In this document: positions 1-64,000 of the stretch, piece by piece
Layout of the letters: every line of letters begins with the position of its first letter
How positions within the stretch are numbered: the first letter of the stretch is position 1
Assembly (NCBI RefSeq): GCF_000266885.1
Contig: NC_018020.1
Span: 4,278,001 to 4,342,000, forward strand
Length of the DNA: 64,000 nucleotides
Direction: 5' to 3'
Source of the DNA: Turneriella parva DSM 21527
GTDB taxonomy: Bacteria; Spirochaetota; Leptospiria; Turneriellales; Turneriellaceae
The notes under the pieces: model-generated
Databases searched by the model: none
Told to the model about the DNA's origin: nothing
What the model saw: the letters and a program-made list of their open reading frames with translations, nothing else
Program-made: the position numbers and the translations under genes

Positions 1-3000
1 CCCGGCGCACTCGCATCGTAATTTACAGTCAGCCCAGGCGAAAGGTCGCTCACAAGGCCAGTCGGGCCGACCGTTGCGACGTTAAAAACATTGTTACCGT
101 TGGTCACCGTCGTGCCCGCGCTCGTCAACGTGATCGAATAGTTACCGCTGCTGTCTGAAACTGCGACACCCACGATCACGCCGTCATCGAAAAGATAAAC
201 CGTCGTGTTCGCAGTAGTCGTGCCGGTGAACACAAGACCGGGAGCCACTGCGGCGCATGGACTTACTGTAGAAAAAACGCAAGGGTTCGTCGCATTGTCT
301 GAATTCGAAACACCCAAATCTGAACTGTCGCCCAGATTTGTCGTCGCAGGCGCGGTCGCTGAACCACTGAACGTTGCAGAATTAGGAGTGCCAATTGTAT
401 TGCCGGCTGTATCCGTTAAACCAGTCGCTGTCACCGTATAGCTGTTTGAAGAACCATATGCGCCCGGGGTAATTGTCAGGCGTACTTTCGTCGTATCTGC
501 CTGCCTGACGGCTGCAGAAACAGAATTGCCGCCCGTAACTGTATACTTCGTCGCGCAGGTGCCCGTTGAAGTGCATTCAACAGAAGTCAGGCCCATCGAC
601 TCTGTAAATGAAAGCTCGACAGTCATCGAATTGATCAACACCGCCTGGTAGAGCGTCGGTGCCGTCACCGACGAACCGATGCCAGAGAAATTCACTGTCT
701 GCGAGGACATGATACGCGGCGTGGGAGAAGCTCTGTCCTCAATGTTTCGCACCGTCAGGGCATACTGGACGGCACTTGTGCCAGGAGCACTCAGCGTCAA
801 CGTACAATATGTATAGGGCGATGGACAATCAGCACCTGTGATACTACCTGAAAGTGCAGGCGAAAACAAGTAGTTGTCAGCAAAATTTTCACCGCCGTTC
901 ACGCCATTAGAATCATCCACCGGTTCGCTGAAATAAATGCGAACCTGCGTATTTGAAAGAGCAGAAACAGACACCACCGTAGGTGATGTCTCATCTGTAG
1001 CGTCGGTACCAGAATAGCTGAAGTTGGCACTGTTGTTCGTACCGCCAATCGCATTGCCAGCAAGATCAGAAACCGTGTTCACAGTTACCGTACACGTCGT
1101 TGGGCCAGCCTGTGATACCGTCGTCACTACAAGCTGCACAACGCCTGCGCTTACCTGTATCGGAGTTCCTGTTACAACTGTGGGGCAGCCAACAGGGCCT
1201 GAAAGGACAAAATCACCATTATCAATCGTTGCATTGTTGAGTGGTTCATTAAAATTCACAATAACTGTCGTCGCTGCATTCGACGAAGCACTCGTCACCC
1301 GGGGTGCCTGCGTCGAAGTTGGGCCCGTAAATGTACCGCCGTTCGGTACGGTCGTCAGAAGGCCATTGCCTGTGGCATCCTGGCCACCCGTCGGGGCAAC
1401 ATCGCTGTATGCCAGCGTGTAGGTCGTACCAGACGCCATTGCCGTAGCCAGGCTAATCCTGACATATGGAGAATAATCGCCCGCAGCGCCACCTGTCGGA
1501 GAAAGTCTTACTTCAGATATGTCCGTTGCAACCAATGGTGATAGGGTATAATCAAAACCATCGCCCGCAGTTGTATCGTCAATCGATGACCTTGGCCCGA
1601 TCGGCTCTGACCACTCTACCATCACTGTGCTGCTATCAACAGGGTAGATCGCCACAATATAAGGTTTGCCGTCGCCAGTGAAAGTCGTCGTCGAAGTTGT
1701 CAGGCTATTACCAGCAACATCCTGAATGCCAGAGATTGTCGCCGAATAATTCTGCGTCGTCTGGTCGGTAGATGTCGTCACATCGCAGTACGTATAGTTG
1801 CCTGCACCCGTGTAGCAGGTTACACCTGTCACCGTGAGCGAAGGAGAAAAAGAAAAATCACCCGTGCCCACGGTCGAATCGTTGATCGGTTCTGTAAAAG
1901 TCACACGCACCGTGTTCGAATTCGTCGCCTGAACCGAGGCTACCGCTGGTGCTGTCGTATCCGTCGCGGCAGAATAGCTGAAAATGGCTGACTGCGTCGC
2001 TGCGGTCAGTGCTACGCTGGCAGATGAAGTAATCGCCGTGTTCACCGTCAATGTACACGTACCCGTCGTGCCCGTCACAAGCCCGCTCAAAAGAATTTGT
2101 GTAGAGCTAACGACAGAAAATGTCGCCGCAGAGGCAGACAGGGTACCGCAATTCGCGAAGCTATAGTTCGCTCGCGTTGTCAGAGGTGTACTGCCAACCG
2201 CCGGCGTCGGCTGAATGGCGTTCGCCATCGCCTGGTCAAAAGTCACCAGCACTGAGGTCGGTGAACCAGAAACAGCACTCACAACACGCGGAGTACTGGC
2301 TGTATAAAGAAATCCGATGGAACAGGTCGTATTTGCCACCGCATTGCCCCAGATATCACGCACGTTGCGCGCCCCGATGGCATAGATTGTACCGGTTGTC
2401 ATCGCGCTTCGTGTCAGCGTCACCCTGGCAAAATTCACGCTATCTCTGACACTACCGGTCGCAGCTGTCCCCGCAGAGAAAGTGCCATCGGCCTGGCAGG
2501 CCGCAACTGCTGCGGCAGCGTTCGCGCCCGTATAGAAACGGTAATTCGTAGCTGTAGCACTCGTCGTCGCGTCCAGTGCCTCATTAAAGAACACCTCTAA
2601 TGTCGTGTTCGTCGTTACTGAAACACTGCTGAACTGAGGACCTGTCTGGTCGGCATTCGTCGGCGCGGTAAACGTCGCAGAGTTAGAGTTGCCGAGCGAT
2701 GAGCCATCCACACCGATAATATTCGAAGCGGTCGCAGTGTAGACAGTACCCGATGTCTGCGGAAGAGTATCAATAAAGATGATATTCGAATTATTCGGGT
2801 CGCGCGAAGCGGCAAGAATCTGCAGCAAATTGCCATTCGGAGCCGTAATGCGGTAGTTGCCCACCAGCTGGCCCGAAGAGAGCGTCACCGGCTTTGAAAA
2901 AGTCAGCATCACCCGGGTGTTCGTCAAAGGGGTCGCTGTCAAAAGAGCCAAAGAAGTCGTCGCGCGGTTGCCGAAAACAAGGTCAAATGGCTGAAAAAAC

Positions 3001-3086
3001 GTGCTGTAGGTCTTGCCAGAGCAGTTCATCGCAAAGGCCGAAACCGACAGAATTAGGGCCAATTTGGCACCGCTAAATACGCGCAT
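1..3086 (-). CDS. Giant Ig-like repeat lipoprotein 1 (partial, runs off the window)
   Basis: The frame is open from an ATG at 3086 to the window edge, so only about 1,028 N-terminal residues are visible. The start reads MRVFSGAKLALILSVSAF followed by AMNCSGK, a lipoprotein signal with Cys as the probable lipidated residue. KTYSTFFQPFDLVFG follows, shared almost exactly with the two other giant proteins. The rest is a string of about 100-residue Thr/Ser/Asn-rich modules with repeated signatures such as VRVTFTEP and VTFDQAM. These are typical of bacterial Ig-like (SbsA/Big_5-type) domains of surface proteins. No good Shine-Dalgarno is seen before the ATG. Residues corresponding to 970-1597 are nearly identical to the paralogue at 7990-17217. 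The role is inferred to be cell-surface structure or adhesion; there is no direct evidence for a ligand. Confidence 0.85.
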   Translation of the reverse strand, partial: MRVFSGAKLALILSVSAFAMNCSGKTYSTFFQPFDLVFGNRATTSLALLTATPLTNTRVMLTFSKPVTLSSGQLVGNYRITAPNGNLLQILAASRDPNNSNIIFIDTLPQTSGTVYTATASNIIGVDGSSLGNSNSATFTAPTNADQTGPQFSSVSVTTNTTLEVFFNEALDATTSATATNYRFYTGANAAAAVAACQADGTFSAGTAATGSVRDSVNFARVTLTRSAMTTGTIYAIGARNVRDIWGNAVANTTCSIGFLYTASTPRVVSAVSGSPTSVLVTFDQAMANAIQPTPAVGSTPLTTRANYSFANCGTLSASAATFSVVSSTQILLSGLVTGTTGTCTLTVNTAITSSASVALTAATQSAIFSYSAATDTTAPAVASVQATNSNTVRVTFTEPINDSTVGTGDFSFSPSLTVTGVTCYTGAGNYTYCDVTTSTDQTTQNYSATISGIQDVAGNSLTTSTTTFTGDGKPYIVAIYPVDSSTVMVEWSEPIGPRSSIDDTTAGDGFDYTLSPLVATDISEVRLSPTGGAAGDYSPYVRISLATAMASGTTYTLAYSDVAPTGGQDATGNGLLTTVPNGGTFTGPTSTQAPRVTSASSNAATTVIVNFNEPLNNATIDNGDFVLSGPVGCPTVVTGTPIQVSAGVVQLVVTTVSQAGPTTCTVTVNTVSDLAGNAIGGTNNSANFSYSGTDATDETSPTVVSVSALSNTQVRIYFSEPVDDSNGVNGGENFADNYLFSPALSGSITGADCPSPYTYCTLTLSAPGTSAVQYALTVRNIEDRASPTPRIMSSQTVNFSGIGSSVTAPTLYQAVLINSMTVELSFTESMGLTSVECTSTGTCATKYTVTGGNSVSAAVRQADTTKVRLTITPGAYGSSNSYTVTATGLTDTAGNTIGTPNSATFSGSATAPATTNLGDSSDLGVSNSDNATNPCVFSTVSPCAAVAPGLVFTGTTTANTTVYLFDDGVIVGVAVSDSSGNYSITLTSAGTTVTNGNNVFNVATVGPTGLVSDLSPGLTVNYDASAP
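970..1597. repeat. Near-identical direct repeat, copy A (within giant lipoprotein 1)
   Basis: By eye this stretch aligns with 15104-15731 at a constant offset of 14,134 bp with about six or seven substitutions. Sequence just outside (720-970 and beyond 1,600) is visibly more divergent. The sharp change suggests recent gene conversion or duplication between the two giant lipoprotein genes. Confidence 0.8.
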
Positions 3087-3095
3087 AACGGTTGC

Positions 3096-3121
3096 GACGT
3101 ACTCTTATGGACTCTTACGAC
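3096..3121 (-). promoter_or_regulatory. Shared 26-bp leader motif with a 10-bp spaced direct repeat
   Basis: On the minus strand this contains TAAGAGT, three bases, then TAAGAGT again, giving a 10-bp period (one helical turn). It ends 9 nt before the ATG of giant lipoprotein 1. The identical 26 bp lie before giant lipoprotein 2 at 17248-17273. Flanking sequence is not conserved, so the motif is likely functional, as an operator or leader element. Confidence 0.5.
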
Positions 3122-3247
3122 AAGAAAATCCGATTCTATGTTGACTTACCGATAAAGCCTCGGCGGCGGAAGGCATGTTCGAGCGCCGCAAGTGACATAA
3201 TCGGACTCCCGCGAACCTTTTCGTCCGCTGAAGAATCCTCGTTGAAT

Positions 3248-3415
3248 CTAGCGCTTTTCGTAGAAGAAAGAATAAATGGCCAGTAGTAGGCTGACTACCG
3301 CGCCGAAATTTGCGATCGATTCAGAAACACCTCGAAATTCAGGGTATGTCGCCATCAGCGCGAAAACGACGCCGACAATAGATATGCCAAGAAAGACCAG
3401 AAACTTTGAATTCAC
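3248..3415 (-). CDS. Small membrane protein (55 aa)
   Basis: A GTG at 3415 opens a 55-codon frame that ends at TAG 3248-3250. Its start overlaps the stop of the upstream small gene (GTGA overlap). The protein begins VNSKFLVFLGISIVGVVF and carries two hydrophobic segments, about residues 4-21 and 39-51, so it is probably a two-pass or hairpin membrane protein. No family is recognised. The tight overlap with the 38-aa frame upstream argues that both are real and translationally coupled. Nothing indicates a function. Confidence 0.5.
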   Translation of the reverse strand: MNSKFLVFLGISIVGVVFALMATYPEFRGVSESIANFGAVVSLLLAIYSFFYEKR

Positions 3416-3528
3416 TTGCGCTGTTCGTGTAGAACCTTATCGGTAATAATCTTCGTCAGCCCAAGAATTATGAAGTAAAAACCGCAAATCATCATGACAG
3501 TAACGGAAATGATGAACGACAAGCTCAT
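3412..3528 (-). CDS. Small membrane protein (38 aa)
   Basis: An ATG at 3528 opens a 38-codon frame starting MSLSFIISVTVMMICGFYF, a single strongly hydrophobic segment followed by a short charged tail (HEQRK). An in-frame stop lies four codons upstream, so the start cannot move far. The stop overlaps the GTG of the next small gene. No Shine-Dalgarno is obvious. The function is unknown; it might be a small membrane peptide or toxin-like protein. The 63 bp separating it from the IS30 copy at 3595 contain nothing recognised. Confidence 0.4.
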   Translation of the reverse strand: MSLSFIISVTVMMICGFYFIILGLTKIITDKVLHEQRK

Positions 3529-3594
3529 AGGGCAAATCTAAGGAAACGCCCCCGAGGCGGCAATAATAAAGATTAATTTCTGCGGGAGGCGCAT

Positions 3595-4658
3595 GGCAGA
3601 TTCCAAAACGAAGTGCGAAAGGGATAAAGTAATGTAAGGCCGCTCCCGGGTTTCGAGGTTGATTTGCGAAAAACGACCACGGAGCCCCCGGATGCGACCC
3701 TACGTTCAACTATCAAATGATGAAAGACTGCGTATAGAAGAAAGCCTTGCTGAGGGCCTCAAGGCCAGCCAAATCGCCAGAAATCTTAAGCGACACCCGA
3801 GCACTATTTTTCGAGAGATTCGGCGTAATTCAATGCCACGACATTACAGCGCGCGGTGCGCCAGAGACGAGGCGCGAAAGCGCCAGACTAATACCAACGC
3901 CGCGAAGGTTACACCAGAGCTTTGGTCAGAGATCGGAGCATCGCTCAAGTCGACGCTGTCACCAGAACAGATCGCAGGCCGCATGCGCCTAGAACGTTTC
4001 GACGGTGTCTGCATGCAGACGATTTACAATCATGTGCGCAAGAAATCCGGCACATCGAATTTTTATCGCCTGTGCCTGCGCCGCAAAGGCAAACCATACA
4101 AGCGCAAAGTGAGGATTGAGGCTGAAAACAAAGGGTTTTTTCGCATTCACGACCTGCCAGCCGAAGCTTTGACGCGACGCAAACCCGGCTACTGGGAGGG
4201 CGATTTGGTCGAGGGTAAAATGGGCACCGGGCAGATTGCAACTTTCGTCGAAAGGCATTCGCGTTACTTGCTCGCGGCGAAACTGGAGCGCAAATTGGTG
4301 ACACAGTTTAACGCTGCAGCGCGCGACCTATTCGCCGACATCGATAACGAACGGCTGCGGGGTATCATTTACGATCGGGGCACCGAGATGAGTGGCTACC
4401 GCGACCTGCAGCAAGTGCTGAACTGCGGCATCTACTTTTGTGACCCCGGCTCGCCATGGCAGAGAGGTACGAACGAAAACACGAACGGCCTGCTGCGCGA
4501 GTCTTTTCCCAAAGGCACAGATTTTCGGCGCATCGACCAGGAACAGGTTGACGCAGCGCTTAAATTACTAAATAACCGACCACGCAAGCGGCTGAATTAC
4601 CGAACCCCGGCCGAGGTCTACTTTCGCAGCCCTATCGCACTTCGTTTTGGAATGTAAG
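3595..4658 (+). mobile_element. IS30-family insertion sequence, copy 1 (intact, 1064 bp)
   Basis: Ends were set by comparing the two copies: the shared sequence runs from GGCAGATTCC to GGAATGTAAG. It is flanked by a 3-bp direct duplication, CAT at 3592-3594 and 4659-4661. Imperfect terminal inverted repeats contain ATTCCAAAACGAAGTGCGA on both ends. Joining the flanks recreates GGCGCA-TCG-TGCGCC, so the element inserted within a small palindrome. Confidence 0.92.
3692..4657 (+). CDS. IS30-family DDE transposase
   Basis: Catalyses transposition of the element. The start ATG at 3692 (MRPYVQLSNDERLRIEE) is preceded by GGAG 8 nt upstream and is preferred over a TTG at 3659. The N-terminus holds the IS30-type helix-turn-helix (SQIARNLKRHPSTIFREIRR). 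The catalytic core has D in YWEGDLVEG, D in IIYDRGTEM and E in the strongly conserved PWQRGTNENTNGLLRESF block, so the DDE triad appears complete. The length of 321 aa is normal for the family. The stop lies inside the right terminal repeat. Confidence 0.95.
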   Translation: MRPYVQLSNDERLRIEESLAEGLKASQIARNLKRHPSTIFREIRRNSMPRHYSARCARDEARKRQTNTNAAKVTPELWSEIGASLKSTLSPEQIAGRMRLERFDGVCMQTIYNHVRKKSGTSNFYRLCLRRKGKPYKRKVRIEAENKGFFRIHDLPAEALTRRKPGYWEGDLVEGKMGTGQIATFVERHSRYLLAAKLERKLVTQFNAAARDLFADIDNERLRGIIYDRGTEMSGYRDLQQVLNCGIYFCDPGSPWQRGTNENTNGLLRESFPKGTDFRRIDQEQVDAALKLLNNRPRKRLNYRTPAEVYFRSPIALRFGM

Positions 4659-4672
4659 CATCGTGCGCCTTT

Positions 4673-4710
4673 GGTTTGCGACAAAGACGGCATCGTGCCG
4701 GTCGCAAACC
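4673..4710. repeat. Inverted repeat downstream of ssrA
   Basis: A perfect 10-bp stem (GGTTTGCGAC / GTCGCAAACC) encloses a second stem CGGCA-TCG-TGCCG. It lies 18 bp beyond the tmRNA 3' end and 14 bp from the IS30 right end. No U-run follows on either strand, so it is not a classical terminator. It may be a palindromic repeat or a processing/stability hairpin. Confidence 0.55.
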
Positions 4711-4728
4711 TACGGGCATCCTGCCCTT

Positions 4729-5088
4729 TGGAGACGGCGGGAGTCGAACCCGCGTCTTACCGCCGAATCATTCGCTTTCTACATGCTTAGTCGGTGTTTG
4801 TTTTTTCGGCTCGCGATAGCCCAACGACAGGCCATTCACTCGCTTAGCGACTTAACTTCGCCAGGGTACGCGCCGCAAATACCCCCGCTATTCTGCTGTA
4901 GGTTAAGATTATGCCTTCCGCAGACTCAGAGCATAATCCGTACCGGCCGAAGCCGGTTTGCCTTCGCTAGCGATTAAGCAGCGAGAGCGTAAGTTTCGTT
5001 TTCTGCAGTTATACAGATTGCCTTTTATGGAGGCTACCATGCATGCTTTTCAAACAACCCATTCGGCAATCGAAGCCAATGCGTCCCC
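4729..5088 (-). ncRNA. ssrA: tmRNA (transfer-messenger RNA)
   Basis: Rescues stalled ribosomes by adding a degradation tag. The 5' end GGGGACG pairs with the 3' end CGTCTCC followed by an encoded A; the terminal CCA is formed by the last bases (CTCCA). The 3' half has a tRNA-like T arm, GCGGGTTCGACTCCCGC. The tag frame at 5006-4974 on the minus strand reads A-E-N-E-T-Y-A-L-A-A followed by TAA, matching the usual ALAA-type ending recognised by ClpXP. The 5' region has the family's GGCTTCGA element. The 360-nt length is normal for a one-piece tmRNA. Confidence 0.96.
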
Positions 5089-5091
5089 TAA

Positions 5092-5119
5092 GGTTTTTTC
5101 GCCCTCTGGCGAAAAAACC
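5092..5119. repeat. Perfect hairpin just upstream of tmRNA 5' end
   Basis: GGTTTTTTCGCC and its exact complement are separated by a 4-nt loop (12-bp stem), ending 3 nt before the tmRNA 5' end. The U-run lies within the stem rather than after it, so simple termination is unlikely. It may guide processing of a precursor RNA containing the tmRNA. Confidence 0.6.
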
Positions 5120-5121
5120 GT

Positions 5122-5246
5122 AGACTACCCGAAAGTGCCGCCCGGCGCCATGCGCCGGCGTGGGCAGAAACCGCGAAGCGCTCCGCCGTGGACTTTCCGA
5201 AGGAAAGTTCAGGGTTTCTGCCCGACGAGGCACTGCAGGGTAGCCT
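5122..5246 (-). ncRNA. Candidate structured RNA upstream of ssrA (unassigned)
   Basis: The sequence folds on paper into a closed structure. The outer helix is AGGCTACCC/GGGTAGTCT (one G-U pair). It is followed by AGTGCC/GGCACT, then an 11-bp helix GGGCAGAAACC/GGTTTCTGCCC capped by two small hairpins. A side hairpin CCGGCGC-ATG-GCGCCGG lies in the 3' strand. A TATATT at 5263-5268 could be the minus-strand -10. A rod with a side hairpin in the 3' strand is loosely reminiscent of 6S RNA, but no conserved 6S, SRP or RNase P sequence signature was found. It could be an ssrA leader. Confidence 0.4.
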
Positions 5247-5318
5247 CACTTAAACCTATACCAATATACGCCAAACCGCAACCATTGCGGCAAAAAAATG
5301 AGGATTTCTAAAGATCTC

Positions 5319-5363
5319 GGCTTGCTACAATTGGGTGGCGTTGCCACCCAATCGTAGCAAGCC
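5319..5363. repeat. Large palindrome downstream of tRNA-Phe
   Basis: Arms of 21 bp with one mismatch (a possible G-U pair) and a 3-nt loop; the core is TTGGGTGGC/GCCACCCAA. It lies 10 bp past the tRNA 3' end. A short U-run occurs further downstream on the minus strand (5292-5298), so termination there is possible but not shown. The core resembles the palindrome at 7119-7159. Confidence 0.65.
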
Positions 5364-5373
5364 CCATTCACTT

Positions 5374-5446
<73 letters not shown>

Positions 5447-5520
5447 CCAGAACACTTTTCTCTGACGAGAAAAATTCCGTTCGGAGCAACCTGTGTTTAA
5501 AATGCCGGGTAAAGCACATT

Positions 5521-5543
5521 TTCACCTGAACTCAGTGCAGAGC
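5521..5543. repeat. Left half of a palindrome split by IS30 copy 2
   Basis: TTCACCTGAAC with inner AGTGC matches, in inverted form, GCACT and GTTCAGGTGAA at 6610-6627 on the other side of the IS. Rejoining the flanks after removing the IS and one AGC duplication yields an 11-bp stem plus a 5-bp inner stem. Confidence 0.8.
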
Positions 5544-6608
5544 CTTACATTCCAAAACGAAGTGCGATAGGGCTGCGAAAGTAGACCTCGGCCGGGGTTC
5601 GGTAATTCAGCCGCTTGCGTGGTCGGTTATTTAGTAATTTAAGCGCTGCGTCAACCTGTTCCTGGTCGATGCGCCGAAAATCTGTGCCTTTGGGAAAAGA
5701 CTCGCGCAGCAGGCCGTTCGTGTTTTCGTTCGTACCTCTCTGCCATGGCGAGCCGGGGTCACAAAAGTAGATGCCGCAGTTCAGCACTTGCTGCAGGTCG
5801 CGGTAGCCACTCATCTCGGTGCCCCGATCGTAAATGATACCCCGCAGCCGTTCGTTATCGATGTCGGCGAATAGGTCGCGCGCTGCAGCGTTAAACTGTG
5901 TCACCAATTTGCGCTCCAGTTTCGCCGCGAGCAAGTAACGCGAATGCCTTTCGACGAAAGTTGCAATCTGCCCGGTGCCCATTTTACCCTCGACCAAATC
6001 GCCCTCCCAGTAGCCGGGTTTGCGTCGCGTCAAAGCTTCGGCTGGCAGGTCGTGAATGCGAAAAAACCCTTTGTTTTCAGCCTCAATCCTCACTTTGCGC
6101 TTGTATGGTTTGCCTTTGCGGCGCAGGCACAGGCGATAAAAAATTCGATGTGCCGGATTTCTTGCGCACATGATTGTAAATCGTCTGCATGCAGACACCG
6201 TCGAAACGTTCTAGGCGCATGCGGCCTGCGATCTGTTCTGGTGACAGCGTCGACTTGAGCGATGCTCCGATCTCTGACCAAAGCTCTGGTGTAACCTTCG
6301 CGGCGTTGGTATTAGTCTGGCGCTTTCGCGCCTCGTCTCTGGCGCACCGCGCGCTGTAATGTCGTGGCATTGAATTACGCCGAATCTCTCGAAAAATAGT
6401 GCTCGGGTGTCGCTTAAGATTTCTGGCGATTTGGCTGGCCTTGAGGCCCTCAGCAAGGCTTTCTTCTATACGCAGTCTTTCATCATTTGATAGTTGAACG
6501 TAGGGTCGCATCCGGGGGCTCCGTGGTCGTTTTTCGCAAATCAACCTCGAAACCCGGGAGCGGCCTTACATTACTTTATCCCTTTCGCACTTCGTTTTGG
6601 AATCTGCC
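5544..6608 (-). mobile_element. IS30-family insertion sequence, copy 2 (1065 bp, inverted)
   Basis: Same ends as copy 1 but in the opposite orientation. It is flanked by a 3-bp duplication, AGC at 5541-5543 and 6609-6611. It is one base longer than copy 1. The encoded residues of the two copies are identical apart from the frameshift, so the copies are recent. The different target duplications show two independent insertions rather than one composite transposon. Confidence 0.92.
5545..6511 (-). pseudogene. IS30-family transposase, frameshifted
   Basis: The same protein as at 3692-4657, but broken. Copy 1 has five T in the tract after CACATCGAA; this copy has six T (A-run at about 6138-6143 on the plus strand). 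The extra base shifts the frame after about 124 residues (SGTSNF) and the shifted frame ends at 6083. The remaining 5545-6138 still encodes the catalytic D, D and E residues in the other frame. It is either a dead copy, a slippage-dependent product, or a homopolymer sequencing error. Confidence 0.88.
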
Positions 6609-6611
6609 AGC

Positions 6612-6770
6612 ACTTTGTTCAGGTGAATAATCATGTGTGGGGTAGATCCTACCTGATAACCACGCTCGCAACCAGTGCTGTGGCCCTGTAAACGGGGGTA
6701 ACCTGCCCCAGATTCACTTGGGTGGGCTTCAACGTAAACTATTTCGCTTAAGCAATCTGCAGAACCGCCG
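6612..6770 (-). ncRNA. Candidate small RNA, 3' end interrupted by IS30
   Basis: No credible reading frame exists here, but a good minus-strand promoter lies just upstream (6777-6805). The sequence has paired elements such as GGTA-GGATC-TACC and GGGG-CAGGTTA-CCCC. The palindrome that would have ended the RNA is split by IS30 copy 2. No known RNA family is recognised. Transcription is inferred from the promoter only. Confidence 0.3.
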
Positions 6771-6776
6771 ATACTT

Positions 6777-6805
6777 ATTATGTCACATACGCGTTTGCCC
6801 TGCAA
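6777..6805 (-). promoter_or_regulatory. Sigma70-type promoter, minus strand
   Basis: TTGCAG (complement of 6800-6805) and CATAAT (complement of 6777-6782) are separated by exactly 17 bp. No minus-strand gene follows for about 1.3 kb except the candidate small RNA and the inserted IS, which makes it the best hint of a non-coding transcript. Confidence 0.45.
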
Positions 6806-6847
6806 GTGCGTAAAAAGGCAGCCGCCACGGATGGCTGGTTTTATTCG

Positions 6848-6886
6848 GCATGGATGCCTAAATATTTGTTTCAGGAGCATCCATGC
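6848..6886 (+). promoter_or_regulatory. Leader inverted repeat covering the start codon of 6883
   Basis: GCATGGATGC at 6848-6857 is exactly complementary to GCATCCATGC at 6877-6886. The second arm contains the ATG (6883) and touches the AGGAG Shine-Dalgarno at 6873-6877. The folded RNA would hide the start codon, suggesting translational control. Confidence 0.55.
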
Positions 6887-7122
6887 ACACTACCCGTAAA
6901 CCCCCTATTGCCGCCAGCCGCAATAAGTTCAAGAAGGTTCTCTCGCAATATGTAAAACACCAGGGCCTCGACCTTGAAGTGACGCTGAAATCGGGCGAGC
7001 GCATCACGCTCTCGAAGATGCGTAAGATTGAAGGTGAAAACGTGGTTTCAACAACTCCGCGCGGCGTGCAGTCGCACCTCGCGATTCGCGACATTCAGCA
7101 TCTCGAAGTATTTGTTAATTGA
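6883..7122 (+). CDS. Small conserved-looking protein, possible Sm/SH3-like fold (79 aa)
   Basis: The start is ATG 6883 with AGGAG 5 nt upstream. The N-terminal 25 residues are basic (MHTTRKPPIAASRNKFKKVL). The rest alternates short hydrophobic strands (LDLEVTLKSGERITL, NVVSTTPRG, HLAIRDIQHLEVFV), a pattern compatible with a small beta barrel like the Sm/Hfq or SH3 folds. This is a guess from strand pattern, not from a recognised motif. The start codon is within an inverted repeat, and the stop lies inside the palindrome at 7119-7159. It converges with the DUF1858-type gene. Confidence 0.7.
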   Translation: MHTTRKPPIAASRNKFKKVLSQYVKHQGLDLEVTLKSGERITLSKMRKIEGENVVSTTPRGVQSHLAIRDIQHLEVFVN

Positions 7123-7159
7123 TTACATTTGGTGGGCTTTGCCCACCAAATGTAATCAA
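7119..7159. repeat. Palindrome between convergent genes (bidirectional terminator or REP-like)
   Basis: Perfect 19-bp arms with a TTT loop; the core GGTGGGC-TTT-GCCCACC is a common form of bacterial REP-like element. It overlaps the stop codons of both convergent genes. There is no clear U-run, so termination is only one option. Confidence 0.7.
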
Positions 7160-7407
7160 TCTTCAAGAAGTGCGTTCATGCTCGCCAGAAGTGCGTCGAG
7201 CGGAACGCCATAACCCATACAGATCTGTTCGAGCGTCTCAATTTCGTTGATGCCGCAGTGTGAACAGCCGCCGAGGTGAAAACTCGCGAGCACGAGGCCT
7301 GCTTCTGGGTGTATGCGCAGCGCTTCGCCTACCGTCGTCTGGCCCGTGAACTGGGGTTTGGTTTCTGTTGTCGTTTCTGCTTCGGTGACGGCACCACTGT
7401 TTTCCAT
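7156..7407 (-). CDS. DUF1858-type redox-disulfide domain protein (83 aa)
   Basis: The start is placed at MENSGAV (7407). The frame extends to 7443, but a promoter-like TATATT at 7414-7419 with TTGGGC 18 bp upstream would overlap that extension and suggests an almost leaderless transcript. The C-terminal 60 residues match the DUF1858/ScdA-N-type domain: TVGEALRIHPEAGLVLASFHLGGCSHCG. The CxxC (GGCSHCG) is the likely redox or metal site. Relatives accompany hybrid-cluster or iron-sulphur repair proteins. Here it stands alone, next to a SOR-like lipoprotein in the same direction (57 bp downstream of it). Confidence 0.85.
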   Translation of the reverse strand: MENSGAVTEAETTTETKPQFTGQTTVGEALRIHPEAGLVLASFHLGGCSHCGINEIETLEQICMGYGVPLDALLASMNALLED

Positions 7408-7464
7408 ACCGGAAATATAGCCTAAACCGGAACTTTTGCCCAAAAAACCGGGTCGCGGCCGATT

Positions 7465-7974
7465 TTAGACGCCCAGATCAGAAACCCGCACCTCGGTCAC
7501 CCAAAGATCATGGTTATTACACTTGGCGAATACCTTCACCTTGCCCGACCAGGGTAAAAGTTTGATATCAAAATACGCATAGGTGAGCGGGTTACGCTCG
7601 CGCTTGATTGTCGTGACCGCGAGCTCTTTGCCCTGCATGTCCATAATGCCGATCTTTTCGATGTAGTGGCCCTGGTCGGCGTTCTTGAGCGGCACCTCGA
7701 CTATTACCGAAGGTTTGCCCTCATGCACAGACCGCTTGGCCGTTGGCGCATGCTCTTTCTCGATTTCAGTCCACTCGCGTGCATTGCCGATGCTATACTC
7801 TTTCTGCGGAATCAGCGGGCCATCGCCGGTTTGGTTTGAGTCTTTGCAACTCACTAGCCATGGGCTTAAGCCCATGGCTAGTGACATAAGAATAATTTTC
7901 GCGAATTTTGCACGTGATCTTTCAGCTATGGGCTTACGCCCATAGCCGAAATGTGTGGATTTAGTTTTCTTCAT
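7465..7974 (-). CDS. Superoxide reductase-like lipoprotein A (169 aa)
   Basis: The body resembles the iron-binding domain of superoxide reductase (desulfoferrodoxin family): EKEHAPT (H75), QGHYIEKIGI (H103) and KCNNHDLW (C152, H155). The usual HPM histidine six residues before H103 is replaced by Lys, so one of the four equatorial His ligands is missing. The N-terminus is a lipoprotein signal ending WLVSC (C43) preceded by an unusually long, basic stretch; much of it is encoded by two palindromes (7851-7884, 7925-7946). A good AGGA precedes ATG 7974. It lies 15 bp downstream of giant lipoprotein 2, same strand, probably one transcript. Enzymatic activity is uncertain. Confidence 0.8.
   Translation of the reverse strand: MKKTKSTHFGYGRKPIAERSRAKFAKIILMSLAMGLSPWLVSCKDSNQTGDGPLIPQKEYSIGNAREWTEIEKEHAPTAKRSVHEGKPSVIVEVPLKNADQGHYIEKIGIMDMQGKELAVTTIKRERNPLTYAYFDIKLLPWSGKVKVFAKCNNHDLWVTEVRVSDLGV
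7851..7884. repeat. 34-bp perfect palindrome inside a coding sequence
   Basis: Arms of 17 bp without a loop; the core is ATGGGCTTAAGCCCAT. It is translated as SLAMGLSPWLVS, the hydrophobic part of the signal peptide of the SOR-like lipoprotein A. Confidence 0.85.
7925..7946. repeat. Second palindrome of the same family inside the coding sequence
   Basis: GCTATGGGC and GCCCATAGC are separated by TTAC. It has the same ATGGGCTTA-n-GCCCAT core as the palindrome 40 bp away and is translated as GYGRKPIA. The pair resembles a REP doublet. Confidence 0.75.
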
Positions 7975-7989
7975 GTGATATCCTGCCTA

Positions 7990-10900
7990 TTAATTCTGAT
8001 CGTTCGCGGTGCGGTAGATTTTCATCGCATTCGAACCGTCGCGGGTGATGATCACGAGCCAATCTTTGCCTGCATCGTTCACGGTCACATGGCTGAAAAT
8101 CTTCTGGTTCGTACCGCCGCCGCCTGATTCGATGCCAGGAAGATTCACAATAGAGAAGCTGGTTTCGGCAGGTCTTGAACCCTGCGCAACCGAAGTCATG
8201 TCAGTTCGCCACACATTTGCCCCATACGTTGCGTTATCAAAGCCCACATAGAGATAGTTGCCGACGAATTCAAGCAGGGTTGCATGGGTGTTCGAAAGGC
8301 ACTGGTTCGGCGAAGTACCGCATGAGCCCGTATTTGAGGCCATGTTTGTCTTCCCCGTAGACCCGTACTCTGCCACGAGCAGCCATGCACCGGCACAGGC
8401 CGCGGCAGTACCGCAGTTCTTGGGTAGCATCCAGAGTTGCGGGACTTCATAGCCTTTCGGACAAACCTGTCGCTCCGTACGGAAGTCAAACCCACCCGCG
8501 CCGTTCGCACCGTTGCGATTTAGAGTCGTGGTGCTACAAGCATTACGCAACATATACAAGTCTCCATTTGGAGCAGTGCGCATGTAAGGGATTGCTTTAA
8601 GTGCTGGCACAAAAATATTGTAGGGCAGCACACAGTCCATTTCTATCAAACTTGTTGCGCAATTGCTTGACCCAGTAATCGCGGAATTCTGTGGGAAAGG
8701 GATCGAGATATATGTGTTCCACTTCGCAAGCGCATCAGGCGTAATATCTTCATAGTATTCGACGCATCCCGATGTCCCCGAAGCACAATTCAACGGCAAG
8801 GACGAGCGTGTCGACCTTGAGAGTATAGTTCGGACAATCCCCCCATCCGAATTAGTTGTCCGGGCTGACCCGAGCGTGCCGCTATAAAAACCTCCATTGG
8901 CGAGGTATAACTGCGATTCATTCCCACCGGCGCCATCATTGTCATGTTCGTACATCACGCTGATGGCATTGAGTACATCCGTGGCGGTATCGCCAACCTG
9001 GCCAGGGCCAGAATAGCCTGTAACGCCAACGAAAGAACCATTGCGCCTCAGGGCACCTGTTGTCGCAGACTGCGCCCCTATCCGAGTTAGCCGACTCATG
9101 TTTGGAAAACCAACATAGCCAAGATAGGCCGTGCCATCAGCGCAACCGCCGACCTTCATACAAACCCGGCCACCGCGACCGCCACCGCCCTGTTCTGCAC
9201 CAAAGTTGACAAATATCTGATCTTTGAACATGATCAAATTGAGCGAACGATAGGCGAAGGAGCCACCAGTATCCCCAGACCATTCTTCAGCGAAAGGGAA
9301 TACGGTGCTGCTGCTGGATTTTGTTGTGGTATGCCAAAAAGAGCGATAGTTACCTTGAGTATTCAGAGCGCCGATAAACATGCTCTCCGTGCCTCCAGCA
9401 GCGGTGCAGGCGGCACCGGTCATGGATGGCGTCGAGGTGCCCCCCACGCAGGCGGCATAAATCGCATCGACCCCACTAATCGTGTTGCTTGAAGAACAAG
9501 GGGTTCCTGGATACGTGATTGAAGCACAACCACTCCATTTCGTCGCGTAGCCATTGAAACTAGAATACGGCGTACCAAATGTCCCATCTGCATCAAGGGT
9601 AATCGTTTGCGCCGTCGTTAAACCAAAGTTCATCTCAAACAGCTTTGTTGAAGCACTATCCGCCCCTAAATATAATTTACTGTCATATATCACAATCGTG
9701 CCTGCGGTTGTGCCGTCGCCAAAGGGGTCACTAAACACCGGGCCACCGGTGAAGCCCGTCGGCGCATTCACAATAACCGGCTGCACGTTGTTAACACCAT
9801 TGTCGAGAATGATATTTGCCTGCAAATCGGTTACATTTTGCACCCGAATTTGGTGACCGCCGTTCGAAAGTGCGGGTACAAAGGTCAATTGAACCTGTGC
9901 GGTATTCGATTGCCGGGCGGCTGTGCTAACTCCAGTGCCATAAGCCTGCGCATCATATTTATAGTTACCGGCCACGTTTGCCGTAACGTTATCAACAGAT
10001 TCGCTGAATGTCAGCAGAATCACTGTCGACCCTGCATTGGCCGCGACGACGCTGGCGCCAATCAAGCTGGGAGGAGTAGTGTCTGTACCGCAGCGAAACG
10101 ACATCGTGCCCGGCAGGGCAATCGTATTGCTGTTTGAATCTTGCACCCCTGTAATCGTCAATTGGTATTGGCTCGTGTCGGTATCAAACGATTGCGTGAA
10201 GTCGACAGCATATTTGTTGCCCCCCATGCTGGTAACGACCGATGCACCATTTGAGTTCGGTGCCCCTGTACCGCTCGCACAGTCGGTGCCGGTTATACAT
10301 CCGGTAATTTTGTAATTCGAGGCGGTAGTCGCCGTGGCACCCACGGCCTGGTCATACTGAACAACAACACGCGTCGCTGCTGGTGCTGAGGGTGGAATAT
10401 TCGTCGGTGTAGGGCACTGCGTTTGCGTATCAGGGCTAATCGTCACCGCCGGCCTGCCATCACCATTAAACGTCGCAGAGTTGTTGGGCGACGACACATA
10501 CCTGCCCGCAGGCGCGGCTACGCCCTGAACCTGCGTCGCCAGTACAGTCGTCGTGTACGCCTGACCCTCGATCATCGGGTTCACCGTCAGAGTGTAGCTC
10601 GCAGAGTTGTTACCCGCGCCAGCAGTCGAAACCGAAGACAATACAGGCAGTGAAAGGTTCTGGTACTTCAGCGCACAGGCAGTCTGGTTCGCGCACTCGG
10701 CGGATGTAGCAAGTACCGATTCATTAAACGTGATCGTCAGCGTCGTCGCTGAAGTCGTCACGATGCTCGCAACCACAGGGTCGACAACACCGTTGAACTG
10801 TGCCTGGTTTGCGGGCAGGCCCGTCGTTGGGTTGGTATTGGTGATAAGGTTGATGTTCGTAAGATCACGCAGCGTGGTATTGACAGTCAGAGTATATGAA

Positions 10901-13900
10901 CTGCCACCTGTCTGGGTGCTCGTTGTCAGGTGAACTATGCGAAAGTTTGCACCGTCGCGTGCCGCAGCACTCACGGTTACGCCGCCGGTGAGCGTATAAT
11001 TACCCGCTACATTCGCCTGCGTGGCAGTCATAGGTTCGCTGAAAGTAACGTCAAGAGACGTCGCCCCAAGCGACACCGCACGCACCGTCACAGGCGCTGC
11101 GCCATCGGCTTCGGTGACGGTACCGACGAATACCTGGGCCATGGCTTGACCGCCGGTAACACCAGGCGTAGCCGTTGTTGTCAGGTCGGGCTTTGCGTCG
11201 GTATCGCAACCCGTCTGCGTAGAGGCATTGCAATCCAGAACATTTTCATTAAACCGAATGTAGATTACTGAATCGTTGGCCGTGTCGGTTGCAAAAGTGA
11301 CGGCGGTACCGTGAATTAAGCGTACACTAGTGTACCCTGCAACCAGCCAATCGGTAGTAACTGTACCCAGAGCATTGGCTACATAGCCTGGGAAAGTGCT
11401 ATCGGATATGTTCTTGCTAAAAGTTACCTGATACGTATCTATTTTCCCGTTGTAGTTGGTATCCAGGGCAAGCGCGCTCGTAATCGTTGGCGCCACATCG
11501 CTATACTCAACACCTGTGACTGAACGCTCGATTGCGGCGTTGCCGGCCACATCGGTACAGTTCCACCGAATGGTATAAAACGTGTCGTCAAGAAGTGGGT
11601 TGCTGGCAAAAGTAATATTCGTTTTTGCGCCGGCATTCAGCTCGCTGCCTGTGAGCGTGCGCACATGAGGACCACTCGGATGGCCTGTGCCGCTGGTGCT
11701 CTGCCACGAAACAGAAGCGCTGGCGCAGTCCTCTGAAAAAGTCATATTCACAGCGCTGCTCGATACAGGCGACGTACCCGATGTCGAATAGCCCGTAATG
11801 TCAGGGACTACCACATCTTTCACGCGCGTGTGTGTCGCTGCGGTACCCACGTTAGACGCAGGATCCGTTAACGTGACACTCAGCGTTACAGTGCCGTCAT
11901 TAAGGCCTGTCAGGTTGATACCCGTGAGCTGTTGCCCCGCAGAAGCCACAGTGCCACTACCAGTTACGTTCGTACCACCACCAGAGCTGCTAAACGTATA
12001 GTTGTACGTCGTACCGACTTCTGCTCCGGTGAACGTGAAAGAAACCGCTGTACGATTGGTGTTGTTGATGTAGCTCTGATCGATCGCTACAGAATAACCT
12101 GTCGGGACAGTCGTATCAACCGTCACCGTTGCGGCAGACGCCACCCATGCAGCAGTATTGCCTGCAAGGTCACGCGACTGAACGCACCCATAATACGCAG
12201 TTCCGTTCACAAGGCTGCCGACGCTAGTGCCAGAGTTTCCGGTCGTCGCACCCACACAGCCCGTCGTACAATCGTTCGCCGTACACATGCGCAGGTTGCT
12301 CGTCGTGATGTTTGTATCAGTACCAGCCGTGAACGTGATCGCTGCTGAAGTCGTGTTCACATGACTCGGTACTGAAACACCAGTCGCCGCAGTCGGAGCC
12401 GTGGTGTCGATAACAACGGTTGCAGCTGAAGCTACCCAGGCAGAGGTGCGACCTGCAAGGTCACGCGACTGAACGCACCCGTAATAAGCAGTGCCGTTCA
12501 CCAAAGAGCTGATCGTTGCCGGGGAGTTACTGGTCGTCGCGCCCACGCAACCGGTGCTGCAGTCATTCGAAGTACACATGCGAACGTTGCTCGTCGTGAT
12601 ATTCGTGTCTGTGCCGGCCGTAAAAGTGATATCAGCTGAAGTTGAAGTCGAATACGCAGGTACCGAAACCGCTGAAGGCGCGGTCGGGTTTGTCGTATCA
12701 ACTGTCACGGTCGCGGCGGAGGCTGTCCACGATGAAGTGTTGCCGGCAAGGTCGCGCGACTGTACGCAGCCATAATACGCTGTGCCATCCACAAGGCTGC
12801 TCACGTTCGCCGGTGAATTGCCTGTTGTGGCCCCTACGCAGCCGGTCGTACAATCATTCGCTGTACACATACGAACGTTACTCGTGGTAATATTGGTATC
12901 TGTACCGGCTGTAAACGTGACATCGGCATTGGCGGCCGTTGTATAAGTCGGCACTGTCACACCGCTGGCCGCTGTGGGCGCGGTCGTGTCGACAGTTACC
13001 GTCGTGGCAGAGGCCACATAAGATGAAGTATTGCCCGCCGTATCAACTGACTGAAGACAGATATAGTAAGCAGTGCCGTTTGAAAGACCGCTCACATCGA
13101 CCGGCGAAGCCACATCGGTGGTCGCTGTCAAACAGCCCGTCGCGCAGTCATTCGACGTACATGCGCGTACATTGTGCGTGCTAAAGTTCGCGTCGGCGCC
13201 ATTTGTATAGGTTACACCCGTAGCGGTTGTGCTGTTTGTGTAGGCAGGCGGCGTAATAGCCGCAGGCGCGGTTGGGTTCGTCGTATCGATAACGAAAGTC
13301 GGTGTCGCCGGCACTGAAGGAGTACTCAAAGTAAGCGTCGCAGTACCGTCAGCATTGGCGCCACCCGCGGCATTCACGGTATAGGTATATGTAAACACAT
13401 TCGGACCACCGGACATCGCCGTGGCTGCAATGTCATTCGTGCCCTGCTGATCGATAGCTATAGTCGGGGCGCTGCCAGGAGCTGATGCATAAGTCGCCGT
13501 TATCGTCAACGTACCCGTGCGAAATGGCCCGGTTGTAATGCCACCCTGATCGTAGGTAATAGTGCCTGAAACAACACCATTGATGTTAAGAGCCTTGTTC
13601 GTGGCCAATGAACCCGCGGCCGCAAGACCCGGAAGCGTCAAAACTGCAGCATTACCAGCGGCATCGGCGATAGAACCGCCATTCAAGGCAAGCGAACTCG
13701 TTGCATCGTAGTTCAAATCTGCATTCATATTGCCAGAGACGACCGTGTAGTTAAAAATCAGCGTATTCGTGCCGCTGCCCGATGCATAGTTTACTGCAGT
13801 CGTTGCCGGCGTACCCGTCGCAAGCGTCAGTTGCGGCGTACCTGTCACAAGAACAACTTCGGGAAACGTCACCCGAATATCCACAACCTGACCGATGCCG

Positions 13901-16900
13901 TAAGTACCATCAGCGAGCGTCGATGTCACATTCGTTGGCTGACCCGGAGCCACAGAATCATAGGTGATCGAAAACGTCTGTGAAAGATCGCTTACAAGAC
14001 CGGTTGCACCGACCGTCGCTATATTAAACTGATTGCTACCCTGCGTGATATTCGTATTGCTCGTGACACTCACCGTATAATTGCCTGAAGAGTTTGAAAC
14101 TGCGGTCGCAAGTTGTATCGGCGTGCGCAGAATGCCCGTACCATTGGTAGTCAGCGGAAGTACGGCGCCGCCTGGCAGCGACGCAAGCTGAAACGTATTG
14201 GCGGCAGAATTCACGACATAATAGGTCGTGTTGATCGAAACACCGGTAGTCAAATCAATCGTTGAAAATGTCACGGGCGTCCCGTTTGACATACCGTGAC
14301 CATTCAGAGTGACAATATCACCCGCGTCGGTGAAAGAAACTGTTGGTGAATAATACAGCACTACGGTTGTGTTCGCAGTCGTGGTGCCCGTGAACTGCAG
14401 GCCTGGGCTCGGAAAAGCAGCGCCGGTAATGTTGTCGCCCAAAGTGCCAGTGTCTGAAGCTACGGCCAGGCTTGCTGTCGCAGGCGCGGTCGCTGAACCA
14501 CTGAAAGTCGCAGAATTAGGAGTGCCAATTATATTGCCGGCTGTATCCGTTAAACCAGTCGCTGTCACCGTATAGCTGTTTGAAGAACCATAAGCACCAG
14601 GTGAAAGTGTAAGGCGTACCTTCGTCGTGTCTGCCTGACGAACTGCAGCTGAAACAGAATTGCCGCCCGTAACTGTATACTTCGTCGCGCAGGTGCCCGT
14701 TGAAGTGCATTCAACAGAAGTCAGGCCCATCGACTCTGTAAATGAAAGCTCAACAGTCGTCGAATTGATCAACACCGCCTGGTAGAGCGTCGGTGCCGTC
14801 ACCGATGAACCGATGCCAGAGAAGTTTACTGTCTGCGAGGACATGATACGTGGTGTGGGAGAAGCTCTGTCCTCAATGTTTCGTACCGTAAGCGCATACT
14901 GAACGGCACTTGTGCCAGGAGCACTCAGCGTCAGAGTACAATATGTATAGGGAGACGGACAATCAGCACTTGCGATACTACCTGAAAGCGCGGGCGAAAA
15001 TGAGTAGTTGTCAGTAAAATTTTCACCGCCGTTCACGCCATTAGAATCATTTACCGGCTCGCTGAAATAAATACGAACCTGCGTATTTGAAAGAGCAGAA
15101 ACTGACACCACCGTAGGTGATGTCTCATCTGTAGCGTCGGTACCAGAATAGCTGAAGTTGGCACTGTTGTTCGTACCGCCAATCGCATTGCCAGCAAGAT
15201 CAGAAACCGTGTTCACAGTTACCGTACACGTCGTTGGGCCAGCCTGTGATACCGTCGTCACTACAAGCTGAACAACACCTGCGCTTACCTGTATCGGAGT
15301 TCCTGTTACAACTGCAGGGCAGCCAACAGGGCCTGAAAGGACAAAATCACCATTATCAATCGTTGCATTGTTGAGTGTTTCATTAAAATTCACAATAACT
15401 GTCGTCGCTGCATTCGACGAAGCACTCGTCACCCGGGGTGCCTGCGTCGAAGTTGGGCCCGTAAATGTACCGCCGTTCGGTACGGTCGTCAGAAGGCCAT
15501 TGCCTGTGGCATCCTGGCCACCCGTCGGGGCAACATCGCTGTATGCCAGCGTGTAGGTCGTACCAGACGCCATTGCCGTAGCCAGGCTAATCCTGACATA
15601 TGGAGAATAATCGCCCGCAGCGCCACCTGTCGGAGAAAGTCTTACTTCAGATATGTCCGTTGCAACCAATGGTGATAGGGTATAATCAAAACCATCGCCC
15701 GCAGTTGTATCGTCGATCGATGACCGTGGCCCGATCGCCTCTGACCATTCTACCATTACTGTGCTGCTATCAACCGGGTAGATTGCCACAATATAAGGCG
15801 CACCGTCGCCGGTAAAGGTCGTGCTGCCGGTTGAAAGCGTGTTTGCAGGTGTTGCGGTGTCTTGAATACCGCCGTCATTGTTCGTGATCGAAAGAGAGTA
15901 TGGCGTCGTCGATTGCTCCGCTGTCGTCAACGTACACACATTGCCTGTGCAGCTGACATTCGTGATATTCAAAGCCGGTGACAGATTAAAATCCGCGATG
16001 CTCGCACCTGTCACGTTCTCTGAAAATGTTACGACAATCGTGGTGCTGTTTGTCGTCGTTACGCCCACAACCGCGGGCGGTGTCGTGTCGGTCGCGGCGC
16101 TGCTCGTGTAGCTGAAGATCGCGCGGTTCGTCGCTGCTGTCAGCGCAGAACCAAGCGCAGACGAAATCGCGGTATTCACCGTAACCGTGCAGGTTCCTGC
16201 TGTGCCTGAAGTCAGGCCTGTTAGAAGAATCTGGCTAGAGTTCACAACAGAAAATGTCGCAGCAGAGGCTGACAAAGCGCCGCAATTTGTAAAAGCATAA
16301 TTGGCGCGTGTCGTCAGAGGTGTACTGTTGACCGCCGGCGTCGGCTGAATGGCGTTCGCCATCGCCTGATCAAATGTTACCAGTACCGAAGTTGACGAAG
16401 TCGATACCGCGCTCAACACGCGTGGCGTCGGCGCCGTGTAGACAAACTGTGCAGAAGCAAATTCTGCCGCATTTGAATTGCCCCACATGTCGCGAAGACC
16501 TGTCTGCCCGCAGACCACATAGGTTGTTCCAACGGTTAGTACAGTGCTTGTTGTCAGGGTAACTTTTGCATAGTTGCTCACATCGCGAACGGCAGTGGCA
16601 ACATTCGTCGACGCACCGCCGCAAGTATTCGCACGTACAAAGTAATTCGTATTTGTCTCTCCGCTCGTTCGATCCACCGCTTCATTGAAAAAAACTTCCA
16701 GAGTGGTCGCAGATGTCGTACCTGCTATAACAGACACTGAACTGAACTGCGGCCCTGTCTGGTCCGCATTTGTCGGCGCTGTGAACGTCGCAGAGTTAGA
16801 GTTGCCGAGAGATGAACCATCCACACCCACAATATTCGAAGCGGTCGCCGTATAAACTGTACCAGATGTCTGCGGAAGTGTATCAATAAAAATGATACTT

Positions 16901-17217
16901 GAATTATTCGGGTCGCGCGAAGCTGCCAGAATCTGCAGAAGATTGCCATTCGGAGCAGTAATGCGGTAATTCGAAACAAGCTGCCCCGAAGCCAAAGTCA
17001 CAGGCTTCGAAAACGTCAGCATCACCCGCGTATTCGTCAGAGGGGTGGCTGTCAATAGCGCGATGTTCGTCGATGAATTCGCTCGAGCGCCGAAAACAAG
17101 GTCAAATGGCTGAAAAAATGTGCTGTAGGTCTTGCCGGTACAGTTCGCCGTCGACATGATAAGGCCGAGTGCGGCCACCTGCGTCAAAATGGTTCGTGCG
17201 AATTTCGTTTTAAGCAT
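7990..17217 (-). CDS. Giant Ig-like repeat lipoprotein 2 (3075 aa)
   Basis: The start ATG 17217 has AGGGAA 5 nt upstream. The signal MLKTKFARTILTQVAALG ends in a lipobox before C27 (TANCTGK). Residues about 50-1300 are tandem bacterial Ig-like modules (VRVTFTEP, VMLTFSKP-type motifs). Residues about 1310-1700 contain four near-identical 97-residue FN3-like units with paired cysteines (MCTANDCTTGCVGATT). Further Ig-like modules follow to about residue 2480. The last 550 residues change character: shorter strands, Gly-rich loops and YLYVGFDNATYG-type motifs suggesting a beta-propeller or lectin-like cap. The probable role is a long outer-surface fibre. The SOR-like lipoprotein A follows after 15 bp. 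Confidence 0.9.
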   Translation of the reverse strand: MLKTKFARTILTQVAALGLIMSTANCTGKTYSTFFQPFDLVFGARANSSTNIALLTATPLTNTRVMLTFSKPVTLASGQLVSNYRITAPNGNLLQILAASRDPNNSSIIFIDTLPQTSGTVYTATASNIVGVDGSSLGNSNSATFTAPTNADQTGPQFSSVSVIAGTTSATTLEVFFNEAVDRTSGETNTNYFVRANTCGGASTNVATAVRDVSNYAKVTLTTSTVLTVGTTYVVCGQTGLRDMWGNSNAAEFASAQFVYTAPTPRVLSAVSTSSTSVLVTFDQAMANAIQPTPAVNSTPLTTRANYAFTNCGALSASAATFSVVNSSQILLTGLTSGTAGTCTVTVNTAISSALGSALTAATNRAIFSYTSSAATDTTPPAVVGVTTTNSTTIVVTFSENVTGASIADFNLSPALNITNVSCTGNVCTLTTAEQSTTPYSLSITNNDGGIQDTATPANTLSTGSTTFTGDGAPYIVAIYPVDSSTVMVEWSEAIGPRSSIDDTTAGDGFDYTLSPLVATDISEVRLSPTGGAAGDYSPYVRISLATAMASGTTYTLAYSDVAPTGGQDATGNGLLTTVPNGGTFTGPTSTQAPRVTSASSNAATTVIVNFNETLNNATIDNGDFVLSGPVGCPAVVTGTPIQVSAGVVQLVVTTVSQAGPTTCTVTVNTVSDLAGNAIGGTNNSANFSYSGTDATDETSPTVVSVSALSNTQVRIYFSEPVNDSNGVNGGENFTDNYSFSPALSGSIASADCPSPYTYCTLTLSAPGTSAVQYALTVRNIEDRASPTPRIMSSQTVNFSGIGSSVTAPTLYQAVLINSTTVELSFTESMGLTSVECTSTGTCATKYTVTGGNSVSAAVRQADTTKVRLTLSPGAYGSSNSYTVTATGLTDTAGNIIGTPNSATFSGSATAPATASLAVASDTGTLGDNITGAAFPSPGLQFTGTTTANTTVVLYYSPTVSFTDAGDIVTLNGHGMSNGTPVTFSTIDLTTGVSINTTYYVVNSAANTFQLASLPGGAVLPLTTNGTGILRTPIQLATAVSNSSGNYTVSVTSNTNITQGSNQFNIATVGATGLVSDLSQTFSITYDSVAPGQPTNVTSTLADGTYGIGQVVDIRVTFPEVVLVTGTPQLTLATGTPATTAVNYASGSGTNTLIFNYTVVSGNMNADLNYDATSSLALNGGSIADAAGNAAVLTLPGLAAAGSLATNKALNINGVVSGTITYDQGGITTGPFRTGTLTITATYASAPGSAPTIAIDQQGTNDIAATAMSGGPNVFTYTYTVNAAGGANADGTATLTLSTPSVPATPTFVIDTTNPTAPAAITPPAYTNSTTATGVTYTNGADANFSTHNVRACTSNDCATGCLTATTDVASPVDVSGLSNGTAYYICLQSVDTAGNTSSYVASATTVTVDTTAPTAASGVTVPTYTTAANADVTFTAGTDTNITTSNVRMCTANDCTTGCVGATTGNSPANVSSLVDGTAYYGCVQSRDLAGNTSSWTASAATVTVDTTNPTAPSAVSVPAYSTSTSADITFTAGTDTNITTSNVRMCTSNDCSTGCVGATTSNSPATISSLVNGTAYYGCVQSRDLAGRTSAWVASAATVVIDTTAPTAATGVSVPSHVNTTSAAITFTAGTDTNITTSNLRMCTANDCTTGCVGATTGNSGTSVGSLVNGTAYYGCVQSRDLAGNTAAWVASAATVTVDTTVPTGYSVAIDQSYINNTNRTAVSFTFTGAEVGTTYNYTFSSSGGGTNVTGSGTVASAGQQLTGINLTGLNDGTVTLSVTLTDPASNVGTAATHTRVKDVVVPDITGYSTSGTSPVSSSAVNMTFSEDCASASVSWQSTSGTGHPSGPHVRTLTGSELNAGAKTNITFASNPLLDDTFYTIRWNCTDVAGNAAIERSVTGVEYSDVAPTITSALALDTNYNGKIDTYQVTFSKNISDSTFPGYVANALGTVTTDWLVAGYTSVRLIHGTAVTFATDTANDSVIYIRFNENVLDCNASTQTGCDTDAKPDLTTTATPGVTGGQAMAQVFVGTVTEADGAAPVTVRAVSLGATSLDVTFSEPMTATQANVAGNYTLTGGVTVSAAARDGANFRIVHLTTSTQTGGSSYTLTVNTTLRDLTNINLITNTNPTTGLPANQAQFNGVVDPVVASIVTTSATTLTITFNESVLATSAECANQTACALKYQNLSLPVLSSVSTAGAGNNSASYTLTVNPMIEGQAYTTTVLATQVQGVAAPAGRYVSSPNNSATFNGDGRPAVTISPDTQTQCPTPTNIPPSAPAATRVVVQYDQAVGATATTASNYKITGCITGTDCASGTGAPNSNGASVVTSMGGNKYAVDFTQSFDTDTSQYQLTITGVQDSNSNTIALPGTMSFRCGTDTTPPSLIGASVVAANAGSTVILLTFSESVDNVTANVAGNYKYDAQAYGTGVSTAARQSNTAQVQLTFVPALSNGGHQIRVQNVTDLQANIILDNGVNNVQPVIVNAPTGFTGGPVFSDPFGDGTTAGTIVIYDSKLYLGADSASTKLFEMNFGLTTAQTITLDADGTFGTPYSSFNGYATKWSGCASITYPGTPCSSSNTISGVDAIYAACVGGTSTPSMTGAACTAAGGTESMFIGALNTQGNYRSFWHTTTKSSSSTVFPFAEEWSGDTGGSFAYRSLNLIMFKDQIFVNFGAEQGGGGRGGRVCMKVGGCADGTAYLGYVGFPNMSRLTRIGAQSATTGALRRNGSFVGVTGYSGPGQVGDTATDVLNAISVMYEHDNDGAGGNESQLYLANGGFYSGTLGSARTTNSDGGIVRTILSRSTRSSLPLNCASGTSGCVEYYEDITPDALAKWNTYISIPFPQNSAITGSSNCATSLIEMDCVLPYNIFVPALKAIPYMRTAPNGDLYMLRNACSTTTLNRNGANGAGGFDFRTERQVCPKGYEVPQLWMLPKNCGTAAACAGAWLLVAEYGSTGKTNMASNTGSCGTSPNQCLSNTHATLLEFVGNYLYVGFDNATYGANVWRTDMTSVAQGSRPAETSFSIVNLPGIESGGGGTNQKIFSHVTVNDAGKDWLVIITRDGSNAMKIYRTANDQN
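12112..13285. repeat. Four tandem ~291-bp coding repeats
   Basis: Units begin near 12112, 12403, 12692 and 12986, each starting with a (V/T)DTT-type linker and encoding about 97 residues. Recurring DNA blocks are visible, for example AAGGTCACGCGACTGAACGC at about 12166 and again at 12460. Each protein unit has four conserved Cys, likely forming two disulphides. Confidence 0.8.
15104..15731. repeat. Near-identical direct repeat, copy B (within giant lipoprotein 2)
   Basis: Partner of 970-1597; about 99% identical by eye over about 628 bp at an offset of 14,134 bp. Direct orientation means recombination would delete the whole tmRNA/tRNA-Phe island. Confidence 0.8.
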
Positions 17218-17247
17218 AAGATTCCCTACTGTTACCTACTTAGGTTT

Positions 17248-17273
17248 GACGTACTCTTATGGACTCTTACGAC
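17248..17273 (-). promoter_or_regulatory. Shared 26-bp leader motif, copy before giant lipoprotein 2
   Basis: Identical to 3096-3121; ends 30 nt before ATG 17217. It contains two TAAGAGT half-sites 10 bp apart. The second reads AAGAGTAC, resembling the arms of the palindrome at 29321-29342 before the regulator gene. Confidence 0.5.
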
Positions 17274-17355
17274 GAAAAAAGGCTGCGCCTTGCGCGGCTT
17301 TGATGATTCTTTCTTTAATTGACCCTTTGTTCAGCCCTGAGCGGCTTTCGCGACA

Positions 17356-17835
17356 ATGAATATTAGATCAGCTTGTATTATTGCCGCCGCGCTTTTGACC
17401 AGCATGTGCGGCAAATCGGGCGGCACCGACGGATCGTCGGGCACTGCAACGGCTTCAGCGCCCGCAAGCCAGGTGCCCGCCGAGAACTACCACACTAGCG
17501 AAAACCCGGGCAAATGGAAAGAGCGTGAACCTGAGCACCGCATTCAGGTGAGCGAAAGCCGCGTTTTCACCGAGGGCAAAAAAAAGATACGGGAGCTCAG
17601 CGTGTTTGTTTCGCTGCAAGGCGACCCACAGCACTACCTCGAAGCGGGCGTCATTATGGACAGCGCGCTCCAGAAAGAATTCGCCAAAGTCACATTCAAG
17701 CCCGGCACACCGCAATACGTATTCAAACTGCAACTGCCCGCCGACGAACCGAACGCTGCTTACGTGATCGTCAAATGCAACCAGCACGACATGTGGTTGA
17801 AAAGAGTGGAGCCTTTGCCGAGAGATAAACCGTAA
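17356..17835 (+). CDS. Superoxide reductase-like lipoprotein B (159 aa)
   Basis: Paralogue of the lipoprotein at 7465-7974, divergent from giant lipoprotein 2. The lipobox LTSMC puts the lipidated Cys at residue 18, followed by a Ser/Thr/Ala linker. The SOR-like ligands are PEHRIQV (H61), DPQHYLEAG (H93) and VKCNQHDMW (C141, H144). The His normally found six residues before H93 is Leu, so the five-ligand iron site would be incomplete, as in paralogue A. The rest of the beta-sandwich is of normal length. It is either an atypical surface superoxide/peroxide-reactive protein or a repurposed metal-binding scaffold. The start ATG 17356 is the only sensible one. Confidence 0.8.
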   Translation: MNIRSACIIAAALLTSMCGKSGGTDGSSGTATASAPASQVPAENYHTSENPGKWKEREPEHRIQVSESRVFTEGKKKIRELSVFVSLQGDPQHYLEAGVIMDSALQKEFAKVTFKPGTPQYVFKLQLPADEPNAAYVIVKCNQHDMWLKRVEPLPRDKP

Positions 17836-17848
17836 TCGCCGGCAGGTG

Positions 17849-17890
17849 CGGTCATGTAGGGGTAGGTTTAAACCTACCCCTACATGACCG
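17849..17890. repeat. 42-bp perfect palindrome, left of HUH transposase
   Basis: Two 21-bp arms without a loop. The 30-bp core (from TGTAGGGGTAGGTTT to its complement) is shared exactly with 18293-18338. Confidence 0.9.
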
Positions 17891-17911
17891 ACGTGAAAGG
17901 CAGATTATGAT

Positions 17912-18274
17912 ATGAACACACGCAACAAATGGGATCTGCTGTATCATCTCGTCTTCGGCACAAAGTCGAAGGCCGCGTTTCTGACCCCTGAAGTCATAAC
18001 CGACTTACAACTTTTGTTCGCGATCAAGGTGAAAGAACTGCGTGGCGACATTCTGGCCTGCGGCGGCCACGAAGATCATGTTCATCTCTTAGTTTCGATG
18101 CCGCCTAGAGTATCCGTTTCTGAACTTGTCAAGAACCTCAAAGGTTACTCATCGTTCATGCGCCCCGATATCATCTGGCAACGCGGCTTCGGCGCCTTCA
18201 CAGTCGATCGCCGTTCGGTCGACGCGATCATCAAATATATTCAGAATCAAGAAAATCACCACGGTAGAAAATAA
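17912..18274 (+). CDS. tnpA: Small IS200/IS605-type (Y1, HUH) transposase (120 aa)
   Basis: A single-strand transposase of the Y1_Tnp family. The HUH motif is DHVHLLVSMPP (HVH). The following SVSELVKNLKGYSSF block is typical. The catalytic Tyr is expected in IIKYIQNQENHH, near the C-terminus. The family is usually about 140-150 aa; this protein lacks the first dozen and last 20-30 residues but keeps all recognisable catalytic motifs. It is flanked on both sides by palindromes of one family that are its probable substrates or relics. It lies between a SOR-like lipoprotein and giant lipoprotein 3. Confidence 0.88.
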   Translation: MNTRNKWDLLYHLVFGTKSKAAFLTPEVITDLQLLFAIKVKELRGDILACGGHEDHVHLLVSMPPRVSVSELVKNLKGYSSFMRPDIIWQRGFGAFTVDRRSVDAIIKYIQNQENHHGRK

Positions 18275-18292
18275 AAAGAACCGTACATGCAT

Positions 18293-18338
18293 ATCACCTT
18301 TGTAGGGGTAGGTTTAAACCTACCCCTACAAAGGTGAT
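18293..18338. repeat. 46-bp perfect palindrome, right of HUH transposase
   Basis: Two 23-bp arms without a loop, 19 bp after the transposase stop. The arms outside the shared 30-bp core differ from the left palindrome yet remain self-complementary, implying that selection or copying maintains the palindrome itself. Confidence 0.9.
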
Positions 18339-18393
18339 GATGATGGGTACATGACTTACCCCTACACGATCACCACCCCCTACCAGGATGTGA

Positions 18394-21300
18394 TTAATCC
18401 ACCTGTCGGTAGACCTTGATCGCCACCGCGTTCTGGTCACCGACTGTAATATAGACAAAGTTCTGCGAACCTTTGCGCAGACTCGCTGATGAGAAAATAA
18501 ACTGGTTGTCGTTCACCGCCCCCAAGCCGGTAGTGCCCTGCTGTTCGAAACAGCGGTGGCCATCGCCGTTGTTAGCCGTCGTATCACCACCCGTACAGGC
18601 AGTGGTGCCATCGATTTCTGCTATACTCGCCTGGCTGCGGTATACCTGCACGCCCTGACCCGAGGCCACATTATCGAAACCAATGTACAGATAATTGCCA
18701 TTAACTTGCAATAGGCTAATTGCACGTAAGTTAGATCCATTCGGTGTGAAGTTCGAGGCTGTCGCAACCCTCACCCAGCTGGCTGGTGACGTACAGCTAG
18801 CGCTGCATTTCCAAAGTTCTGCGCCATTGTTTGTTTCGCGGTTTGTTACACCGGTTCCCGAAGCCAAATTTCGTGCGGCATAAAGTCGATTGTTCCAAAG
18901 AACAACTAACGGCATACCTTTTTGTCCTGGTCGCACTTTCTCAAGTCCCCCAGTCGCGGGATAGGTCAAAGTTGTACCCCCAAAGCTCGCCTCAGTCTTT
19001 ACCGTTATAAAGCTCGTTTTGCTGATCGGCGCGCCTGTCGCAGATGCAATTCCCCCGTTGTTGAAGAGATAATACGTATTTGCCGGGCTGGGGCTACCAC
19101 CAGTCGGGATATAAATCTGCGCATCAATACCGATTGTGGCGGTATTCTCAGCCGGGTTTCCATTCTGTTTGCCAATATTGATAATTTCGTTGCCGGCCAA
19201 ATCAATAAAGTTACCCGTACATGAAAGTACACCCGAGCTTTCGGTCAGAGCAATCTTGTTCAATATTGGTTTGTTCGTACTGTGTGATGATGCAATACCG
19301 GCATACATGTTTGTTCCGAAGACATAGAGACTCTGCACACTCTTACTGTTTACACCGTTTGTCCCGGTGAAGGTACCGGCGCAAGTTTTCCAATCTAGCG
19401 CAGTGTCGACATCTTGCGTGAAATAGAGTTTGTCGACGTTGTCTTTTACAACACCGGCCATGAGAATCGGCACTTGCGTCGCGCCGTTATCAAAGGTTCC
19501 TGAGTTAAAACCAACAATACCCCGCTCGCCATTGGGGCCAAGCGTTTGGGCGGTACAATTACCACCAGATATCCCAAAGCTCGTGTATGTATACGAGGTC
19601 CCTGTGACGCAAGCGGGCCCGACAGTTGAGAACGTTATGCCCACTGGATTCAAGCCGTCCGCCTCAAAACGGAACGCTGCGTTGTTCTTGTCGTTTGGCC
19701 CAAGATAAATCTTGTTTTGGTAAGAAAACGCAAAATTAAACTTGGTTCCGTCAGAAAAAGGGTCACTAAAGACTGCTCCATCGTTAAAAGTTAGAATCGG
19801 AGTCCCTGCACCCTGGAAAACCGCTTGGTTGCCCGGTGCTGGTTCTAGGTCGTTATTGCCGCCAAAATCTTCAGGTATGCGATTGCCTGTGCTGGTCGCG
19901 TAAATGTTTACAGTGTAGAAGTTACCCTGTTGCGCTGACTGGTGTGTCAGAACATAGACTGATTTATCTGCCGTTGCTGCCACACTGGTAACGTTACCCA
20001 AGCCAACGGGAGTAATCCAGTATTTCGATTGCGAGGTGGGACTATTTGAGACTGACGCATCTGCATCTTCATTAGCGCATACCAAGGCAGAGGCGCATTC
20101 TGCTGAATTCGACCCCGTACCGGTAACCATAGGTTCACTGAAGGTAAGCTCTACAGTGGTTGCACTCAATGATCGCGCGAGCAGCAACCGTGGTTTCGTA
20201 ATGTCCGTGGCGGCTGTTCCCTTTGCGAAGGCAAAGTTTGGTGTCGTTATATTCTCGAACTCATCAATATCCTTGATGGTTGTCAACGCCGTCACTTTGT
20301 AAGTCGTCGTAGAGCACTGTGTCCCGGTTTCGAGGTCGATTACTCGGTTCGAACCGCCCACTGCAGTCGCGCCGGCCGGCGTTGTACTGAAATCAGTACA
20401 ACCCGTATCGGTTGGGTCTTCTGCCACCGTATAGTTCGCTGTGCGCAGCGCTGAATAGGCATTGCTTGCGGCCGCGTTGCTGACCGGTTCTGAGAAGAAC
20501 ACGCGGGCATAGTACTTGTAAACTCCCCCACCGAGGTCTGTCCGGTATGTACTGGCCGCAATAACGTAGGGCGCAGTCGCCTCGGCGATGACCTGTTGGC
20601 GCGAAGTGCTCATGGCGTTTCCTGCCGCATCGTAAATCGACGCAGCCGTAGCTGCCTGCACTTTATCGATGTTCAGGTCGCCTGTATTGAACGTGCCGTT
20701 GGCCGTTGCTTCAAAGAAGGCATCGCCAGTCGCGCAGGTGTCTGAGCTGCTAAAAGCAGCGAAGCCATTTGGTGAAGCGGAGTTACCGTCAACGTACGTG
20801 AAGTCGGCTGCAACCATCTGGCCACCTGAGCCGCAGGCAGAGAATGCTGCATCAGAGGCCACGTTCTCAGAGAAGCTGATGAACACTGAGGCTACTCCGG
20901 ATTTCGCGGTCGCTTTCACGATGATCGGGTTAGCCCCATCTGTTTCAACCACGTTCGCAGTCAGAACATCTGATGAAGTCTGGGTACCGCATGTACCGGC
21001 TCCGACGCTTGTGTTTACGTAGCAACGCGTGGTACCAAGCGCACCGCCGTTGGGACCCGAAAGGCTCTGGTCAGTCGCAGTCAGGTCAGGCTGAACACCT
21101 GTGTCATAAGTTGAACCTTCCGCAAAGCGAATATAAATCGTACTGTCATTAGCGGTGTCTGTCGTCCAGGTCACGGCAGTACCATGAATGAGGCGCACAT
21201 TATTGTACCCCGATACTGCCCATTGGCTTGTGACTGTGCCAAGGCTATTGGCAACATAACCGGGAAACGAATCATCCTGAACAGTGATGCTAAACTGTAC

Positions 21301-24300
21301 CCTGACTGTATCGATGTACCCGTCTGCGTCAGTGTCAAGGTACGTCGCCGAGCTGACAACAGGGCCAACCTGACCTGGGGTAAACGTGCCGCCGATAGTT
21401 GCCGGTGAGGTGACGTTCGCCGGCGCAGATGCCTGATTCGTCGCATTGTCGACAACCGTCGCCTGAGCCAGAAGTTTAATCGTGTCGCCCACCGCCACCG
21501 TCGGTGTTGCATTGGCAAACGTCACCGTCAGCGTGTCGTTCGTGTTGGTTACAGTTGACCAAACAGCTGAAGTGATGTCGCCGGCAGCGCCAAAGTTATG
21601 GCTATTATTCAGCTCGAATATAGTGTCGAGGTCGGTGCCAGCCAGCGCTGCCGCATTCATGCGCTCAGAGAAACGTATCGTGAGCGTATCGCCGGCGCCG
21701 AGACCCGCTTCTGACGCGCCCGCTTCAGCAGCGGTGGCGAGAAAGATGTAAGGGCCGGCCTTATCGGCCTCAACCACATCCGTTGTACCCCAATTGCCGG
21801 TGTTGCTGAAGAGTTTGGTCAAACCATCGGAGTTCGCGGCAAGCGTGTCGTTCGTGCCGGTGACGTCGGGTGTGGTGCCCGTATCGACCGATGCGCCCTG
21901 GTTAAATTTGATATAGATAACCGTATCGTTCGCGGTATCGGTGCCGCAGGCAGCGTTCAGCGCAGTGCCGTGATCGAGGCGTACATTCGCACGACCGGCG
22001 ACAAGCCACTTGCCTGTGGGTAATCCTTCGCTGTTCAAAACATAGCCATCGAATGTGTTGTCGCGCGCGGCAGCGCCGAAAGTAATGCGGTAGTGGTCGA
22101 TGATGCCATCGACCGGGTCGCAGTCGAGCGTTTCTGCGGTCGTTATGCTGAAGGTCACCGCAGCGTTGATGACGATATCTTTGTTCACGCCGAGTGCACC
22201 CGTTGCCGCTGTACCTGGCAAAGTCAGTGTTGCGTCGTTGAGTGCGGCATCACGAATCGTGCCACCGCCGGTGGTCAGCGAGTTGGTCGCACTATAGTTC
22301 AGATCGCTGCTGGTGTCACCAGAAGCAACCGTGTATTCGAACACGAGGGTCGAAGTACCCGAACCTGAAACATAGGTCGCGTTTTTGGCGGGTGATGTAT
22401 TCAAAGCCAGCACTGGCGTGCCGCCACCGGTGTTGACCGTTACTGACTCGCTGAAAGTTATTTGTACCGAGATAACCGCGCCAGTACCGTATGTCGCATT
22501 GGCGTTGGTCGCAGTAACATTGGTCACTGTCGGTGCTGTGGTATCGATCACAATCGCCTTGTTGGTACCCAACGACCCAGCCGCGGTGAGACCGGGCAAA
22601 GTCAATGTCGCACTGTTAGGGTTATTCGTGAAGTTATCGGTAATAGTTCCCGAAAGTGCCCCGGTCGAAGCATAGTTGAGATCAGCCGTGGTGTCACCCG
22701 CCTGTACCATATAGTTGAAGGTCAGTATTGCCGTACCATCGCCGCTCGTGTAATCAATGGCGCGCGTCGTCGATGGATCTGTTGTCGTGAGCGTGATCTG
22801 TGGCGTACCGGAAATCTTGACGGCCTCAGAAAATGTTACCTGAATTGGAACAGCCTGCCCCGCTCTATAAGTACCATCTGCCAGCGACGAGGTAATATTT
22901 GTCACAGTAGGGGCAACACCATCGATGACGATTGCCTTGCTTCCGCCCAACGAAGTACCGCCACCAACAGGCAGTGTCAGCGTTGCGTTGTTGCCAATTG
23001 CATCACGCAATGTACCACCGTTAGCATTGAGGGCCGAGGTATTATTGACCTCGAGATCATTGGTCGATTCGCCGGCCGCAACCGTGTATATGAAGTTCAG
23101 GGTGGTTGTGCCGCTGCCAGAAACGTAATTAACCGCCTTTGCAGTCGGTGACAGGCCCAGCGTGAGCTGCGGTGTCCCACCCGTGGTATTTACGGTTACA
23201 GCTTCGTTGAATACCACCTGTATGCTAATTGAGCCTCCTGTTCCGTAAGTGCCGTCAGCAGTAGAAGAGCTGACGCTCGAAACCGAAGGCCCGGTCACAT
23301 CATACGTGACCGAGGTTCTCGAGACTGCTGTCGCTGCGTTGCCCGCAGCATCGGTGCAGTTAAAAGCTAACGTATAGACCGTATTGCTGACAAGCGTCGG
23401 TGGGTTTGACAGGGTAATATTCGTCTTTGTACCCGATGTCAGCTCTGATCCCGTGAGAGTCGAAGTGCTGCTCGTCGGGTGCCCCGCACCGCTGGTACTT
23501 GTCCAGGCAATGCTGCCACTGGCACAGGTTTCGTCGAGCGTATAACTGACCTGACCACTTGTAACGGTCGTCGAGCTTGCCGGTGAAACCGATGAAATCA
23601 CCGGTGCACGGCGGTCTATAACACTGAGGGCACCAGTTGTCGAAGAACTGAGTGTAATACCGCCCGAAAGACTGTAGATTTCATTGGCTGCGGCATTAAT
23701 CTGCACTGTCTCGCTGCCGCTTGGTGCGGCGTTAAATGCCAGAATTATTCTTACCTGCATTTCCCCGCCAGTCAGGCCACCGCATGCCGTGCTGCCTACA
23801 GTGGTAAGGCAGGTGATGCTTGCCGAAGTCGCACTGCCGCTGCCGGCCATAACCGGAGCCTGAAAATCGCTGGCAGTGAGCGCACCTACACCGGCACTCG
23901 TGCCATATGCAGCCTGGCTGAACGTAATGTCGACGTAACCTGCTGTGGAGCCGGTTCCAGCAGGTAATGCGGGCGCGGTATACGATGCACCTGAAATACT
24001 CGCGATAGAGGCATTGCTCAGGGTTTTCGTATCAGAAGAGAAACTCGCCGCGTTGCCTGCTGAGTCATATACAGAATTGGCTGCTGTAGTGACAGAGATA
24101 GTTTCGACTCCGGTAGGTGTTCCCGTCAGGTTGAAGTTGACGCGTATGACTGTCTCACCGCCCGTCAGCGCAGCACCGGTTGTCTTGGTGATCGTGCCTA
24201 ATGAAGCGGCGGTGGTGCCACCGCCATTGCTGGCAAAATTGAGTGTGAATGCGCTGCCGCCCAGCGGGTTGGGTGCCGTCGCGCTACCATAAACCCCCTC

Positions 24301-27300
24301 GCTGATCGTCACATCGACATAACCTGAGGTGGTATTGTTGGTCAGAGCGTCGCTCACGTGGCTCGGCGCAGTTGTGTCGATGATCATTGAAGTTGCATTG
24401 CCCGATGCCCCACTCTGGTTACCAGCTGAGTCGGTCTGGCGGGCGTTTATCGATGCATAGGTTCCTGCAGTCAGGGTACCGGCAGTAAGCGTCACAGGAC
24501 TGCTCGTGCAGCTCTGTGCAGTACCGGTGGTTGAAGCACCGTTGTATAGCTGCACCGATTCGCCGACCACGCAGGTCACGGTAAACTGCGGTGTGGTTGC
24601 ATTCGTTAGCTTATCTGAATTGGATGTCCCCGTATCGCTACCGGCCACCAGTACCGGTGTACCCGGTGCTGCCGATGCGGTATTGTCAAACGTGATCGTG
24701 ATAACCGGCGACGTGTCGCTCACCGTACCGGTTGAGCTGACTGTAGCTACAGTATATTGCCCAGGGTTCGGTGTTGAAGTTGCAGTGATCGAATAATTGC
24801 CCGACGAATCAGAAGTCACGGAACCCACGATCACTCCTCCATCATAGAGAACCACGGTGGTGTTAGGCGCCACGGTGCCTGTAAATACCAGGCCCGGCGA
24901 CGGGAAGGTTATGCCATTGCCCGTAATATTGTCGGTATTTGAACTACCTGTATCAGACGAAGCCGCGAGGTCAGGTGCAGTCGACGGTGCCGTGCTTGAA
25001 CCGCTAAAGGTCGCACTCGCCGGCGTACCAAGCGCGTTGCCCGCAAGGTCGGTCACTGCATTTGTTACTGTGACGGTATATGTTGTCGAACTGCCAAATG
25101 CACCTGGTGAAATCGTCAGGCGCACTTTCGTTGCATCTGCCTGGCGCACTGCACTGCTTACGGTAATAGTGCCACTGCCTGTGACGCTATAGCTGCCGGC
25201 AGTCTGTGATGTCGTGAGATCCATCAGCTCTGTGAAGGTTACCTCGACGGTGGTGGAGTTGATGAGAGTTGCCATATATACCGTCGGTGCAGTAGCACTG
25301 CCCCCGGTACCGTAGAAACTCAGCGTCTGCGACGCCATCGTGTTGGCAGTAGGCGTCGCCTTATCCTGTATGTTGGCAATCGCCAGCGAGTATTGCGTAC
25401 TCGTCTGCGAAACGCCCGAACCCAACGTCAGCGTGCAAATCGTATCGTTGCTGGTGCAGGCAATGGCCGCACCTGTCAGACTGAGCGTTGGTGAAAAAGT
25501 GTAGTTCGCCAGGTTTCGCGCAGAACCTGCAGAGGTGGTGTCAGAAGCAGAGACGGGCTCGCTGAAGAACAGGCGGATTTCGGTGCTGCTGAGAGAGACA
25601 ACCGACAGTACGGTCGGCTGCGTCGTGTCTGATGTCGCCGAACCAGTATAAGTGAAATCACCCGTCGTCGATGCATTCACTACGCCATAGAGATTGGTCA
25701 CATTGCCGGCCCCAACAGTCATACGGCATGTGCCGTTACCAGTGTTGGCAGTGACTACCAGCTGTATTACACCAGCCTGAACCTGGCTTACAGAAACCGG
25801 GGTCGCCGAAGGGCACGAGCCAGAAAGTACGCTGATCGAAAAGTCACCGGCCGCGAGGGAAGAATTATCGAGCGCCTGGTCGAATGTAACACGCACAGTA
25901 GTCGGATTCACTGCCGTGACTGAGCTGATGATTGGCGCATTGCTGATAGTCGGGCCCACAAATGAACCGCTGTTGGGCAGGGTCATCGGTGAAACAGGGT
26001 TGTTACCGTTCGCATCAGCGGTCGCGACACCTGCGTCAGAGTATGTCAAAGTATATGACGTACCGGCAGTCATTGCTGTGTTAATAGTCAGATCATAAGA
26101 ATCGGACATCGTTGCACCCGATGGATACACGTTAACGGCATCAACGGTTGCACCGTTCACCAGGTAATCCTGTAGCTGGTTGCCGCTCGCAGAAACTGGC
26201 TCAGACCACTGCACCCGTACAGTATTCTGGTCTATCGGAATAATACCGACGATATACGGCTTTCCATCACCGGTGAAGGTCGTCGAAGCGGTCGTCATGG
26301 TGTTGCCGGCTGTGTCGCGTATACCGCTGATGGTGGCCGTGTATGTTTGGGTTGTCTGTGTGCCTGTCGTAATGTCGCAAGATGTCTTGGAGGTATTGCA
26401 GGTGATTGTACCCACAGTGAGCGACGGTGAAAATGTGAAGTTACTGGCAGAAGGATCCTGGATCGGCTCGTTAAAGGTTACGCGCACAGTTGTCGCATTG
26501 ACAGCTGAAATGCTGCCCACTGAAGGCCCCGACACATCCGGAGCCGGGTTATACGGGAAAGAAGCGACGTTATTTGTTGAACTGAGCGTCGCACCGTTTG
26601 TACCGGTTATGCCGGTTGTTGTTACAGTGAGCTTGCAGGTACCCGCTGTCACGCCCGTATTGCCGAGTGACGTCAGCACCACCTGGGTCGAGTTGAGAGA
26701 AGTTGCAGTGCCCATCGTCAGGTTCGCACCAGAGCACTGCGTGAAGTTGTAATTTCCCGCTGTTGTCAGGGCGGCGTTTACGGTCATGGCCGAATCGAAT
26801 GTGACGAGGACTGAGCTGGGTGATACTGATATCGCACTAGAGACTTTTGGTGCAGCTGGTGCAGTGTAGCCAGCAAAAAAGCCGTAACACGTCGGCGATG
26901 CGACTGCATTTCCCCAAATGTCTTTCACGTTGAATGCGCGTAGATAATAAGGCCCAGCACCCAACGCTGGCGTCGTTAGGGTAACTTTGGCAAAATTCAA
27001 GGTATCACGTACGCCAGAGGTTACGGCTGTACCTGAAGTGTCATTGCTGCAATTGGCGCTTGTTGTATAATACTTGAAGTCGGCGCCTGCAAATGTTGAC
27101 GGTGGCATCGTACCAACGACGGCTTTATTAAATGTCACGTTGATTGTGGTCTGTCCTGAAACAACTGCCGCATTTATGGTTGGGGGGGTAACATCAACGT
27201 TGTTGGGTGCAGTATAAGTGCCACGTGAAGCCGACGAGCTCAGGGTTGCGCCGTCGACGCCCACGAGGTTTGCGGCCTGCAGGGTATAAGTACTGCCCGC

Positions 27301-27639
27301 TGTGTGCAGGCTGGTGTCGAGATAAATTACCGAACTGTCGAACGGGTCACGCGTTACCGCGATAACGTCGATGCGGGTACCGTTTGCAGCGGTAATCGTA
27401 TAATTGGCAGACGTTTCAGCAGAGGCAAGACTTACCGGCTTGTTAAACTTAACGCGTACACGCGTTGGTGAAAGCGGGGTGGCGCTGGCCAGACCAACAT
27501 CTACTGACGAGTTCGCCGGCCCAAAGACCAGATCGAAAGGCTGTAATAGCGTGCTGTATGTTTTACCGCTGCAGTTACCCGCAAGCGTTGCCGCGAAAAG
27601 CAGCGATGCGAATTTTGCCTTCATTGAAACTGTACTCAC
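18394..27639 (-). CDS. Giant Ig-like repeat lipoprotein 3 (about 3081 aa)
   Basis: The start chosen is GTG 27639, which overlaps the upstream stop (GTGA) and has GGGGGA 6 nt before it; ATG 27624 (MKAKFASLLFAATLAG) is the alternative. The lipobox is LAGNC, followed by SGKTYSTLLQPFDLVFG as in the other two giants. Residues 50-1000 are Ig-like modules; 1000-2000 include SwmB-like units with the repeated pattern ADGTYGTGAVISVQITF. The final 450 residues resemble the C-terminal cap of paralogue 2 (IYLGPNDKNN, YLYIGFDNVASG, ending IKVYRQVD). It is probably co-transcribed with the regulator and the EVGNP lipoprotein upstream. Cell-surface role inferred. Confidence 0.9.
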   Translation of the reverse strand: MSTVSMKAKFASLLFAATLAGNCSGKTYSTLLQPFDLVFGPANSSVDVGLASATPLSPTRVRVKFNKPVSLASAETSANYTITAANGTRIDVIAVTRDPFDSSVIYLDTSLHTAGSTYTLQAANLVGVDGATLSSSASRGTYTAPNNVDVTPPTINAAVVSGQTTINVTFNKAVVGTMPPSTFAGADFKYYTTSANCSNDTSGTAVTSGVRDTLNFAKVTLTTPALGAGPYYLRAFNVKDIWGNAVASPTCYGFFAGYTAPAAPKVSSAISVSPSSVLVTFDSAMTVNAALTTAGNYNFTQCSGANLTMGTATSLNSTQVVLTSLGNTGVTAGTCKLTVTTTGITGTNGATLSSTNNVASFPYNPAPDVSGPSVGSISAVNATTVRVTFNEPIQDPSASNFTFSPSLTVGTITCNTSKTSCDITTGTQTTQTYTATISGIRDTAGNTMTTASTTFTGDGKPYIVGIIPIDQNTVRVQWSEPVSASGNQLQDYLVNGATVDAVNVYPSGATMSDSYDLTINTAMTAGTSYTLTYSDAGVATADANGNNPVSPMTLPNSGSFVGPTISNAPIISSVTAVNPTTVRVTFDQALDNSSLAAGDFSISVLSGSCPSATPVSVSQVQAGVIQLVVTANTGNGTCRMTVGAGNVTNLYGVVNASTTGDFTYTGSATSDTTQPTVLSVVSLSSTEIRLFFSEPVSASDTTSAGSARNLANYTFSPTLSLTGAAIACTSNDTICTLTLGSGVSQTSTQYSLAIANIQDKATPTANTMASQTLSFYGTGGSATAPTVYMATLINSTTVEVTFTELMDLTTSQTAGSYSVTGSGTITVSSAVRQADATKVRLTISPGAFGSSTTYTVTVTNAVTDLAGNALGTPASATFSGSSTAPSTAPDLAASSDTGSSNTDNITGNGITFPSPGLVFTGTVAPNTTVVLYDGGVIVGSVTSDSSGNYSITATSTPNPGQYTVATVSSTGTVSDTSPVITITFDNTASAAPGTPVLVAGSDTGTSNSDKLTNATTPQFTVTCVVGESVQLYNGASTTGTAQSCTSSPVTLTAGTLTAGTYASINARQTDSAGNQSGASGNATSMIIDTTAPSHVSDALTNNTTSGYVDVTISEGVYGSATAPNPLGGSAFTLNFASNGGGTTAASLGTITKTTGAALTGGETVIRVNFNLTGTPTGVETISVTTAANSVYDSAGNAASFSSDTKTLSNASIASISGASYTAPALPAGTGSTAGYVDITFSQAAYGTSAGVGALTASDFQAPVMAGSGSATSASITCLTTVGSTACGGLTGGEMQVRIILAFNAAPSGSETVQINAAANEIYSLSGGITLSSSTTGALSVIDRRAPVISSVSPASSTTVTSGQVSYTLDETCASGSIAWTSTSGAGHPTSSTSTLTGSELTSGTKTNITLSNPPTLVSNTVYTLAFNCTDAAGNAATAVSRTSVTYDVTGPSVSSVSSSTADGTYGTGGSISIQVVFNEAVTVNTTGGTPQLTLGLSPTAKAVNYVSGSGTTTLNFIYTVAAGESTNDLEVNNTSALNANGGTLRDAIGNNATLTLPVGGGTSLGGSKAIVIDGVAPTVTNITSSLADGTYRAGQAVPIQVTFSEAVKISGTPQITLTTTDPSTTRAIDYTSGDGTAILTFNYMVQAGDTTADLNYASTGALSGTITDNFTNNPNSATLTLPGLTAAGSLGTNKAIVIDTTAPTVTNVTATNANATYGTGAVISVQITFSESVTVNTGGGTPVLALNTSPAKNATYVSGSGTSTLVFEYTVASGDTSSDLNYSATNSLTTGGGTIRDAALNDATLTLPGTAATGALGVNKDIVINAAVTFSITTAETLDCDPVDGIIDHYRITFGAAARDNTFDGYVLNSEGLPTGKWLVAGRANVRLDHGTALNAACGTDTANDTVIYIKFNQGASVDTGTTPDVTGTNDTLAANSDGLTKLFSNTGNWGTTDVVEADKAGPYIFLATAAEAGASEAGLGAGDTLTIRFSERMNAAALAGTDLDTIFELNNSHNFGAAGDITSAVWSTVTNTNDTLTVTFANATPTVAVGDTIKLLAQATVVDNATNQASAPANVTSPATIGGTFTPGQVGPVVSSATYLDTDADGYIDTVRVQFSITVQDDSFPGYVANSLGTVTSQWAVSGYNNVRLIHGTAVTWTTDTANDSTIYIRFAEGSTYDTGVQPDLTATDQSLSGPNGGALGTTRCYVNTSVGAGTCGTQTSSDVLTANVVETDGANPIIVKATAKSGVASVFISFSENVASDAAFSACGSGGQMVAADFTYVDGNSASPNGFAAFSSSDTCATGDAFFEATANGTFNTGDLNIDKVQAATAASIYDAAGNAMSTSRQQVIAEATAPYVIAASTYRTDLGGGVYKYYARVFFSEPVSNAAASNAYSALRTANYTVAEDPTDTGCTDFSTTPAGATAVGGSNRVIDLETGTQCSTTTYKVTALTTIKDIDEFENITTPNFAFAKGTAATDITKPRLLLARSLSATTVELTFSEPMVTGTGSNSAECASALVCANEDADASVSNSPTSQSKYWITPVGLGNVTSVAATADKSVYVLTHQSAQQGNFYTVNIYATSTGNRIPEDFGGNNDLEPAPGNQAVFQGAGTPILTFNDGAVFSDPFSDGTKFNFAFSYQNKIYLGPNDKNNAAFRFEADGLNPVGITFSTVGPACVTGTSYTYTSFGISGGNCTAQTLGPNGERGIVGFNSGTFDNGATQVPILMAGVVKDNVDKLYFTQDVDTALDWKTCAGTFTGTNGVNSKSVQSLYVFGTNMYAGIASSHSTNKPILNKIALTESSGVLSCTGNFIDLAGNEIINIGKQNGNPAENTATIGIDAQIYIPTGGSPSPANTYYLFNNGGIASATGAPISKTSFITVKTEASFGGTTLTYPATGGLEKVRPGQKGMPLVVLWNNRLYAARNLASGTGVTNRETNNGAELWKCSASCTSPASWVRVATASNFTPNGSNLRAISLLQVNGNYLYIGFDNVASGQGVQVYRSQASIAEIDGTTACTGGDTTANNGDGHRCFEQQGTTGLGAVNDNQFIFSSASLRKGSQNFVYITVGDQNAVAIKVYRQVD

Positions 27640-28418
27640 TTTGATCCCCCGAGGTTCGTCTTCACATTCAGTTTTTGATTCATTCCAGTTCTTTTCATCT
27701 TCGCCGATTTGCCGATCTGTTCTGCGACTCGGCGTGCGAGCGCTTCGCCGTATTGCGTGCAAGAGCGCGCAGCTGTGTTGTTGCAGACATTTACCGAGAG
27801 GTTGGCGAGCACCCGCGACATTTCGTTACCGTTCGCGGTAAAATTGAACCAAAGCGCCGCGTCGAAGTCGACGCCCGTGACCGTGCCACTACCCGTCGCC
27901 GAAGCGACCGCCATGATGTCGCCGGCAAACGCAAGATTTACCGGAATCACAACTTTACCGGTCGCGCCGTCGGTAACAAGATTACCCGAGATTGAATATG
28001 TATTCGTGCGGGTCTTTGCACCGCCCGAGAAGCCCAGATCGACCTCCGAAACGAGTGCGCTGTCTTTGTACTCTGAAAACACGACTTCGCTACCCCGAAT
28101 CAGGTCAACGAGAGTCCATATGGCTTCAGTAGCATAGGGCTTAACCGTGACTTCATTCAGCTGCAGCTTCACTTCAGTCATTTCAAAACGGTATTTGGGT
28201 TGCTCGCCTTCGGTGAGCACTACGGGTACCGACACGCAGTTGGCATCGGTGGTGGTGCAGCTGCTGTAGTTTGTCGCAGCGAGCGACAGGCGGTTGAAGC
28301 CGGGCACCTTGCCGGCATCGCTGAATTCATTTTCAGGGTTGCCCACTTCGAGGTTGCAGTTGAGGCTCAGCAGAGCGGTAAAAACAATAAGCGGTAATCG
28401 ATAGGCGTTGCTTACCAT
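27636..28418 (-). CDS. EVGNP-motif lipoprotein A (260 aa)
   Basis: Signal peptide with lipobox LLSLNC (C21) followed by NLEVGNPENEF, so the mature protein starts with the EVGNP motif shared with 29362-30132. Both proteins then have a paired-Cys segment (SCTTTDANC here, CQNTSDDSC there), a beta-rich middle, a VxFDAxxWxxF motif and a C-terminal segment with two Cys before a basic helix (CNNTAARSCTQYGEALARR). No known family is recognised. The start ATG overlaps the regulator stop by 7 nt (ATGGTAA), and its own stop overlaps the GTG of giant lipoprotein 3, so all three are translationally coupled. Confidence 0.85.
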   Translation of the reverse strand: MVSNAYRLPLIVFTALLSLNCNLEVGNPENEFSDAGKVPGFNRLSLAATNYSSCTTTDANCVSVPVVLTEGEQPKYRFEMTEVKLQLNEVTVKPYATEAIWTLVDLIRGSEVVFSEYKDSALVSEVDLGFSGGAKTRTNTYSISGNLVTDGATGKVVIPVNLAFAGDIMAVASATGSGTVTGVDFDAALWFNFTANGNEMSRVLANLSVNVCNNTAARSCTQYGEALARRVAEQIGKSAKMKRTGMNQKLNVKTNLGGSK

Positions 28419-29275
28419 GGTAACTCCGTCGCGTTGAAAAGTTGCATGTTCAGATAATAGATCGCGCGCTTATGCTCTTCGGGAAACTCTTTGCCCATGT
28501 CTTCGCGCTTCTTTTTGAGAAAATCGAGAATCTCAAGTCTGAATGCTGCTGTACGGCGTTTGATAAAATCGTACTCCGATTTTGAGATATTGAGCGTCAG
28601 CGAAGAGATGTCGCGGTCTTTCGCCGGCGTTGAATCGATCGATTGTGTTGCGAGTTCAAGCAGCTGCTTGTGGTACAGCGCGATCGCGAGCGATTTCACC
28701 TCGGCCCCGGTGGTCAGATCGGCGGTCGCCTGGCGCAACCTGCCCTTCTTGTCGCGGTCGAGCAGCTTTGCCTCGAGCAGCGTTGAAATCGCCTTTTCGG
28801 CCTGGCCGGTCGTGATATGGGGGTGCAGACGTTTCGATATCCACCGCGGGTCTTCTTGAAACTCGGGCAGCGCAACCATTTCGCGAACGGTCAGAATATA
28901 AGGATTTCTAAAGATTTCGTAATACTCAGACCCGATCTTGCGTATTTCTGAGCGCGGCATGCTCGCGCACATCTGCTCGTAGATATCATTTTTTTCGTCG
29001 ATCGTCTTCGCATTGCCGAACCGCACCATCAGCTCGAGATATGTGCGCTCATTCGGCTTTAGGCCCAAACCCTTGGCGACCTTCGCCGCGGACTCTTGCG
29101 TCAGGGACCTTTTTTTCTCGATAACGTTTGTGAGAAATGTGTGTGTATTGAAGCCCGCTTTTCGCGCGAAATCGCGCAGCGTCATTTTCTCTTCGGTCTT
29201 CTTTTGCGTGTAAGAATCCCTGATATATTCCCGGTAATCGGTGTAAGTGTATATACTCCGCAACACTGTCTTCAT
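28412..29275 (-). CDS. TIGR02147-family transcriptional regulator (287 aa)
   Basis: The start is ATG 29275 (MKTVLRSIYTYTDYREY); the longer frame from a TTG at 29341 would overlap the upstream palindrome and is rejected. The N-terminal region YTDYREYIRDSYTQKK, the Phe/Ala-rich helical segment TLRDFARKAGFNTHTF and the LKPNERTYLELMVRF block are typical of the TIGR02147 family first noted in Fibrobacter. These are predicted DNA-binding regulators with an N-terminal HTH. It is directly upstream of and coupled to lipoprotein 27636-28418 and giant lipoprotein 3, so it probably controls them. The 22-bp palindrome at 29321-29342 before its start could be an autoregulatory operator. Confidence 0.82.
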   Translation of the reverse strand: MKTVLRSIYTYTDYREYIRDSYTQKKTEEKMTLRDFARKAGFNTHTFLTNVIEKKRSLTQESAAKVAKGLGLKPNERTYLELMVRFGNAKTIDEKNDIYEQMCASMPRSEIRKIGSEYYEIFRNPYILTVREMVALPEFQEDPRWISKRLHPHITTGQAEKAISTLLEAKLLDRDKKGRLRQATADLTTGAEVKSLAIALYHKQLLELATQSIDSTPAKDRDISSLTLNISKSEYDFIKRRTAAFRLEILDFLKKKREDMGKEFPEEHKRAIYYLNMQLFNATELPW

Positions 29276-29320
29276 AGTGACGGCAAAACACGACATGAAA
29301 AAACACAGGCGAGCAAATTT

Positions 29321-29342
29321 CTTGTACTCTTTAGAGTACAAG
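29321..29342. promoter_or_regulatory. 22-bp palindromic operator candidate
   Basis: CTTGTACTCT and AGAGTACAAG are separated by TT: a perfect 10-bp inverted repeat. It lies 46 bp before the regulator ATG. The AGAGTAC half-site also occurs in the leader motifs of giant lipoproteins 1 and 2. Confidence 0.6.
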
Positions 29343-29361
29343 AATCAGGCGATTACCTGAA

Positions 29362-30132
29362 TCAGCGTCGCTGTTTGGGAGAGTTTTTCGGTGCTTGTCT
29401 GACAGTGCCCATTGAGCGCATCACCTTATTGGCAATGACCCTCGACACCTGAGAAGTGTAGCGGCTGCATGATTTCGATTCAAGCGTCTGGCAGGCCCCA
29501 CTGGTGAGACCTTCGAGCAGCTGTTTGCCAGACAATGGCTGGTCGGTGAAATCGAGCCACTGGTTGGCATCGAAAGTCACACCGGCGAGAGGGGCACTGC
29601 CGCTCGTCTCGCTTTCTGCCAACAATGGATCACCCTCTTCAATAGTCATCGGCAGCCGTAGCTTGACTCCGGCCAGCTCGCCGGTTATATACCCTTTCAT
29701 CTGCAAAACGGCATCGCCCTTAACCGCAGGCTCGAAAGCCAGAGCGAGCGTGCCACCAGCCTGTGACAGGTCGGTTGACTGCATTTCAATCGTTGCCTCC
29801 TTCAACAGGCTCAGGTTTGTTCGTGTGCCCTCGGCGGGCTGTGGCTTGAATTGCGTGCTGGCAAGGCTGAGCGACACAGAAGTCACTTCATAGCGCAGTG
29901 CAAGATGAGCGCCACCGACGTTAATGGGGGCAGCAATGCAGCTGTCGTCCGAGGTGTTTTGGCAAGGTTCACCGCCAATAACAGAAACGTTCAGGCGGCG
30001 TGTCAGCGGCACCGGCGCTTCACCGGTATCAGGGTTGCCGACTTCAATATTGCAGGCGCCGAAGCCTGCGAAGAAAAAAAGCAAAATGGTGGCTTTAGCG
30101 AAACGGGGTTTGACTGCTCGGTTGATTTTCAT
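29362..30132 (-). CDS. EVGNP-motif lipoprotein B (256 aa)
   Basis: Signal peptide with lipobox FAGFGAC (C27), then NIEVGNPDTGEAPVPL. A paralogue of 27636-28418 with the same order of features: paired Cys early (PCQNTSDDSC), a beta-rich centre, VTFDANQWLDF, and a two-Cys segment before a basic C-terminal helix (CQTLESKSCSRYTSQVSR). It sits 86 bp upstream of the regulator in the same direction, with the palindrome 29321-29342 between. It may therefore be a separate unit. The function is unknown; lipidation and export are inferred from the signal. Confidence 0.82.
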   Translation of the reverse strand: MKINRAVKPRFAKATILLFFFAGFGACNIEVGNPDTGEAPVPLTRRLNVSVIGGEPCQNTSDDSCIAAPINVGGAHLALRYEVTSVSLSLASTQFKPQPAEGTRTNLSLLKEATIEMQSTDLSQAGGTLALAFEPAVKGDAVLQMKGYITGELAGVKLRLPMTIEEGDPLLAESETSGSAPLAGVTFDANQWLDFTDQPLSGKQLLEGLTSGACQTLESKSCSRYTSQVSRVIANKVMRSMGTVRQAPKNSPKQRR

Positions 30133-30234
30133 AAGTTTGCTGATCTGCGCATGGGCACCTTGTCGCGACCATTGCTGTCAATCGCGGCAGCTGCTGGCGC
30201 AATTTAAATGCGCCCGCCCTGCCCTAGAGTGCCA

Positions 30235-32055
30235 CTATTCTACGAGAATACGCACCTCAACGCGCCGGTTCAGTTTAGCACCGGCATCAGTTTTGCCGTC
30301 GGCAATGGGTTTCGAGCCGCCATATCCCACTGAGGTCAGGCGATCACCGTTAATGCCCTTAGCAATGATAAACTTACGCACAGCCTCGGCACGCTTCTTA
30401 GACAAGGCGCGCGAGCTGTCGTCGTCGGTGCCGGCCGCTGCGGTGTGGCCACCGATTTCGATGCGAATTTCTGGGTTCGCCTGCAAGAATTTGATGAGTT
30501 CAAGAATCGCTTTGTCGGCGCCCTTGATCAGCTGGTCTGAGTCTGGCTTGAAGTTCACACCTTCGAGGGAGTAAGTTAGCTCAGCAAGTATGAAATCCTG
30601 GTCTTTGGTCTTTTTGTCGTTCGACATGAGAGGCAATTCGACGTTCGCATTCGCGTAGCCATCTTTATGCGCGTCGAGCGTGTAGTCGAGGCCGGGTTCG
30701 ATCTCCATCGCGTATTGACCTTTGTCGTTCGAGTCGACCTGCTTCACGACTGCGGTGCTGCCTTTCGCCTTCAGTTTGATTGTAGCGCCCGTCAGCGTCT
30801 TGCCGTCGGGGGTTCGCACTGTGCCCTTGAGGCTCAGCATCACGCTCTTGTTACCGAGATACTGAATCGGAATCATCTTCGGCTCGGGTGGTTTCACCGC
30901 ATAGTGCCATGAAGCCCCGACATTAAACATGAAGTATTGCCCGCTGATATCCTGTGAGTGATTCAGGTAGCCGCCGTCGACAGAAAATGCGACCGGCCAT
31001 TTGTCGGGTCGAACTTCAACGCCGAGCGCAGCCGCAAAACCATGCCCGATGTAGCTGCCGGAGCGAGAACTTTCAGCGCCCGCAGCCAATAGCGAGGTGT
31101 ACGCGGGCTTGACCGCGGTGCTGACCGAACTGAAAATGATGCCGTCGGCGAGACGAAAGAACGGCGAAATCGTCATACCCCAGCCCTTTGGCCTCAGATC
31201 ATAAAAGAGAGTGAGTTGCGCGAGCACGGGAATCAGCGTGATGCTACCTGTGCTGACTGCCTCACCGTTCTGAAAAAGGTCTTGTGTGAAACTGTGAAAA
31301 CCGGCATTGATACCGCCGCGCAGACGCAAGCTATATTTTTTTAGCGGTAAAAATTTGAGTTCAGGTACGGCGATTGAATTTTCAACAGTAAAGCCGACGA
31401 CACCGAATTTCAAAATACTGATATCGCCCGTAGGCAAGAGAGGTGTGTAGTAGAGGCTGATACGCGGATCGAGCGTGTTCCATTTATGCCAAGGGTTCAG
31501 ATCGGGAAAAAGTGTCTTGCGGTCACCGCCGATATCGACAGTCTGCATAGTGTCCATTGTTTCGTCTTTTGCGAACTTACGCACACCGAGAATGGGGGCC
31601 TCGCCTGCAACTTCGATCGGGGGCGCAGTGAAATCGAACCCCCGCACGTCTTTGCCCGTCTTTTCGTAAAACGGCAACTGCTTTTTTTCGCCGCTTTTTG
31701 TCAGAGTCAAGAGCGCCGTGTCATAACGTTTCTTGATATCGGTCGGGGCGAGCGTCAACGAACGCGTCACGAAAGGTTTGCCGATATAGCTGCAATCCCC
31801 AGTCGAAAGCTTTACGGCCCCGGTAAATTTTCCCTTGGGCAAGTATTTCGGCAGCTCTTTTGCTTCGCAGAGTGCAGCGGGAAATATCGCAGCTTTCACA
31901 TCGACAACCGAAGCCTTGTCATTTTCGGTGACGTATTCGACGTGCAGCAAAACCGAATCGACGGTTTCAATCACCACGTCGGTTTTGGGCGGTGCCGCGT
32001 CCAATGCGCCAAATGAGGCCAATGATAATGCGAGAAGCAGAGCTGAGTTTTTCAT
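30235..32055 (-). CDS. OmpA-family outer membrane protein with CarbR-like domain (606 aa)
   Basis: Signal peptide MKNSALLLALSLASFGAL. Residues about 190-400 look like an outer-membrane beta-barrel (alternating pattern ending MFNVGASWHYAV). Residues 410-490 form a carboxypeptidase-regulatory-like domain (LKGTVRTPDGKTLTGATIKL). The C-terminal 120 residues are a standard OmpA peptidoglycan-binding domain: GVNFKPDSDQLI, IEIGGHTAAAGTDDDSSRALS, and KKRAEAVRKFI with the final NRRVEVRIL. The role is anchoring the outer membrane to peptidoglycan. An inverted repeat GACTAT-CT-ATAGTC abuts the ATG. It lies 49 bp downstream of the Lhr-type helicase gene. Confidence 0.9.
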   Translation of the reverse strand: MKNSALLLALSLASFGALDAAPPKTDVVIETVDSVLLHVEYVTENDKASVVDVKAAIFPAALCEAKELPKYLPKGKFTGAVKLSTGDCSYIGKPFVTRSLTLAPTDIKKRYDTALLTLTKSGEKKQLPFYEKTGKDVRGFDFTAPPIEVAGEAPILGVRKFAKDETMDTMQTVDIGGDRKTLFPDLNPWHKWNTLDPRISLYYTPLLPTGDISILKFGVVGFTVENSIAVPELKFLPLKKYSLRLRGGINAGFHSFTQDLFQNGEAVSTGSITLIPVLAQLTLFYDLRPKGWGMTISPFFRLADGIIFSSVSTAVKPAYTSLLAAGAESSRSGSYIGHGFAAALGVEVRPDKWPVAFSVDGGYLNHSQDISGQYFMFNVGASWHYAVKPPEPKMIPIQYLGNKSVMLSLKGTVRTPDGKTLTGATIKLKAKGSTAVVKQVDSNDKGQYAMEIEPGLDYTLDAHKDGYANANVELPLMSNDKKTKDQDFILAELTYSLEGVNFKPDSDQLIKGADKAILELIKFLQANPEIRIEIGGHTAAAGTDDDSSRALSKKRAEAVRKFIIAKGINGDRLTSVGYGGSKPIADGKTDAGAKLNRRVEVRILVE

Positions 32056-32069
32056 GACTATAGATAGTC
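32056..32069. promoter_or_regulatory. Small inverted repeat touching the OmpA-family start codon
   Basis: GACTAT and ATAGTC with a 2-nt centre, immediately before ATG 32055 (minus strand). It occupies the place of a Shine-Dalgarno, which is not otherwise visible. It might modulate initiation. Confidence 0.3.
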
Positions 32070-32104
32070 TCGACGAAAAAGAGGCCGATAATCCAACAAA
32101 AAAA

Positions 32105-35100
32105 TTATGCAGGCAACGCGACGGTACCTGAGTACGCCAGAGCTCCTAATTTTTGCAGACTCTGCCGCACCTGAGCGATCGGATCTTGTTGAGTTACGTC
32201 TTTATATGTACCGCCAATGCCCTGTGAAATCATCGCTGCCGCTGTCGGTGTCGCAAACTGCTCGCCCCAGAGACCGTCGATGAACCGGCCCGATCTGACA
32301 TGACCAGCCATCTCCATGAGGCGCAGCGTGCGCACGAGCCGGGGCCAGGGAGCTTTGAAGAAGTCATTTTCGGCTGCGTATCGGTACACGACACCGTGAC
32401 GGCTGAGCAGCAAACGCGCAATCGCAGCAAGGCGCGCATCTTCATCAGCTGGCGCATCGCTGCTATTGAACCGCACGAGCGAGAATCTGCCGTGCGGAAA
32501 CTGGGGTTGCATTCGCCTTATTGCCAGGCGCCCGCGCTGCGCTGCAGCCGGCGCGAGGCGGCGCAAAGCAAAGAATTGGTCAGAGGTCACGAGCCCCTGC
32601 GCGACCAGTTCGCGAAGCCCGCGCAGCGTCTGTTCGGTAAAAATTTTTGGCTGGGCCTCACCCGGCCTGCCCGTGTGAATGTCGTGCACGAATGAAGCCC
32701 CATTACGTTCGAGATAGTCTCGCACACGGCGCGCGTCGACTGAAAGCTCTGCGCCTGTGTTCGAGAGCGGCCCGAGTTCATGCCATAAGTCACGCGAAAG
32801 CAGCATGTAGCGAGTCTTGCGGGTGATGCTTTTGCCCGCAGCACCTGGCGCGCGCCACCAGAAGAACTCGCCTGAAAGCAGGTGGTCTTCGAGCATGCGC
32901 TCGTTATAGTCGGTGATACGCAGACGCAGCGCGCTGTTCCATTCGTCGAGCGAAAGCTCGGCCCCCTGCAGCTGCCGCAAAATCTTCGCAAGCGATTCTG
33001 GCCCGGTAAGCGGTTCGCTGACGTGCTGCCATTCGGCGAGAAACGCAAGATATTCCAGCGGGCTTAGCCGCTTCTGCACCGAGCGCCGCCTGCCATAGTG
33101 CTGCAGCCTCTGGTAAAAAGTGCGCTCCACATAGAGTGTAAGGCCATTGCGGTGTAACACAAACGCACTGCCCTGCGCTTCGAGACCCGAGAGCGCGAGC
33201 GTGACGCGGGTAATGGGCAACGCGAGCCTTGCGGCAAGACTCTCTGCGGTCAGCGGCCCGAGAAGTTCCAGGTGTGCGAGCAGAATTGTCTCTATGCCAC
33301 TCATGCGGCGCTGTGCTGCAACTTCGTCTTCGCTATCTATTTGTGTATAAACCGCGCTGATGAGTTCGGCCTTGTCTGCGGAGATGAAGTAAGCCTCACC
33401 CCCCCGACTCCCCTCTCCATTTAATGGAGAGGGGGGAGAAAGCTGAGTCTCTTTCGAATCAGAAGAATCTGTATTCGCTCCCCTCTCCACTTTGTGGAGA
33501 GGGGCTGGGGGTGAGGGAAAACGAAATACCTTGCCACGAGAGACAAGCGCGTGCAGGTCGGCATCGCCGCCGAGTTCTGCGACTTCGGCTTCAGGTACCA
33601 GCGCGAATTGCGTGATGAGGTCATAGAGTTCATTTTCATTGCGCGCCGGGTAGAGAGTTTCGGCTTTAACCGCTGCGATTGTGTCATCGCTGATTTCATC
33701 GCCCTGCCTCGCTTCAGTGTCAATACGTACGGGGCAAGAGGCCGTCCGTGGCAGGCGCGCCCCCGGTACCTCCGTGTACACCGCGCGGGTTCTTCTCTCT
33801 TCTAACGGTGCGTCGTCGAGAAACGCATACGGGCGGGCATTGATAATCTCATGTGCGAGCGGCGAAGGCGTGGCGCTGTCGGTATAGATGGTGCGAATAT
33901 CACCCGATTCAATTCTCTGCAGCACCTGCACGAACCCTTTGGCGTCCATGGCTTCGTGAAGACAGTCGCTTACCGTCTGTTTCACCAGCGGATGATCGGG
34001 TATCGCACGCGGTCCGCTCAGGTTTTCAGCGCAGGCAATCTGGTCGGGAAAGAGCAGCGCCACCAGATCTTGCGCCCCGCTTTTCTGCCACTGTGCAGGC
34101 ACCTTGCCGCGCGTGCTGCGCCTCAAGATTGCGAGTGCGCGTGAGGCGTTCCAGCGCCAGCGCACCTCGAACATGGGGGCGTCGAGCAGCGCCTGTATCA
34201 GCACTTGCTCAGCGGTGACAGACTTCAGGTAGCTGAAAACTTCAGGCAGGTGAAAGCTATGCGTGTGGCTCAGCGAAAGTATAATCGCATTGTCGTTTGC
34301 CGCAGCCTGCAATTCAAAATTGAACTGCCGGCAAAACCGCTTTCTGAGCGCCAGGCCCCATGCGCGGTTGACCTGCGCGCCAAAGACAGAATGCAAAACA
34401 ATATGGCAGTTCTTGACTTCGTCAAAAAAACGCTCGAGTACAACTGTCGACTTCGTCGGCAACAAGCCGAGACTCGCCTGCGTTTCGCGGTAATAATCGG
34501 CCAGCTGGCCAATGACGGCACTTGGCAACCCCGTCTCGGCCGAGATTTGCCTGACGAACTCATTAGGGTCGCCGAGGCCATTGAAAAGTTCGTGCATGGT
34601 ACTTAATGCGTCGCTGAGCGCATCGGTTCTACCGGGCACGTCAACTATCCAGAATGGAATCGTTGGGTGCTTGTCGGGAGCGTGCACAACCGAAACGCGG
34701 TTTCCCGAAATCTGGCGAATCTGCCACAACCGGTTACCGAGCTGAAATACGTCGCCCTGCGAAGATTCAATCGCAAAGTCTTCGTGTACCGTGCCGACAA
34801 AAGCGCCACCGTGCGCCCTATTCTCAGGCGCGCCCGCAACATGCGAGAGAGGCCCTGACGAACTTTCGTCGATGACTTCGTATTCAAAATTTTCGGGTAT
34901 CGCGCCACCGTTCAGCGCCGCCGTAATGCGCGCTCCCGGTCTTGCGCGCAGTACTCTGTCTGTTTTATCGTAGAAGATATAGCGCGAACGCCGACCGAAC
35001 CTCAGCGAATAACCGTCATTCAGCATTTCAAGCACCGCATCAAAATCGCTTCGGGCCAGATTTTGCCACTGCGCTTCGCGCACGACCAGCGCAAAAAGCT

Positions 35101-36673
35101 CGTCTGCGCCAATGTCGCGCATCGCCACCTCTGCGACAATCTGCTGCGCCAGAATATCGAGAGCCGGTGTTGCCAGTTCGAGCGACTCAAGAGCCCCTTG
35201 CCGCAGTGCCCGCACAAGCGCCACGCACTCTGATAGGTCGTCGCGCGTCAGCGGCACGAGCAGAGCGCGCGACGTGCCGTTCTTATGGTGCTCTGAACGA
35301 CCCGCGCGCTGAATAAAGGCATGAATCGAGCGCGGCGAAGATATCTGCACCACGAGGTCAATTGTGCCAATGTCGAGCCCCAGCTCGAGCGAACTCGTCG
35401 CCACCATGACCTTGAGCTTGCCCTCTTTCAGCAGGGTCTCACCCCGAAGCCGCTGAGAATGGGAGAGTGATCCATGGTGTGCGGAGACACCTGGGTTTGC
35501 CCCGGCAGAGACGCCGTCTGAGGGCAATCCATGGTGCACGGACGCACCGAGGTTTGCCCCGGCATGGACGCCCTCTGGGGGCAATCCATGGTGCACGGAC
35601 GCACCGAGGTTTGCCCCGGCATGGACGCCCTCTGGGGGCAATCCATGGTGCACGGACGCACCGAGGTTTGCCCCGGCATGGACGCCCTCTGGGGGCAAAC
35701 CATGGTGTGCGGAGACACTTTCGCCTTCGAGTAATTCGGTCAGGTGCCGGGCAAGGCGCTCGCAGAGGCGGCGGTTGTTGACGAAGATAAGCGTCGTGCG
35801 GTGTTTCTGAATTTCTTTCGCCAGCTCAAGATAGATCTCTTGCCACATTTCGCCGCTCATCACCGCCGTTAAGGGCTGCGAAGGCAACAGCATACGAATA
35901 TCGAACTGGCGAGGCCGCGTGTCGCGGCAGAGAGCCACCGGCTGATCGCCAACGAGAAATCTGGCGACTGCCTCAATGGGTTTCACTGTCGCAGATACTG
36001 CGATGCGCTGCAGAAAATCACCGGCATTGGCCAGGCCATCGCGTTCACGGCGTGCCGCGCAGAGACTCTCGAGGCGCGCCAGAGACAGAAGAAGATGAGA
36101 TCCTCTGCGCGAACCGGCAAGGGCATGAATTTCGTCGACAATGACCGTTTCGACGGTCTCGAGCATCTGGCGGCCCGAGACGCTCGTGAGCATCAGGTAG
36201 AGCGACTCGGGGGTTGTGACGACGATTTCGGGCCTCAGGCGCACAAGCTTCGCACGCTCGGCAGGCGAAGTGTCGCCTGTTCGTACCATCGCGTGAATGT
36301 CGTCGGTTTCGATGCCCGCTGCTTTGAGCTCGCGTTGAATACCGGCAAGGGGCAGCTGCAGATTCTTTTCTATGTCGTTCGAAAGCGCCTTTAAAGGTGA
36401 GACATAGAGCACACGCGTTGCCCGCGTGTTTTCTGCCGGTACTTCAAGATGCCCATTCTGCTGGCGGCGAATTCGTTGTTTGACAAGTGCATCAATAACT
36501 GCGAGAAATGCCGCGAGTGTTTTGCCTTCGCCGGTGGGCGCACTGATGACTGCGTGCTGGCGCGTCGCGAGTGCCTGCCAGGCTTGTGCCTGAATCGGCG
36601 TTGGTTGACCCAGCGAATCGGCGAACCATTTCTGCACGGCAGGGTGAAAATTCTGCAAAACGGCGTCGTTCAT
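32105..36673 (-). CDS. lhr: Lhr-type ATP-dependent DNA helicase (1522 aa)
   Basis: Large DNA-repair helicase of superfamily 2. Walker A SAPTGEGKT (about residue 45), DEIH (about 177), SATVKP motif III, and the second RecA domain with ATSSLELGLDIG and QRAGRSEHH. The Lhr winged-helix/beta-barrel region follows, including LHSVFGAQVNRAWGLAL, and an extended C-terminal domain as in the long Lhr proteins. Two insertions are unusual. Residues about 320-400 are a 57-bp minisatellite (HHGLPPEGVHAGANLG repeated) ahead of the motif AHHGSLSHSQR. Residues about 1052-1093 are encoded by a REP-like doublet. The ATG overlaps the stop of the upstream lipoprotein gene by 4 nt. The reading frame is intact throughout. 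Confidence 0.93.
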   Translation of the reverse strand: MNDAVLQNFHPAVQKWFADSLGQPTPIQAQAWQALATRQHAVISAPTGEGKTLAAFLAVIDALVKQRIRRQQNGHLEVPAENTRATRVLYVSPLKALSNDIEKNLQLPLAGIQRELKAAGIETDDIHAMVRTGDTSPAERAKLVRLRPEIVVTTPESLYLMLTSVSGRQMLETVETVIVDEIHALAGSRRGSHLLLSLARLESLCAARRERDGLANAGDFLQRIAVSATVKPIEAVARFLVGDQPVALCRDTRPRQFDIRMLLPSQPLTAVMSGEMWQEIYLELAKEIQKHRTTLIFVNNRRLCERLARHLTELLEGESVSAHHGLPPEGVHAGANLGASVHHGLPPEGVHAGANLGASVHHGLPPEGVHAGANLGASVHHGLPSDGVSAGANPGVSAHHGSLSHSQRLRGETLLKEGKLKVMVATSSLELGLDIGTIDLVVQISSPRSIHAFIQRAGRSEHHKNGTSRALLVPLTRDDLSECVALVRALRQGALESLELATPALDILAQQIVAEVAMRDIGADELFALVVREAQWQNLARSDFDAVLEMLNDGYSLRFGRRSRYIFYDKTDRVLRARPGARITAALNGGAIPENFEYEVIDESSSGPLSHVAGAPENRAHGGAFVGTVHEDFAIESSQGDVFQLGNRLWQIRQISGNRVSVVHAPDKHPTIPFWIVDVPGRTDALSDALSTMHELFNGLGDPNEFVRQISAETGLPSAVIGQLADYYRETQASLGLLPTKSTVVLERFFDEVKNCHIVLHSVFGAQVNRAWGLALRKRFCRQFNFELQAAANDNAIILSLSHTHSFHLPEVFSYLKSVTAEQVLIQALLDAPMFEVRWRWNASRALAILRRSTRGKVPAQWQKSGAQDLVALLFPDQIACAENLSGPRAIPDHPLVKQTVSDCLHEAMDAKGFVQVLQRIESGDIRTIYTDSATPSPLAHEIINARPYAFLDDAPLEERRTRAVYTEVPGARLPRTASCPVRIDTEARQGDEISDDTIAAVKAETLYPARNENELYDLITQFALVPEAEVAELGGDADLHALVSRGKVFRFPSPPAPLHKVERGANTDSSDSKETQLSPPSPLNGEGSRGGEAYFISADKAELISAVYTQIDSEDEVAAQRRMSGIETILLAHLELLGPLTAESLAARLALPITRVTLALSGLEAQGSAFVLHRNGLTLYVERTFYQRLQHYGRRRSVQKRLSPLEYLAFLAEWQHVSEPLTGPESLAKILRQLQGAELSLDEWNSALRLRITDYNERMLEDHLLSGEFFWWRAPGAAGKSITRKTRYMLLSRDLWHELGPLSNTGAELSVDARRVRDYLERNGASFVHDIHTGRPGEAQPKIFTEQTLRGLRELVAQGLVTSDQFFALRRLAPAAAQRGRLAIRRMQPQFPHGRFSLVRFNSSDAPADEDARLAAIARLLLSRHGVVYRYAAENDFFKAPWPRLVRTLRLMEMAGHVRSGRFIDGLWGEQFATPTAAAMISQGIGGTYKDVTQQDPIAQVRQSLQKLGALAYSGTVALPA
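33394..33517. repeat. REP-like inverted doublet inserted in frame in lhr
   Basis: Two hairpins, CCCCTCTCCAT-TTA-ATGGAGAGGGG (33410-33434) and CCCCTCTCCAC-TTT-GTGGAGAGGGG (33480-33504). They are flanked by inverted CCTCACCCCC and GGGGGTGAGG ends, so the whole block is itself an inverted repeat. It is translated as the Pro/Gly-rich peptides PSPPAPLHKVERG and LSPPSPLNGEGSRGGE. This palindrome type is widespread as an intergenic repeat in bacteria. Confidence 0.85.
35470..35715. repeat. 57-bp coding minisatellite in lhr
   Basis: CCATGG recurs at 35472, 35529, 35586, 35643 and 35700, exactly 57 bp apart. Central units are identical; the outer ones are diverged. Each unit encodes 19 residues with an HHGLPPEGVHAGANLG core and keeps the helicase frame. 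Confidence 0.95.
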
Positions 36674-37068
36674 TGCAGATTCACTTTTTCGGCAGCCCGC
36701 TGCGTCTCTGCATCTTCGGCAAAAAGCAGCGAGACGTATTCTGGCTCGTGGCGTATCTCGGCTATATCATTGCAATTGCCGAAAATCTCGCTCGTGCGGC
36801 CTTCTGGCAGCAGCGCAATGTATTCAGACGGGCAACTGTCGCTGCGCGAAAATTTCACAAGCCAGACACGCCCCAACTTTACATGGTCGATCGACTGCAG
36901 CTGCGGTTTAGCCACGACAGAATCGATCAGCCTTTCGGTGCCGTATTGTATTTTGACGCGGCCTGTCTTCGCATCAAATTGAATCTTCGGTTCTTTGGTG
37001 TCGCGGCAGGCAAAGCAGATCGACACAAACAACACCAAAATCAGACCCGGGCGCACAAGTTGCGGCAC
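36670..37068 (-). CDS. Small lipoprotein (132 aa)
   Basis: Signal MPQLVRPGLILVLFVSIC with lipobox ICFAC (C21) followed by RDTKEP. The mature part is a short beta-rich domain with two more Cys (SDSCPSEY, FGNCND). No family is recognised. It overlaps the helicase start by 4 nt (ATGA), so the two are likely co-transcribed although functionally unrelated. It is divergent from coaD. Confidence 0.75.
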   Translation of the reverse strand: MPQLVRPGLILVLFVSICFACRDTKEPKIQFDAKTGRVKIQYGTERLIDSVVAKPQLQSIDHVKLGRVWLVKFSRSDSCPSEYIALLPEGRTSEIFGNCNDIAEIRHEPEYVSLLFAEDAETQRAAEKVNLQ

Positions 37069-37096
37069 AGCTAAGCCCCATGCTGCGCCATCAGCT

Positions 37097-37110
37097 GTAA
37101 ACCGGTTTAC
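37097..37110. promoter_or_regulatory. 14-bp palindrome between divergent genes
   Basis: GTAAACCGGTTTAC is perfectly self-complementary and sits in the 93-bp gap between the lipoprotein/lhr unit and coaD. It is a candidate operator; no specific regulator is implied. Confidence 0.35.
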
Positions 37111-37170
37111 GGGCTGCGGGTCGTACTGGTAAAAACTTTACACCCCCTCAGACATCGCTATGTGTACAGC

Positions 37171-37656
37171 GTGAAATCAGCAGTCTACCCCGGTAGCTTC
37201 GACCCGTTTACCAATGGTCACCTCGACATCGTCGAAAGGTCGATACGCTTCGTCGATACGCTGACAATCGCTGTCTTAAAGAATACATCGAAAAAGAGCC
37301 TCTTCTCACCCGACGAGCGCGTTGAAATTATTCAAGAAGTGCTCAAAGATTATCCGCAGGTGAAGGTGCAGACTTTCGAAGGGCTGCTGGTAGATTTTTG
37401 CCGCGCGCACAACACACGCATCGTCATTCGCGGCCTGCGCGCAGTCTCTGATTTCGATTATGAACATGCCATCTTTCTGATGAACCGAAAGCTATTGCCC
37501 GATCTCGAAACTATATTTCTGATGGCCGCGTCCGATAACTCATTTATCTCGAGCACCATCGTCAAAGAGGTTGCGCATTTCGGCGGCAACATTGCCGACC
37601 AGGTGCCGGCGATTGTGCTCGAACGCATGAAAAAGGTTCATGGCAACCATGGCTAA
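37171..37656 (+). CDS. coaD: Phosphopantetheine adenylyltransferase
   Basis: Penultimate step of coenzyme A synthesis: 4'-phosphopantetheine + ATP to dephospho-CoA. The frame has two GTG candidates; 37171 gives MKSAVYPGSFDPFTNGHLDI, the usual CoaD start, and is preferred over 37162. The (T/N)xxH nucleotidyltransferase motif TNGHLDI, a lysine-rich loop NTSKKSLF, the region RGLRAVSDFDYE and the ISST motif near the end (SFISSTIVKE) are all present. The length of about 161 aa is normal. Its 3' end overlaps lnt. Confidence 0.95.
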   Translation: MKSAVYPGSFDPFTNGHLDIVERSIRFVDTLTIAVLKNTSKKSLFSPDERVEIIQEVLKDYPQVKVQTFEGLLVDFCRAHNTRIVIRGLRAVSDFDYEHAIFLMNRKLLPDLETIFLMAASDNSFISSTIVKEVAHFGGNIADQVPAIVLERMKKVHGNHG

Positions 37657-39268
37657 GAAGCCAGCCGCGCGCCCGGCGGGCGGCGATAACAAACGCATGG
37701 TCTATGCGCTGGTGGCAGGTTCTGCGATTCTCACGTCGCTCTCGTTTGTACCATACAATCTTTTTCCATTAGGATTTATCTCTCTGCTGCCCCTTTTCTA
37801 CCTGTTTGAACACTTTGCGCCGACAACCAGACGACTCTTTGCTCTCTGGGCAGTCTTCACGCTTATTCTCAACCTCATTGGCTACCATTGGATCATGCAC
37901 ACCATCGCGGTCTATGGTATGATGCCCACCGCTGCTGCGTTTCCTCTTTTTCTGCTCTATTCGCTGGGTACCGGCGGCAAGATGCTGCTGTTTTTCTTTT
38001 TTTTGCGCTTCATGCAGCGCCGCACCGACCTGTTCAACACCAATGGCAAGAAAATCGCGGCTGTACCCGCAGCGTTTGCGATTTGCGAGCTCGTTGGCTG
38101 GCAGCTGTTTCCCTGGCATGGCGGCAACATCGTCAGCGGCGACCTTTGGTTTGCGCAGGCCGCCGATCTGATTGGCACACGCGGCCTTTCAGTGCTTTGG
38201 GTGCTGCTGCAATATCTGCTCTACCTCGCGGCGAAGGATTTTTTCGCAGGCAAGCGCCCCGCAATACTCTCATTTGTGCGGCAGAATCGGGCGTTACAGT
38301 TTTTTGCTGCGGCGCTCATTCTTATTCATCTCTATGGCGCAGTACGCGTCGCAGATTTCGCCGACCGGGAGCAGGCCGCACCCAAGATTCTGGTGGGTGT
38401 TCCACAGGGTAACGTGCCGCTGATTACGAGTTACCACGAACGGCCGTACATCATTACGCGCATGCTGGGCCAGACGCAAAAGCTCGTGGCAGATGCGGCA
38501 GCAGCCGGGCGCCGCCCCGACCTCGTCGTCTGGCCTGAGAGCTCAATACCCGCGATGGAATTTGAACGCTCAGAAACCCTGCGGGCTGCAATCAATGATC
38601 TGCAGCGGTCGACGCAGACTCCGCTCATTATCAACGACATTCTTCACGAAGCGGCGCAGCGCCGTGATTATTCGAACATGTGGCATCTGAACGCCGAGGG
38701 TACGCCGCTCAACAACTACCAGAAAAATTTTCTGTTGCCTTTTGGTGAATTCATGCCGCTCGGCGATACTTTTCCGGTATTGAAGAATCTATTTCCCGCA
38801 GTGTCAGACTTTTCGCACGGCAAAAGATATTCGCTCTTTAATATATCCTCAGGCGCGGGCAATGTCAAGGCAATGCCGCTTATCTGTTATGAAGTTATTT
38901 TGCCCGAATATGCGCGCGGTTTCGACAACAAGACGATGAAAGAGGCGCAGTTCATCATCAACATTACGAACGATGCGTGGTTTGGCAAATCGGTTGAAAG
39001 CCTGCAGCACATGACGCTCGGCGTGATGCGGGCGATTGAACTTCGGCTGCCGATAGTGCGCGCAACAAATTCAGGCATCAGCGCGTACATCGCCTCGACC
39101 GGCGTAGTTTCGGGCGAAACCCCCATGTTTGAACGCGTGAATCAGGTCTATTCGGTGCCGGCGATGCCGCGGACGGTGACGCTTTTCGCAATTGCCGGCA
39201 ATCTGCCGCTCTATGTTTACCTCGTACTCGCGGTACTCTTGATCTGGTTTCGCAGAAACAAGAAATAG
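37640..39268 (+). CDS. lnt: Apolipoprotein N-acyltransferase
   Basis: Adds the third acyl chain to lipoproteins in the inner membrane; apt in a window so rich in lipoproteins. The N-terminal 240 residues hold several membrane segments. The nitrilase-like domain carries the catalytic triad E300 (VVWPESS), K362 (NNYQKNF) and C416 (PLICYEV). NITNDAWFGKS and RATNSGISAYI are also typical. A final membrane segment (YVYLVLAVLLIWF) ends the protein. The start ATG 37640 overlaps coaD; an ATG three codons later (MAKKPAAR) is an alternative. Probably coupled to coaD translation. Confidence 0.95.
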   Translation: MATMAKKPAARPAGGDNKRMVYALVAGSAILTSLSFVPYNLFPLGFISLLPLFYLFEHFAPTTRRLFALWAVFTLILNLIGYHWIMHTIAVYGMMPTAAAFPLFLLYSLGTGGKMLLFFFFLRFMQRRTDLFNTNGKKIAAVPAAFAICELVGWQLFPWHGGNIVSGDLWFAQAADLIGTRGLSVLWVLLQYLLYLAAKDFFAGKRPAILSFVRQNRALQFFAAALILIHLYGAVRVADFADREQAAPKILVGVPQGNVPLITSYHERPYIITRMLGQTQKLVADAAAAGRRPDLVVWPESSIPAMEFERSETLRAAINDLQRSTQTPLIINDILHEAAQRRDYSNMWHLNAEGTPLNNYQKNFLLPFGEFMPLGDTFPVLKNLFPAVSDFSHGKRYSLFNISSGAGNVKAMPLICYEVILPEYARGFDNKTMKEAQFIINITNDAWFGKSVESLQHMTLGVMRAIELRLPIVRATNSGISAYIASTGVVSGETPMFERVNQVYSVPAMPRTVTLFAIAGNLPLYVYLVLAVLLIWFRRNKK

Positions 39269-39289
39269 TCGACGTAGGATTACGCAAAA

Positions 39290-39318
39290 TCGCGATTCAG
39301 TGCGGTTCGCGACTTTTT
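39290..39318 (+). terminator. Probable rho-independent terminator after lnt
   Basis: A short stem TCGCG/CGCGA with a 13-nt loop is followed by C and TTTTT. It lies 21 bp after the lnt stop, between convergent genes. The stem is short, so strength is uncertain. Confidence 0.4.
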
Positions 39319-39326
39319 AGTGGCAG

Positions 39327-40037
39327 CTAGCCGACCGGCCAGTCGATTTTGCCGTCTTTCATGTGCAGGCGGCGCGATGCCGCCATAGCAAGCTCTGACT
39401 CGTGCGTCACGACAATGATCGTGAGCTTATCTTCGGCCTGCAGTGCGTTCAAGACGCCGATAAAGCGCTCTCTGTTTTCGCTGTCGAGGTTACCTGTCGG
39501 CTCATCTGCCAGAATCAGCGCCGGATTCTTCACGACCGCGCGCGCGACCGCAACCCGCTGGCTTTCGCCGCCCGAAATCTGCGAGGGAAAATGATGCATG
39601 CGGTGGCCGAGGCCGATTCGTTCTAAAGCATGCGCGGCCTTCTCTTTCGCCGCCGCAGTGGTGAATCCCTGAACCCTGAGCGGTAGCATCACATTTTCGA
39701 GCACGGTGAACTCTTGCATGAGATAGTGGTTTTGGAAAATAAAGCCGATTTTGTCACGGCGAAAACGTTCGACCCGCTCATTCTTGATGTCTGCCGTCAG
39801 CTCAAGGCCGTCGACGACGATGCGCCCGGTATCGGGTTTGTCGAGAGCACCGAGCAGATTGAGCAGAGTACTCTTACCGGCACCCGACGGGCCCTGAATC
39901 GCGACGAATTCGCCGGGTGCAACGCTAAACGAAATACCTTTCAGAACTTCGGCGAGCACTTCGCCGTCACGGTAGGTTTTGCTGAGGTCGGTGACTTCGA
40001 GAATGCCTGCGTGCGTCGCATTTTGCATGTCGTTCAT
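39327..40037 (-). CDS. lolD: Lipoprotein-export-type ABC transporter ATPase (LolD-like)
   Basis: Energises release of lipoproteins or related MacB/FtsX-type export. Walker A GPSGAGKST, Q-loop FQNHYL, signature ISGGESQRVAVARA, Walker B LILADEPTGNLDS and the switch His (VVTHE) are complete. 236 aa is the usual length. It overlaps the upstream permease gene by 4 nt. Its LolD assignment rests on that LolC/E-type partner and on similarity within the LolD/MacB group, which are hard to separate by sequence reading alone. Confidence 0.88.
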   Translation of the reverse strand: MNDMQNATHAGILEVTDLSKTYRDGEVLAEVLKGISFSVAPGEFVAIQGPSGAGKSTLLNLLGALDKPDTGRIVVDGLELTADIKNERVERFRRDKIGFIFQNHYLMQEFTVLENVMLPLRVQGFTTAAAKEKAAHALERIGLGHRMHHFPSQISGGESQRVAVARAVVKNPALILADEPTGNLDSENRERFIGVLNALQAEDKLTIIVVTHESELAMAASRRLHMKDGKIDWPVG

Positions 40038-41389
40038 AGCTCCGCCTTGCGAATGATGTCGATCGGTTCAAGCTGCGCCGCCTTGCGCGCGGGTATAATC
40101 GATGCGAGTACCGAAAGCAAGACTGACACGTATCCCAAAACGCGCAGCAGCGCCCAATCGATGTCGATCGGCAAGTGATCAAAGTAATACACATCGCGCG
40201 GTATCAGGCGTACATCGCTCCAGAGGTTATGGCTGATATTCTCGGCATAAAATTTGCCAATAGGATTTATAACGTTCTCGAAACCATGCAGGATGTTTTC
40301 GAGATTCACCGCCAGACCCACGCCGGCAAATATACCCGAGACAGAACCTAGCACACCCATTGCCATGCCGGTGACGGCAAATATGATCAGCATATGCTGC
40401 CGCGAAAAGCCGAGTGATTTCATGATGCCGATATCGCGCCGGTGCGCCCTGACGATATTGAACGTGGCGATGACAATACCCACCATCGCTGCGATAATAA
40501 AAAGAAAAACAATCACGATCATGATGGTTTTTTCAAGCCGCAGCGCGGCGAAAAAATTTCGCTGTTCATCTTCAATGGTGCGTATCGTGTATGGCCAGCT
40601 GCGCGCAACTTTCTTGCGCATGCGCGCGAGGCCATCGGTATCTTTTACGCGTACGGCAATCTGCTGCACGGCGTCGGGCAAAGCATACAGGTTTTGCGCC
40701 GTACCCAGCGACAGAACCACGACCTTGGTATCGTAGTTGTAGTGCCCCGTCTTGAAAAGAGCGCCGATCTTGAATGAGCGAATCGAAGGCGTGACGCCCG
40801 TCTGCAGACTGAACTGGCCGCGGGGAACAATCAGCTCAATGCTGTCGCCGACGCTCAGGCCAAGGTTTAATGCCATCTCGCGCCCGATAATTGCATAGTC
40901 GCCTGTGGGTATGCGGCGCTGGTTCTGTGGTTCGACAATTTCGGGAAAGTAATCGGGCAGGTTGTACATCGCGGCCTTTGTATCGAGTTCAAAGTCAATG
41001 CCGCGCACGAACACATGGTCGAGAAACTTGCGGCGCCGAAATATCGCGGGTGACTGAATATTGCCCTCGACCGATTCGACGTCGGTGCCGAGGTCTGCAG
41101 CGAGACGCTCTTTCCATTTTTGCCACGCCGGAATTTTTTCACCGCCGGTGATGCGGTCGACGGTCAGAATAATGTGCGGGTCAAACTGAAAGATGCTCTT
41201 CTTCAATTGCGCCTGAAAACCGCCGAAAATCGACATGACAACAACGAGCAGGCTTGTGCCGACGAATACGCCGACAAACGCGAGAAGAGCATTCATGCTC
41301 AGAAAAAACCGGCTTTTGCCGCGGGAATACCGATAGCTGATCGAGAGCGCGAGTTTCAGGCGCTCCAGTTTTGAATTGCGATCTTGCAT
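40034..41389 (-). CDS. Lipoprotein-releasing-type ABC permease (LolC/LolE family)
   Basis: Inner-membrane partner of the ATPase downstream. The start is set at MQDRNSKLERLKLAL (41389) rather than the longer frame to 41434. One N-terminal membrane segment (FLSMNALLAFVGVFVG) is followed by a roughly 230-residue periplasmic domain. The FtsX-type C-terminal membrane part follows: IMIVIVFLFIIAAMVGIVIA, DIGIMKSLGFSRQHM and the last segment at LLSVLASIIPARKAAQLEPI. 451 aa is normal for LolC/LolE. Only one permease gene is visible, so it may act as a homodimer (LolF-like). Confidence 0.9.
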   Translation of the reverse strand: MQDRNSKLERLKLALSISYRYSRGKSRFFLSMNALLAFVGVFVGTSLLVVVMSIFGGFQAQLKKSIFQFDPHIILTVDRITGGEKIPAWQKWKERLAADLGTDVESVEGNIQSPAIFRRRKFLDHVFVRGIDFELDTKAAMYNLPDYFPEIVEPQNQRRIPTGDYAIIGREMALNLGLSVGDSIELIVPRGQFSLQTGVTPSIRSFKIGALFKTGHYNYDTKVVVLSLGTAQNLYALPDAVQQIAVRVKDTDGLARMRKKVARSWPYTIRTIEDEQRNFFAALRLEKTIMIVIVFLFIIAAMVGIVIATFNIVRAHRRDIGIMKSLGFSRQHMLIIFAVTGMAMGVLGSVSGIFAGVGLAVNLENILHGFENVINPIGKFYAENISHNLWSDVRLIPRDVYYFDHLPIDIDWALLRVLGYVSVLLSVLASIIPARKAAQLEPIDIIRKAEL

Positions 41390-41453
41390 GGGAATGTAGG
41401 CTAGCGTTGAGCTTCGACTGAGCGCGCACAGCACTTATGAACAGCAATGAATG

Positions 41454-41514
<61 letters not shown>

Positions 41515-41527
<13 letters not shown>

Positions 41528-41562
41528 TCGTGGCCGCCATCGGCCACGAGGCGACGTAGCTC
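41515..41562. repeat. 22-bp-arm palindrome overlapping the 5' end of tRNA-Met
   Basis: Arms at 41515-41536 and 41541-41562 are perfectly complementary with a CCAT loop. The inner arm includes tRNA-Met positions 1-13, so the upstream flank holds an inverted copy of the tRNA start. Confidence 0.9.
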
Positions 41563-41610
41563 CGCTTCCGGTGCTACGAGCCATTCAGCCAATGCCGACT
41601 TACGCTTCAG

Positions 41611-41650
41611 CACTATCAAACGGGGGGCATGTGCCCCCCGTTTGATAGTG
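41611..41650. repeat. 40-bp palindrome between the two Met tRNAs
   Basis: 19-bp perfect arms with a 2-nt centre; the core is CGGGGGGCA/TGCCCCCCG. It lies 5 bp downstream of tRNA-fMet. It could terminate or process the tRNA transcript. No U-run follows. Confidence 0.85.
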
Positions 41651-41655
41651 CAATT

Positions 41656-41728
<73 letters not shown>

Positions 41729-41844
41729 GTATTGCGGTAGAATCATGGGCTCGAGACAGGCTGACAATCAATTTATACTTAGAAAGATGCAGCCGATTAC
41801 GAACTCGCTGCGCGAGCTCTCGGGTGGGTGAATCGAGACTCTAA

Positions 41845-42729
41845 TTAAGTAGCCAATAGGTGTTTCGCAAAAAAATCCGCCTGTTTTGCTGCGATCTTGC
41901 TGAACCACGGTTCTTTAAACGGCTGAATGTGGCCCATCGAATATTCTTCGATTTCGGCATGCGCGATTTTTTTGGCTGTGTCGAGCACCGATTGCACGGG
42001 AATGCCCTCGTCGCGCTTGCCATATTGAATCAGCGTCGGGCATTTTACGCGATCGGCAACGAGCGTCGGGCGGTGCAGCGGCAGCTCGAGAGCGATGCGC
42101 GCAGGCAAACGATTTTGCCATGACGAACCCGCGGGCACGCTGTCCAGAATTCCTGATTTCCACCCGGGAAAGGTGAGAAAAGCAAATTCACCCGGGTCGC
42201 CCGCGAGCTGCATTGTCACGCTCTGGCCGAAAAGCGACGCTGCCCAATCGGCGATCGCCATGGCTGTCACGGGCAAAAGGCCCACGACCGGCATGCGCTG
42301 CATCACCGCCCAGGCGTCAAAAAACGGTACAAGACAGCTGAGTGCCGCAATCTTTTCGTCATCGGCTGCGACCATGAGCGCGTTACCACCACTCAGAGAT
42401 GCGCCCCAGAGACAAACGCGGTCGGGGTCGATCTCTGCGCGGCGGCGAGCGTACTCGATTGCGGCTTTGTAGTCTTCACGGTGGCGCGAGGGTGAGACCC
42501 ACTGCCGCAGATCGCCCGGGCTTTCGCCAAAGTTGCGGTAGTCAAAGAGCAGCACCGCGAGCCCGGCGGCGGCAAAGCGCGAGGCAAAGTCGGGCAGCTT
42601 CCACGTGCGTTCGGCGCCGAAACCATGCGCCATGATAATCACAGGTAATTTCTTGTCCGACTCGGGAAGGTAAAGGTCTGCGGCGCACGCGCCGTCAGCG
42701 CTTGCAAAAGAAACTTTGATTTTTTTCAT
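41845..42729 (-). CDS. Alpha/beta hydrolase (294 aa)
   Basis: A soluble serine hydrolase of the dienelactone-hydrolase/S15-like branch. It has an oxyanion motif AHGFGAERTW, VLLFDYRNFGESPG, and the nucleophile elbow GASLSGGNAL (Ser). The acidic residue is probably in YGKRDEGIP, and the His in MGHIQPF near the C-terminus. There is no signal peptide. The substrate is unknown. It precedes a tRNA pair and stands alone, separated by 50 bp from the IscU-like gene upstream. Confidence 0.82.
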   Translation of the reverse strand: MKKIKVSFASADGACAADLYLPESDKKLPVIIMAHGFGAERTWKLPDFASRFAAAGLAVLLFDYRNFGESPGDLRQWVSPSRHREDYKAAIEYARRRAEIDPDRVCLWGASLSGGNALMVAADDEKIAALSCLVPFFDAWAVMQRMPVVGLLPVTAMAIADWAASLFGQSVTMQLAGDPGEFAFLTFPGWKSGILDSVPAGSSWQNRLPARIALELPLHRPTLVADRVKCPTLIQYGKRDEGIPVQSVLDTAKKIAHAEIEEYSMGHIQPFKEPWFSKIAAKQADFFAKHLLAT

Positions 42730-42779
42730 GCGAAAGCCTTGAACGTGTTTGTGACGCCGCCGTCAAGCCAGCGGGGATT

Positions 42780-43586
42780 TCACGCGTTCACGAGATTCGG
42801 CGCTGCGTCGGGCGAACTCTTCAAATAGATTTCTTTGCCTTTTTGCTGCATACTCTCGAAGATATGCATGTTCTTGGTGTCGACCCGTGTACCGATGTCG
42901 TAGAGGGCATTCAGAAAGTTGCAGGTGCCGATCTTTGCGCCGAGAAGTTTTGCAAAGCGAAGGTCGGCGTTTTCGAAGTTTGTGCCCTCGAGCACGCAGT
43001 CGTTCAAGAAGGCGCCGCGCAGGTTTGCGCCCGAAAAGTTCGCGCCGGTAAGATCGCTGCCCCGCAGAAAGGCGTGCTGCAGATTCGCCCCTGAGAAATC
43101 TACACCCTTAAGGTCGAGTTTATCGAGCATAACGGAGTTGAGGTTCAGGCCCCGCAAATGGCCAGAGGCTTTCAGGTGCTCCAACGTCTTATCGCGGCTG
43201 ATGACCTGCTCGCCTTTGAGACCTGTCTGCTCTTCGAAATCGCGCACGGCTTTTTGCAGCGCCTGCACGGCTGTCACCGCATAGTTCTTGCGCTTCTCAG
43301 GGTAGCCCTCGATCGCGGGCTCAAGCTCTTCGGGGCTAATGGCCCGCGCCTCTGCCAGAGTTTTACCCTTTGCCAGGTCGCAGATGATCGCAAGCGATGC
43401 CAGCGAGAAGCTGCAACCCGTGGTTGTATAGCGCGCATCGCGTATCGTATCGCCCTCGATTTCGAGATAAAGCCGATAACCGTCACCGCAGCCAATGTTC
43501 TTGTACTCTGATACCACCGAAGCGGTTTCGAGCTCGCCATAGTTGACCCGCCCTTCGACCAAAGCATTAAACTTCTCAAAGTTCAT
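42780..43586 (-). CDS. IscU/NifU-like domain fused to pentapeptide repeats (268 aa)
   Basis: The start is set at MNFEKFNALVEGRVNYGELE (43586); the longer frame crosses an intergenic hairpin. Residues 1-120 resemble the iron-sulphur scaffold IscU/NifU-N: NIGCGDGYRLYLEIEGD (C33) and RYTTTGCSFSLAS (C58). The third scaffold Cys is replaced by Tyr (KRKNYAVTAVQAL, Y102), so normal cluster assembly is doubtful. Residues about 150-230 are pentapeptide repeats (LKGVDFSGANLQHAF, GANFSGANLRGAF) forming a beta-helix. The fusion is unusual. It may be a repurposed scaffold or a cluster carrier with a docking helix. Confidence 0.85.
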   Translation of the reverse strand: MNFEKFNALVEGRVNYGELETASVVSEYKNIGCGDGYRLYLEIEGDTIRDARYTTTGCSFSLASLAIICDLAKGKTLAEARAISPEELEPAIEGYPEKRKNYAVTAVQALQKAVRDFEEQTGLKGEQVISRDKTLEHLKASGHLRGLNLNSVMLDKLDLKGVDFSGANLQHAFLRGSDLTGANFSGANLRGAFLNDCVLEGTNFENADLRFAKLLGAKIGTCNFLNALYDIGTRVDTKNMHIFESMQQKGKEIYLKSSPDAAPNLVNA

Positions 43587-43615
43587 CGCTCTGAAGATAA
43601 GTAAAATTTTCCCTA

Positions 43616-43694
43616 TTGCCCAAAGTTTAGGGAGCTCAGCGGCAGGTCGTGAATTTTCAGATATGGCGACCTGCCGCAGAGCCCTTTTGGGCAA
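43616..43694. repeat. Long imperfect inverted repeat between genes
   Basis: TTGCCCAAA and GCGGCAGGTCG on the left recur inverted on the right as CGACCTGCCGC and TTTGGGCAA, with small bulges between and a 17-nt loop. It follows the stop of 43705-44712 and precedes the IscU-like gene; a terminator or REP-like role is possible. Confidence 0.65.
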
Positions 43695-43704
43695 GGCCTG
43701 AATT

Positions 43705-44712
43705 TCAGAATTCGACGTTTGGGCGCAGCAGCACCTGAAAATTCTCACCGCCGGGATAGCTGTCGAGCGGCCCTGAGTAGAGGCTGTCAGATTCCCAGGT
43801 GAAACCGAGCGCGACGGCAAAGGCCGCGAGACGCTTAACGGGCCACTTCTTGTTAACTTCGAAGTATTGCCGCACGGGCTTCAGGTTGCCGATTTTGAAA
43901 TCGATACGGTACTCAAAACCGCTGTTGGCAAGAAAATCCCACGCGTCGGCGGTGTAGTCGAGCCGGTTGCGTTTGAAGCCGATGAATGCGACGTCAGAAA
44001 TAAAGGGGTTGTTATGCAGCTTAACGCCAATGCGGTAGTTCCACTGCATTTTCTGCAGCGTGAATAGCTGGTCACCCTTCACTTTCCATTCGAGCTCAAC
44101 CCAATGGTCGTCATAAAGTTCGTTGTCTTTGATGTGGTGCGAACCGTAGCTAACGAGGTAACCCGTGTAGCCGAGCGAACTTTGATAGCCTGATTTTTTA
44201 TTTTTCTCTTTTTCTTCGGGCGTGCGTGCGAGAGGCTGGTAGCGTACAACTCTGCCGAGAAAAAGAGACACGGCGTAAGGCTCCTGAAAGCCGCGGGTCG
44301 CAGAACGTATCAGGTTAAAGCTTTCGCCACCGACCTGCGCCCGCTGGTAAAAGTCGAACGCATGTTCGCGCACGACGACGCCGGCAACCGGCATCGGGTT
44401 CACGCTCGCTTCGAGAATTGCATAGCGGGGTACGAGCGGCGACAGCAGCAGGTTCTTGTAGACATTGGTTTCGCTCGCTTCACCGACGTTTTCAATAGGC
44501 TTGTCGGTAAAGTTCATGATCATGCCCACACTCGAGTAATAGGCATCGAGACCGTAATCCCACTCGATGAACTTATGCCTCTGGTCGAGTGAAATCAGGT
44601 TGTCGGGCACCTGGCGGTAGACACCGATCGGGTCGGGGGCTGCCCCCTTGGGCTGAGCGGCAAACACGGCGGCGGGCGCCAGGCAAACCAGCAGCGCCGC
44701 GAGCCTGAACAT
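43705..44712 (-). CDS. Exported protein, probable outer membrane (335 aa)
   Basis: Signal peptide MFRLAALLVCLAPAAVFA with a likely cut after AAVFAA. The rest is rich in alternating aromatic strands (FIEWDYGLDAYYSSVGM, WNYRIGVKLHNN, FEYRIDFKIGN) and ends in an aromatic residue (PNVEF), as outer-membrane barrels often do. No family is recognised. It follows a single-domain response regulator after 3 bp, so the two are probably co-transcribed. Confidence 0.75.
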   Translation of the reverse strand: MFRLAALLVCLAPAAVFAAQPKGAAPDPIGVYRQVPDNLISLDQRHKFIEWDYGLDAYYSSVGMIMNFTDKPIENVGEASETNVYKNLLLSPLVPRYAILEASVNPMPVAGVVVREHAFDFYQRAQVGGESFNLIRSATRGFQEPYAVSLFLGRVVRYQPLARTPEEKEKNKKSGYQSSLGYTGYLVSYGSHHIKDNELYDDHWVELEWKVKGDQLFTLQKMQWNYRIGVKLHNNPFISDVAFIGFKRNRLDYTADAWDFLANSGFEYRIDFKIGNLKPVRQYFEVNKKWPVKRLAAFAVALGFTWESDSLYSGPLDSYPGGENFQVLLRPNVEF

Positions 44713-44715
44713 AGA

Positions 44716-45123
44716 TCAATAGACCGCAGCGTGTTCGGTAATTTTGCGCAGCATGCCCTGCTGGTCGACCGGCTTGCCGACAATCTCGTGCGCGCCGGCA
44801 CGCAATGCCTTTTGGCTGAGTTCGGCCGTATACCGCGACGAGGTGACCATAATGATGCTGCGATAATCGCTGTCGCGGTCTTCTTCGTAACGCCGAATAC
44901 TCTGAATGAGTTCTAACCAGCTTTTGGCGGGAAGGTTGGCATCGACGATCACGACACCCGGCTGAAAGTTGATAAAATGCTCCATCGCTTCATGTATGTC
45001 GGCCCCCCGGCGCACGGTAAATCCGTTGAGTTCGAGAAACGAGGATAATTGCAGCGCATCGCCCTCGTCTACGTCTGCGAGCAGCACTTTATCGCCATTG
45101 GGAAACCGCGAGCCACGAACCAT
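44716..45123 (-). CDS. Single-domain response regulator (135 aa)
   Basis: A receiver domain without an output domain. The acidic pocket is ADVDE (D17, D19 region), the phosphoacceptor is D61 (VVIVDANLP), the switch Thr/Ser is in MVTSS, and the conserved Lys is in VGKPVD. Proteins of this type relay phosphate or act on motors and partner proteins. No histidine kinase is next to it. It lies 3 bp upstream of the exported protein gene. Confidence 0.9.
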   Translation of the reverse strand: MVRGSRFPNGDKVLLADVDEGDALQLSSFLELNGFTVRRGADIHEAMEHFINFQPGVVIVDANLPAKSWLELIQSIRRYEEDRDSDYRSIIMVTSSRYTAELSQKALRAGAHEIVGKPVDQQGMLRKITEHAAVY

Positions 45124-45268
45124 TCGAGGGCAGATTTTGAATCGCGAATGGTGCGGTCGATAACATTCGAGATGGCTCAGCGGTGACGCGAGGCGGCGCT
45201 TTCATGCGGTGGGGCAAATTCAAGATTGGCTTGTCGAAAAGTCGATACTGAAACGGGTAAGCCAGCGA

Positions 45269-46852
45269 ATGCGACGTCATTTTTATCAGCGTTTTTTGCT
45301 CGTGGTTACCCTTCTCGGCGGTCTTAGGCTCGATTGCTCGGCCAGCATGCCGACCAGGGAGAGCGTGCAGGCCTGGTTTGAGAACCAGCCCGCAGCAGAG
45401 CTGGCAATCCGCGCTGTCGACACCGCACTCTTTGAGCCCGGTTACCGCCATGCCCGTGAACTTGTAAACCACTGGAAAGCGTACACCAGCACGTTTGTCA
45501 AAGACGAGAAGCGCGCTGCAGATCTCGAGGCGCTCGTCAACAGCCCCGCGGTCACCGCGTATCTGAAAGACCCCGAAAGTTCGCTCGCGCCGGTCTTCAG
45601 CGTCGAAGCGGCGCGGCTTTTCAGTGAATATAACAATGCAACCTTTAAAGCCTGGCGGGTGCGCACTCTCGCGGGCAAGGTCGTGCTGCAGAAAAATGGG
45701 GCCGCGCTCGCCGCACTCGATATCTCTGAGACCCGACGCGAAATCACTGCGCGCTTCGTGACAGTGCCGATCAGCAACGCCGGCTTCAATTACAGCTTTG
45801 ACGCCGAGTGGGATATTACCCGTCTTCATGACTTTCCGCTGTCGCAGGCAAGCTCTGAATTCTTGTACGTGCAGACCGACGCGGAAAATAATCTGATCGC
45901 CGTACCCGAAGGCACTCCGCTGCCCGATTCGGTTTTTCAGTTTGTCTCGGGCGCGAAATTTATTGCGCCCACTTACGGTGTGCATTCTGGCATGCGCGTG
46001 CTTTCTGCAAGCAGCGGTGGGCTCAAGCTGTTCGTTTGTTACCCTTTTGCCGGCTATCTCTTTTACGCTGTCAGAGGCACCGTCGTCGCGCTGATGCTTT
46101 TCGCTTTGATCTTCGCGCTCACCAAAATCAAGAGCGCGCGCACAGTGGCAGGCCACGTGCTTGAGAACCGCAGCGGGCGCTGGTTAGAGCAGCACTACAG
46201 CGAGAGCCTGACGCTGAACGAACGGGCGCTTGATCTCTCTGACAAGGCAGCGGGTCTCGTCTCGCAGATCAAAGAGCGCGACGCAGCAGTTATCGCCGAG
46301 TTGGGCGGTCACATTCAGCACCTGACGCGTGCAATCAGAACCGAAAGCGAGCGCGCGATGATCGGTTCAGAAACACCCGCGGGTAACAAAGGCGTGCCCC
46401 AGGTACCGGCAGTGAAGCGGCCGCTGCACAAGAAGGCGGTTTATAAAGATCCGATTCTGATTGAAGGTGACCACAAACCGGCAATCGAAGTGAGCGTCGA
46501 ACTCGACCTGCCGCTGACCGATGAAAAAGAACTCAGCAAAGAGCAAAAGGTCGCGTACGTTTCGTCGCTCAAGCAGCGCGCGCGCGCGAAAACCTCGCAG
46601 AAAGAATTTGTACACGATGAAGCACTCGACCAGTTCGACTATGTGCCGGCAGACCCGATGCCCATGCCCGTCACGCCGGTAAAGCCGCTGAAAGATGCAC
46701 CAGACGATGCGGATTTAGAATACGTGCAGAAGTTTCGCTACACGGGCAAGACCCGGGTCTTACCCATGGCTGAAACGGTCAGCAAAGCACAGGCTTTTCA
46801 TCTGCGAGAAGATCTGCATGCAAAAGACCTCGTCATCGGCGAAGAAGAATAA
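45269..46852 (+). CDS. Membrane-anchored protein of unknown function (about 527 aa)
   Basis: The start is placed at MRRHFYQRFLLVVTLLGG (45269), which gives a signal anchor; the frame also allows an ATG at 45209. Residues up to about 270 form an exported domain. A single membrane segment (TVVALMLFALIFALTKI) is followed by a charged cytoplasmic part with predicted coiled-coil (LNERALDLSDKAAGLVSQIKERDAAVIAELGG) and a Lys/Glu-rich tail. The layout recalls a sensor or signalling receptor without a recognisable output domain. No family recognised. Confidence 0.7.
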   Translation: MRRHFYQRFLLVVTLLGGLRLDCSASMPTRESVQAWFENQPAAELAIRAVDTALFEPGYRHARELVNHWKAYTSTFVKDEKRAADLEALVNSPAVTAYLKDPESSLAPVFSVEAARLFSEYNNATFKAWRVRTLAGKVVLQKNGAALAALDISETRREITARFVTVPISNAGFNYSFDAEWDITRLHDFPLSQASSEFLYVQTDAENNLIAVPEGTPLPDSVFQFVSGAKFIAPTYGVHSGMRVLSASSGGLKLFVCYPFAGYLFYAVRGTVVALMLFALIFALTKIKSARTVAGHVLENRSGRWLEQHYSESLTLNERALDLSDKAAGLVSQIKERDAAVIAELGGHIQHLTRAIRTESERAMIGSETPAGNKGVPQVPAVKRPLHKKAVYKDPILIEGDHKPAIEVSVELDLPLTDEKELSKEQKVAYVSSLKQRARAKTSQKEFVHDEALDQFDYVPADPMPMPVTPVKPLKDAPDDADLEYVQKFRYTGKTRVLPMAETVSKAQAFHLREDLHAKDLVIGEEE

Positions 46853-46907
46853 CGCCGAACGCATTTCGCCTTGACAAAGTGTGAGGCACCCCACCCGTCG
46901 GAGCACT

Positions 46908-47405
46908 ATGAAAAAATTGATTATGATAAGCCATGCGCTTATTCTCACGCTTGTATTTGCAAGCTTCGGCGGCCTGGCTGCTAAATCACAGTGCCAGGGT
47001 CTGTCACAAAGCGAATGCTCTTCTGACGATTCATGCACCTGGGTAGGCGGCTACGAACAAAAAGACGGCGACAAAGTTAAGGCCTATTGCCGCGCGAAAC
47101 CAGGCCAGAGCAAAGACGCTAAAGAAGGCAAAAAGACCAAAAAGAAAAAAGATAAAGAAGAAGTAGCGACTACAGACGACGACTCATCTGAAAAAGCAGA
47201 AAAGAAAGAGAAGAAGTCGAAAAAATCGAAGAAAAAAGATAAAGCTGAAAAAGCTGACGCAGACGACGAAAAGAAATCTGAAAAGAAATCAAAGAAAAAG
47301 GCTGACAAGAAAGACGACGACAAAGAAGATAAAAAAGAGTCAAAGAAAAAGACCAAGAAAAAATCATCTAAAAAGAAGAAAAAAGGCGATAAAGACGAAG
47401 ATTAA
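46908..47405 (+). CDS. Exported Cys-containing protein with long Lys/Asp-rich tail (165 aa)
   Basis: The start is ATG 46908 with GGAG 6 nt upstream. Signal peptide MKKLIMISHALILTLVFASF. A short domain with five Cys follows (CQGLSQSECSSDDSC, then YC), suggesting a disulphide-knot. Everything after residue about 70 is low-complexity KKK/DDD/EE sequence. It may be a surface-charged or nucleic-acid/polyanion-binding tail. A strong terminator follows, so the gene ends its own transcript. Confidence 0.75.
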   Translation: MKKLIMISHALILTLVFASFGGLAAKSQCQGLSQSECSSDDSCTWVGGYEQKDGDKVKAYCRAKPGQSKDAKEGKKTKKKKDKEEVATTDDDSSEKAEKKEKKSKKSKKKDKAEKADADDEKKSEKKSKKKADKKDDDKEDKKESKKKTKKKSSKKKKKGDKDED

Positions 47406-47428
47406 TCGTCTGAACGATCGATCACAGG

Positions 47429-47451
47429 GCGGCGCTTCGGCGCCGCTTTTT
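47429..47451 (+). terminator. Rho-independent terminator
   Basis: 7-bp GC stem GCGGCGC/GCGCCGC with a TTCG tetraloop, followed by TTTTT. Lies 23 bp after the stop of 46908-47405. Confidence 0.9.
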
Positions 47452-47475
47452 CTCATGCCATAATTCTAAAATAAC

Positions 47476-48366
47476 TTGAAAATTACCGGTTTCTCGTTCA
47501 TTCGAAATGCGATAAAGTTCGACTACCCCATTCGTGAGGCGGTGCTGTCGGTTCTGCCGCTCGTCGATGAAATGGTCGTTGCCGTCGGCAAATCTGAAGA
47601 CGCAACATTAGAACTGGTCGCAAACCTTGCACCACAGAAGATACGCATCGTTGAGACTGAATGGAACGACGCGCTGCGCGAAGGTGGCCGCGTGCTCGCC
47701 GAAGAGACGCAAAAGGCCTACAGTGCAATTCAGGGTGGCGACTGGGCAATATATATTCAGGGCGATGAAGTGCTGCACGAGGCCGATTATCCCGCGATTA
47801 GCGGCGCCATGGAAAAATATGCGAGCGACCCTCGGGTAGACGGACTCTTGTTCAACTACCGCCATTTTTACGGTTCGTACGACTATATTGGCGCGTCGAG
47901 GCGGTGGTACAGGCGCGAGGTTCGCATCGTGCGGCCACCCCATTTCGCGAAAAATCCGCAATTGAAGATTTATTCTTACCGCGACGCGCAGGGTTTTCGC
48001 AAGAATGAGAATGAAAAACTCTGCGTGAAAGGCATCGACGCGAGCGTCTACCACTACGGCTGGGTAAAGCCGCCCGCCGCGCAAATGCAGAAGCAACAGA
48101 CTTTCAACAAATACTGGCACGACGACAGCTGGATGCAAAAGCACATACCGGCGGCCGCTGAATTTGACTATTCGAACATCGATTCGCTCTATCGGTTTGA
48201 AGGCACGCACCCGGCGGTAATGCAAGACCGCATTCAGCAGAAGAACTGGCAGTTTGACTTTGACATCAGCCGCTCGCGGTTCACCCTGAAAGAGAAACTA
48301 TCTGCCGTTGTTGAAAAACTGACGGGCTACCGGCCCGGTGAATACAAGAACTACAAAAAGATTTAG
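47476..48366 (+). CDS. GT2-like glycosyltransferase (296 aa)
   Basis: The start is TTG 47476 (MKITGFSFIRNAIKFDYPI). The N-terminal Rossmann-like part has FIRNAI, LVDEMVVAVGKSEDAT, and the metal-binding acidic motif in IYIQGDEVLHE. This resembles the GT-A fold of family-2 related enzymes, but the group is divergent. The C-terminal third is basic and aromatic. The acceptor is unknown. It is adjacent to and convergent with a HAD phosphatase. Confidence 0.78.
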   Translation: MKITGFSFIRNAIKFDYPIREAVLSVLPLVDEMVVAVGKSEDATLELVANLAPQKIRIVETEWNDALREGGRVLAEETQKAYSAIQGGDWAIYIQGDEVLHEADYPAISGAMEKYASDPRVDGLLFNYRHFYGSYDYIGASRRWYRREVRIVRPPHFAKNPQLKIYSYRDAQGFRKNENEKLCVKGIDASVYHYGWVKPPAAQMQKQQTFNKYWHDDSWMQKHIPAAAEFDYSNIDSLYRFEGTHPAVMQDRIQQKNWQFDFDISRSRFTLKEKLSAVVEKLTGYRPGEYKNYKKI

Positions 48367-48412
48367 CGCCAGTGCAACCAAGTGAGTTGCCCGCAATACC
48401 CCATTGGCCGGG

Positions 48413-49072
48413 TTAACCGCAGAGCACGGCACGCAAAGCCTGAATATCATCGCAAACTGCGACAGGGCTCATGCCGCTGAGCTCGGCGTGCGAATGCGCG
48501 CCATGGGTAAGCGCCACTGCAGGCACACCGGCATTTTTTGCCATCAGCAGGTCGTGCGTTGTATCACCGATCATTACGGCCCTGTCGGCCGAGACCCGGG
48601 CATCGCTCAGAATCTCGTGCAGCATCTGCGGGTCGGGTTTCGGCCGGCACTCTTCGGGTGTGCGCGAATGCGAGACGAACATTTTGAGACCGGTGGCATC
48701 TAAGCTACGGTCAATACCGGAGCGGCTTTTGGCGGTGGCGACTGCTACGACCTTGCCTTGCGCGTGCAGCTGGCCGATGAGTTCAGTGACCCCAGCATAG
48801 AGGCGAATTTCACCTTCCCCTGCTTCGTAATGCTGGCGGTACGCGCGATGGAACCGCGTAAGAAGATCGGTTTCAGCGCCCGTAAAATGGGGAAAAAGCT
48901 GTTTCTGCGCCGCCTTGAGCCCAAGCCCAATGATGCTGCGCGCGACCGCCACGGGAATGTTCTCACCCACTTCACGGCCGGCAGCGACGATGGAGTCTTG
49001 TATCAGGTCAATCGACTGAAAGAGCGTGCCATCCCAATCAAAGATAATGAGTTCGGCCGCCGAAAGCTTCAT
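48413..49072 (-). CDS. gph: HAD-family phosphatase, phosphoglycolate phosphatase-like
   Basis: Motif I is FDWDGTL (nucleophile and acid/base Asp), motif II VATAKS, the Lys is in ECRPKPDP, and motif IV is MIGDTTHDLLMAKNAG. The alpha-helical cap lies at residues about 20-90. 219 aa fits the Gph/PgmB-like subfamily. The true substrate cannot be told from sequence; phosphoglycolate is the commonest for this type. Confidence 0.85.
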   Translation of the reverse strand: MKLSAAELIIFDWDGTLFQSIDLIQDSIVAAGREVGENIPVAVARSIIGLGLKAAQKQLFPHFTGAETDLLTRFHRAYRQHYEAGEGEIRLYAGVTELIGQLHAQGKVVAVATAKSRSGIDRSLDATGLKMFVSHSRTPEECRPKPDPQMLHEILSDARVSADRAVMIGDTTHDLLMAKNAGVPAVALTHGAHSHAELSGMSPVAVCDDIQALRAVLCG

Positions 49073-49099
49073 TTGAGCCCTGCAACAAAATTGCCGGCG

Positions 49100-49492
49100 C
49101 TATTCGTCGTCGCCATCGTCTGGCAACTCGTAGTCGTCGTATGCATAACCGTCTTCACCCGGGTCTTCTTGACCGACGTATTGAATCGGAATGATTTTAT
49201 CGAGCATGACAACATCGAACGAACTTTTGAGTTCAGGGTTGGCGTTGATGACATTCAGGCGACCGTCGGTGCGCACGAGAATACTCTGTAACTCGACGAA
49301 TTTTGCGATGAGCTCTGAGTTCGCTGAATTGAGTTTCGCCAGATCGATCTCAAGCAGCAAATTCGGAATTTTTGACATTTCGAGTTCGCTCACGACCTTG
49401 TCGAGATGGCGAATCATGTTGATGAGCCCGAGCTTGTTATCCTGGTCTTCGATGACCACAAGCCATTTACTTTCGCTTTTGTTTACCTGCAT
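49100..49492 (-). CDS. STAS-domain protein (130 aa)
   Basis: Residues 10-105 follow the anti-sigma-factor-antagonist fold: alternating strand/helix with NLLLEIDLAKLNSANSELIAKFVEL. The Ser/Asn region in LNSANSEL is where the phosphorylated Ser would lie. The C-terminal 25 residues are very acidic (EDGYAYDDYELPDDGDDE). It may belong to a partner-switching pathway; no anti-sigma kinase is nearby. It is separated by 27 bp from the HAD gene downstream. Confidence 0.75.
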   Translation of the reverse strand: MQVNKSESKWLVVIEDQDNKLGLINMIRHLDKVVSELEMSKIPNLLLEIDLAKLNSANSELIAKFVELQSILVRTDGRLNVINANPELKSSFDVVMLDKIIPIQYVGQEDPGEDGYAYDDYELPDDGDDE

Positions 49493-49547
49493 AATATTAC
49501 GTAGCGGGGCATAAATTTTTTTTTCTACCCCTCGTCTAACAGAAATT

Positions 49548-49578
49548 GATCGGTTGAAGGCTTCGCCCTCAGCCGATC
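49548..49578 (-). terminator. Hairpin downstream of the DUF1304 gene
   Basis: GATCGGTTGA paired with TCAGCCGATC (one G-U) around an 11-nt loop containing CTTCG. On the minus strand it is followed by AATTTCTG, a weak U-tract. It lies 5 bp beyond the stop at 49583. Confidence 0.55.
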
Positions 49579-49582
49579 ACGC

Positions 49583-49972
49583 CTAAAGTGGACGCCAGAG
49601 AAGCGCGAGCGCGATTGCCGGGGCCAGCCCCTGCAGAATAACGCCGCGAATCATTTTTGCGCCTGCTGAGAACAAGAGAACGAGCGCTGCACCTACCATG
49701 CTGCCCAGGCTGACAGTGAGAACCGCCGAACCGACCGCCTGGCTCGTTGTGGTATAGAAGAGCAGCCAAATGCCTGCGATAGTCGCGATTGCCAGAAACA
49801 GGTTGTAATAGCCCTGATTCAGCGCCATGAGGCGTGTCGTTTTTGCATCCGCCTCGGTTTGCTGAAAAATTTTTCGCACTGCCGGTGTTGTCCAGAGAAT
49901 GCTCTCAAACACAAAGAACACGATGTGCATAAAGGCACCGATGCCAGCCAGAATCTGTATTGTTATATCCAT
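49583..49972 (-). CDS. DUF1304-family membrane protein (129 aa)
   Basis: The start is set at MDITIQILAGIG (49972); five extra residues are possible. Four hydrophobic segments (about residues 4-25, 51-75, 81-105, 110-127) and the pattern FESILW...ALNQGYYNLFLA are typical of DUF1304. The function of the family is not established. Confidence 0.85.
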   Translation of the reverse strand: MDITIQILAGIGAFMHIVFFVFESILWTTPAVRKIFQQTEADAKTTRLMALNQGYYNLFLAIATIAGIWLLFYTTTSQAVGSAVLTVSLGSMVGAALVLLFSAGAKMIRGVILQGLAPAIALALLWRPL

Positions 49973-50063
49973 ACCACCCACAGGCATGACTCAACGCTTT
50001 GTCAACGAAAACTATTGACCCGAGTGGCTTTACGACGCAGAAAACCCGCAGCGACTGGCAGAC

Positions 50064-50810
50064 ATGAAAAGTGAAAGCGAGCTCACAGAAAAGGTTGAGC
50101 GTGCGGCGCTGGCCTTGCGCTCGGCGCGCGCTCCCCTTTTTCTCAGTGGTGCCGGCATCTCGGCAGAAAGTGGTATACCGACGTTTAGGGGTGCAGATGG
50201 ACTTTGGAATAATTACAGATCAGAAGACCTCGCCACCCCCGTGGCGTTCGCACGCGACCCGGCTCTGGTCTGGAGTTGGTATAACTGGCGTAAACGCCTC
50301 ATTGCAGAGAAGCAGCCGAACGCGGCGCACTATGCAGCCGCTGATATCTCACGCAAAATACCGACCCTTCTCGCCGCGACGCAGAACGTCGATGGCTTTC
50401 ATGCCGTAGCGGGCATCGAAAATATTCTCGAGATGCACGGCAATATTTACCGCACCCGCTGCACTGCCTGCGGCGACATTACAGAAAATCGCGGTGATAT
50501 CTTGCCGACAACACCCTGCGCCACCTGCGCTGAACCCACCCTTCGGCCCGACATTGTTTGGTTTGGCGAAGCCTTACCGGCCAATGTGCTGCAGCCGATC
50601 TATGAACGCCTGCAGATCTGCGATGCAATAGTGGTGGTCGGCACCTCGGGCAGCGTCTACCCCGCAGCCGGCTTTGCAGTCGAGGTGCGGCGGCGCGAAG
50701 GCCATGTGATCGAAATCAATGTCGATGAAGGTCACGGGCATTATGCGAACGATATTTACCTGCGCGGCAGAGCCGGAGAGATTCTACCCCGCATCGCTGA
50801 GTTGCTCTGA
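50064..50810 (+). CDS. cobB: Sirtuin NAD-dependent deacylase, class III type
   Basis: Removes acyl groups from lysines using NAD+. GAGISAESGIPTFRG, TQNVDGFH, the catalytic His in LEMHGN and the zinc site (CTACGD and CATCAE) are all present. The pattern Y-x-x-R in WYNWRKR is the class III marker associated with preference for negatively charged acyl groups (succinyl, malonyl). GTSGSVYPAAGF completes the NAD site. 248 aa is normal for bacterial sirtuins. Confidence 0.93.
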   Translation: MKSESELTEKVERAALALRSARAPLFLSGAGISAESGIPTFRGADGLWNNYRSEDLATPVAFARDPALVWSWYNWRKRLIAEKQPNAAHYAAADISRKIPTLLAATQNVDGFHAVAGIENILEMHGNIYRTRCTACGDITENRGDILPTTPCATCAEPTLRPDIVWFGEALPANVLQPIYERLQICDAIVVVGTSGSVYPAAGFAVEVRRREGHVIEINVDEGHGHYANDIYLRGRAGEILPRIAELL

Positions 50811-50813
50811 TTA

Positions 50814-51383
50814 TCAGAAAGGAATAAACACTGTGGGCGACCAGCTCCAGTCGCTGCTTTTGTAGCCCTCAACCTGAAAGGTGTAATAACCGACTGATAT
50901 GCCCCAATAGATGCGGCCGACGAGATTGGTCATTACGCCGATCGAGGGGCCGTAAGCCCAGCCTTCGGCGTTGATGCTGCCCCGCAGAAAATGTTTCGTG
51001 GCGCTGTAAGAAGGCGTGAACAGATAACCTCCGAATGGGCCGATAAAATAGGTCAGCGCGGGGCCGACGGAATAATCACGGTAAGAAGGAGCAAAGATCG
51101 CGCCCGCATTTACACCGAGCGAGAGGCGATCGATGACAAAATAATTCAGACCTGCTGCCGCACCGTAAACGAGCCCTTTGCCGTCGCTCGAGATAACCGG
51201 CCCGAGACCAAAACCGAGACAACCCTGGCCGAAGGCAAATTCGCCGCAGGTAGGCCGCCTCGCTTCACGCCGTGGCCGCGCAGGCTTGACCTGTGCCTGC
51301 ACCTCTTCTTCACTTTCAAAATCCTGCGCAATGAGTGGAGCTGCAGCGAGCAGTAATGTTACGAACGCAAAGGCCTTTGGCAT
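50814..51383 (-). CDS. Exported protein, small outer-membrane barrel-like (189 aa)
   Basis: Signal peptide MPKAFAFVTLLLAAAPLIA with AQD at the cut site. Residues 60-189 consist of short amphipathic strands with Gly/Tyr pairs (GLGPVISSDGKGLVYGAAAGLNYFV, YWGISVGYYTFQVEG) and a C-terminal Phe, a pattern of outer-membrane barrels. Two Cys (TCGEFAFGQGCLGF) precede the strands. AGGAG lies 6 nt before the ATG. No family recognised. Confidence 0.72.
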   Translation of the reverse strand: MPKAFAFVTLLLAAAPLIAQDFESEEEVQAQVKPARPRREARRPTCGEFAFGQGCLGFGLGPVISSDGKGLVYGAAAGLNYFVIDRLSLGVNAGAIFAPSYRDYSVGPALTYFIGPFGGYLFTPSYSATKHFLRGSINAEGWAYGPSIGVMTNLVGRIYWGISVGYYTFQVEGYKSSDWSWSPTVFIPF

Positions 51384-51408
51384 AAAATCTCCTGTTTAAA
51401 GATGAGGA

Positions 51409-52542
51409 TTAACCCAGTTCACGTACCATGTCGCAGAAGATACCGGCTCCCTCTTCAAGAATGTCTTCACGCGTGGCGTAGCTGATACGAATTGAATTGC
51501 GGTTGGCGCTGAAGATGTAACCTGGCACGAGCAGCAGACGGCGCTCGATCGCGCGGGTAACAAAATCGGCTGAGTCGATTGGCACGTCAGGGTAAACATA
51601 AAATGCCCCGTCGGGATAAGGCAGCTTCGTGACTTTGCTGAGAATGCCATAAACCAGATCGCGGCGCTTGCGCATCACCGACAGCTCTGCATCGATGCCG
51701 GTCTTCAGCGCAGTGATGGCGCCCCACTGCATCGCATGCGGCGAACAGACCATCGTGTATTGTTGCAGCGTGACCATTTTCTGCACAATACCCGCGTACG
51801 CAGGTGGCGCTGCGAGGTAACCGACCCTCAGCCCCGTCATCGCATGGCTTTTTGAAAACCCATTGAGCGTCAGCGTGCGGTGTGGGCTCAGCTTCGCCAT
51901 GCTGACGTGGCGCTTCTCATAGTCGAATGCCTCGTAAATTTCATCAGAAGCGATCACTGCGTCGTGCTCGTCGGCGAGGTTTGAAAGCAGCCGCAGCTGC
52001 GTTTCGCTCAGAATTTTGCCCGTCGGGTTTGAAGGCGAAGCAAAGATGATGAGCTTCAGTTTTTTGCCGTCTTTTTTGAGCCGGTCATTGAGCGAATTGA
52101 CATCGGCCTCGTCAAAACTCTCAGGAATAGTATACTGCTGCGCTTCGTGGTACTTCACCAGCGCCGGATAAATAAGAAAGTACGGATCAAGCAGCAGCAC
52201 CGCGTCGTCTTTGGCAACCAATGTCTGGAATAACAAGAAGAGTATCGAAGCAACACCAGTTGAAACGATGACATTGTCAGGTTCGGTTTCAAATCCGATT
52301 TTGGGTTTCAGGTATGTGCTGATGGCCTCGCGCAGCTGAACAAGCCCTGCAGTAGGCGTATACCCAGTCTTGTTATCGGTGAGCGCCTGAATCATTGCCT
52401 CTTTCACGGCGGCCGGCACGGGAAAATCGGGCTGGCCAATCGAAAGATTCAGCGGATTCTGAATTTTTGCGGCAAGGTCAAAAACCTTACGGATTTCACT
52501 CGTATCGATGCCGTGAATGCGCGGCGCGTAGATATCTCGCAT
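51409..52542 (-). CDS. PLP-dependent aminotransferase, class I/II
   Basis: Fold-type I aminotransferase. The active-site Lys lies in NGFSKSHAMTGLRVGYLA; SIGQPDFPVP, SPSNPTGKILSE and SDEIYEAF are all typical of the aspartate/aromatic aminotransferase group. The length of 377 aa is normal. The amino-acid substrate is not determinable. It lies 9 bp downstream of the small lipoprotein gene, same strand. Confidence 0.9.
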   Translation of the reverse strand: MRDIYAPRIHGIDTSEIRKVFDLAAKIQNPLNLSIGQPDFPVPAAVKEAMIQALTDNKTGYTPTAGLVQLREAISTYLKPKIGFETEPDNVIVSTGVASILFLLFQTLVAKDDAVLLLDPYFLIYPALVKYHEAQQYTIPESFDEADVNSLNDRLKKDGKKLKLIIFASPSNPTGKILSETQLRLLSNLADEHDAVIASDEIYEAFDYEKRHVSMAKLSPHRTLTLNGFSKSHAMTGLRVGYLAAPPAYAGIVQKMVTLQQYTMVCSPHAMQWGAITALKTGIDAELSVMRKRRDLVYGILSKVTKLPYPDGAFYVYPDVPIDSADFVTRAIERRLLLVPGYIFSANRNSIRISYATREDILEEGAGIFCDMVRELG

Positions 52543-52551
52543 CGCGTTTTG

Positions 52552-52779
52552 CTACTTGAGTTCGTCTTCAAGCCGTTTAGACTGTTCGTCGATTTGCAGC
52601 TGGTTGAGCTCGATACGGCACTGGTTAGAAGACAAGTCTTTGACCTTCTCAATTGCCGACGCGCACTGCGGCGAAGCGGCATCTTTGCAGAAATGTTCGG
52701 TGTATTTTTTGCATTCTGATTTGCCGCAGCCAGGCAGCAATGCGGCGAGCATGAGAAGTATTAAAGCACTTTTTCGCAT
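52552..52779 (-). CDS. Small cysteine-containing lipoprotein (75 aa)
   Basis: The start is placed at MRKSALILLMLAALLPG (52779), with lipobox LPGC at residue 18. The mature part has four further Cys (ECKKYTEHFCKDAASPQC, NQC) in a helical arrangement, followed by a basic/acidic helix. Reminiscent of small helical disulphide proteins, but no family is recognised. Divergent from the secretion operon. Confidence 0.7.
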   Translation of the reverse strand: MRKSALILLMLAALLPGCGKSECKKYTEHFCKDAASPQCASAIEKVKDLSSNQCRIELNQLQIDEQSKRLEDELK

Positions 52780-52818
52780 GACGGGGTTAAGCAAAAAGAA
52801 AGTGGTGCGTCAAGAAGA

Positions 52819-53385
52819 ATGCAGGCAACGCGACACAAACGCTACTTGAAGCCCCTCGCGATTACGGTGGCATTGCTGCTTGCAATCGCAGCAGCAGTGC
52901 TCGTGCGCGAATACCTCGTATTGCGCTCGCTGGCCGCGAGCTTTGCGGCGGCAAAGAATGACACACTTACCACGCCAGATTCCGGGCGAACAGAGAAGGC
53001 CCCGGCAGCCCAGGGCGAAAACGTGGCTCTCATCTCTCAGGTAAAAACCTCGGCGGGGGGTAATCGCGTCGATGCCCGGGTTTCGTTTAAGGCGTTCAAA
53101 CGCCTCGTCGAGGCAAACCCGAAGTTGGCCCAGAGCTGGGGCCGCATCGGCTGGAAGGTGCTTGGCGATGTGCCTGCACTCTGCCTGCGCATCGTCGCGC
53201 CCGGCACTGCCTTCACAAAACTGGGTGTACAGAGCGGCGACTGCATAACGCATTTCGACGGAGAAACGGTCAACCAGCCGCTGCGTAATCTGGGTATATG
53301 GCTCACGCTCGGCTCGCGCAAGGCCCTCAAAGTTGATACAGTTCGTGCAGGGCAGCGCATCAGTTACCACCTGACCGCCAACTGA
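52819..53385 (+). CDS. gspC: GspC-like PDZ protein of type II secretion (188 aa)
   Basis: One N-terminal membrane segment (PLAITVALLLAIAAAVLV), a short linker, and a C-terminal PDZ-like domain (LRIVAPGTAFTKLGVQSGDCITHFDGETVNQP). This is the architecture of GspC, the inner-membrane protein that contacts the secretin. Its place first in a run that includes gspD, gspE and gspF supports the assignment. Shorter than typical GspC, and the HR domain is weak. Confidence 0.7.
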   Translation: MQATRHKRYLKPLAITVALLLAIAAAVLVREYLVLRSLAASFAAAKNDTLTTPDSGRTEKAPAAQGENVALISQVKTSAGGNRVDARVSFKAFKRLVEANPKLAQSWGRIGWKVLGDVPALCLRIVAPGTAFTKLGVQSGDCITHFDGETVNQPLRNLGIWLTLGSRKALKVDTVRAGQRISYHLTAN

Positions 53386-53388
53386 ATA

Positions 53389-53931
53389 ATGCTGAGCCGG
53401 CGCTTCTTGATTTTGGTATTGCTCTCGCTCGGCGCCGCCTGGCTGTTCGCTCACTTTATTAAAGAGACGATCGTTGATATCGCGCGCGTCAGCAATGAAT
53501 CGATGCTGCCCTATCTGAAACCGGGGCAGCGCGTGGTATTCAGTCGCTTTGCACCCTGCCTGCACCTGCCCGGCGCCAAAGTCGGTTTTGCCTGCAGGCC
53601 GTGCGAAGCTGGCCGCGCCTATGTCTTTAGGCATCCTCATAAGAAGAATCTGCGTTTGGTAAAGTTTGCCGTGCCATTTGCAGAGGCGATGCCAAGCCTC
53701 AGAAGAGACATAATGTGGTTTACAGACGGTAAACCCAACCGGGTTGAAACAGACGTGCCTTTGCCCATGCCGATGGACGCACACAACGCCTGTTTCTTTG
53801 TCGGCAGCAACACCGATGTTTCGGTCGACTCGCGGCAGTTTGGCCCGGTGCCGCTTGAACTGGTTGAAGGCGAGGTGCTGTGGCCGGCGCTGCAGCTGCA
53901 GGCCCACGCTATAAAACATAACGCCAAATGA
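53389..53931 (+). CDS. S26-family signal peptidase (180 aa)
   Basis: Type I signal peptidase fold. The N-terminal membrane segment is followed by the catalytic Ser in SNESMLPYLKPG (S38), the general-base Lys in LRLVKFAV (K92), and the GSNTDVSVDSRQFGPVP box. It starts 3 bp after the gspC-like gene and overlaps the PBP gene by 4 nt. Shorter than housekeeping LepB, so it may be a dedicated peptidase; a second LepB is expected elsewhere in the genome. Confidence 0.87.
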   Translation: MLSRRFLILVLLSLGAAWLFAHFIKETIVDIARVSNESMLPYLKPGQRVVFSRFAPCLHLPGAKVGFACRPCEAGRAYVFRHPHKKNLRLVKFAVPFAEAMPSLRRDIMWFTDGKPNRVETDVPLPMPMDAHNACFFVGSNTDVSVDSRQFGPVPLELVEGEVLWPALQLQAHAIKHNAK

Positions 53932-55808
53932 TTGACGGCAAACAACAACGCACACAGTCAGAGTTTGCGCTGCGCTACAAAGTAGCGCTGCTTGCTTTCT
54001 TGCTGCTTTTTGGCGTGCTCGCGTTTCGCGCGATAGAACTCGCGATCGCCTCACCTTTGCCGAAGTCAGTACTCGAACAGGCGCAGAAAGTCAGGCGCGG
54101 TGTTATCTTTGATGCGCGTGGCCACGAGCTTGCAATCTCGCGCGACACGGTTTCGGTTGGTATTAAACCTCTTGAAGCGCGGCTGCAGCTCGAAGGTCTT
54201 GATATTCTCGCGCGCGTCACGGGCACGCCTAAGGCTGAGCTCGTGCAAAAAATCAAGACGAGTGACAAGTTCTTTTACCTGAAACGCAAGATGCCGCTCG
54301 AAGAGGCGGCGCCGCTCAGAAAACTCGATCTCGCCGGGCTCGTGCTGCAAAACGAACCCGACCGCTATTACCCAAACCAGAAGCTCGCCTCGCAGATTAT
54401 TGGCTTCACGGGACTCGACGGCGAAGGTTTGTCAGGTATCGAATTCAGCCAGAACCAGACTCTCAGCCACCTGCGCACCGACAGCCAGGATTTCATCGGC
54501 CAGAATGTGCACCTGACGATCAACTCTTATGTGCAGCACCAGCTCGAAAAGACGCTCGCGGCCGGGCTCGAAGACAGTATGTCGAAGCACGCGATGGGTG
54601 TAATCATCGAATCGCAAACCGGAAAAATTCTGGCGATGTCTTCGCAGCCCGATTTTGACCCGAACCAATCGAATAAGTTTCCCGAAGAAAACTGGAAGAA
54701 CCTGCCGATCAGTTTTCAGTATGAACCAGGTTCAACATTCAAAATTTTCACCATGGCTGCGCTGCTGCGCGAGAACCTGCTGAATGCGAACCAGAAATAC
54801 AACTGTCCGGGGTACTTCGATTACAAGGGCCGTCGTGTCAGCTGCACGCGAGAACACGGCATACAGGATTTCACCGACGTGATGAAGAACTCATGCAATT
54901 TCGGAGTGATCACCGCTTCGTGGCAGCTGCCGGTCTTGAAACTCTACGAGAATCTGAAGGCCTTCGGCATCGGCACGCTTTCTGAAATTCAACTTCCCGG
55001 CGAGGCGCGCGGCTACCTCGCGAGCCCGAAAGACTGGGACTATTACCTCAAGATGTCGATACCCATCGGCCACGGTGTCAGCGTCACACCGTTGCAGCTC
55101 GCCCTTGCCGCCAATGCGATCGCGAATGACGGAAAACTCATGCCGCCGATGATCATCGACAAGGTGAGCGACGCGCAGGGTCGCGTAATCGAACGATTTG
55201 TACCCCAGGAAAAATACCGTGTCGCGAGCGTCGATAACGCGCAACAGATTCGCCGAACGCTGCGCGAAGTTGTCAAAAGCGGAACCGGTGCCGGCGCCGA
55301 TCTCGGCCTGAAAGAATTCGACGTCTGTGGCAAAACCGGCACGTCGATCAAATCAACCCGCAAGGGTTACGACGCCAAAAAATACCAGGCATCGTTCGTG
55401 GGTTTTTTCCCGTGCGAAAAGCCTGAAATCACGATCATGCTCATGTTTGACGAACCGCGTGGCGAATACCACCAGGGTGCAACGGTCGCAGCCCCGGCAT
55501 TTCGCCGTGTTCTGCGCGAAATTATACCCGCAATTCACGTGGGTGAAGTCAGCACAGTCAAACCCCTGCCGACACCGCAATACCAATCTGTGGCGTCGGC
55601 CCCCCGCCCTGCCCCCGGCGACAAGAACACGATGCCCGATTTCAGGGGGTTCAGCAAGAAAGAGCTGCTGTTTCAGGTGTTGTCGAAGTTTCCGGGCGAC
55701 CACCAGGTGAACGGTGCCGGCTATGTCGTACAGCAATCGCCCGAGCCCGGCGCGAAGATAAATGCACCCTATAGCTTCAATTTCAAGCTCGGATTTCCCG
55801 ATGAATAA
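53928..55808 (+). CDS. Penicillin-binding protein (FtsI/PBP2-like) with PASTA domain (626 aa)
   Basis: Peptidoglycan transpeptidase anchored by one N-terminal membrane segment. SxxK is in PGSTFKIF (S269), SxN in KNSCNFG and KTG in CGKTGTS. The N-terminal pedestal holds RRGVIFDARGHELAIS. The last 65 residues (MPDFRGFSKKELLFQVL) are a PASTA-type domain. The class B layout fits FtsI. Its position between a signal peptidase and gspD is unusual. Confidence 0.9.
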   Translation: MIDGKQQRTQSEFALRYKVALLAFLLLFGVLAFRAIELAIASPLPKSVLEQAQKVRRGVIFDARGHELAISRDTVSVGIKPLEARLQLEGLDILARVTGTPKAELVQKIKTSDKFFYLKRKMPLEEAAPLRKLDLAGLVLQNEPDRYYPNQKLASQIIGFTGLDGEGLSGIEFSQNQTLSHLRTDSQDFIGQNVHLTINSYVQHQLEKTLAAGLEDSMSKHAMGVIIESQTGKILAMSSQPDFDPNQSNKFPEENWKNLPISFQYEPGSTFKIFTMAALLRENLLNANQKYNCPGYFDYKGRRVSCTREHGIQDFTDVMKNSCNFGVITASWQLPVLKLYENLKAFGIGTLSEIQLPGEARGYLASPKDWDYYLKMSIPIGHGVSVTPLQLALAANAIANDGKLMPPMIIDKVSDAQGRVIERFVPQEKYRVASVDNAQQIRRTLREVVKSGTGAGADLGLKEFDVCGKTGTSIKSTRKGYDAKKYQASFVGFFPCEKPEITIMLMFDEPRGEYHQGATVAAPAFRRVLREIIPAIHVGEVSTVKPLPTPQYQSVASAPRPAPGDKNTMPDFRGFSKKELLFQVLSKFPGDHQVNGAGYVVQQSPEPGAKINAPYSFNFKLGFPDE

Positions 55809-56033
55809 AGATACGGTGCGGTCTTTCGGCAGAGTGCGAAAAAGTTATGTCTGATTTTTGCCCTTTTCTTCGTCACCTCTCTGTAGACCCGCAGGCAGAA
55901 TGAAACCAGTGCGCAATAGCCAATTGATAACGCTTGTCGGTAAATCTCTGTCCCGGTCAGTGGCGAAAGCCAAGGCTTCGTCAGTGCCCATCTTCGCCAT
56001 TTCAAAAAATTCCGTACCAATGAGGATTTCCCC

Positions 56034-58088
56034 TTGAAACCGCTGTTCGCACACAGCCTCAAGGTCTTGCTGTTTGCCTTAATCGCAGCCGTGGCGCTGT
56101 CGGCGCAAGATTCAGACCCATCGGTTTCGCCGGCGGCACCTGAGCCAAAACCGGCTGAAAAACCTGCCGCGCCGCCAGCAGAAGCCGCGCCAGCAAAGAA
56201 GGGGGGTAAATCCTCACCTGCTAAAGCAGACAAAAGCAGCGAAGCCGGCCCGAGCGACGCGCAGCTGGAAAAGCTCGCGACCGAAAGCGAAAAAGAAGCG
56301 AAGGCCGATGACGAGGCCGAAGAACCTAAAGCCGAAACCAGAGCAGAAAAAGCTGCAAAAGCGAAAGCAGACGCAGAAAAGGCGAAGGCTGAGGCCAAAG
56401 CGGCAAAAGACGAAAAGAAGAGCGCGAAAAAAGACAAAGATAAAGAGGGTGGTTCATTCAGACCCGACTTTCGCGACCAAGAAATACAGGATATTTTAAA
56501 GATCTTCTCGAAGATCATCGGCAAGAATATTATCGCCGACGAAAAAGTCAAAGGCAAGATTACGGTGATTTCACCGTACAAGATACCGCGATCGCTCGCC
56601 TACCCTTATCTCTATTCAATGCTCGCCATCAAGGGCTTTGGCATTGTCGAAGAAAATGAGAACCTGATACGCGTGGTCGCCATTAAAGATGCTCTTGCTG
56701 GCAGCCCGCTCATATACCTCGGGCGCGAAGAGGTCAAAGACACGGCGATCAAGAGCGACCTGCCGGTCACTCAGATACTGCCGGTTTATGGCGGCAAACC
56801 CTCGCGGCTTTCGGCGATCTTGAAGCGCCTGACGAGCGCTAACACAGACCTTGTCGATTATGACGACATCAATATGCTGATTATAACAGGTAGCCTTTTT
56901 GAGGTCAACCGGCTGATTCGCATTGCGAACCTCATCGACTACCAGGGCCCACCGCCTGAATGCGACGAGGTCAAAGACCCTGATTGCGGCAAGGTACGGG
57001 TCGAAGGCAGTGTGCACGTCTACCGGCTCGAAAACATGCAGGCCGAGAACGTCGAGGCTACGCTCAAGAAAGTGCAGCTGCCAGTTGAACCGGTAGCCCC
57101 CCCTACCGCTGCACCGGGCAGCGCCCCTGCACCGGCGGTTACTCAGGCAAACACACAGAAGAAGCCAATCGACGTCATCGCCCACAAAGAAACCAACAGT
57201 ATCATTTTTGTCGGCACCAATGACGAGTTTGAACTCGTGAAGAGCCTGATAAAGCGGATTGACCTGCAGCGCCAGCAGGTGCTGCTCGAAGTTCTGATTG
57301 TCGAAGTGGGCCTGGACAATACGAATGAATTCGGTATCGACTGGCTCGCCGGCAAACAGGGCGGCGCACAGTTCAACAGCACGCAGATCGCAACGCGTTC
57401 GGGTTATATCACAACAACAGGGCAGATCGATACCTCAAGACCGACAACATTGCCCGGCCTGACACTGACTTTTGTAAACGATTCGATCACGAATATTCTC
57501 GGCATCTTGAATGCGCACATCGGGCGTTCGAACTTTCTTGTGGTGTCGGCGCCGCAGGTGCTGACGCTTGACAACCAAGAGGCAGAGATCAACGTCGGTG
57601 AAGACCGCCCTGTGCAGGTGAACGCCATCTCGACTGCCGTCGGTGCGATCAGCCAGTCGCGCAGTTTTGAATACCGTCCGGTGGGTGTGAAACTGAAATT
57701 CACGCCGCAGGTGAACAAGAACCGCATGGTGATGCTGAACCTGTTTCAAGAAGTGAAAAGTATCACCTCGACTGACTCGAATTCGGGCAACCCGATTATC
57801 GGCAAAAAAGACATCAAAACCTTTGTGCGCGTGCAAGACGGCCAGACGATTGTCATCGGCGGCCTCGTCAGCAACGACCGCCGCACCGACATGAAAAAGG
57901 TGCCGATTCTCGGCGATTTGCCGCTACTGGGTTATTTGTTTCGCCGCCAGGGCACAACCAATAAGCGCACGAACCTCATGGTCTTTATCACTCCTCACAT
58001 TGTCACGAACCGCGCCATTGCTGACAAGGTAACCGAAGACCAGCGCCAGAACCAGATCAAAGAATACAAGCGCAGCACCATCGACTAA
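56034..58088 (+). CDS. gspD: Type II secretion secretin GspD (684 aa)
   Basis: Outer-membrane channel of the type II secretion system. The start is TTG 56034 with GAGG 10 nt upstream. After the signal peptide (MKPLFAHSLKVLLFALIAA), residues 25-135 are a Lys/Ala/Glu-rich linker not usual for GspD. N domains follow: FRDQEIQDILKIFSKIIGKNII, and VDYDDINMLIITG. The secretin domain has VLLEVLIVEVGLDN, VVSAPQVLTLDNQEAEINVG, and VQDGQTIVIGGLVSNDRR with the final PLLGYLFR. The preceding 225 bp hold no clear gene. Confidence 0.93.
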   Translation: MKPLFAHSLKVLLFALIAAVALSAQDSDPSVSPAAPEPKPAEKPAAPPAEAAPAKKGGKSSPAKADKSSEAGPSDAQLEKLATESEKEAKADDEAEEPKAETRAEKAAKAKADAEKAKAEAKAAKDEKKSAKKDKDKEGGSFRPDFRDQEIQDILKIFSKIIGKNIIADEKVKGKITVISPYKIPRSLAYPYLYSMLAIKGFGIVEENENLIRVVAIKDALAGSPLIYLGREEVKDTAIKSDLPVTQILPVYGGKPSRLSAILKRLTSANTDLVDYDDINMLIITGSLFEVNRLIRIANLIDYQGPPPECDEVKDPDCGKVRVEGSVHVYRLENMQAENVEATLKKVQLPVEPVAPPTAAPGSAPAPAVTQANTQKKPIDVIAHKETNSIIFVGTNDEFELVKSLIKRIDLQRQQVLLEVLIVEVGLDNTNEFGIDWLAGKQGGAQFNSTQIATRSGYITTTGQIDTSRPTTLPGLTLTFVNDSITNILGILNAHIGRSNFLVVSAPQVLTLDNQEAEINVGEDRPVQVNAISTAVGAISQSRSFEYRPVGVKLKFTPQVNKNRMVMLNLFQEVKSITSTDSNSGNPIIGKKDIKTFVRVQDGQTIVIGGLVSNDRRTDMKKVPILGDLPLLGYLFRRQGTTNKRTNLMVFITPHIVTNRAIADKVTEDQRQNQIKEYKRSTID

Positions 58089-58092
58089 GCCT

Positions 58093-59790
58093 ATGCGACG
58101 ATTCGGCGACATTCTGGTCGAAGAGGGTTTGATCGAAGAAGATGAGCTGAAAAAAGCTCTGACGCTGCAGCGTAAATCTGCCTACAAACTCGGGCAGATT
58201 CTCATCAAAAAAGGCCTGATCTCTGAAGAAGACGCGCTCAAAGCGCTCTCGAAACAGTATGAAATGGAGTTCGCTGAAAAGCTTGAACCCAAAAATATCG
58301 AGCAACTGACCGACAAGGTGCCGCTGAAGTTCGTTCAGAAATACCGTGTGGTGCCCTATTTCATCGAAGATCGCGAGATTCGTATTGCGATGACCGACCC
58401 TTCGATTCTGCATCCGCTCGATGAATTCAGGCTGCTCTTTTTGGGTTACGACGTTAAACCCGTGCTGACGCGCGAAAGCGAAATTTTGCGTGTTATACAT
58501 AACGTCTACGAAGCGAAGAGCCGCGCCGAAGACACCGACCTCGGCATGAGCGACGGACTCGAGCTGCTCGACGACATTCAAGACCTGCACGATTCTACAG
58601 AACTCGCCAACCAGGCGCCGATCATCAAGCTCGTGAATATGATTTTGTCGAATGCGGTCAACGAAAAGGCATCGGATATTCACTTCGAACCGCAGGAAAA
58701 AGACTTCATCATTCGTTTTCGTATCGACGGCATTCTGCATAAGATGATGGCACCGCCGAAGTCGGTACAGAACGGCGTGATTTCGCGCGTGAAGATCATG
58801 GCGAACCTCAACATCGCCGAGAACCGTCTGCCGCAAGATGGTCGCATTCGCCTGCGCTTCAGCGGCAACGACATCGACATACGCGTTTCGTCGCTGCCGA
58901 CACAGCACGGCGAACGCCTCGTATTGCGCCTTCTGAACCGTACTGCTTCGAAATACGAGCTCGCATCGATCGGCTTTGAAAAAGATACCTATGACCTCTT
59001 CGTCGAAACGATCAACCAGCCGAACGGCATTGTACTGATTACCGGCCCCACGGGTTCGGGTAAAACGACAACCCTGTACGCTGCGCTGACCCGTCTCAAC
59101 AGCAGCGAACGCAACATCATCACGGTCGAAGACCCGATCGAATACCAGATCGACGGTATTGGCCAGGTTCAGGCGCGCCCGAAGATTGGTTTTACATTCG
59201 CAGAAGGATTAAGATCGATTCTGCGCCAAGACCCTGACGTGATCATGGTCGGCGAGATTCGTGACGAAGAGACCGCGCGTATTGCGATTCAGTCATCACT
59301 CACGGGTCACCTTGTGTTTTCAACGCTGCACACCAATGACGCTCCGTCTGCGGTCACTCGACTCATCGACATGGGTATCGAGCCATTTCTGGTTACTTCA
59401 ACCTGCCGCGGCATTATGGCGCAGCGCCTCGTGCGCCGGCTGTGCACGCACTGCAAAAAGCCCAAGACCGTCAATGTCAAAGACCTGACGTCGCTCGGCC
59501 TCAGTTATATCTCTAACAAGAAAAAGGCCACTGCCCCGACAGGCAAGGTCAAGATTTTTGAACCCAATGGCTGCAAAGAGTGCATGAACACAGGGTACCG
59601 CGGCCGAATGGGCGTTTATGAATTTATGCCGCTGACGGCCAAATTGCGCGAACTCGTGCTCGCGCGCGTGTCTCTTGACGAGCTGAAAGACGAAGCTATA
59701 CGCGAAGGTATGGTCACGCTGCGCAATGCCGCCCTGCGCCAGGTAATTCTCGGTATCACGTCGCTCGATGAGGCGATGCGCATTACGTAA
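58093..59790 (+). CDS. gspE: Type II secretion ATPase GspE (565 aa)
   Basis: Cytoplasmic hexameric ATPase driving pseudopilus assembly. N-terminal GspE-N domain (MRRFGDILVEEGLIEEDELK). Walker A is TGPTGSGKTTT, Walker B GEIRDEET, the Asp box EDPIEYQ, and the His box HTNDAPSA. The zinc tetracysteine CTHCKK...CKECMNTG is present. Starts 4 bp after gspD. Confidence 0.95.
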   Translation: MRRFGDILVEEGLIEEDELKKALTLQRKSAYKLGQILIKKGLISEEDALKALSKQYEMEFAEKLEPKNIEQLTDKVPLKFVQKYRVVPYFIEDREIRIAMTDPSILHPLDEFRLLFLGYDVKPVLTRESEILRVIHNVYEAKSRAEDTDLGMSDGLELLDDIQDLHDSTELANQAPIIKLVNMILSNAVNEKASDIHFEPQEKDFIIRFRIDGILHKMMAPPKSVQNGVISRVKIMANLNIAENRLPQDGRIRLRFSGNDIDIRVSSLPTQHGERLVLRLLNRTASKYELASIGFEKDTYDLFVETINQPNGIVLITGPTGSGKTTTLYAALTRLNSSERNIITVEDPIEYQIDGIGQVQARPKIGFTFAEGLRSILRQDPDVIMVGEIRDEETARIAIQSSLTGHLVFSTLHTNDAPSAVTRLIDMGIEPFLVTSTCRGIMAQRLVRRLCTHCKKPKTVNVKDLTSLGLSYISNKKKATAPTGKVKIFEPNGCKECMNTGYRGRMGVYEFMPLTAKLRELVLARVSLDELKDEAIREGMVTLRNAALRQVILGITSLDEAMRIT

Positions 59791-61011
59791 ATGGCGCATT
59801 ACCAATACACGGCATTCAGCAACACCGGGCAAAAGGTCACGGGTGTCATCGAAGCGCTTTCGCCGCAGGCCGCGACGCAGAAACTCAAGACGCAGAATCT
59901 TTATGTGCGTGAAATTCGCGAAGATTCGGCAAAGCGCGACCGCGAACTTTTTCCCTTTTTGAGCGCGTTTCTCTATCGAATCAAGCGCAAAGAGACCGGT
60001 ATCTTCAGCCGACAGCTCGGTACGCTGCTCGGCGCGGGCATTCCCTTGAACGAGGCACTTTCTGACATCAGCGAGCAGACAGAGAACCCGCACCTGAGAA
60101 AAATCGTTCAGGAAATGAAACAGCAGGTGATCGAGGGTAAGTCGCTCTCAGAAGCGATCAAGCAACATGCAAATGTGTTTCCGCCGGTTTATGAAAGCAT
60201 GATACGGGTCGGCGAGGCGACCGGCAACTACGAGCCGACGCTGAAACGCCTCGCCGATTTAGAAGAGCGCAACGAAGAACTCAAGGCCAAGGCGATTACC
60301 GCGATGATCTACCCAGGCTTTATGCTGGTCATCTCGGTTGCGGTCGTTTTTTTTCTGATGACCTCGGTTGTGCCGCAGCTGAGCGATCTTTTCAGCGGCT
60401 TTAAGGCTGAACTGCCGCTCATTACCCGCGTGGTCATCGGGCTTTCAGGCTTTTTTTCTGCTTTTTGGTATGTGATGATTCTCGCAATTTTCGGCGGCAT
60501 CTACGCCTTTGTGCGCTACCGCAAAACGAAAGAAGGCAAGATGAAAAGCGACCGCATGATCATGAAGATACCTTTTTTCGGCAGCCTGCTGAGGCGCATT
60601 CAGGTGGGCCTTTTCTGCCGCAATATGGGAATTCTCATTGAAAGTCAGGTACCGCTACTCGATGCACTGAAGATCGTTTCGGCGACCGTGACAAATTCGA
60701 TATTCGTCGAAGAGCTGACGATTGCCTCGCAGCAGATTAAAGAAGGTTCATCGCTACGCGAGTCGCTCAAGAACTCGGTGATTCTGCCCCAAATGGCGCG
60801 CGGTATGATTGCGGCCGGTGAAAGTACCGATCGACTGGCAGAACTGATGATTAAAGCGGCCGAAATAATGGAATCTGAAGTCGACAGCGCGGTCAGGCGC
60901 ATGACGCAATCGCTCGAACCGATTATGATTGTTTTTCTGGGTGGTATCGTTGCCGCGATCATGGCGGCGGTGATGCTGCCGATGTACAAGATGACCGAAT
61001 ATATTAAGTGA
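59791..61011 (+). CDS. gspF: Type II secretion inner-membrane protein GspF (406 aa)
   Basis: Two copies of the T2SSF domain. The N-terminal MAHYQYTAFSNTGQKVTGVIEA leader is typical. FSRQLGTLLGAGIPLNEAL and FCRNMGILIESQVPLLDAL are the two repeats. Membrane segments lie around residues 170-195, 220-240 and 375-400. It starts directly after the gspE stop. The pseudopilin genes (gspG, H and so on) are not in this window. Confidence 0.95.
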   Translation: MAHYQYTAFSNTGQKVTGVIEALSPQAATQKLKTQNLYVREIREDSAKRDRELFPFLSAFLYRIKRKETGIFSRQLGTLLGAGIPLNEALSDISEQTENPHLRKIVQEMKQQVIEGKSLSEAIKQHANVFPPVYESMIRVGEATGNYEPTLKRLADLEERNEELKAKAITAMIYPGFMLVISVAVVFFLMTSVVPQLSDLFSGFKAELPLITRVVIGLSGFFSAFWYVMILAIFGGIYAFVRYRKTKEGKMKSDRMIMKIPFFGSLLRRIQVGLFCRNMGILIESQVPLLDALKIVSATVTNSIFVEELTIASQQIKEGSSLRESLKNSVILPQMARGMIAAGESTDRLAELMIKAAEIMESEVDSAVRRMTQSLEPIMIVFLGGIVAAIMAAVMLPMYKMTEYIK

Positions 61012-62202
61012 ATGTGGCTAAAGCTTCTCGCGTATTTTTCAGGTGCGAGACGGCGTCTCGTGAGGCTGCGCCGCATCTTCTTGCGCAAGGTGATACCGCC
61101 CAAAATTCTGATCGTGCGCAACGACGGCATGGGCGACTTTATTCTGACCTTGCCGATAATTTCGGCGATTAAGGCGCAGTTACCGCATGCGCGTGTGTAC
61201 GTGCTCGCATCACGGTCGCTGCACAGCATGGCGTCGTTCTTGCCCGAAATCGACGGCTGGATTCTCGACCCGGGATGCCTGCTCAAACGCCACCGCAAAA
61301 ACAAATCGAAGCTGCAGCTCGAGACCGAATACACGAACCTGATGCGCGAAATTTCTGCGTATCGCTTCGATCTGGCGATTTTTTCGTACGCCGAAAAGGC
61401 CAGCGCCGAACTGATTCAGGCAGCCGGAATACCGTATCGCCTCGGGCCGCTCAGGCGTTCGTTTTTCTTGAAGTTCAATCTGTGGTACTATATTCCCCGG
61501 CGCAAGTCGTCGCAGGCTGAATTTCAGCTCAACCTTAAGATTCTGCGCTCGCTGCGGCTTGTAAATATGTTTCGCTTTCCGCGCGTTGAATTGCCGCAGC
61601 TTGCCACCCCGCTCAGCAAGGGCCGTTATATCGTTATGCATCCTTATAAACGCTCTGGCACCGCTCTCGTATGGCCGCTCGAGAACTTTCAGGCGCTCGC
61701 GCGGCATTTTTCGGCGCAGAATCTGCGCACCGTCGTCATCGGGGATCGCGAAGACCACGAAACGCTGCACGCATATTTCGGCACTATACCGTCGGTCGAA
61801 ATTCGTGCAGACCTGAATCTCGTGCAGACAGCAGTTCTGATCGCGGGCGCTCAGCACTTCTTTGGCAATTCGTCGGGGCCATTGCACCTGGCAGCGCTGG
61901 TTCAAACCCCGCATACCGGATTTTACCCTCAGAACAAGACGGCCTCACCGCGCCGCTGGCGTACGCTGCCTTTCAACGAAAACGTGCGCCTGTCGCAGCA
62001 CCTGCTCTCGACCTCGCTGCCCGTTGCCTGTGTCGCATGCCGCCTGAAGCGCTGCGCCTATTACCCCTGCACGGCGGGCATCACCGTCGAATCTGCGGCA
62101 AATTCGGTGACCTTCTGGAAGCCAAAACCCGCACCGCGCATGGCCAAGGCCGCCAAGAAGCCGGCGCGCAAGAAGTCAAAAAAGGCTCAGCGCCGCAAAT
62201 AG
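61012..62202 (+). CDS. GT9 family (heptosyltransferase-like) glycosyltransferase (396 aa)
   Basis: Likely lipopolysaccharide core glycosyltransferase. The N-terminal IVRNDGMGDFILTLPIISAIKAQLPHA and the FGNSSGPLHLAALVQTPHTGFYP motif near the C-terminus are family hallmarks. Four Cys near residues 338-356 (ACVACRLKRCAYYPC) may bind metal. The last 20 residues are strongly basic. The ATG abuts the gspF stop, so it is probably co-transcribed. The sugar donor is unknown. Confidence 0.88.
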   Translation: MWLKLLAYFSGARRRLVRLRRIFLRKVIPPKILIVRNDGMGDFILTLPIISAIKAQLPHARVYVLASRSLHSMASFLPEIDGWILDPGCLLKRHRKNKSKLQLETEYTNLMREISAYRFDLAIFSYAEKASAELIQAAGIPYRLGPLRRSFFLKFNLWYYIPRRKSSQAEFQLNLKILRSLRLVNMFRFPRVELPQLATPLSKGRYIVMHPYKRSGTALVWPLENFQALARHFSAQNLRTVVIGDREDHETLHAYFGTIPSVEIRADLNLVQTAVLIAGAQHFFGNSSGPLHLAALVQTPHTGFYPQNKTASPRRWRTLPFNENVRLSQHLLSTSLPVACVACRLKRCAYYPCTAGITVESAANSVTFWKPKPAPRMAKAAKKPARKKSKKAQRRK

Positions 62203-62285
62203 GCGGGCGTTTTTGACATGTTCGTGACACAAGCACGTCTCTGCGTTTAGCTCTCGTCTGCGCATTCGGGTATAGCCCATCGCCT

Positions 62286-63557
62286 ATGCCGCAGACCGCC
62301 ATATTGGGTAATTTTCGGGCCTATTCGCTGAGCATCGCGACGCATGCACTGAGCGATCTGTCTGACTTTCCCGATTCGCGCGCATTTTACACCACCATGG
62401 CTGGCACGCCCCTGCCAGCCCCCCTCAGTTCTCTGCTCTATATGGCGACCTGTAATCGTATCGAAGTATATGCCGAGTTTGAAGAGTCGAGCGCTGACGC
62501 CCTACGCGATGCGGCGCTCAGCGCCTTGTCACCGGTATTTGCCAACATGCTCAGGCGCGAGCCGCGCCTGCTGGGTGGGCCGGCCGTGCTCGAGCACATG
62601 ATTGCGGTTGCCAGCGGGCTCAAGAGCCTCGCACTCGGTGAGACGCAGATCGCCGGGCAGCTGAAGCGCGATATTGCGTACGCAGAAAAGGCCGGGTGGA
62701 TTTCAGGCTCAATGGCGACGCTGACACGTAAGGCACTGGAAACGCAGAAAAAGATACGCACCACTACCGGTATTTCAGAAAACTGGTATTCTCTGATGAG
62801 CCTCGTCGAGGCGCAGATTGCAGATCGGGGCCTCAACCCAATCGGCGAAGCAGTCATTCTCGTTGGCGCCTCTGAAATGTCGGCAAAGGTTGCACGGTTT
62901 GCCATGCGCCGTGGTGCGTCGCGGTTCTTGCTCGTGCGCCGCGAACTCGGCCGCGCGATGAACGCCGAAATGCGCGCGCTCATCGAGGCAGAACCGCAAA
63001 AATTCAGAGAAATTACACTCGCCGAGCTGCAGAAATCGCCGCCAGAGTTTGCAGCGGGCACGCTGGTTCTGGCGTCGAGCGCAGCAGAACCCGTTATTTT
63101 AGAGCAAGATATTGAACGGCTAGAAGCCGCGAGAACGCTGCTCGCGGGCGCACCACTCGTTGACCTGTCACTGCCGGCAAACCTCGCCCCCGAGGCAGCC
63201 AGGCGTTATGCGGCGCGGTCAATTTCACTGAAGACGCTGCAAGAGATTTCTGAGGTTGCACGTGGCGAGCGGGCCGCATCGGCACGCGCGGCCGAGCCGA
63301 TTATCAGGCGCGCCGTTTACCAGCTGTGGCTCGATCTGCTCTACCGCGAAAACGCCGATGTCGTGCAGTCTTACCTCGAAAGTAAAACGACACAGACGCA
63401 GACTGAATGGCACAAGCTCGCGAATGAAGCGGCGCTGAACGAAAAGCAAAAACGTATCATGTACGACTTCTTAAAAAAAGAGCAACGCCGCGCTCTCGCA
63501 TCGCACCGTGAAATGATTCTTGATCTGATAGCCGGCGGCGCCGAGCGCCCTGCCTGA
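62286..63557 (+). CDS. hemA: Glutamyl-tRNA reductase
   Basis: First committed step of C5-pathway tetrapyrrole synthesis. The catalytic Cys is C56 in LYMATCNRIEVY. The motif GLKSLALGETQIAGQLKR and an NADPH-binding region with VGASEMSAKVARFAMRRG follow. The length of 423 aa is normal. It is followed after 2 bp by hemC. Confidence 0.95.
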   Translation: MPQTAILGNFRAYSLSIATHALSDLSDFPDSRAFYTTMAGTPLPAPLSSLLYMATCNRIEVYAEFEESSADALRDAALSALSPVFANMLRREPRLLGGPAVLEHMIAVASGLKSLALGETQIAGQLKRDIAYAEKAGWISGSMATLTRKALETQKKIRTTTGISENWYSLMSLVEAQIADRGLNPIGEAVILVGASEMSAKVARFAMRRGASRFLLVRRELGRAMNAEMRALIEAEPQKFREITLAELQKSPPEFAAGTLVLASSAAEPVILEQDIERLEAARTLLAGAPLVDLSLPANLAPEAARRYAARSISLKTLQEISEVARGERAASARAAEPIIRRAVYQLWLDLLYRENADVVQSYLESKTTQTQTEWHKLANEAALNEKQKRIMYDFLKKEQRRALASHREMILDLIAGGAERPA

Positions 63558-63559
63558 CC

Positions 63560-64000
63560 GTGGCCCTGCTCGCCGGCGAAACATTCACCCTGGCATCGCG
63601 CGATTCTTTGCTCGCGCTGGCGCAGAGCATCGAAGCGGCGCTGCTCTTGCAGTCGCATGGCGCAGAAGTCAAAATTCTCACACTCAAGACATCGGGTGAT
63701 ATCAAACTCGATGCGCCTCTCTACGACGTGGCAGCAGCTGCGGCGCCCAAAGAAGGTCGGGCATTTTTCACGCGCGAACTCGACGATGCACTGCAGAATG
63801 GCAAGGCCGATATCGCCGTGCACTCTTTCAAAGATCTGCCGACGGAGCCGGTCGCGGGGGTCAGTGATCCGATATTTTTTTCAGAACAGACTGGTGCCGA
63901 CATTCTGGTGACATTAAAACACGCGGCGCAGGCGCGGCAGATTATCGGAACCTCTTCGCTGCGCCGAATTCACCAGCTGCAACACGCCCTGCCCGAAGCA
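63560..64000 (+). CDS. hemC: Porphobilinogen deaminase (partial, runs off the window)
   Basis: The start is GTG 63560, 2 bp after the hemA stop. The visible 147 codons match the HemC N-terminus: LASRDSLLALAQSIE (usual GTRGSxLAL), LTLKTSGD, FTRELDDAL, ADIAVHSFKDLPT and GTSSLRR. Converts four porphobilinogens to hydroxymethylbilane. The remaining part, including the dipyrromethane Cys, is beyond the window. Confidence 0.93.
   Translation, partial: MALLAGETFTLASRDSLLALAQSIEAALLLQSHGAEVKILTLKTSGDIKLDAPLYDVAAAAAPKEGRAFFTRELDDALQNGKADIAVHSFKDLPTEPVAGVSDPIFFSEQTGADILVTLKHAAQARQIIGTSSLRRIHQLQHALPEA

Follow-up and report, generated by a model that had tools for sequence, protein, structure and literature searches.

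Signal peptides tolerate almost any hydrophobic stretch, and one gene of Turneriella parva raises the question of how much of a signal peptide a repetitive palindrome can come to supply. The type strain, H, is described as a free-living spirochaete (PMC3746428, in the part available), and its genome comprises 4,409,302 bases in 2 contigs. The window referred to throughout is the whole 64,000-nucleotide stretch of this genome that was analysed. A preliminary description of the window had reported two REP-like palindromes in the signal-peptide-coding part of a lipoprotein gene, and had proposed that a repetitive element was recruited there as an export signal, which would explain the signal's unusual length. 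Its coordinates, cores and peptides were right: both palindromes were found in place and are read in frame.

Two palindromes within the signal peptide of a predicted lipoprotein

The features of the locus are as follows.

7465 to 7974, minus strand: lipoprotein gene (open reading frame 7974-7465, 169 aa) with a superoxide-reductase-like domain, by a weak family match
7849 to 7974, minus strand: signal-peptide-coding region, 42 codons; the Cys43 codon is 7846-7848
7851 to 7884, minus strand: palindrome 1, family A, perfect 17-bp arms (17/17) and no loop; encodes SLAMGLSPWLV(S)
7920 to 7951, minus strand: palindrome 2, family A with core variant TTACG, 13 of 14 arm pairs and a loop of 4; encodes (F)GYGRKPIA(E)
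7990 to 17217, minus strand: giant Ig-like-repeat gene (Pfam Big_5), adjoining the lipoprotein gene upstream

The N-terminus of the 169-aa product reads MKKTKSTHFGYGRKPIAERSRAKFAKIILMSLAMGLSPWLVSC-KDSN... and satisfies a crude rule for lipoprotein signal peptides: an n-region with Lys or Arg, a hydrophobic region and a lipobox with Cys. The lipobox LVS-C, together with a Cys that is invariant in all seven aligned rows, marks the product as a predicted lipoprotein. Palindrome 1 consists of TCACTAGCCATGGGCTT followed directly by AAGCCCATGGCTAGTGA, which are 100% complementary. It corresponds to codons 31-42 (SLAMGLSPWLVS) and supplies much of the hydrophobic region, together with lipobox positions -3 to -1, with Cys43 next. 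Palindrome 2 corresponds to codons 9-18 (FGYGRKPIAE), within the positively charged n-region. The core common to both is ATGGGCTTA-n-GCCCAT. By a crude calculation, the best 10-residue hydropathy is 2.48 with the palindrome-encoded residues and 1.32 once they are left out.

The mature part is likely, on weak support, a superoxide-reductase-like domain. TIGR00332 matches with E=0.0024, under the model cut-off, and the best PDB profile match is a superoxide reductase (E=0.0057). The alignment of homologues contains invariant Cys, His and CxxHDxW-type columns, and a Pfam search of the lipoprotein gave no match.

If the start codon were misannotated, the palindromes would lie in a 5' untranslated region. 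Di Nocera et al. (2013) suspect this, as a general matter, for many N-terminal REPs (PMC3733652, in the part available), and Met30 is a possible later start. The annotated start looks real because, by eye, AGGA stands 6 nt 5' of the first ATG and the stop of the preceding gene lies 15 nt upstream of it; Met30 has no evident ribosome-binding sequence. Moreover, the invariant Cys43 follows directly on palindrome 1, so that a start downstream of that palindrome would leave no signal peptide. We regard misannotation as highly improbable.

An ordinary terminator was also considered and rejected: the palindromes lie within an open reading frame, and no terminator-like site was predicted there. Promoter prediction likewise gave no informative result. 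Three other structures in the window may be recorded. A hairpin at 7118-7160, with 20 perfect arm pairs and the loop TTT, spans the stop codon of the ORF at 6883-7122; long hairpins with a loop of 3 are common in this genome (14 of the 42 palindromes in a 400-kb sample). A transposase-like gene at 5545-6544 is broken into the overlapping frames 5545-6198 and 6083-6544, and is IS30-like by eye only. Two more long, near-perfect palindromes (41513-41564 and 41610-41651, arms 24 and 20) are close neighbours of one another.

Palindrome families across the genome

The window contains five matches to the core with up to three mismatches, against 1.09 expected, and none of 100 shuffles reached five. 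Genome-wide, the exact family A core ATGGGCTTANGCCCAT occurs seven times at four loci, all on contig 1 (986047, 1145749, 3409666, 3409793, 3410996, 4285860 and 4285928), with no match to the reversed-pattern control. The palindrome is therefore repetitive, as had been claimed, and not unique; with none of the shuffles reaching five and seven copies against a control of zero, a chance origin of the core was rejected. A looser pattern, TGGGCTTN{1,4}GCCCA, returned the same sites and two long terminator-looking hairpins; it adds nothing, because its control was no lower (8 and 9).

Further families of the same kind are present, each with a control of zero for B, C and D. Family B (CACGGGTTTAAACCCGTG) has six copies, four of them exact and two with two mismatches; family C (core GTAGGGGTAGGTTTAAACCTACCCCTAC) has 13, of which 12 are exact and one has one mismatch; and family D (GCCNNNGAATTAATTCNNNGGC) has 22, of which 20 are exact and two have one mismatch. 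Family E is represented by a single copy in the 400-kb sample, the only region covered for it. The analyses of arms and context below cover the 49 copies of families A-E. In all five the palindromes have no loop, their outer arms vary, and an unpaired tag is not conserved; family C does contain GTAG, but it is paired. Core positions 4-6 of family D vary among copies in matched fashion.

A wider search of genome contigs with the family C core (two positions free) found one stretch, in a Spirochaetota MAG. Long palindromes of any kind number 42 in 400 kb of T. parva, versus 14 in 200 kb of genome G006, 4 in 200 kb of genome G018 and none in shuffled sequence. In G006 (L154:3641-3670, 3717-3750 and 16623-16652) and at L063:17667-17696, in two species of the genus, zero-loop palindromes share a GTAGAGACGCA-like core and are apparently another family of the same build.

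Association with IS200-type transposases

At higher coordinates than the giant Ig-like-repeat gene, the window contains a transposase gene between two family C palindromes.

17849 to 17890, no strand assigned: family C palindrome left of the transposase gene, core as given above, 21-bp arms
17912 to 18274, plus strand: IS200/IS605-type Y1 transposase gene, 120 aa (PF01797 E=1.9e-22; NCBIfam transpos_IS200 77.9 bits, cut-off 55; REP_Tyr_transpos 19.5 bits, cut-off 80)
18293 to 18338, no strand assigned: family C palindrome right of the transposase gene, 23-bp arms; its outer arms differ from those of the left copy

The genome has three genes matching Pfam Y1_Tnp, each of which lies between copies of a palindrome family of its own: C in the window, B at C1:24872 and D at C1:1284493. 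At 73-79 bits, all three score above the cut-off of 55 for NCBIfam transpos_IS200, whereas their 19.5-28.1 bits for REP_Tyr_transpos fall short of its cut-off of 80. They carry the HUH motif and tyrosine, as judged from a whole-domain profile match and an H.H.L motif, with the tyrosine placed by eye only. Families B, C and D also occur as solitary copies, which together with the flanked Y1 genes is the arrangement that defines TIRtrons; family A departs from it, none of its seven copies lying beside a Y1 gene. The mobility of family A is therefore proposed by analogy with the other families. The term REP-like holds in so far as the palindrome is repetitive, and fails in the strict sense: neither an unpaired GTAG or CGTC tag nor a REP-associated transposase was found, the transposases being of IS200 type. 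At L018:1357-1839, a family B palindrome encodes the C-terminal residues (HGFKPVA) of the transposase flanked by B, and the end of the L019 transposase runs into a family D palindrome.

Copies inside genes and signal peptides

Eight of the 49 copies lie entirely within open reading frames and in frame, in six genes, and so show the RPE-like pattern of in-frame repeats within genes of conserved function. With names assigned from translations, these genes encode the 169-aa lipoprotein (two family A copies), the lipoproteins L002 (B) and L102 (D), an IcmF-type mutase (B and D), a MacB-like ABC transporter (D) and an ATPase (D). Half of the intragenic copies (4/8), in three of the six genes, fall in signal peptides, and all three genes encode predicted lipoproteins. 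With starts chosen by eye, the signal of L002 (C1:1145841) reads MKKTRTNNRIRIAILL-TVATGLNPWLP-VFIQC and that of L102 (C1:4142609) reads MVFKKYGAAIL-QHNCPRINSWAIML-IALFTLNC. A family A copy sits just upstream of the family B palindrome of L002, in the same frame. The remaining copies are mostly intergenic, and several overlap gene ends, where they supply stop codons.

Signal peptides are annotated in 508 T. parva genes (PMC3746428, in the part available), from which signal-peptide codons are estimated to make up about 0.9-1.6% of coding DNA. The probability that at least three of seven independent sites fall in signal peptides is then 3e-5 to 1.4e-4, calculated post hoc. This enrichment can be the survival of harmless insertions, and does not separate preference from tolerance. 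For the intragenic sites tolerance is favoured, because the IcmF and ATPase sites are variable linkers; in relatives, the linkers at both sites vary too much to reveal the state before insertion. The linker of the IcmF-type mutase contains unrelated palindromes in three species of the genus (L110:1688-1734; L114:1726-1757 and 1785-1824; and C1:2121990 and 2122085 in T. parva itself).

This distribution bears on the suggestion that the palindromes are kept as RNA hairpins that attenuate translation or govern mRNA stability close to the start codon, the signal peptide being incidental. The 186-nt leader folds at -63.8 kcal/mol, against a shuffle mean of -37.7 (z -6.5), with both hairpins formed; any palindrome, however, folds stably automatically. 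No Rfam family matched, and the elements occupy signal peptides, internal linkers, gene ends and intergenic DNA, without the shared position that a regulator needs. We consider a retained RNA function unlikely.

Homologues and the origin of the signal

Homologues of the lipoprotein occur in 15 of 61 genomes, T. parva included. The residues before the Cys number 13-25 in five aligned homologues and 17 in a paralogue (window 17356-17835), versus 42 in the palindrome-bearing protein. Sixteen of 17 homologous or paralogous N-termini are without a perfect palindrome of arm longer than 7. The exception, paralogue L042 of G009 in a different genus, has a perfect 26-bp palindrome of its own (13-bp arms) that encodes part of the N-terminus. 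In the nearest orthologue (G001, 69% identity) the contig ends one codon before the Cys, so that this genome neither supports nor contradicts an insertion. An empty orthologous site was not found among the 61 genomes, both same-genus matches (G001 and G004) ending with their contigs.

The idea of a recruited export signal thus stands in part. The palindrome encodes much of the h-region and lipobox positions -3 to -1, but it did not create export, because homologues lacking it already have ordinary lipoprotein signals. A fair statement from these sequences is that the element probably inserted into a signal peptide that already existed, reshaped it and would now supply much of it. Relative to its homologues the signal has indeed been lengthened. 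At 42 residues it is nevertheless only slightly out of the ordinary, since longer signals make up 5 of the 31 crude lipoprotein calls from the 400-kb sample.

Site-specific arms beyond the family cores

Most copies (41/49) stay perfectly palindromic for at least 6 bp past the core, with eight extending less than 6 bp and a mean of 7.2 over all 49; the site-specific extension typically spans about 6-9 bp. When left and right flanks were taken from different copies within a family, 7 of 690 swapped pairs extended at least 6 bp, and none of 10,000 permutations reached the observed total extension. In all four families, complementarity within copies holds at 0.83 or above up to 6 bp past the core and has dropped to the background level at about 10-13 bp; between copies, identity at arm positions is mostly 0.2-0.5, except at a few conserved positions near the core. 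The arms are thus matched within each site and unrelated between sites. Gradual compensatory drift of a long element was rejected, the core being nearly invariant and the arms unrelated between copies. In palindrome 1, the mirrored arms TCACTAGCC/GGCTAGTGA encode SLA on one side and WLVS on the other, so that the lipobox mirrors the sequence with which the hydrophobic region begins.

One family D copy has an orthologue in G003, between a lipoprotein gene and a sucC-looking gene. The 22-bp core is identical and the left flank is kept, while the outer arms pair at 8 of 8 positions in T. parva versus 5 of 8 in G003. By this comparison, arms change after insertion, with growth in T. parva and decay in G003 fitting equally well. 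Across six relatives, the family D pattern gave 21 matches with up to two mismatches (control 2, one each in G002 and G006). Among 11 inspected palindromic family D-like copies from five relatives, four have arms extending at least 6 bp past the core, versus 20 of 22 in T. parva; perfect arms may therefore be a T. parva trait, or may decay with age.

Among 40 G003 contigs (179,119 bases), no further filled/empty pair was found for the families. At the RidA-aconitase site the neighbour differs in G003, and the weak G003 match pointed to the sucC site; synteny between G003 L221 and T. parva L055 stops before the palindrome; and the left side of family D site 1154039 is not orthologous in G003. 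A terminator hairpin that is orthologous between T. parva and G003 (L070:7893-7927 and L251:81-117) has several arm changes, each matched on the opposite arm, and the two loops are TTT and AAA. A second terminator common to the two is unchanged.

The arms suggest that flanking DNA was copied in inverted orientation, either during insertion or afterwards. They may have grown at insertion or later, or may mark pre-existing inverted repeats that served as targets. Arm-to-arm template switching would explain the matched arms, the inverted loop, the covariation in the core and the density of palindromes.

Template switching leads to a further alternative, namely that the palindromes are immobile and grew in place from small inverted repeats by quasipalindrome correction, the common core arising by convergence or conversion. 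The site-specific perfect arms, the matched variation at family D core positions 4-6 and the terminator with changes on both arms and an inverted TTT/AAA loop all accord with growth in place, and template switching has been proposed for coding palindromes in nematomorph mitochondria (PMC6649704, in the part available). Against this, identical cores of 16-28 bp at unlinked loci, with zero in the reversed control, need dispersal of the sequence, and the presence of one family per transposase gene needs dispersal rather than local growth only. We consider purely local growth very unlikely.

Proposed origin of the signal peptide

We return to insertion of a mobile element, and consider it probable that a non-autonomous, IS200-linked palindrome landed in an existing lipoprotein signal, was adopted there, and acquired arms that grew from the flank. 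Both palindromes would be copies of a short palindromic element, non-autonomous and belonging to the class associated with IS200-type transposases, that inserted into the signal-peptide-coding region of a gene whose lipoprotein was already exported. Read in frame, such an element would yield either the hydrophobic AMGLSPWL or the charged YGRKPIA, depending on phase. A signal peptide, needing only charge, hydrophobicity and a lipobox, could have tolerated the element and later come to depend on it. Palindrome 1 would now provide most of the h-region and the lipobox LVS, and palindrome 2 would lengthen the n-region; the predicted lipoprotein that carries them is presumably still exported. During or after insertion the palindrome would have grown outwards, one flank being copied, inverted, onto the other side to give the site-specific arms, a step that we infer from their mirrored sequences.

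A more specific version of this last step is put forward tentatively, as possible but doubtful. Insertion itself may entail the inverted copying of about 6-9 bp of flank, in place of a direct target duplication, so that the element would become the centre of a longer, site-specific palindrome. In the signal-peptide genes, such mirror copying would write the lipobox as well as the opening of the hydrophobic region.

Comparison with known repeats

Several known systems resemble parts of this picture; the comparisons apply to the parts of each source that were available. The Yersinia RU-2/YAPAL repeat forms part of the signal peptide in YPO1552, whose homologues have signal peptides unrelated to the repeat (Delihas 2007, PMC2759123). 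RU-2 and the T. parva case are alike in that a repeat serves as part of a signal peptide. They differ in that RU-2 is about 168 bp long, whereas T. parva has palindromes of 32-34 bp, in three lipoprotein genes, from three families and with site-specific arms.

TIRtrons, or TIRYT, are Y1 transposase genes flanked by repeats without the GTAG tag, some of them self-complementary (Di Nocera et al. 2013, PMC3733652). As in T. parva, a tyrosine transposase gene lies between repeats of a family of its own, which also has solitary copies dispersed elsewhere. REPs are known to occur within genes (PMC3733652), and REP recognition by TnpAREP has been described (PMC8266576). Site-specific, flank-matching arms are found in the T. 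parva families and not in that description of TIRtrons (PMC3733652), the text of which does not mention signal peptide, lipoprotein, Turneriella or Leptospira.

The palindromic elements of Rickettsia (Ogata et al. 2000) are in-frame insertions in protein genes that do not destroy those genes (PMC2229807, PMC6649704). Like the T. parva copies, they are palindromic repeats read in frame within protein genes; unlike them, they are 105-146 bp long, with no transposase linkage or signal-peptide role described in the available parts of these sources. The coding palindromes of nematomorph mitochondria are perfect inverted repeats whose arms change together (PMC6649704). These resemble the T. parva palindromes as perfect inverted repeats in coding DNA, but they are mitochondrial and up to 284 bp long, with no shared mobile core or transposase described in that source as available. 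Literature on site-specific palindrome arms was not found among the titles and abstract openings of open-licence papers, which is a weak form of absence.

Significance

The preliminary observation is confirmed, and the interpretation placed on it is partly supported. The signal-peptide case is a well-documented further instance of a known phenomenon, strengthened by its recurrence in three genes. The feature that looks new, and that would surprise specialists, is the site-specific arms extending past the family cores.

For T. parva, a mobile palindrome seems to have exploited the tolerance of signal peptides repeatedly in one genome, providing a natural series for the passage of mobile DNA into coding sequence. 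Of wider relevance are the site-specific perfect arms, which suggest growth of a transposase-linked palindrome through reverse copying of its flank. Such copying could be watched directly in strains of T. parva, and would account at the DNA level for palindromes in coding regions.

Follow-up and report, generated by a model that had tools for sequence, protein, structure and literature searches.

REP-like palindromes with private, perfect arms beside IS200-type transposase genes in Turneriella parva

How can two palindromes that flank a small transposase gene share the same centre, differ in their outer bases and still each be perfectly self-complementary? Such a locus lies in a 64,000-nucleotide stretch of the Turneriella parva DSM 21527 genome (the window). 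From the letters of this stretch, an initial annotation had proposed a compact REP-generating system whose palindromes change by hairpin copying. Here we compare the locus with the rest of the genome and with related genomes. The best explanation, which we favour with modest confidence, combines REP-like elements linked to the transposase TnpA with a genus-wide, hairpin-templated copying of arms through template switching.

Results

A short Y1 transposase gene between two loop-free palindromes

Perfect, loop-free palindromes stand on both sides of tnpA, at 17849-17890 (42 bp; 21+21) and 18293-18338 (46 bp; 23+23). They share the 30-bp core TGTAGGGGTAGGTTTAAACCTACCCCTACA, identical at 17855-17884 and 18301-18330, and outside it their bases are unlike each other while each palindrome remains self-complementary. 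The initial annotation had described the two lengths, the common core and the diverged outer bases correctly in every detail. Taking the core as 28 bp (GTAG...CTAC; 17856-17883 and 18302-18329), the private arms are CGGTCAT / ATGACCG upstream and ATCACCTTT / AAAGGTGAT downstream. A degenerate half copy of the core (ACTTACCCCTACACGA; 18354-18369, plus strand), possibly a remnant, lies directly past the downstream palindrome. Rfam matches were spurious microRNA hairpins under the gathering scores. Two giant lipoprotein-like paralogues with many repeated domains (3075 and 3122 aa; 7990-17217 and 18394-27762, both on the minus strand) bracket the transposase unit.

Between the palindromes, where a 120-aa HUH transposase had been proposed, there is indeed an intact Y1 HUH open reading frame of IS200 type (tnpA; 17912-18274, plus strand), with motifs DHVH, WQ and YIQNQENHH. 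The protein matches Pfam Y1_Tnp (PF01797; E 3e-24) and NCBIfam transpos_IS200 (NF033573; E 7e-22, 77.9 bits against a cutoff of 55), and its closest solved structure by profile match is ISHp608 TnpA (E 2e-19). D55-H56-V-H58 and Y109 are intact. The HUH codons (H56-V-H58; 18077-18085, plus strand) fall in invariant alignment columns, as do Y109, N112 and Q113 of the catalytic tyrosine motif Y109-I-Q-N-Q113 (18236-18250, plus strand), and invariance at H56, H58, Y109 and Q113 places the protein among the Y1 HUH enzymes. It does not belong to the class 2 RAYTs: YIQNQENHH lacks the Y-x3-NP pattern, and the NCBIfam model REP_Tyr_transpos (NF047646) yields 19.5 bits where the cutoff is 80. Compared by motif and length only, it has the signatures tabulated for TnpA-Y1 subclass 1.2 (DH[IV]H, WQ, Y-x3-Q-x2-HH and low copy number; PMC6006769) but neither the C-terminal domain of about 30 aa nor the absence of REPs; the protein ends 11 residues past Y109. 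The tnpA stop lies 18 bp ahead of the downstream palindrome, and the C terminus of a TnpA at L017 (1360-1433) runs through its own palindrome (peptide LVATRGHGFKPVATR).

The core is dispersed, with private arms at each copy

We searched the whole T. parva genome (4,409,302 bp, two contigs) for the 28-bp core GTAGGGGTAGGTTTAAACCTACCCCTAC and found 12 exact copies and one with a single mismatch, against a chance expectation of about zero. Eleven of the 13 lie away from tnpA, so the core is not confined to the window locus, a point on which the initial annotation had made its proposal depend. Because the genome has only three, diverse Y1 genes and most core copies are solo palindromes, we rejected dispersal as whole-element IS copies (palindrome-tnpA-palindrome). 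The core found no match in plasmids, nor did degenerate core patterns in viral contigs.

Perfect private arms at the 12 exact copies measure 6, 11, 9, 1, 7, 6, 9, 10, 4, 8, 7 and 9 bp. In 11 of them the palindrome thus extends perfectly for 4-11 bp beyond the core and then ends; the copy at 813420 ends after 1 bp, and the extension expected by chance is 0.33 bp. Outer arm sequences are private to each copy, although two T-rich arms are alike. That arms differ at nearly every copy led us to reject the idea that they are part of a longer conserved repeat.

The only two further Y1 genes in T. parva are each bracketed by a loop-free palindrome family of their own (GCCACGGGTTT / AAACCCGTGGC and GCC[AC]CCGAATT / AATTCGG[GT]GGC), and these families have about two dozen dispersed copies, likewise with private perfect arms. 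Mean private arms are 7.25, 7.1 and 6.5 bp for core halves of 14, 11 and 11, indicating that arm length is independent of core length. A weak bias (YYCATTW) remains in the arms of the GCC.CCGAATT family, so possibly not every arm is copied flank. Related palindromes accompany the tnpA genes of the sister species G002 and G004. In G001, a tnpA remnant has the window's core type on either side; it is 59% identical to the window TnpA and no more than about 41% identical to other Turneriella TnpAs. Among other members of the class, most TnpAs with Y-x3-Q-x2-HH are surrounded by two hairpins, which tend to be shorter or to contain a small loop; a small number have one hairpin or none. A TnpA scan of genome contigs returned 25 homologues, of which one has the long-palindrome architecture; it is not an independent case, being a Turneriella MAG that matches G002:C2. 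No long palindromes were found around viral TnpA relatives.

A tnpA gene bracketed by a palindrome family that is also dispersed in the genome is the architecture of a REPtron. Anatomically, the reading of the window locus as a REP system is well supported by the dispersed cores, by the separate family for each of the three tnpA genes and by the sister-species remnant with the same palindrome type; it is as anatomy that the proposed compact REP-generating system holds up.

Hairpins without the core have similar arms

Perfect hairpins with an arm length of 13 bp or more number 28 in the 400 kb of T. parva DNA surveyed, and 18 of these reach 17 bp or more. Most of the 28 are unique, and 24 have loops of 1-6 nt; unique perfect hairpins of 17-23 bp are numerous in T. 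parva. In 200 kb of E. coli DNA sampled for comparison, there was no perfect hairpin with an arm of at least 17 bp. Palindromes with arms of at least 10 bp and loops of at most 5 nt number 12 in the window but 0, 0 and 1 in mononucleotide-shuffled windows, and these shuffles together with the E. coli sample rule out a chance origin. Arms of 17-20 bp occur 3.9 times per 100 kb in T. parva, 0.5 in G004, 0.2 in G037 and 0 in E. coli, an excess that gives T. parva arm lengths a second peak near 19 bp. Private arms are therefore not specific to the tnpA-linked repeats. Unique hairpins in the same genus, unrelated to these repeats, show arm copying too, and on present evidence this behaviour is not creditable to TnpA.

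Conserved genes fix the direction of copying

In four cases, comprising two tRNA 5' ends, the start of ispD and a gene end, one arm falls within conserved sequence and is matched by a reverse-complement arm on the other side. A hairpin at 41515-41562 (arm 22 bp, loop CCAT) matches the palindromes in geometry but is unrelated to the core. Within it, the first 13 nt of the adjoining tRNA-Met gene (41453-41527, minus strand) recur in inverted orientation; there is no hairpin at the orthologous tRNA-Met site in G001. At L236:19190-19228 (chromosome about 639190), the arm is the first 17 nt of tRNA-Arg, inverted. In both hairpins the 5' end of the tRNA gene serves as one arm, and its exact reverse complement sits outside the gene, directly upstream; if they were transcribed together with the tRNA, these inverted copies would base-pair with its 5' end. 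A hairpin in G001 (site L011) carries an inverted copy of the ispD start. Replication template switching creates reverse-complement copies and repairs stems (PMC8794818), and an arm that is the reverse complement of adjacent conserved sequence, as at tRNA-Met, tRNA-Arg and ispD, is what it would leave.

The gene end is at site L012, where the core lies between convergent genes. The left gene ends in RFCIGK-stop with or without the palindrome, whereas the right gene ends in AIFGHR-stop only in the two palindrome-bearing species and in AIFGSR in three others. The change to a His codon turns the right arm into the reverse complement of the conserved left gene end, and, as protein length is unchanged, sequence was overwritten rather than added.

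Comparison of orthologous sites revealed paired changes. The 23-bp perfect hairpin at L236:14693 differs from its counterpart L304 in G005 by four mirrored pairs with zero mismatches, L012 differs from L023 (T. parva versus G001) by two mirrored pairs, and a hairpin upstream of a gene (L137 versus L178) by several. Pooling all aligned sites gave 62 compensated, 49 G-T and 145 mismatched pairs; the excess of mismatches over compensated pairs stems from the many relatives that lack a hairpin at the site, so the pooled counts are not decisive and the case for paired change rests on the individual sites. The initial annotation had argued that self-complementarity maintained through changing sequence implies hairpin copying. 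The inverted tRNA and coding copies and the paired orthologue changes bear this out, with the amendment that it is not a property of this transposase alone.

Two core copies common to T. parva and G005 (L008/L024 and L119/L157) have arms of 1 and 0 bp in both species; that they stayed armless indicates that arm growth is not automatic. With one genome per species, relatives' flanks mostly 3-40% different and hypervariable sites, the comparison contained no clean within-species empty site. Palindromes also occur in frame inside genes, where they add a short peptide: in an AAA ATPase gene (L018 2556-2595, chromosome about 1285550), in an ABC transporter gene (L135 620) and in the FeoB linker of G005 (L022 1501). 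In this they resemble the Rickettsia palindromic elements. The AAA ATPase and feoB copies had seemed likely to offer clean empty sites, but both lie in hypervariable linkers; at the feoB site, two relatives have other palindromic inserts.

Discussion

Five observations bear directly on the explanation that we favour: the dispersal of the core, the single palindrome family per tnpA, the private perfect arms, the one-directional inverted gene copies and the paired changes between orthologues. The locus would be a minimal REPtron-like unit with a single-strand-specific Y1 HUH transposase. Its most likely substrate is the flanking loop-free palindrome, which TnpA would bind through the shared core and may spread, or may once have spread, as small non-autonomous copies. 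Mobilisation of the core in this way would explain both the one-to-one pairing of tnpA and palindrome and the dispersal of solo copies. The private outer arms would be reverse-complement copies of each palindrome's neighbouring sequence, produced when a hairpin extrudes during replication and the nascent strand folds back, switches template and is extended by several nucleotides copied from its own flank or from the opposite arm. Such fold-back synthesis could make or restore perfect arms and let both arms change together. Template switching would account for arms at solo palindromes and at core-less hairpins alike, for the overwritten codon and for the paired changes.

The arms might instead be older than the palindromes. 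If TnpA targeted single-stranded hairpin loops at replication forks, palindromes would insert at the centre of pre-existing hairpins such as terminators and leaders, and each private arm would be an older outer stem. At several resolvable sites, a relative without this palindrome does have a different hairpin in the same spot (L006 versus G005, with TAGAGACGCGC CATA; L120 versus G001; L009 versus G005). L131 and L186 (G005) have the outer arm TATCGACAT in common around different centres, and L012 and L059 (G005; AGGCAAGTA...) are different hairpins with shared outer arms. We nevertheless regard this account as unlikely. Unique hairpins mostly have loops, yet almost every copy of the palindromes pairs perfectly all the way to the core, and no loop bases remain; the arms are about 7 bp in all families; and G004 has neither a hairpin at L012 nor the His codon that completes the arm. 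Arms made during insertion, as an inverted target duplication in which the 3' end of the hairpin primes the copying of about 7 nt of flank before sealing, would fit the constancy of arm length whatever the core length. They would also fit the presence of arms on nearly all core copies even though these, being identical, are probably young, and the copies common with G005 that stayed armless point the same way. Hairpins without the repeat core share the geometry, however, including those at tRNA 5' ends, and at L012 the arm replaced sequence and left the length of the neighbouring protein intact, which makes this origin of the arms quite unlikely. It is rather unlikely, too, that the TnpA-linked palindrome itself inserts by such a duplication, with a single-strand hairpin priming a flank copy of about 7 nt to leave X-P-X' in place of a direct repeat or no repeat. 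If true, this would be a new transposition outcome, and a self-sustaining one because perfect arms restore the hairpin substrate.

Selection on RNA is the least probable source of the arms, which would then be those of bidirectional terminators or leader hairpins kept by compensatory mutation. Terminator-like features do mark some unique hairpins (L237:11720, with TTTTTTTT after it; L236:9811 and L244:7056, with A/T tracts in their arms), and several palindromes lie between convergent genes. Arms also reach into tRNA genes and coding ends, however, and a terminator role makes no sense for the in-frame palindromes of the AAA ATPase gene and of feoB in G005. Nor does the stem shared by L236:14693 and L304 show any G-T or mismatch intermediate among its mirrored pairs. 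Template switching joined to TnpA-linked palindromes remains the reading that we prefer.

Compared with known systems, the locus resembles REPtrons and RAYTs (TnpA-REP; PMC2817692, PMC6006769) in having a Y1 HUH gene bracketed by dispersed palindromes with one family per single-copy tnpA, in the GTAG/CTAC ends, as in 'double foot' REPs, and in palindromes that also lie in frame within genes. It differs from class 2 RAYTs in the Y-x3-Q-x2-HH motif, where RAYTs have Y-x3-NP, and from these systems in palindromes that are loop-free and perfect, bear private arms and are low in copy number (13 to about 20 per family). IS200/IS605 TnpAs of subclass 1.2 (Quentin et al. 2018, PMC6006769) share with it DHVH, WQ, Y-x3-Q-x2-HH, low copy number and a short core protein. 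That subclass, mainly from Cyanobacteria and Bacteroidetes, is described as having a specific C-terminal domain and no REPs (PMC6006769), whereas the T. parva tnpA genes are bracketed by palindromes and the window protein ends soon after the Y motif. The PATEs of Haloquadratum (PMC3119063) are likewise small, transposase-free palindromic derivatives of IS605-type ends, but they are about 52 bp or longer, with near-terminal palindromes and no private inverted arms described. Template-switch mutation and quasipalindrome correction (PMC8794818, PMC7202029) also give reverse-complement copies beside the site and restore stem pairing in one event; in Turneriella the process would recur throughout a bacterial genus, and its targets would be mobile palindromes as well as hairpins flanking tRNA genes.

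These comparisons extend a REPtron-like organisation to an IS200-type TnpA with the signature of a subclass described as lacking REPs. They also present Turneriella as a genus whose genomes record how perfect hairpins are created and rewritten in concert, with tRNA and coding sequence fixing the direction of copying. It becomes testable how palindromes spread and whether compensatory stem changes come from a single templated event or from selection acting on mutations one by one.

Further palindromes of the window and the order

Additional long perfect palindromes lie in the window at 7118-7160 (arm 20), 7851-7884 (arm 17) and 41610-41651 (arm 20 bp); the second (TCACTAGCCATGGGCTT / AAGCCC...) resembles a member of the TAGCC type. 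A separate repeat family, CCCCTCTCCA...TGGAGAGGGG, is present at 33410-33434 and 33480-33504 and also at L035, L138 and L289, in several Turneriella genomes. G044, which belongs to a different family of the order, has two identical perfect palindromes of 60 bp near a tnpA gene (L199 830-889 and 1459-1518), the longest loop-free palindromes met beside a tnpA gene in this analysis.
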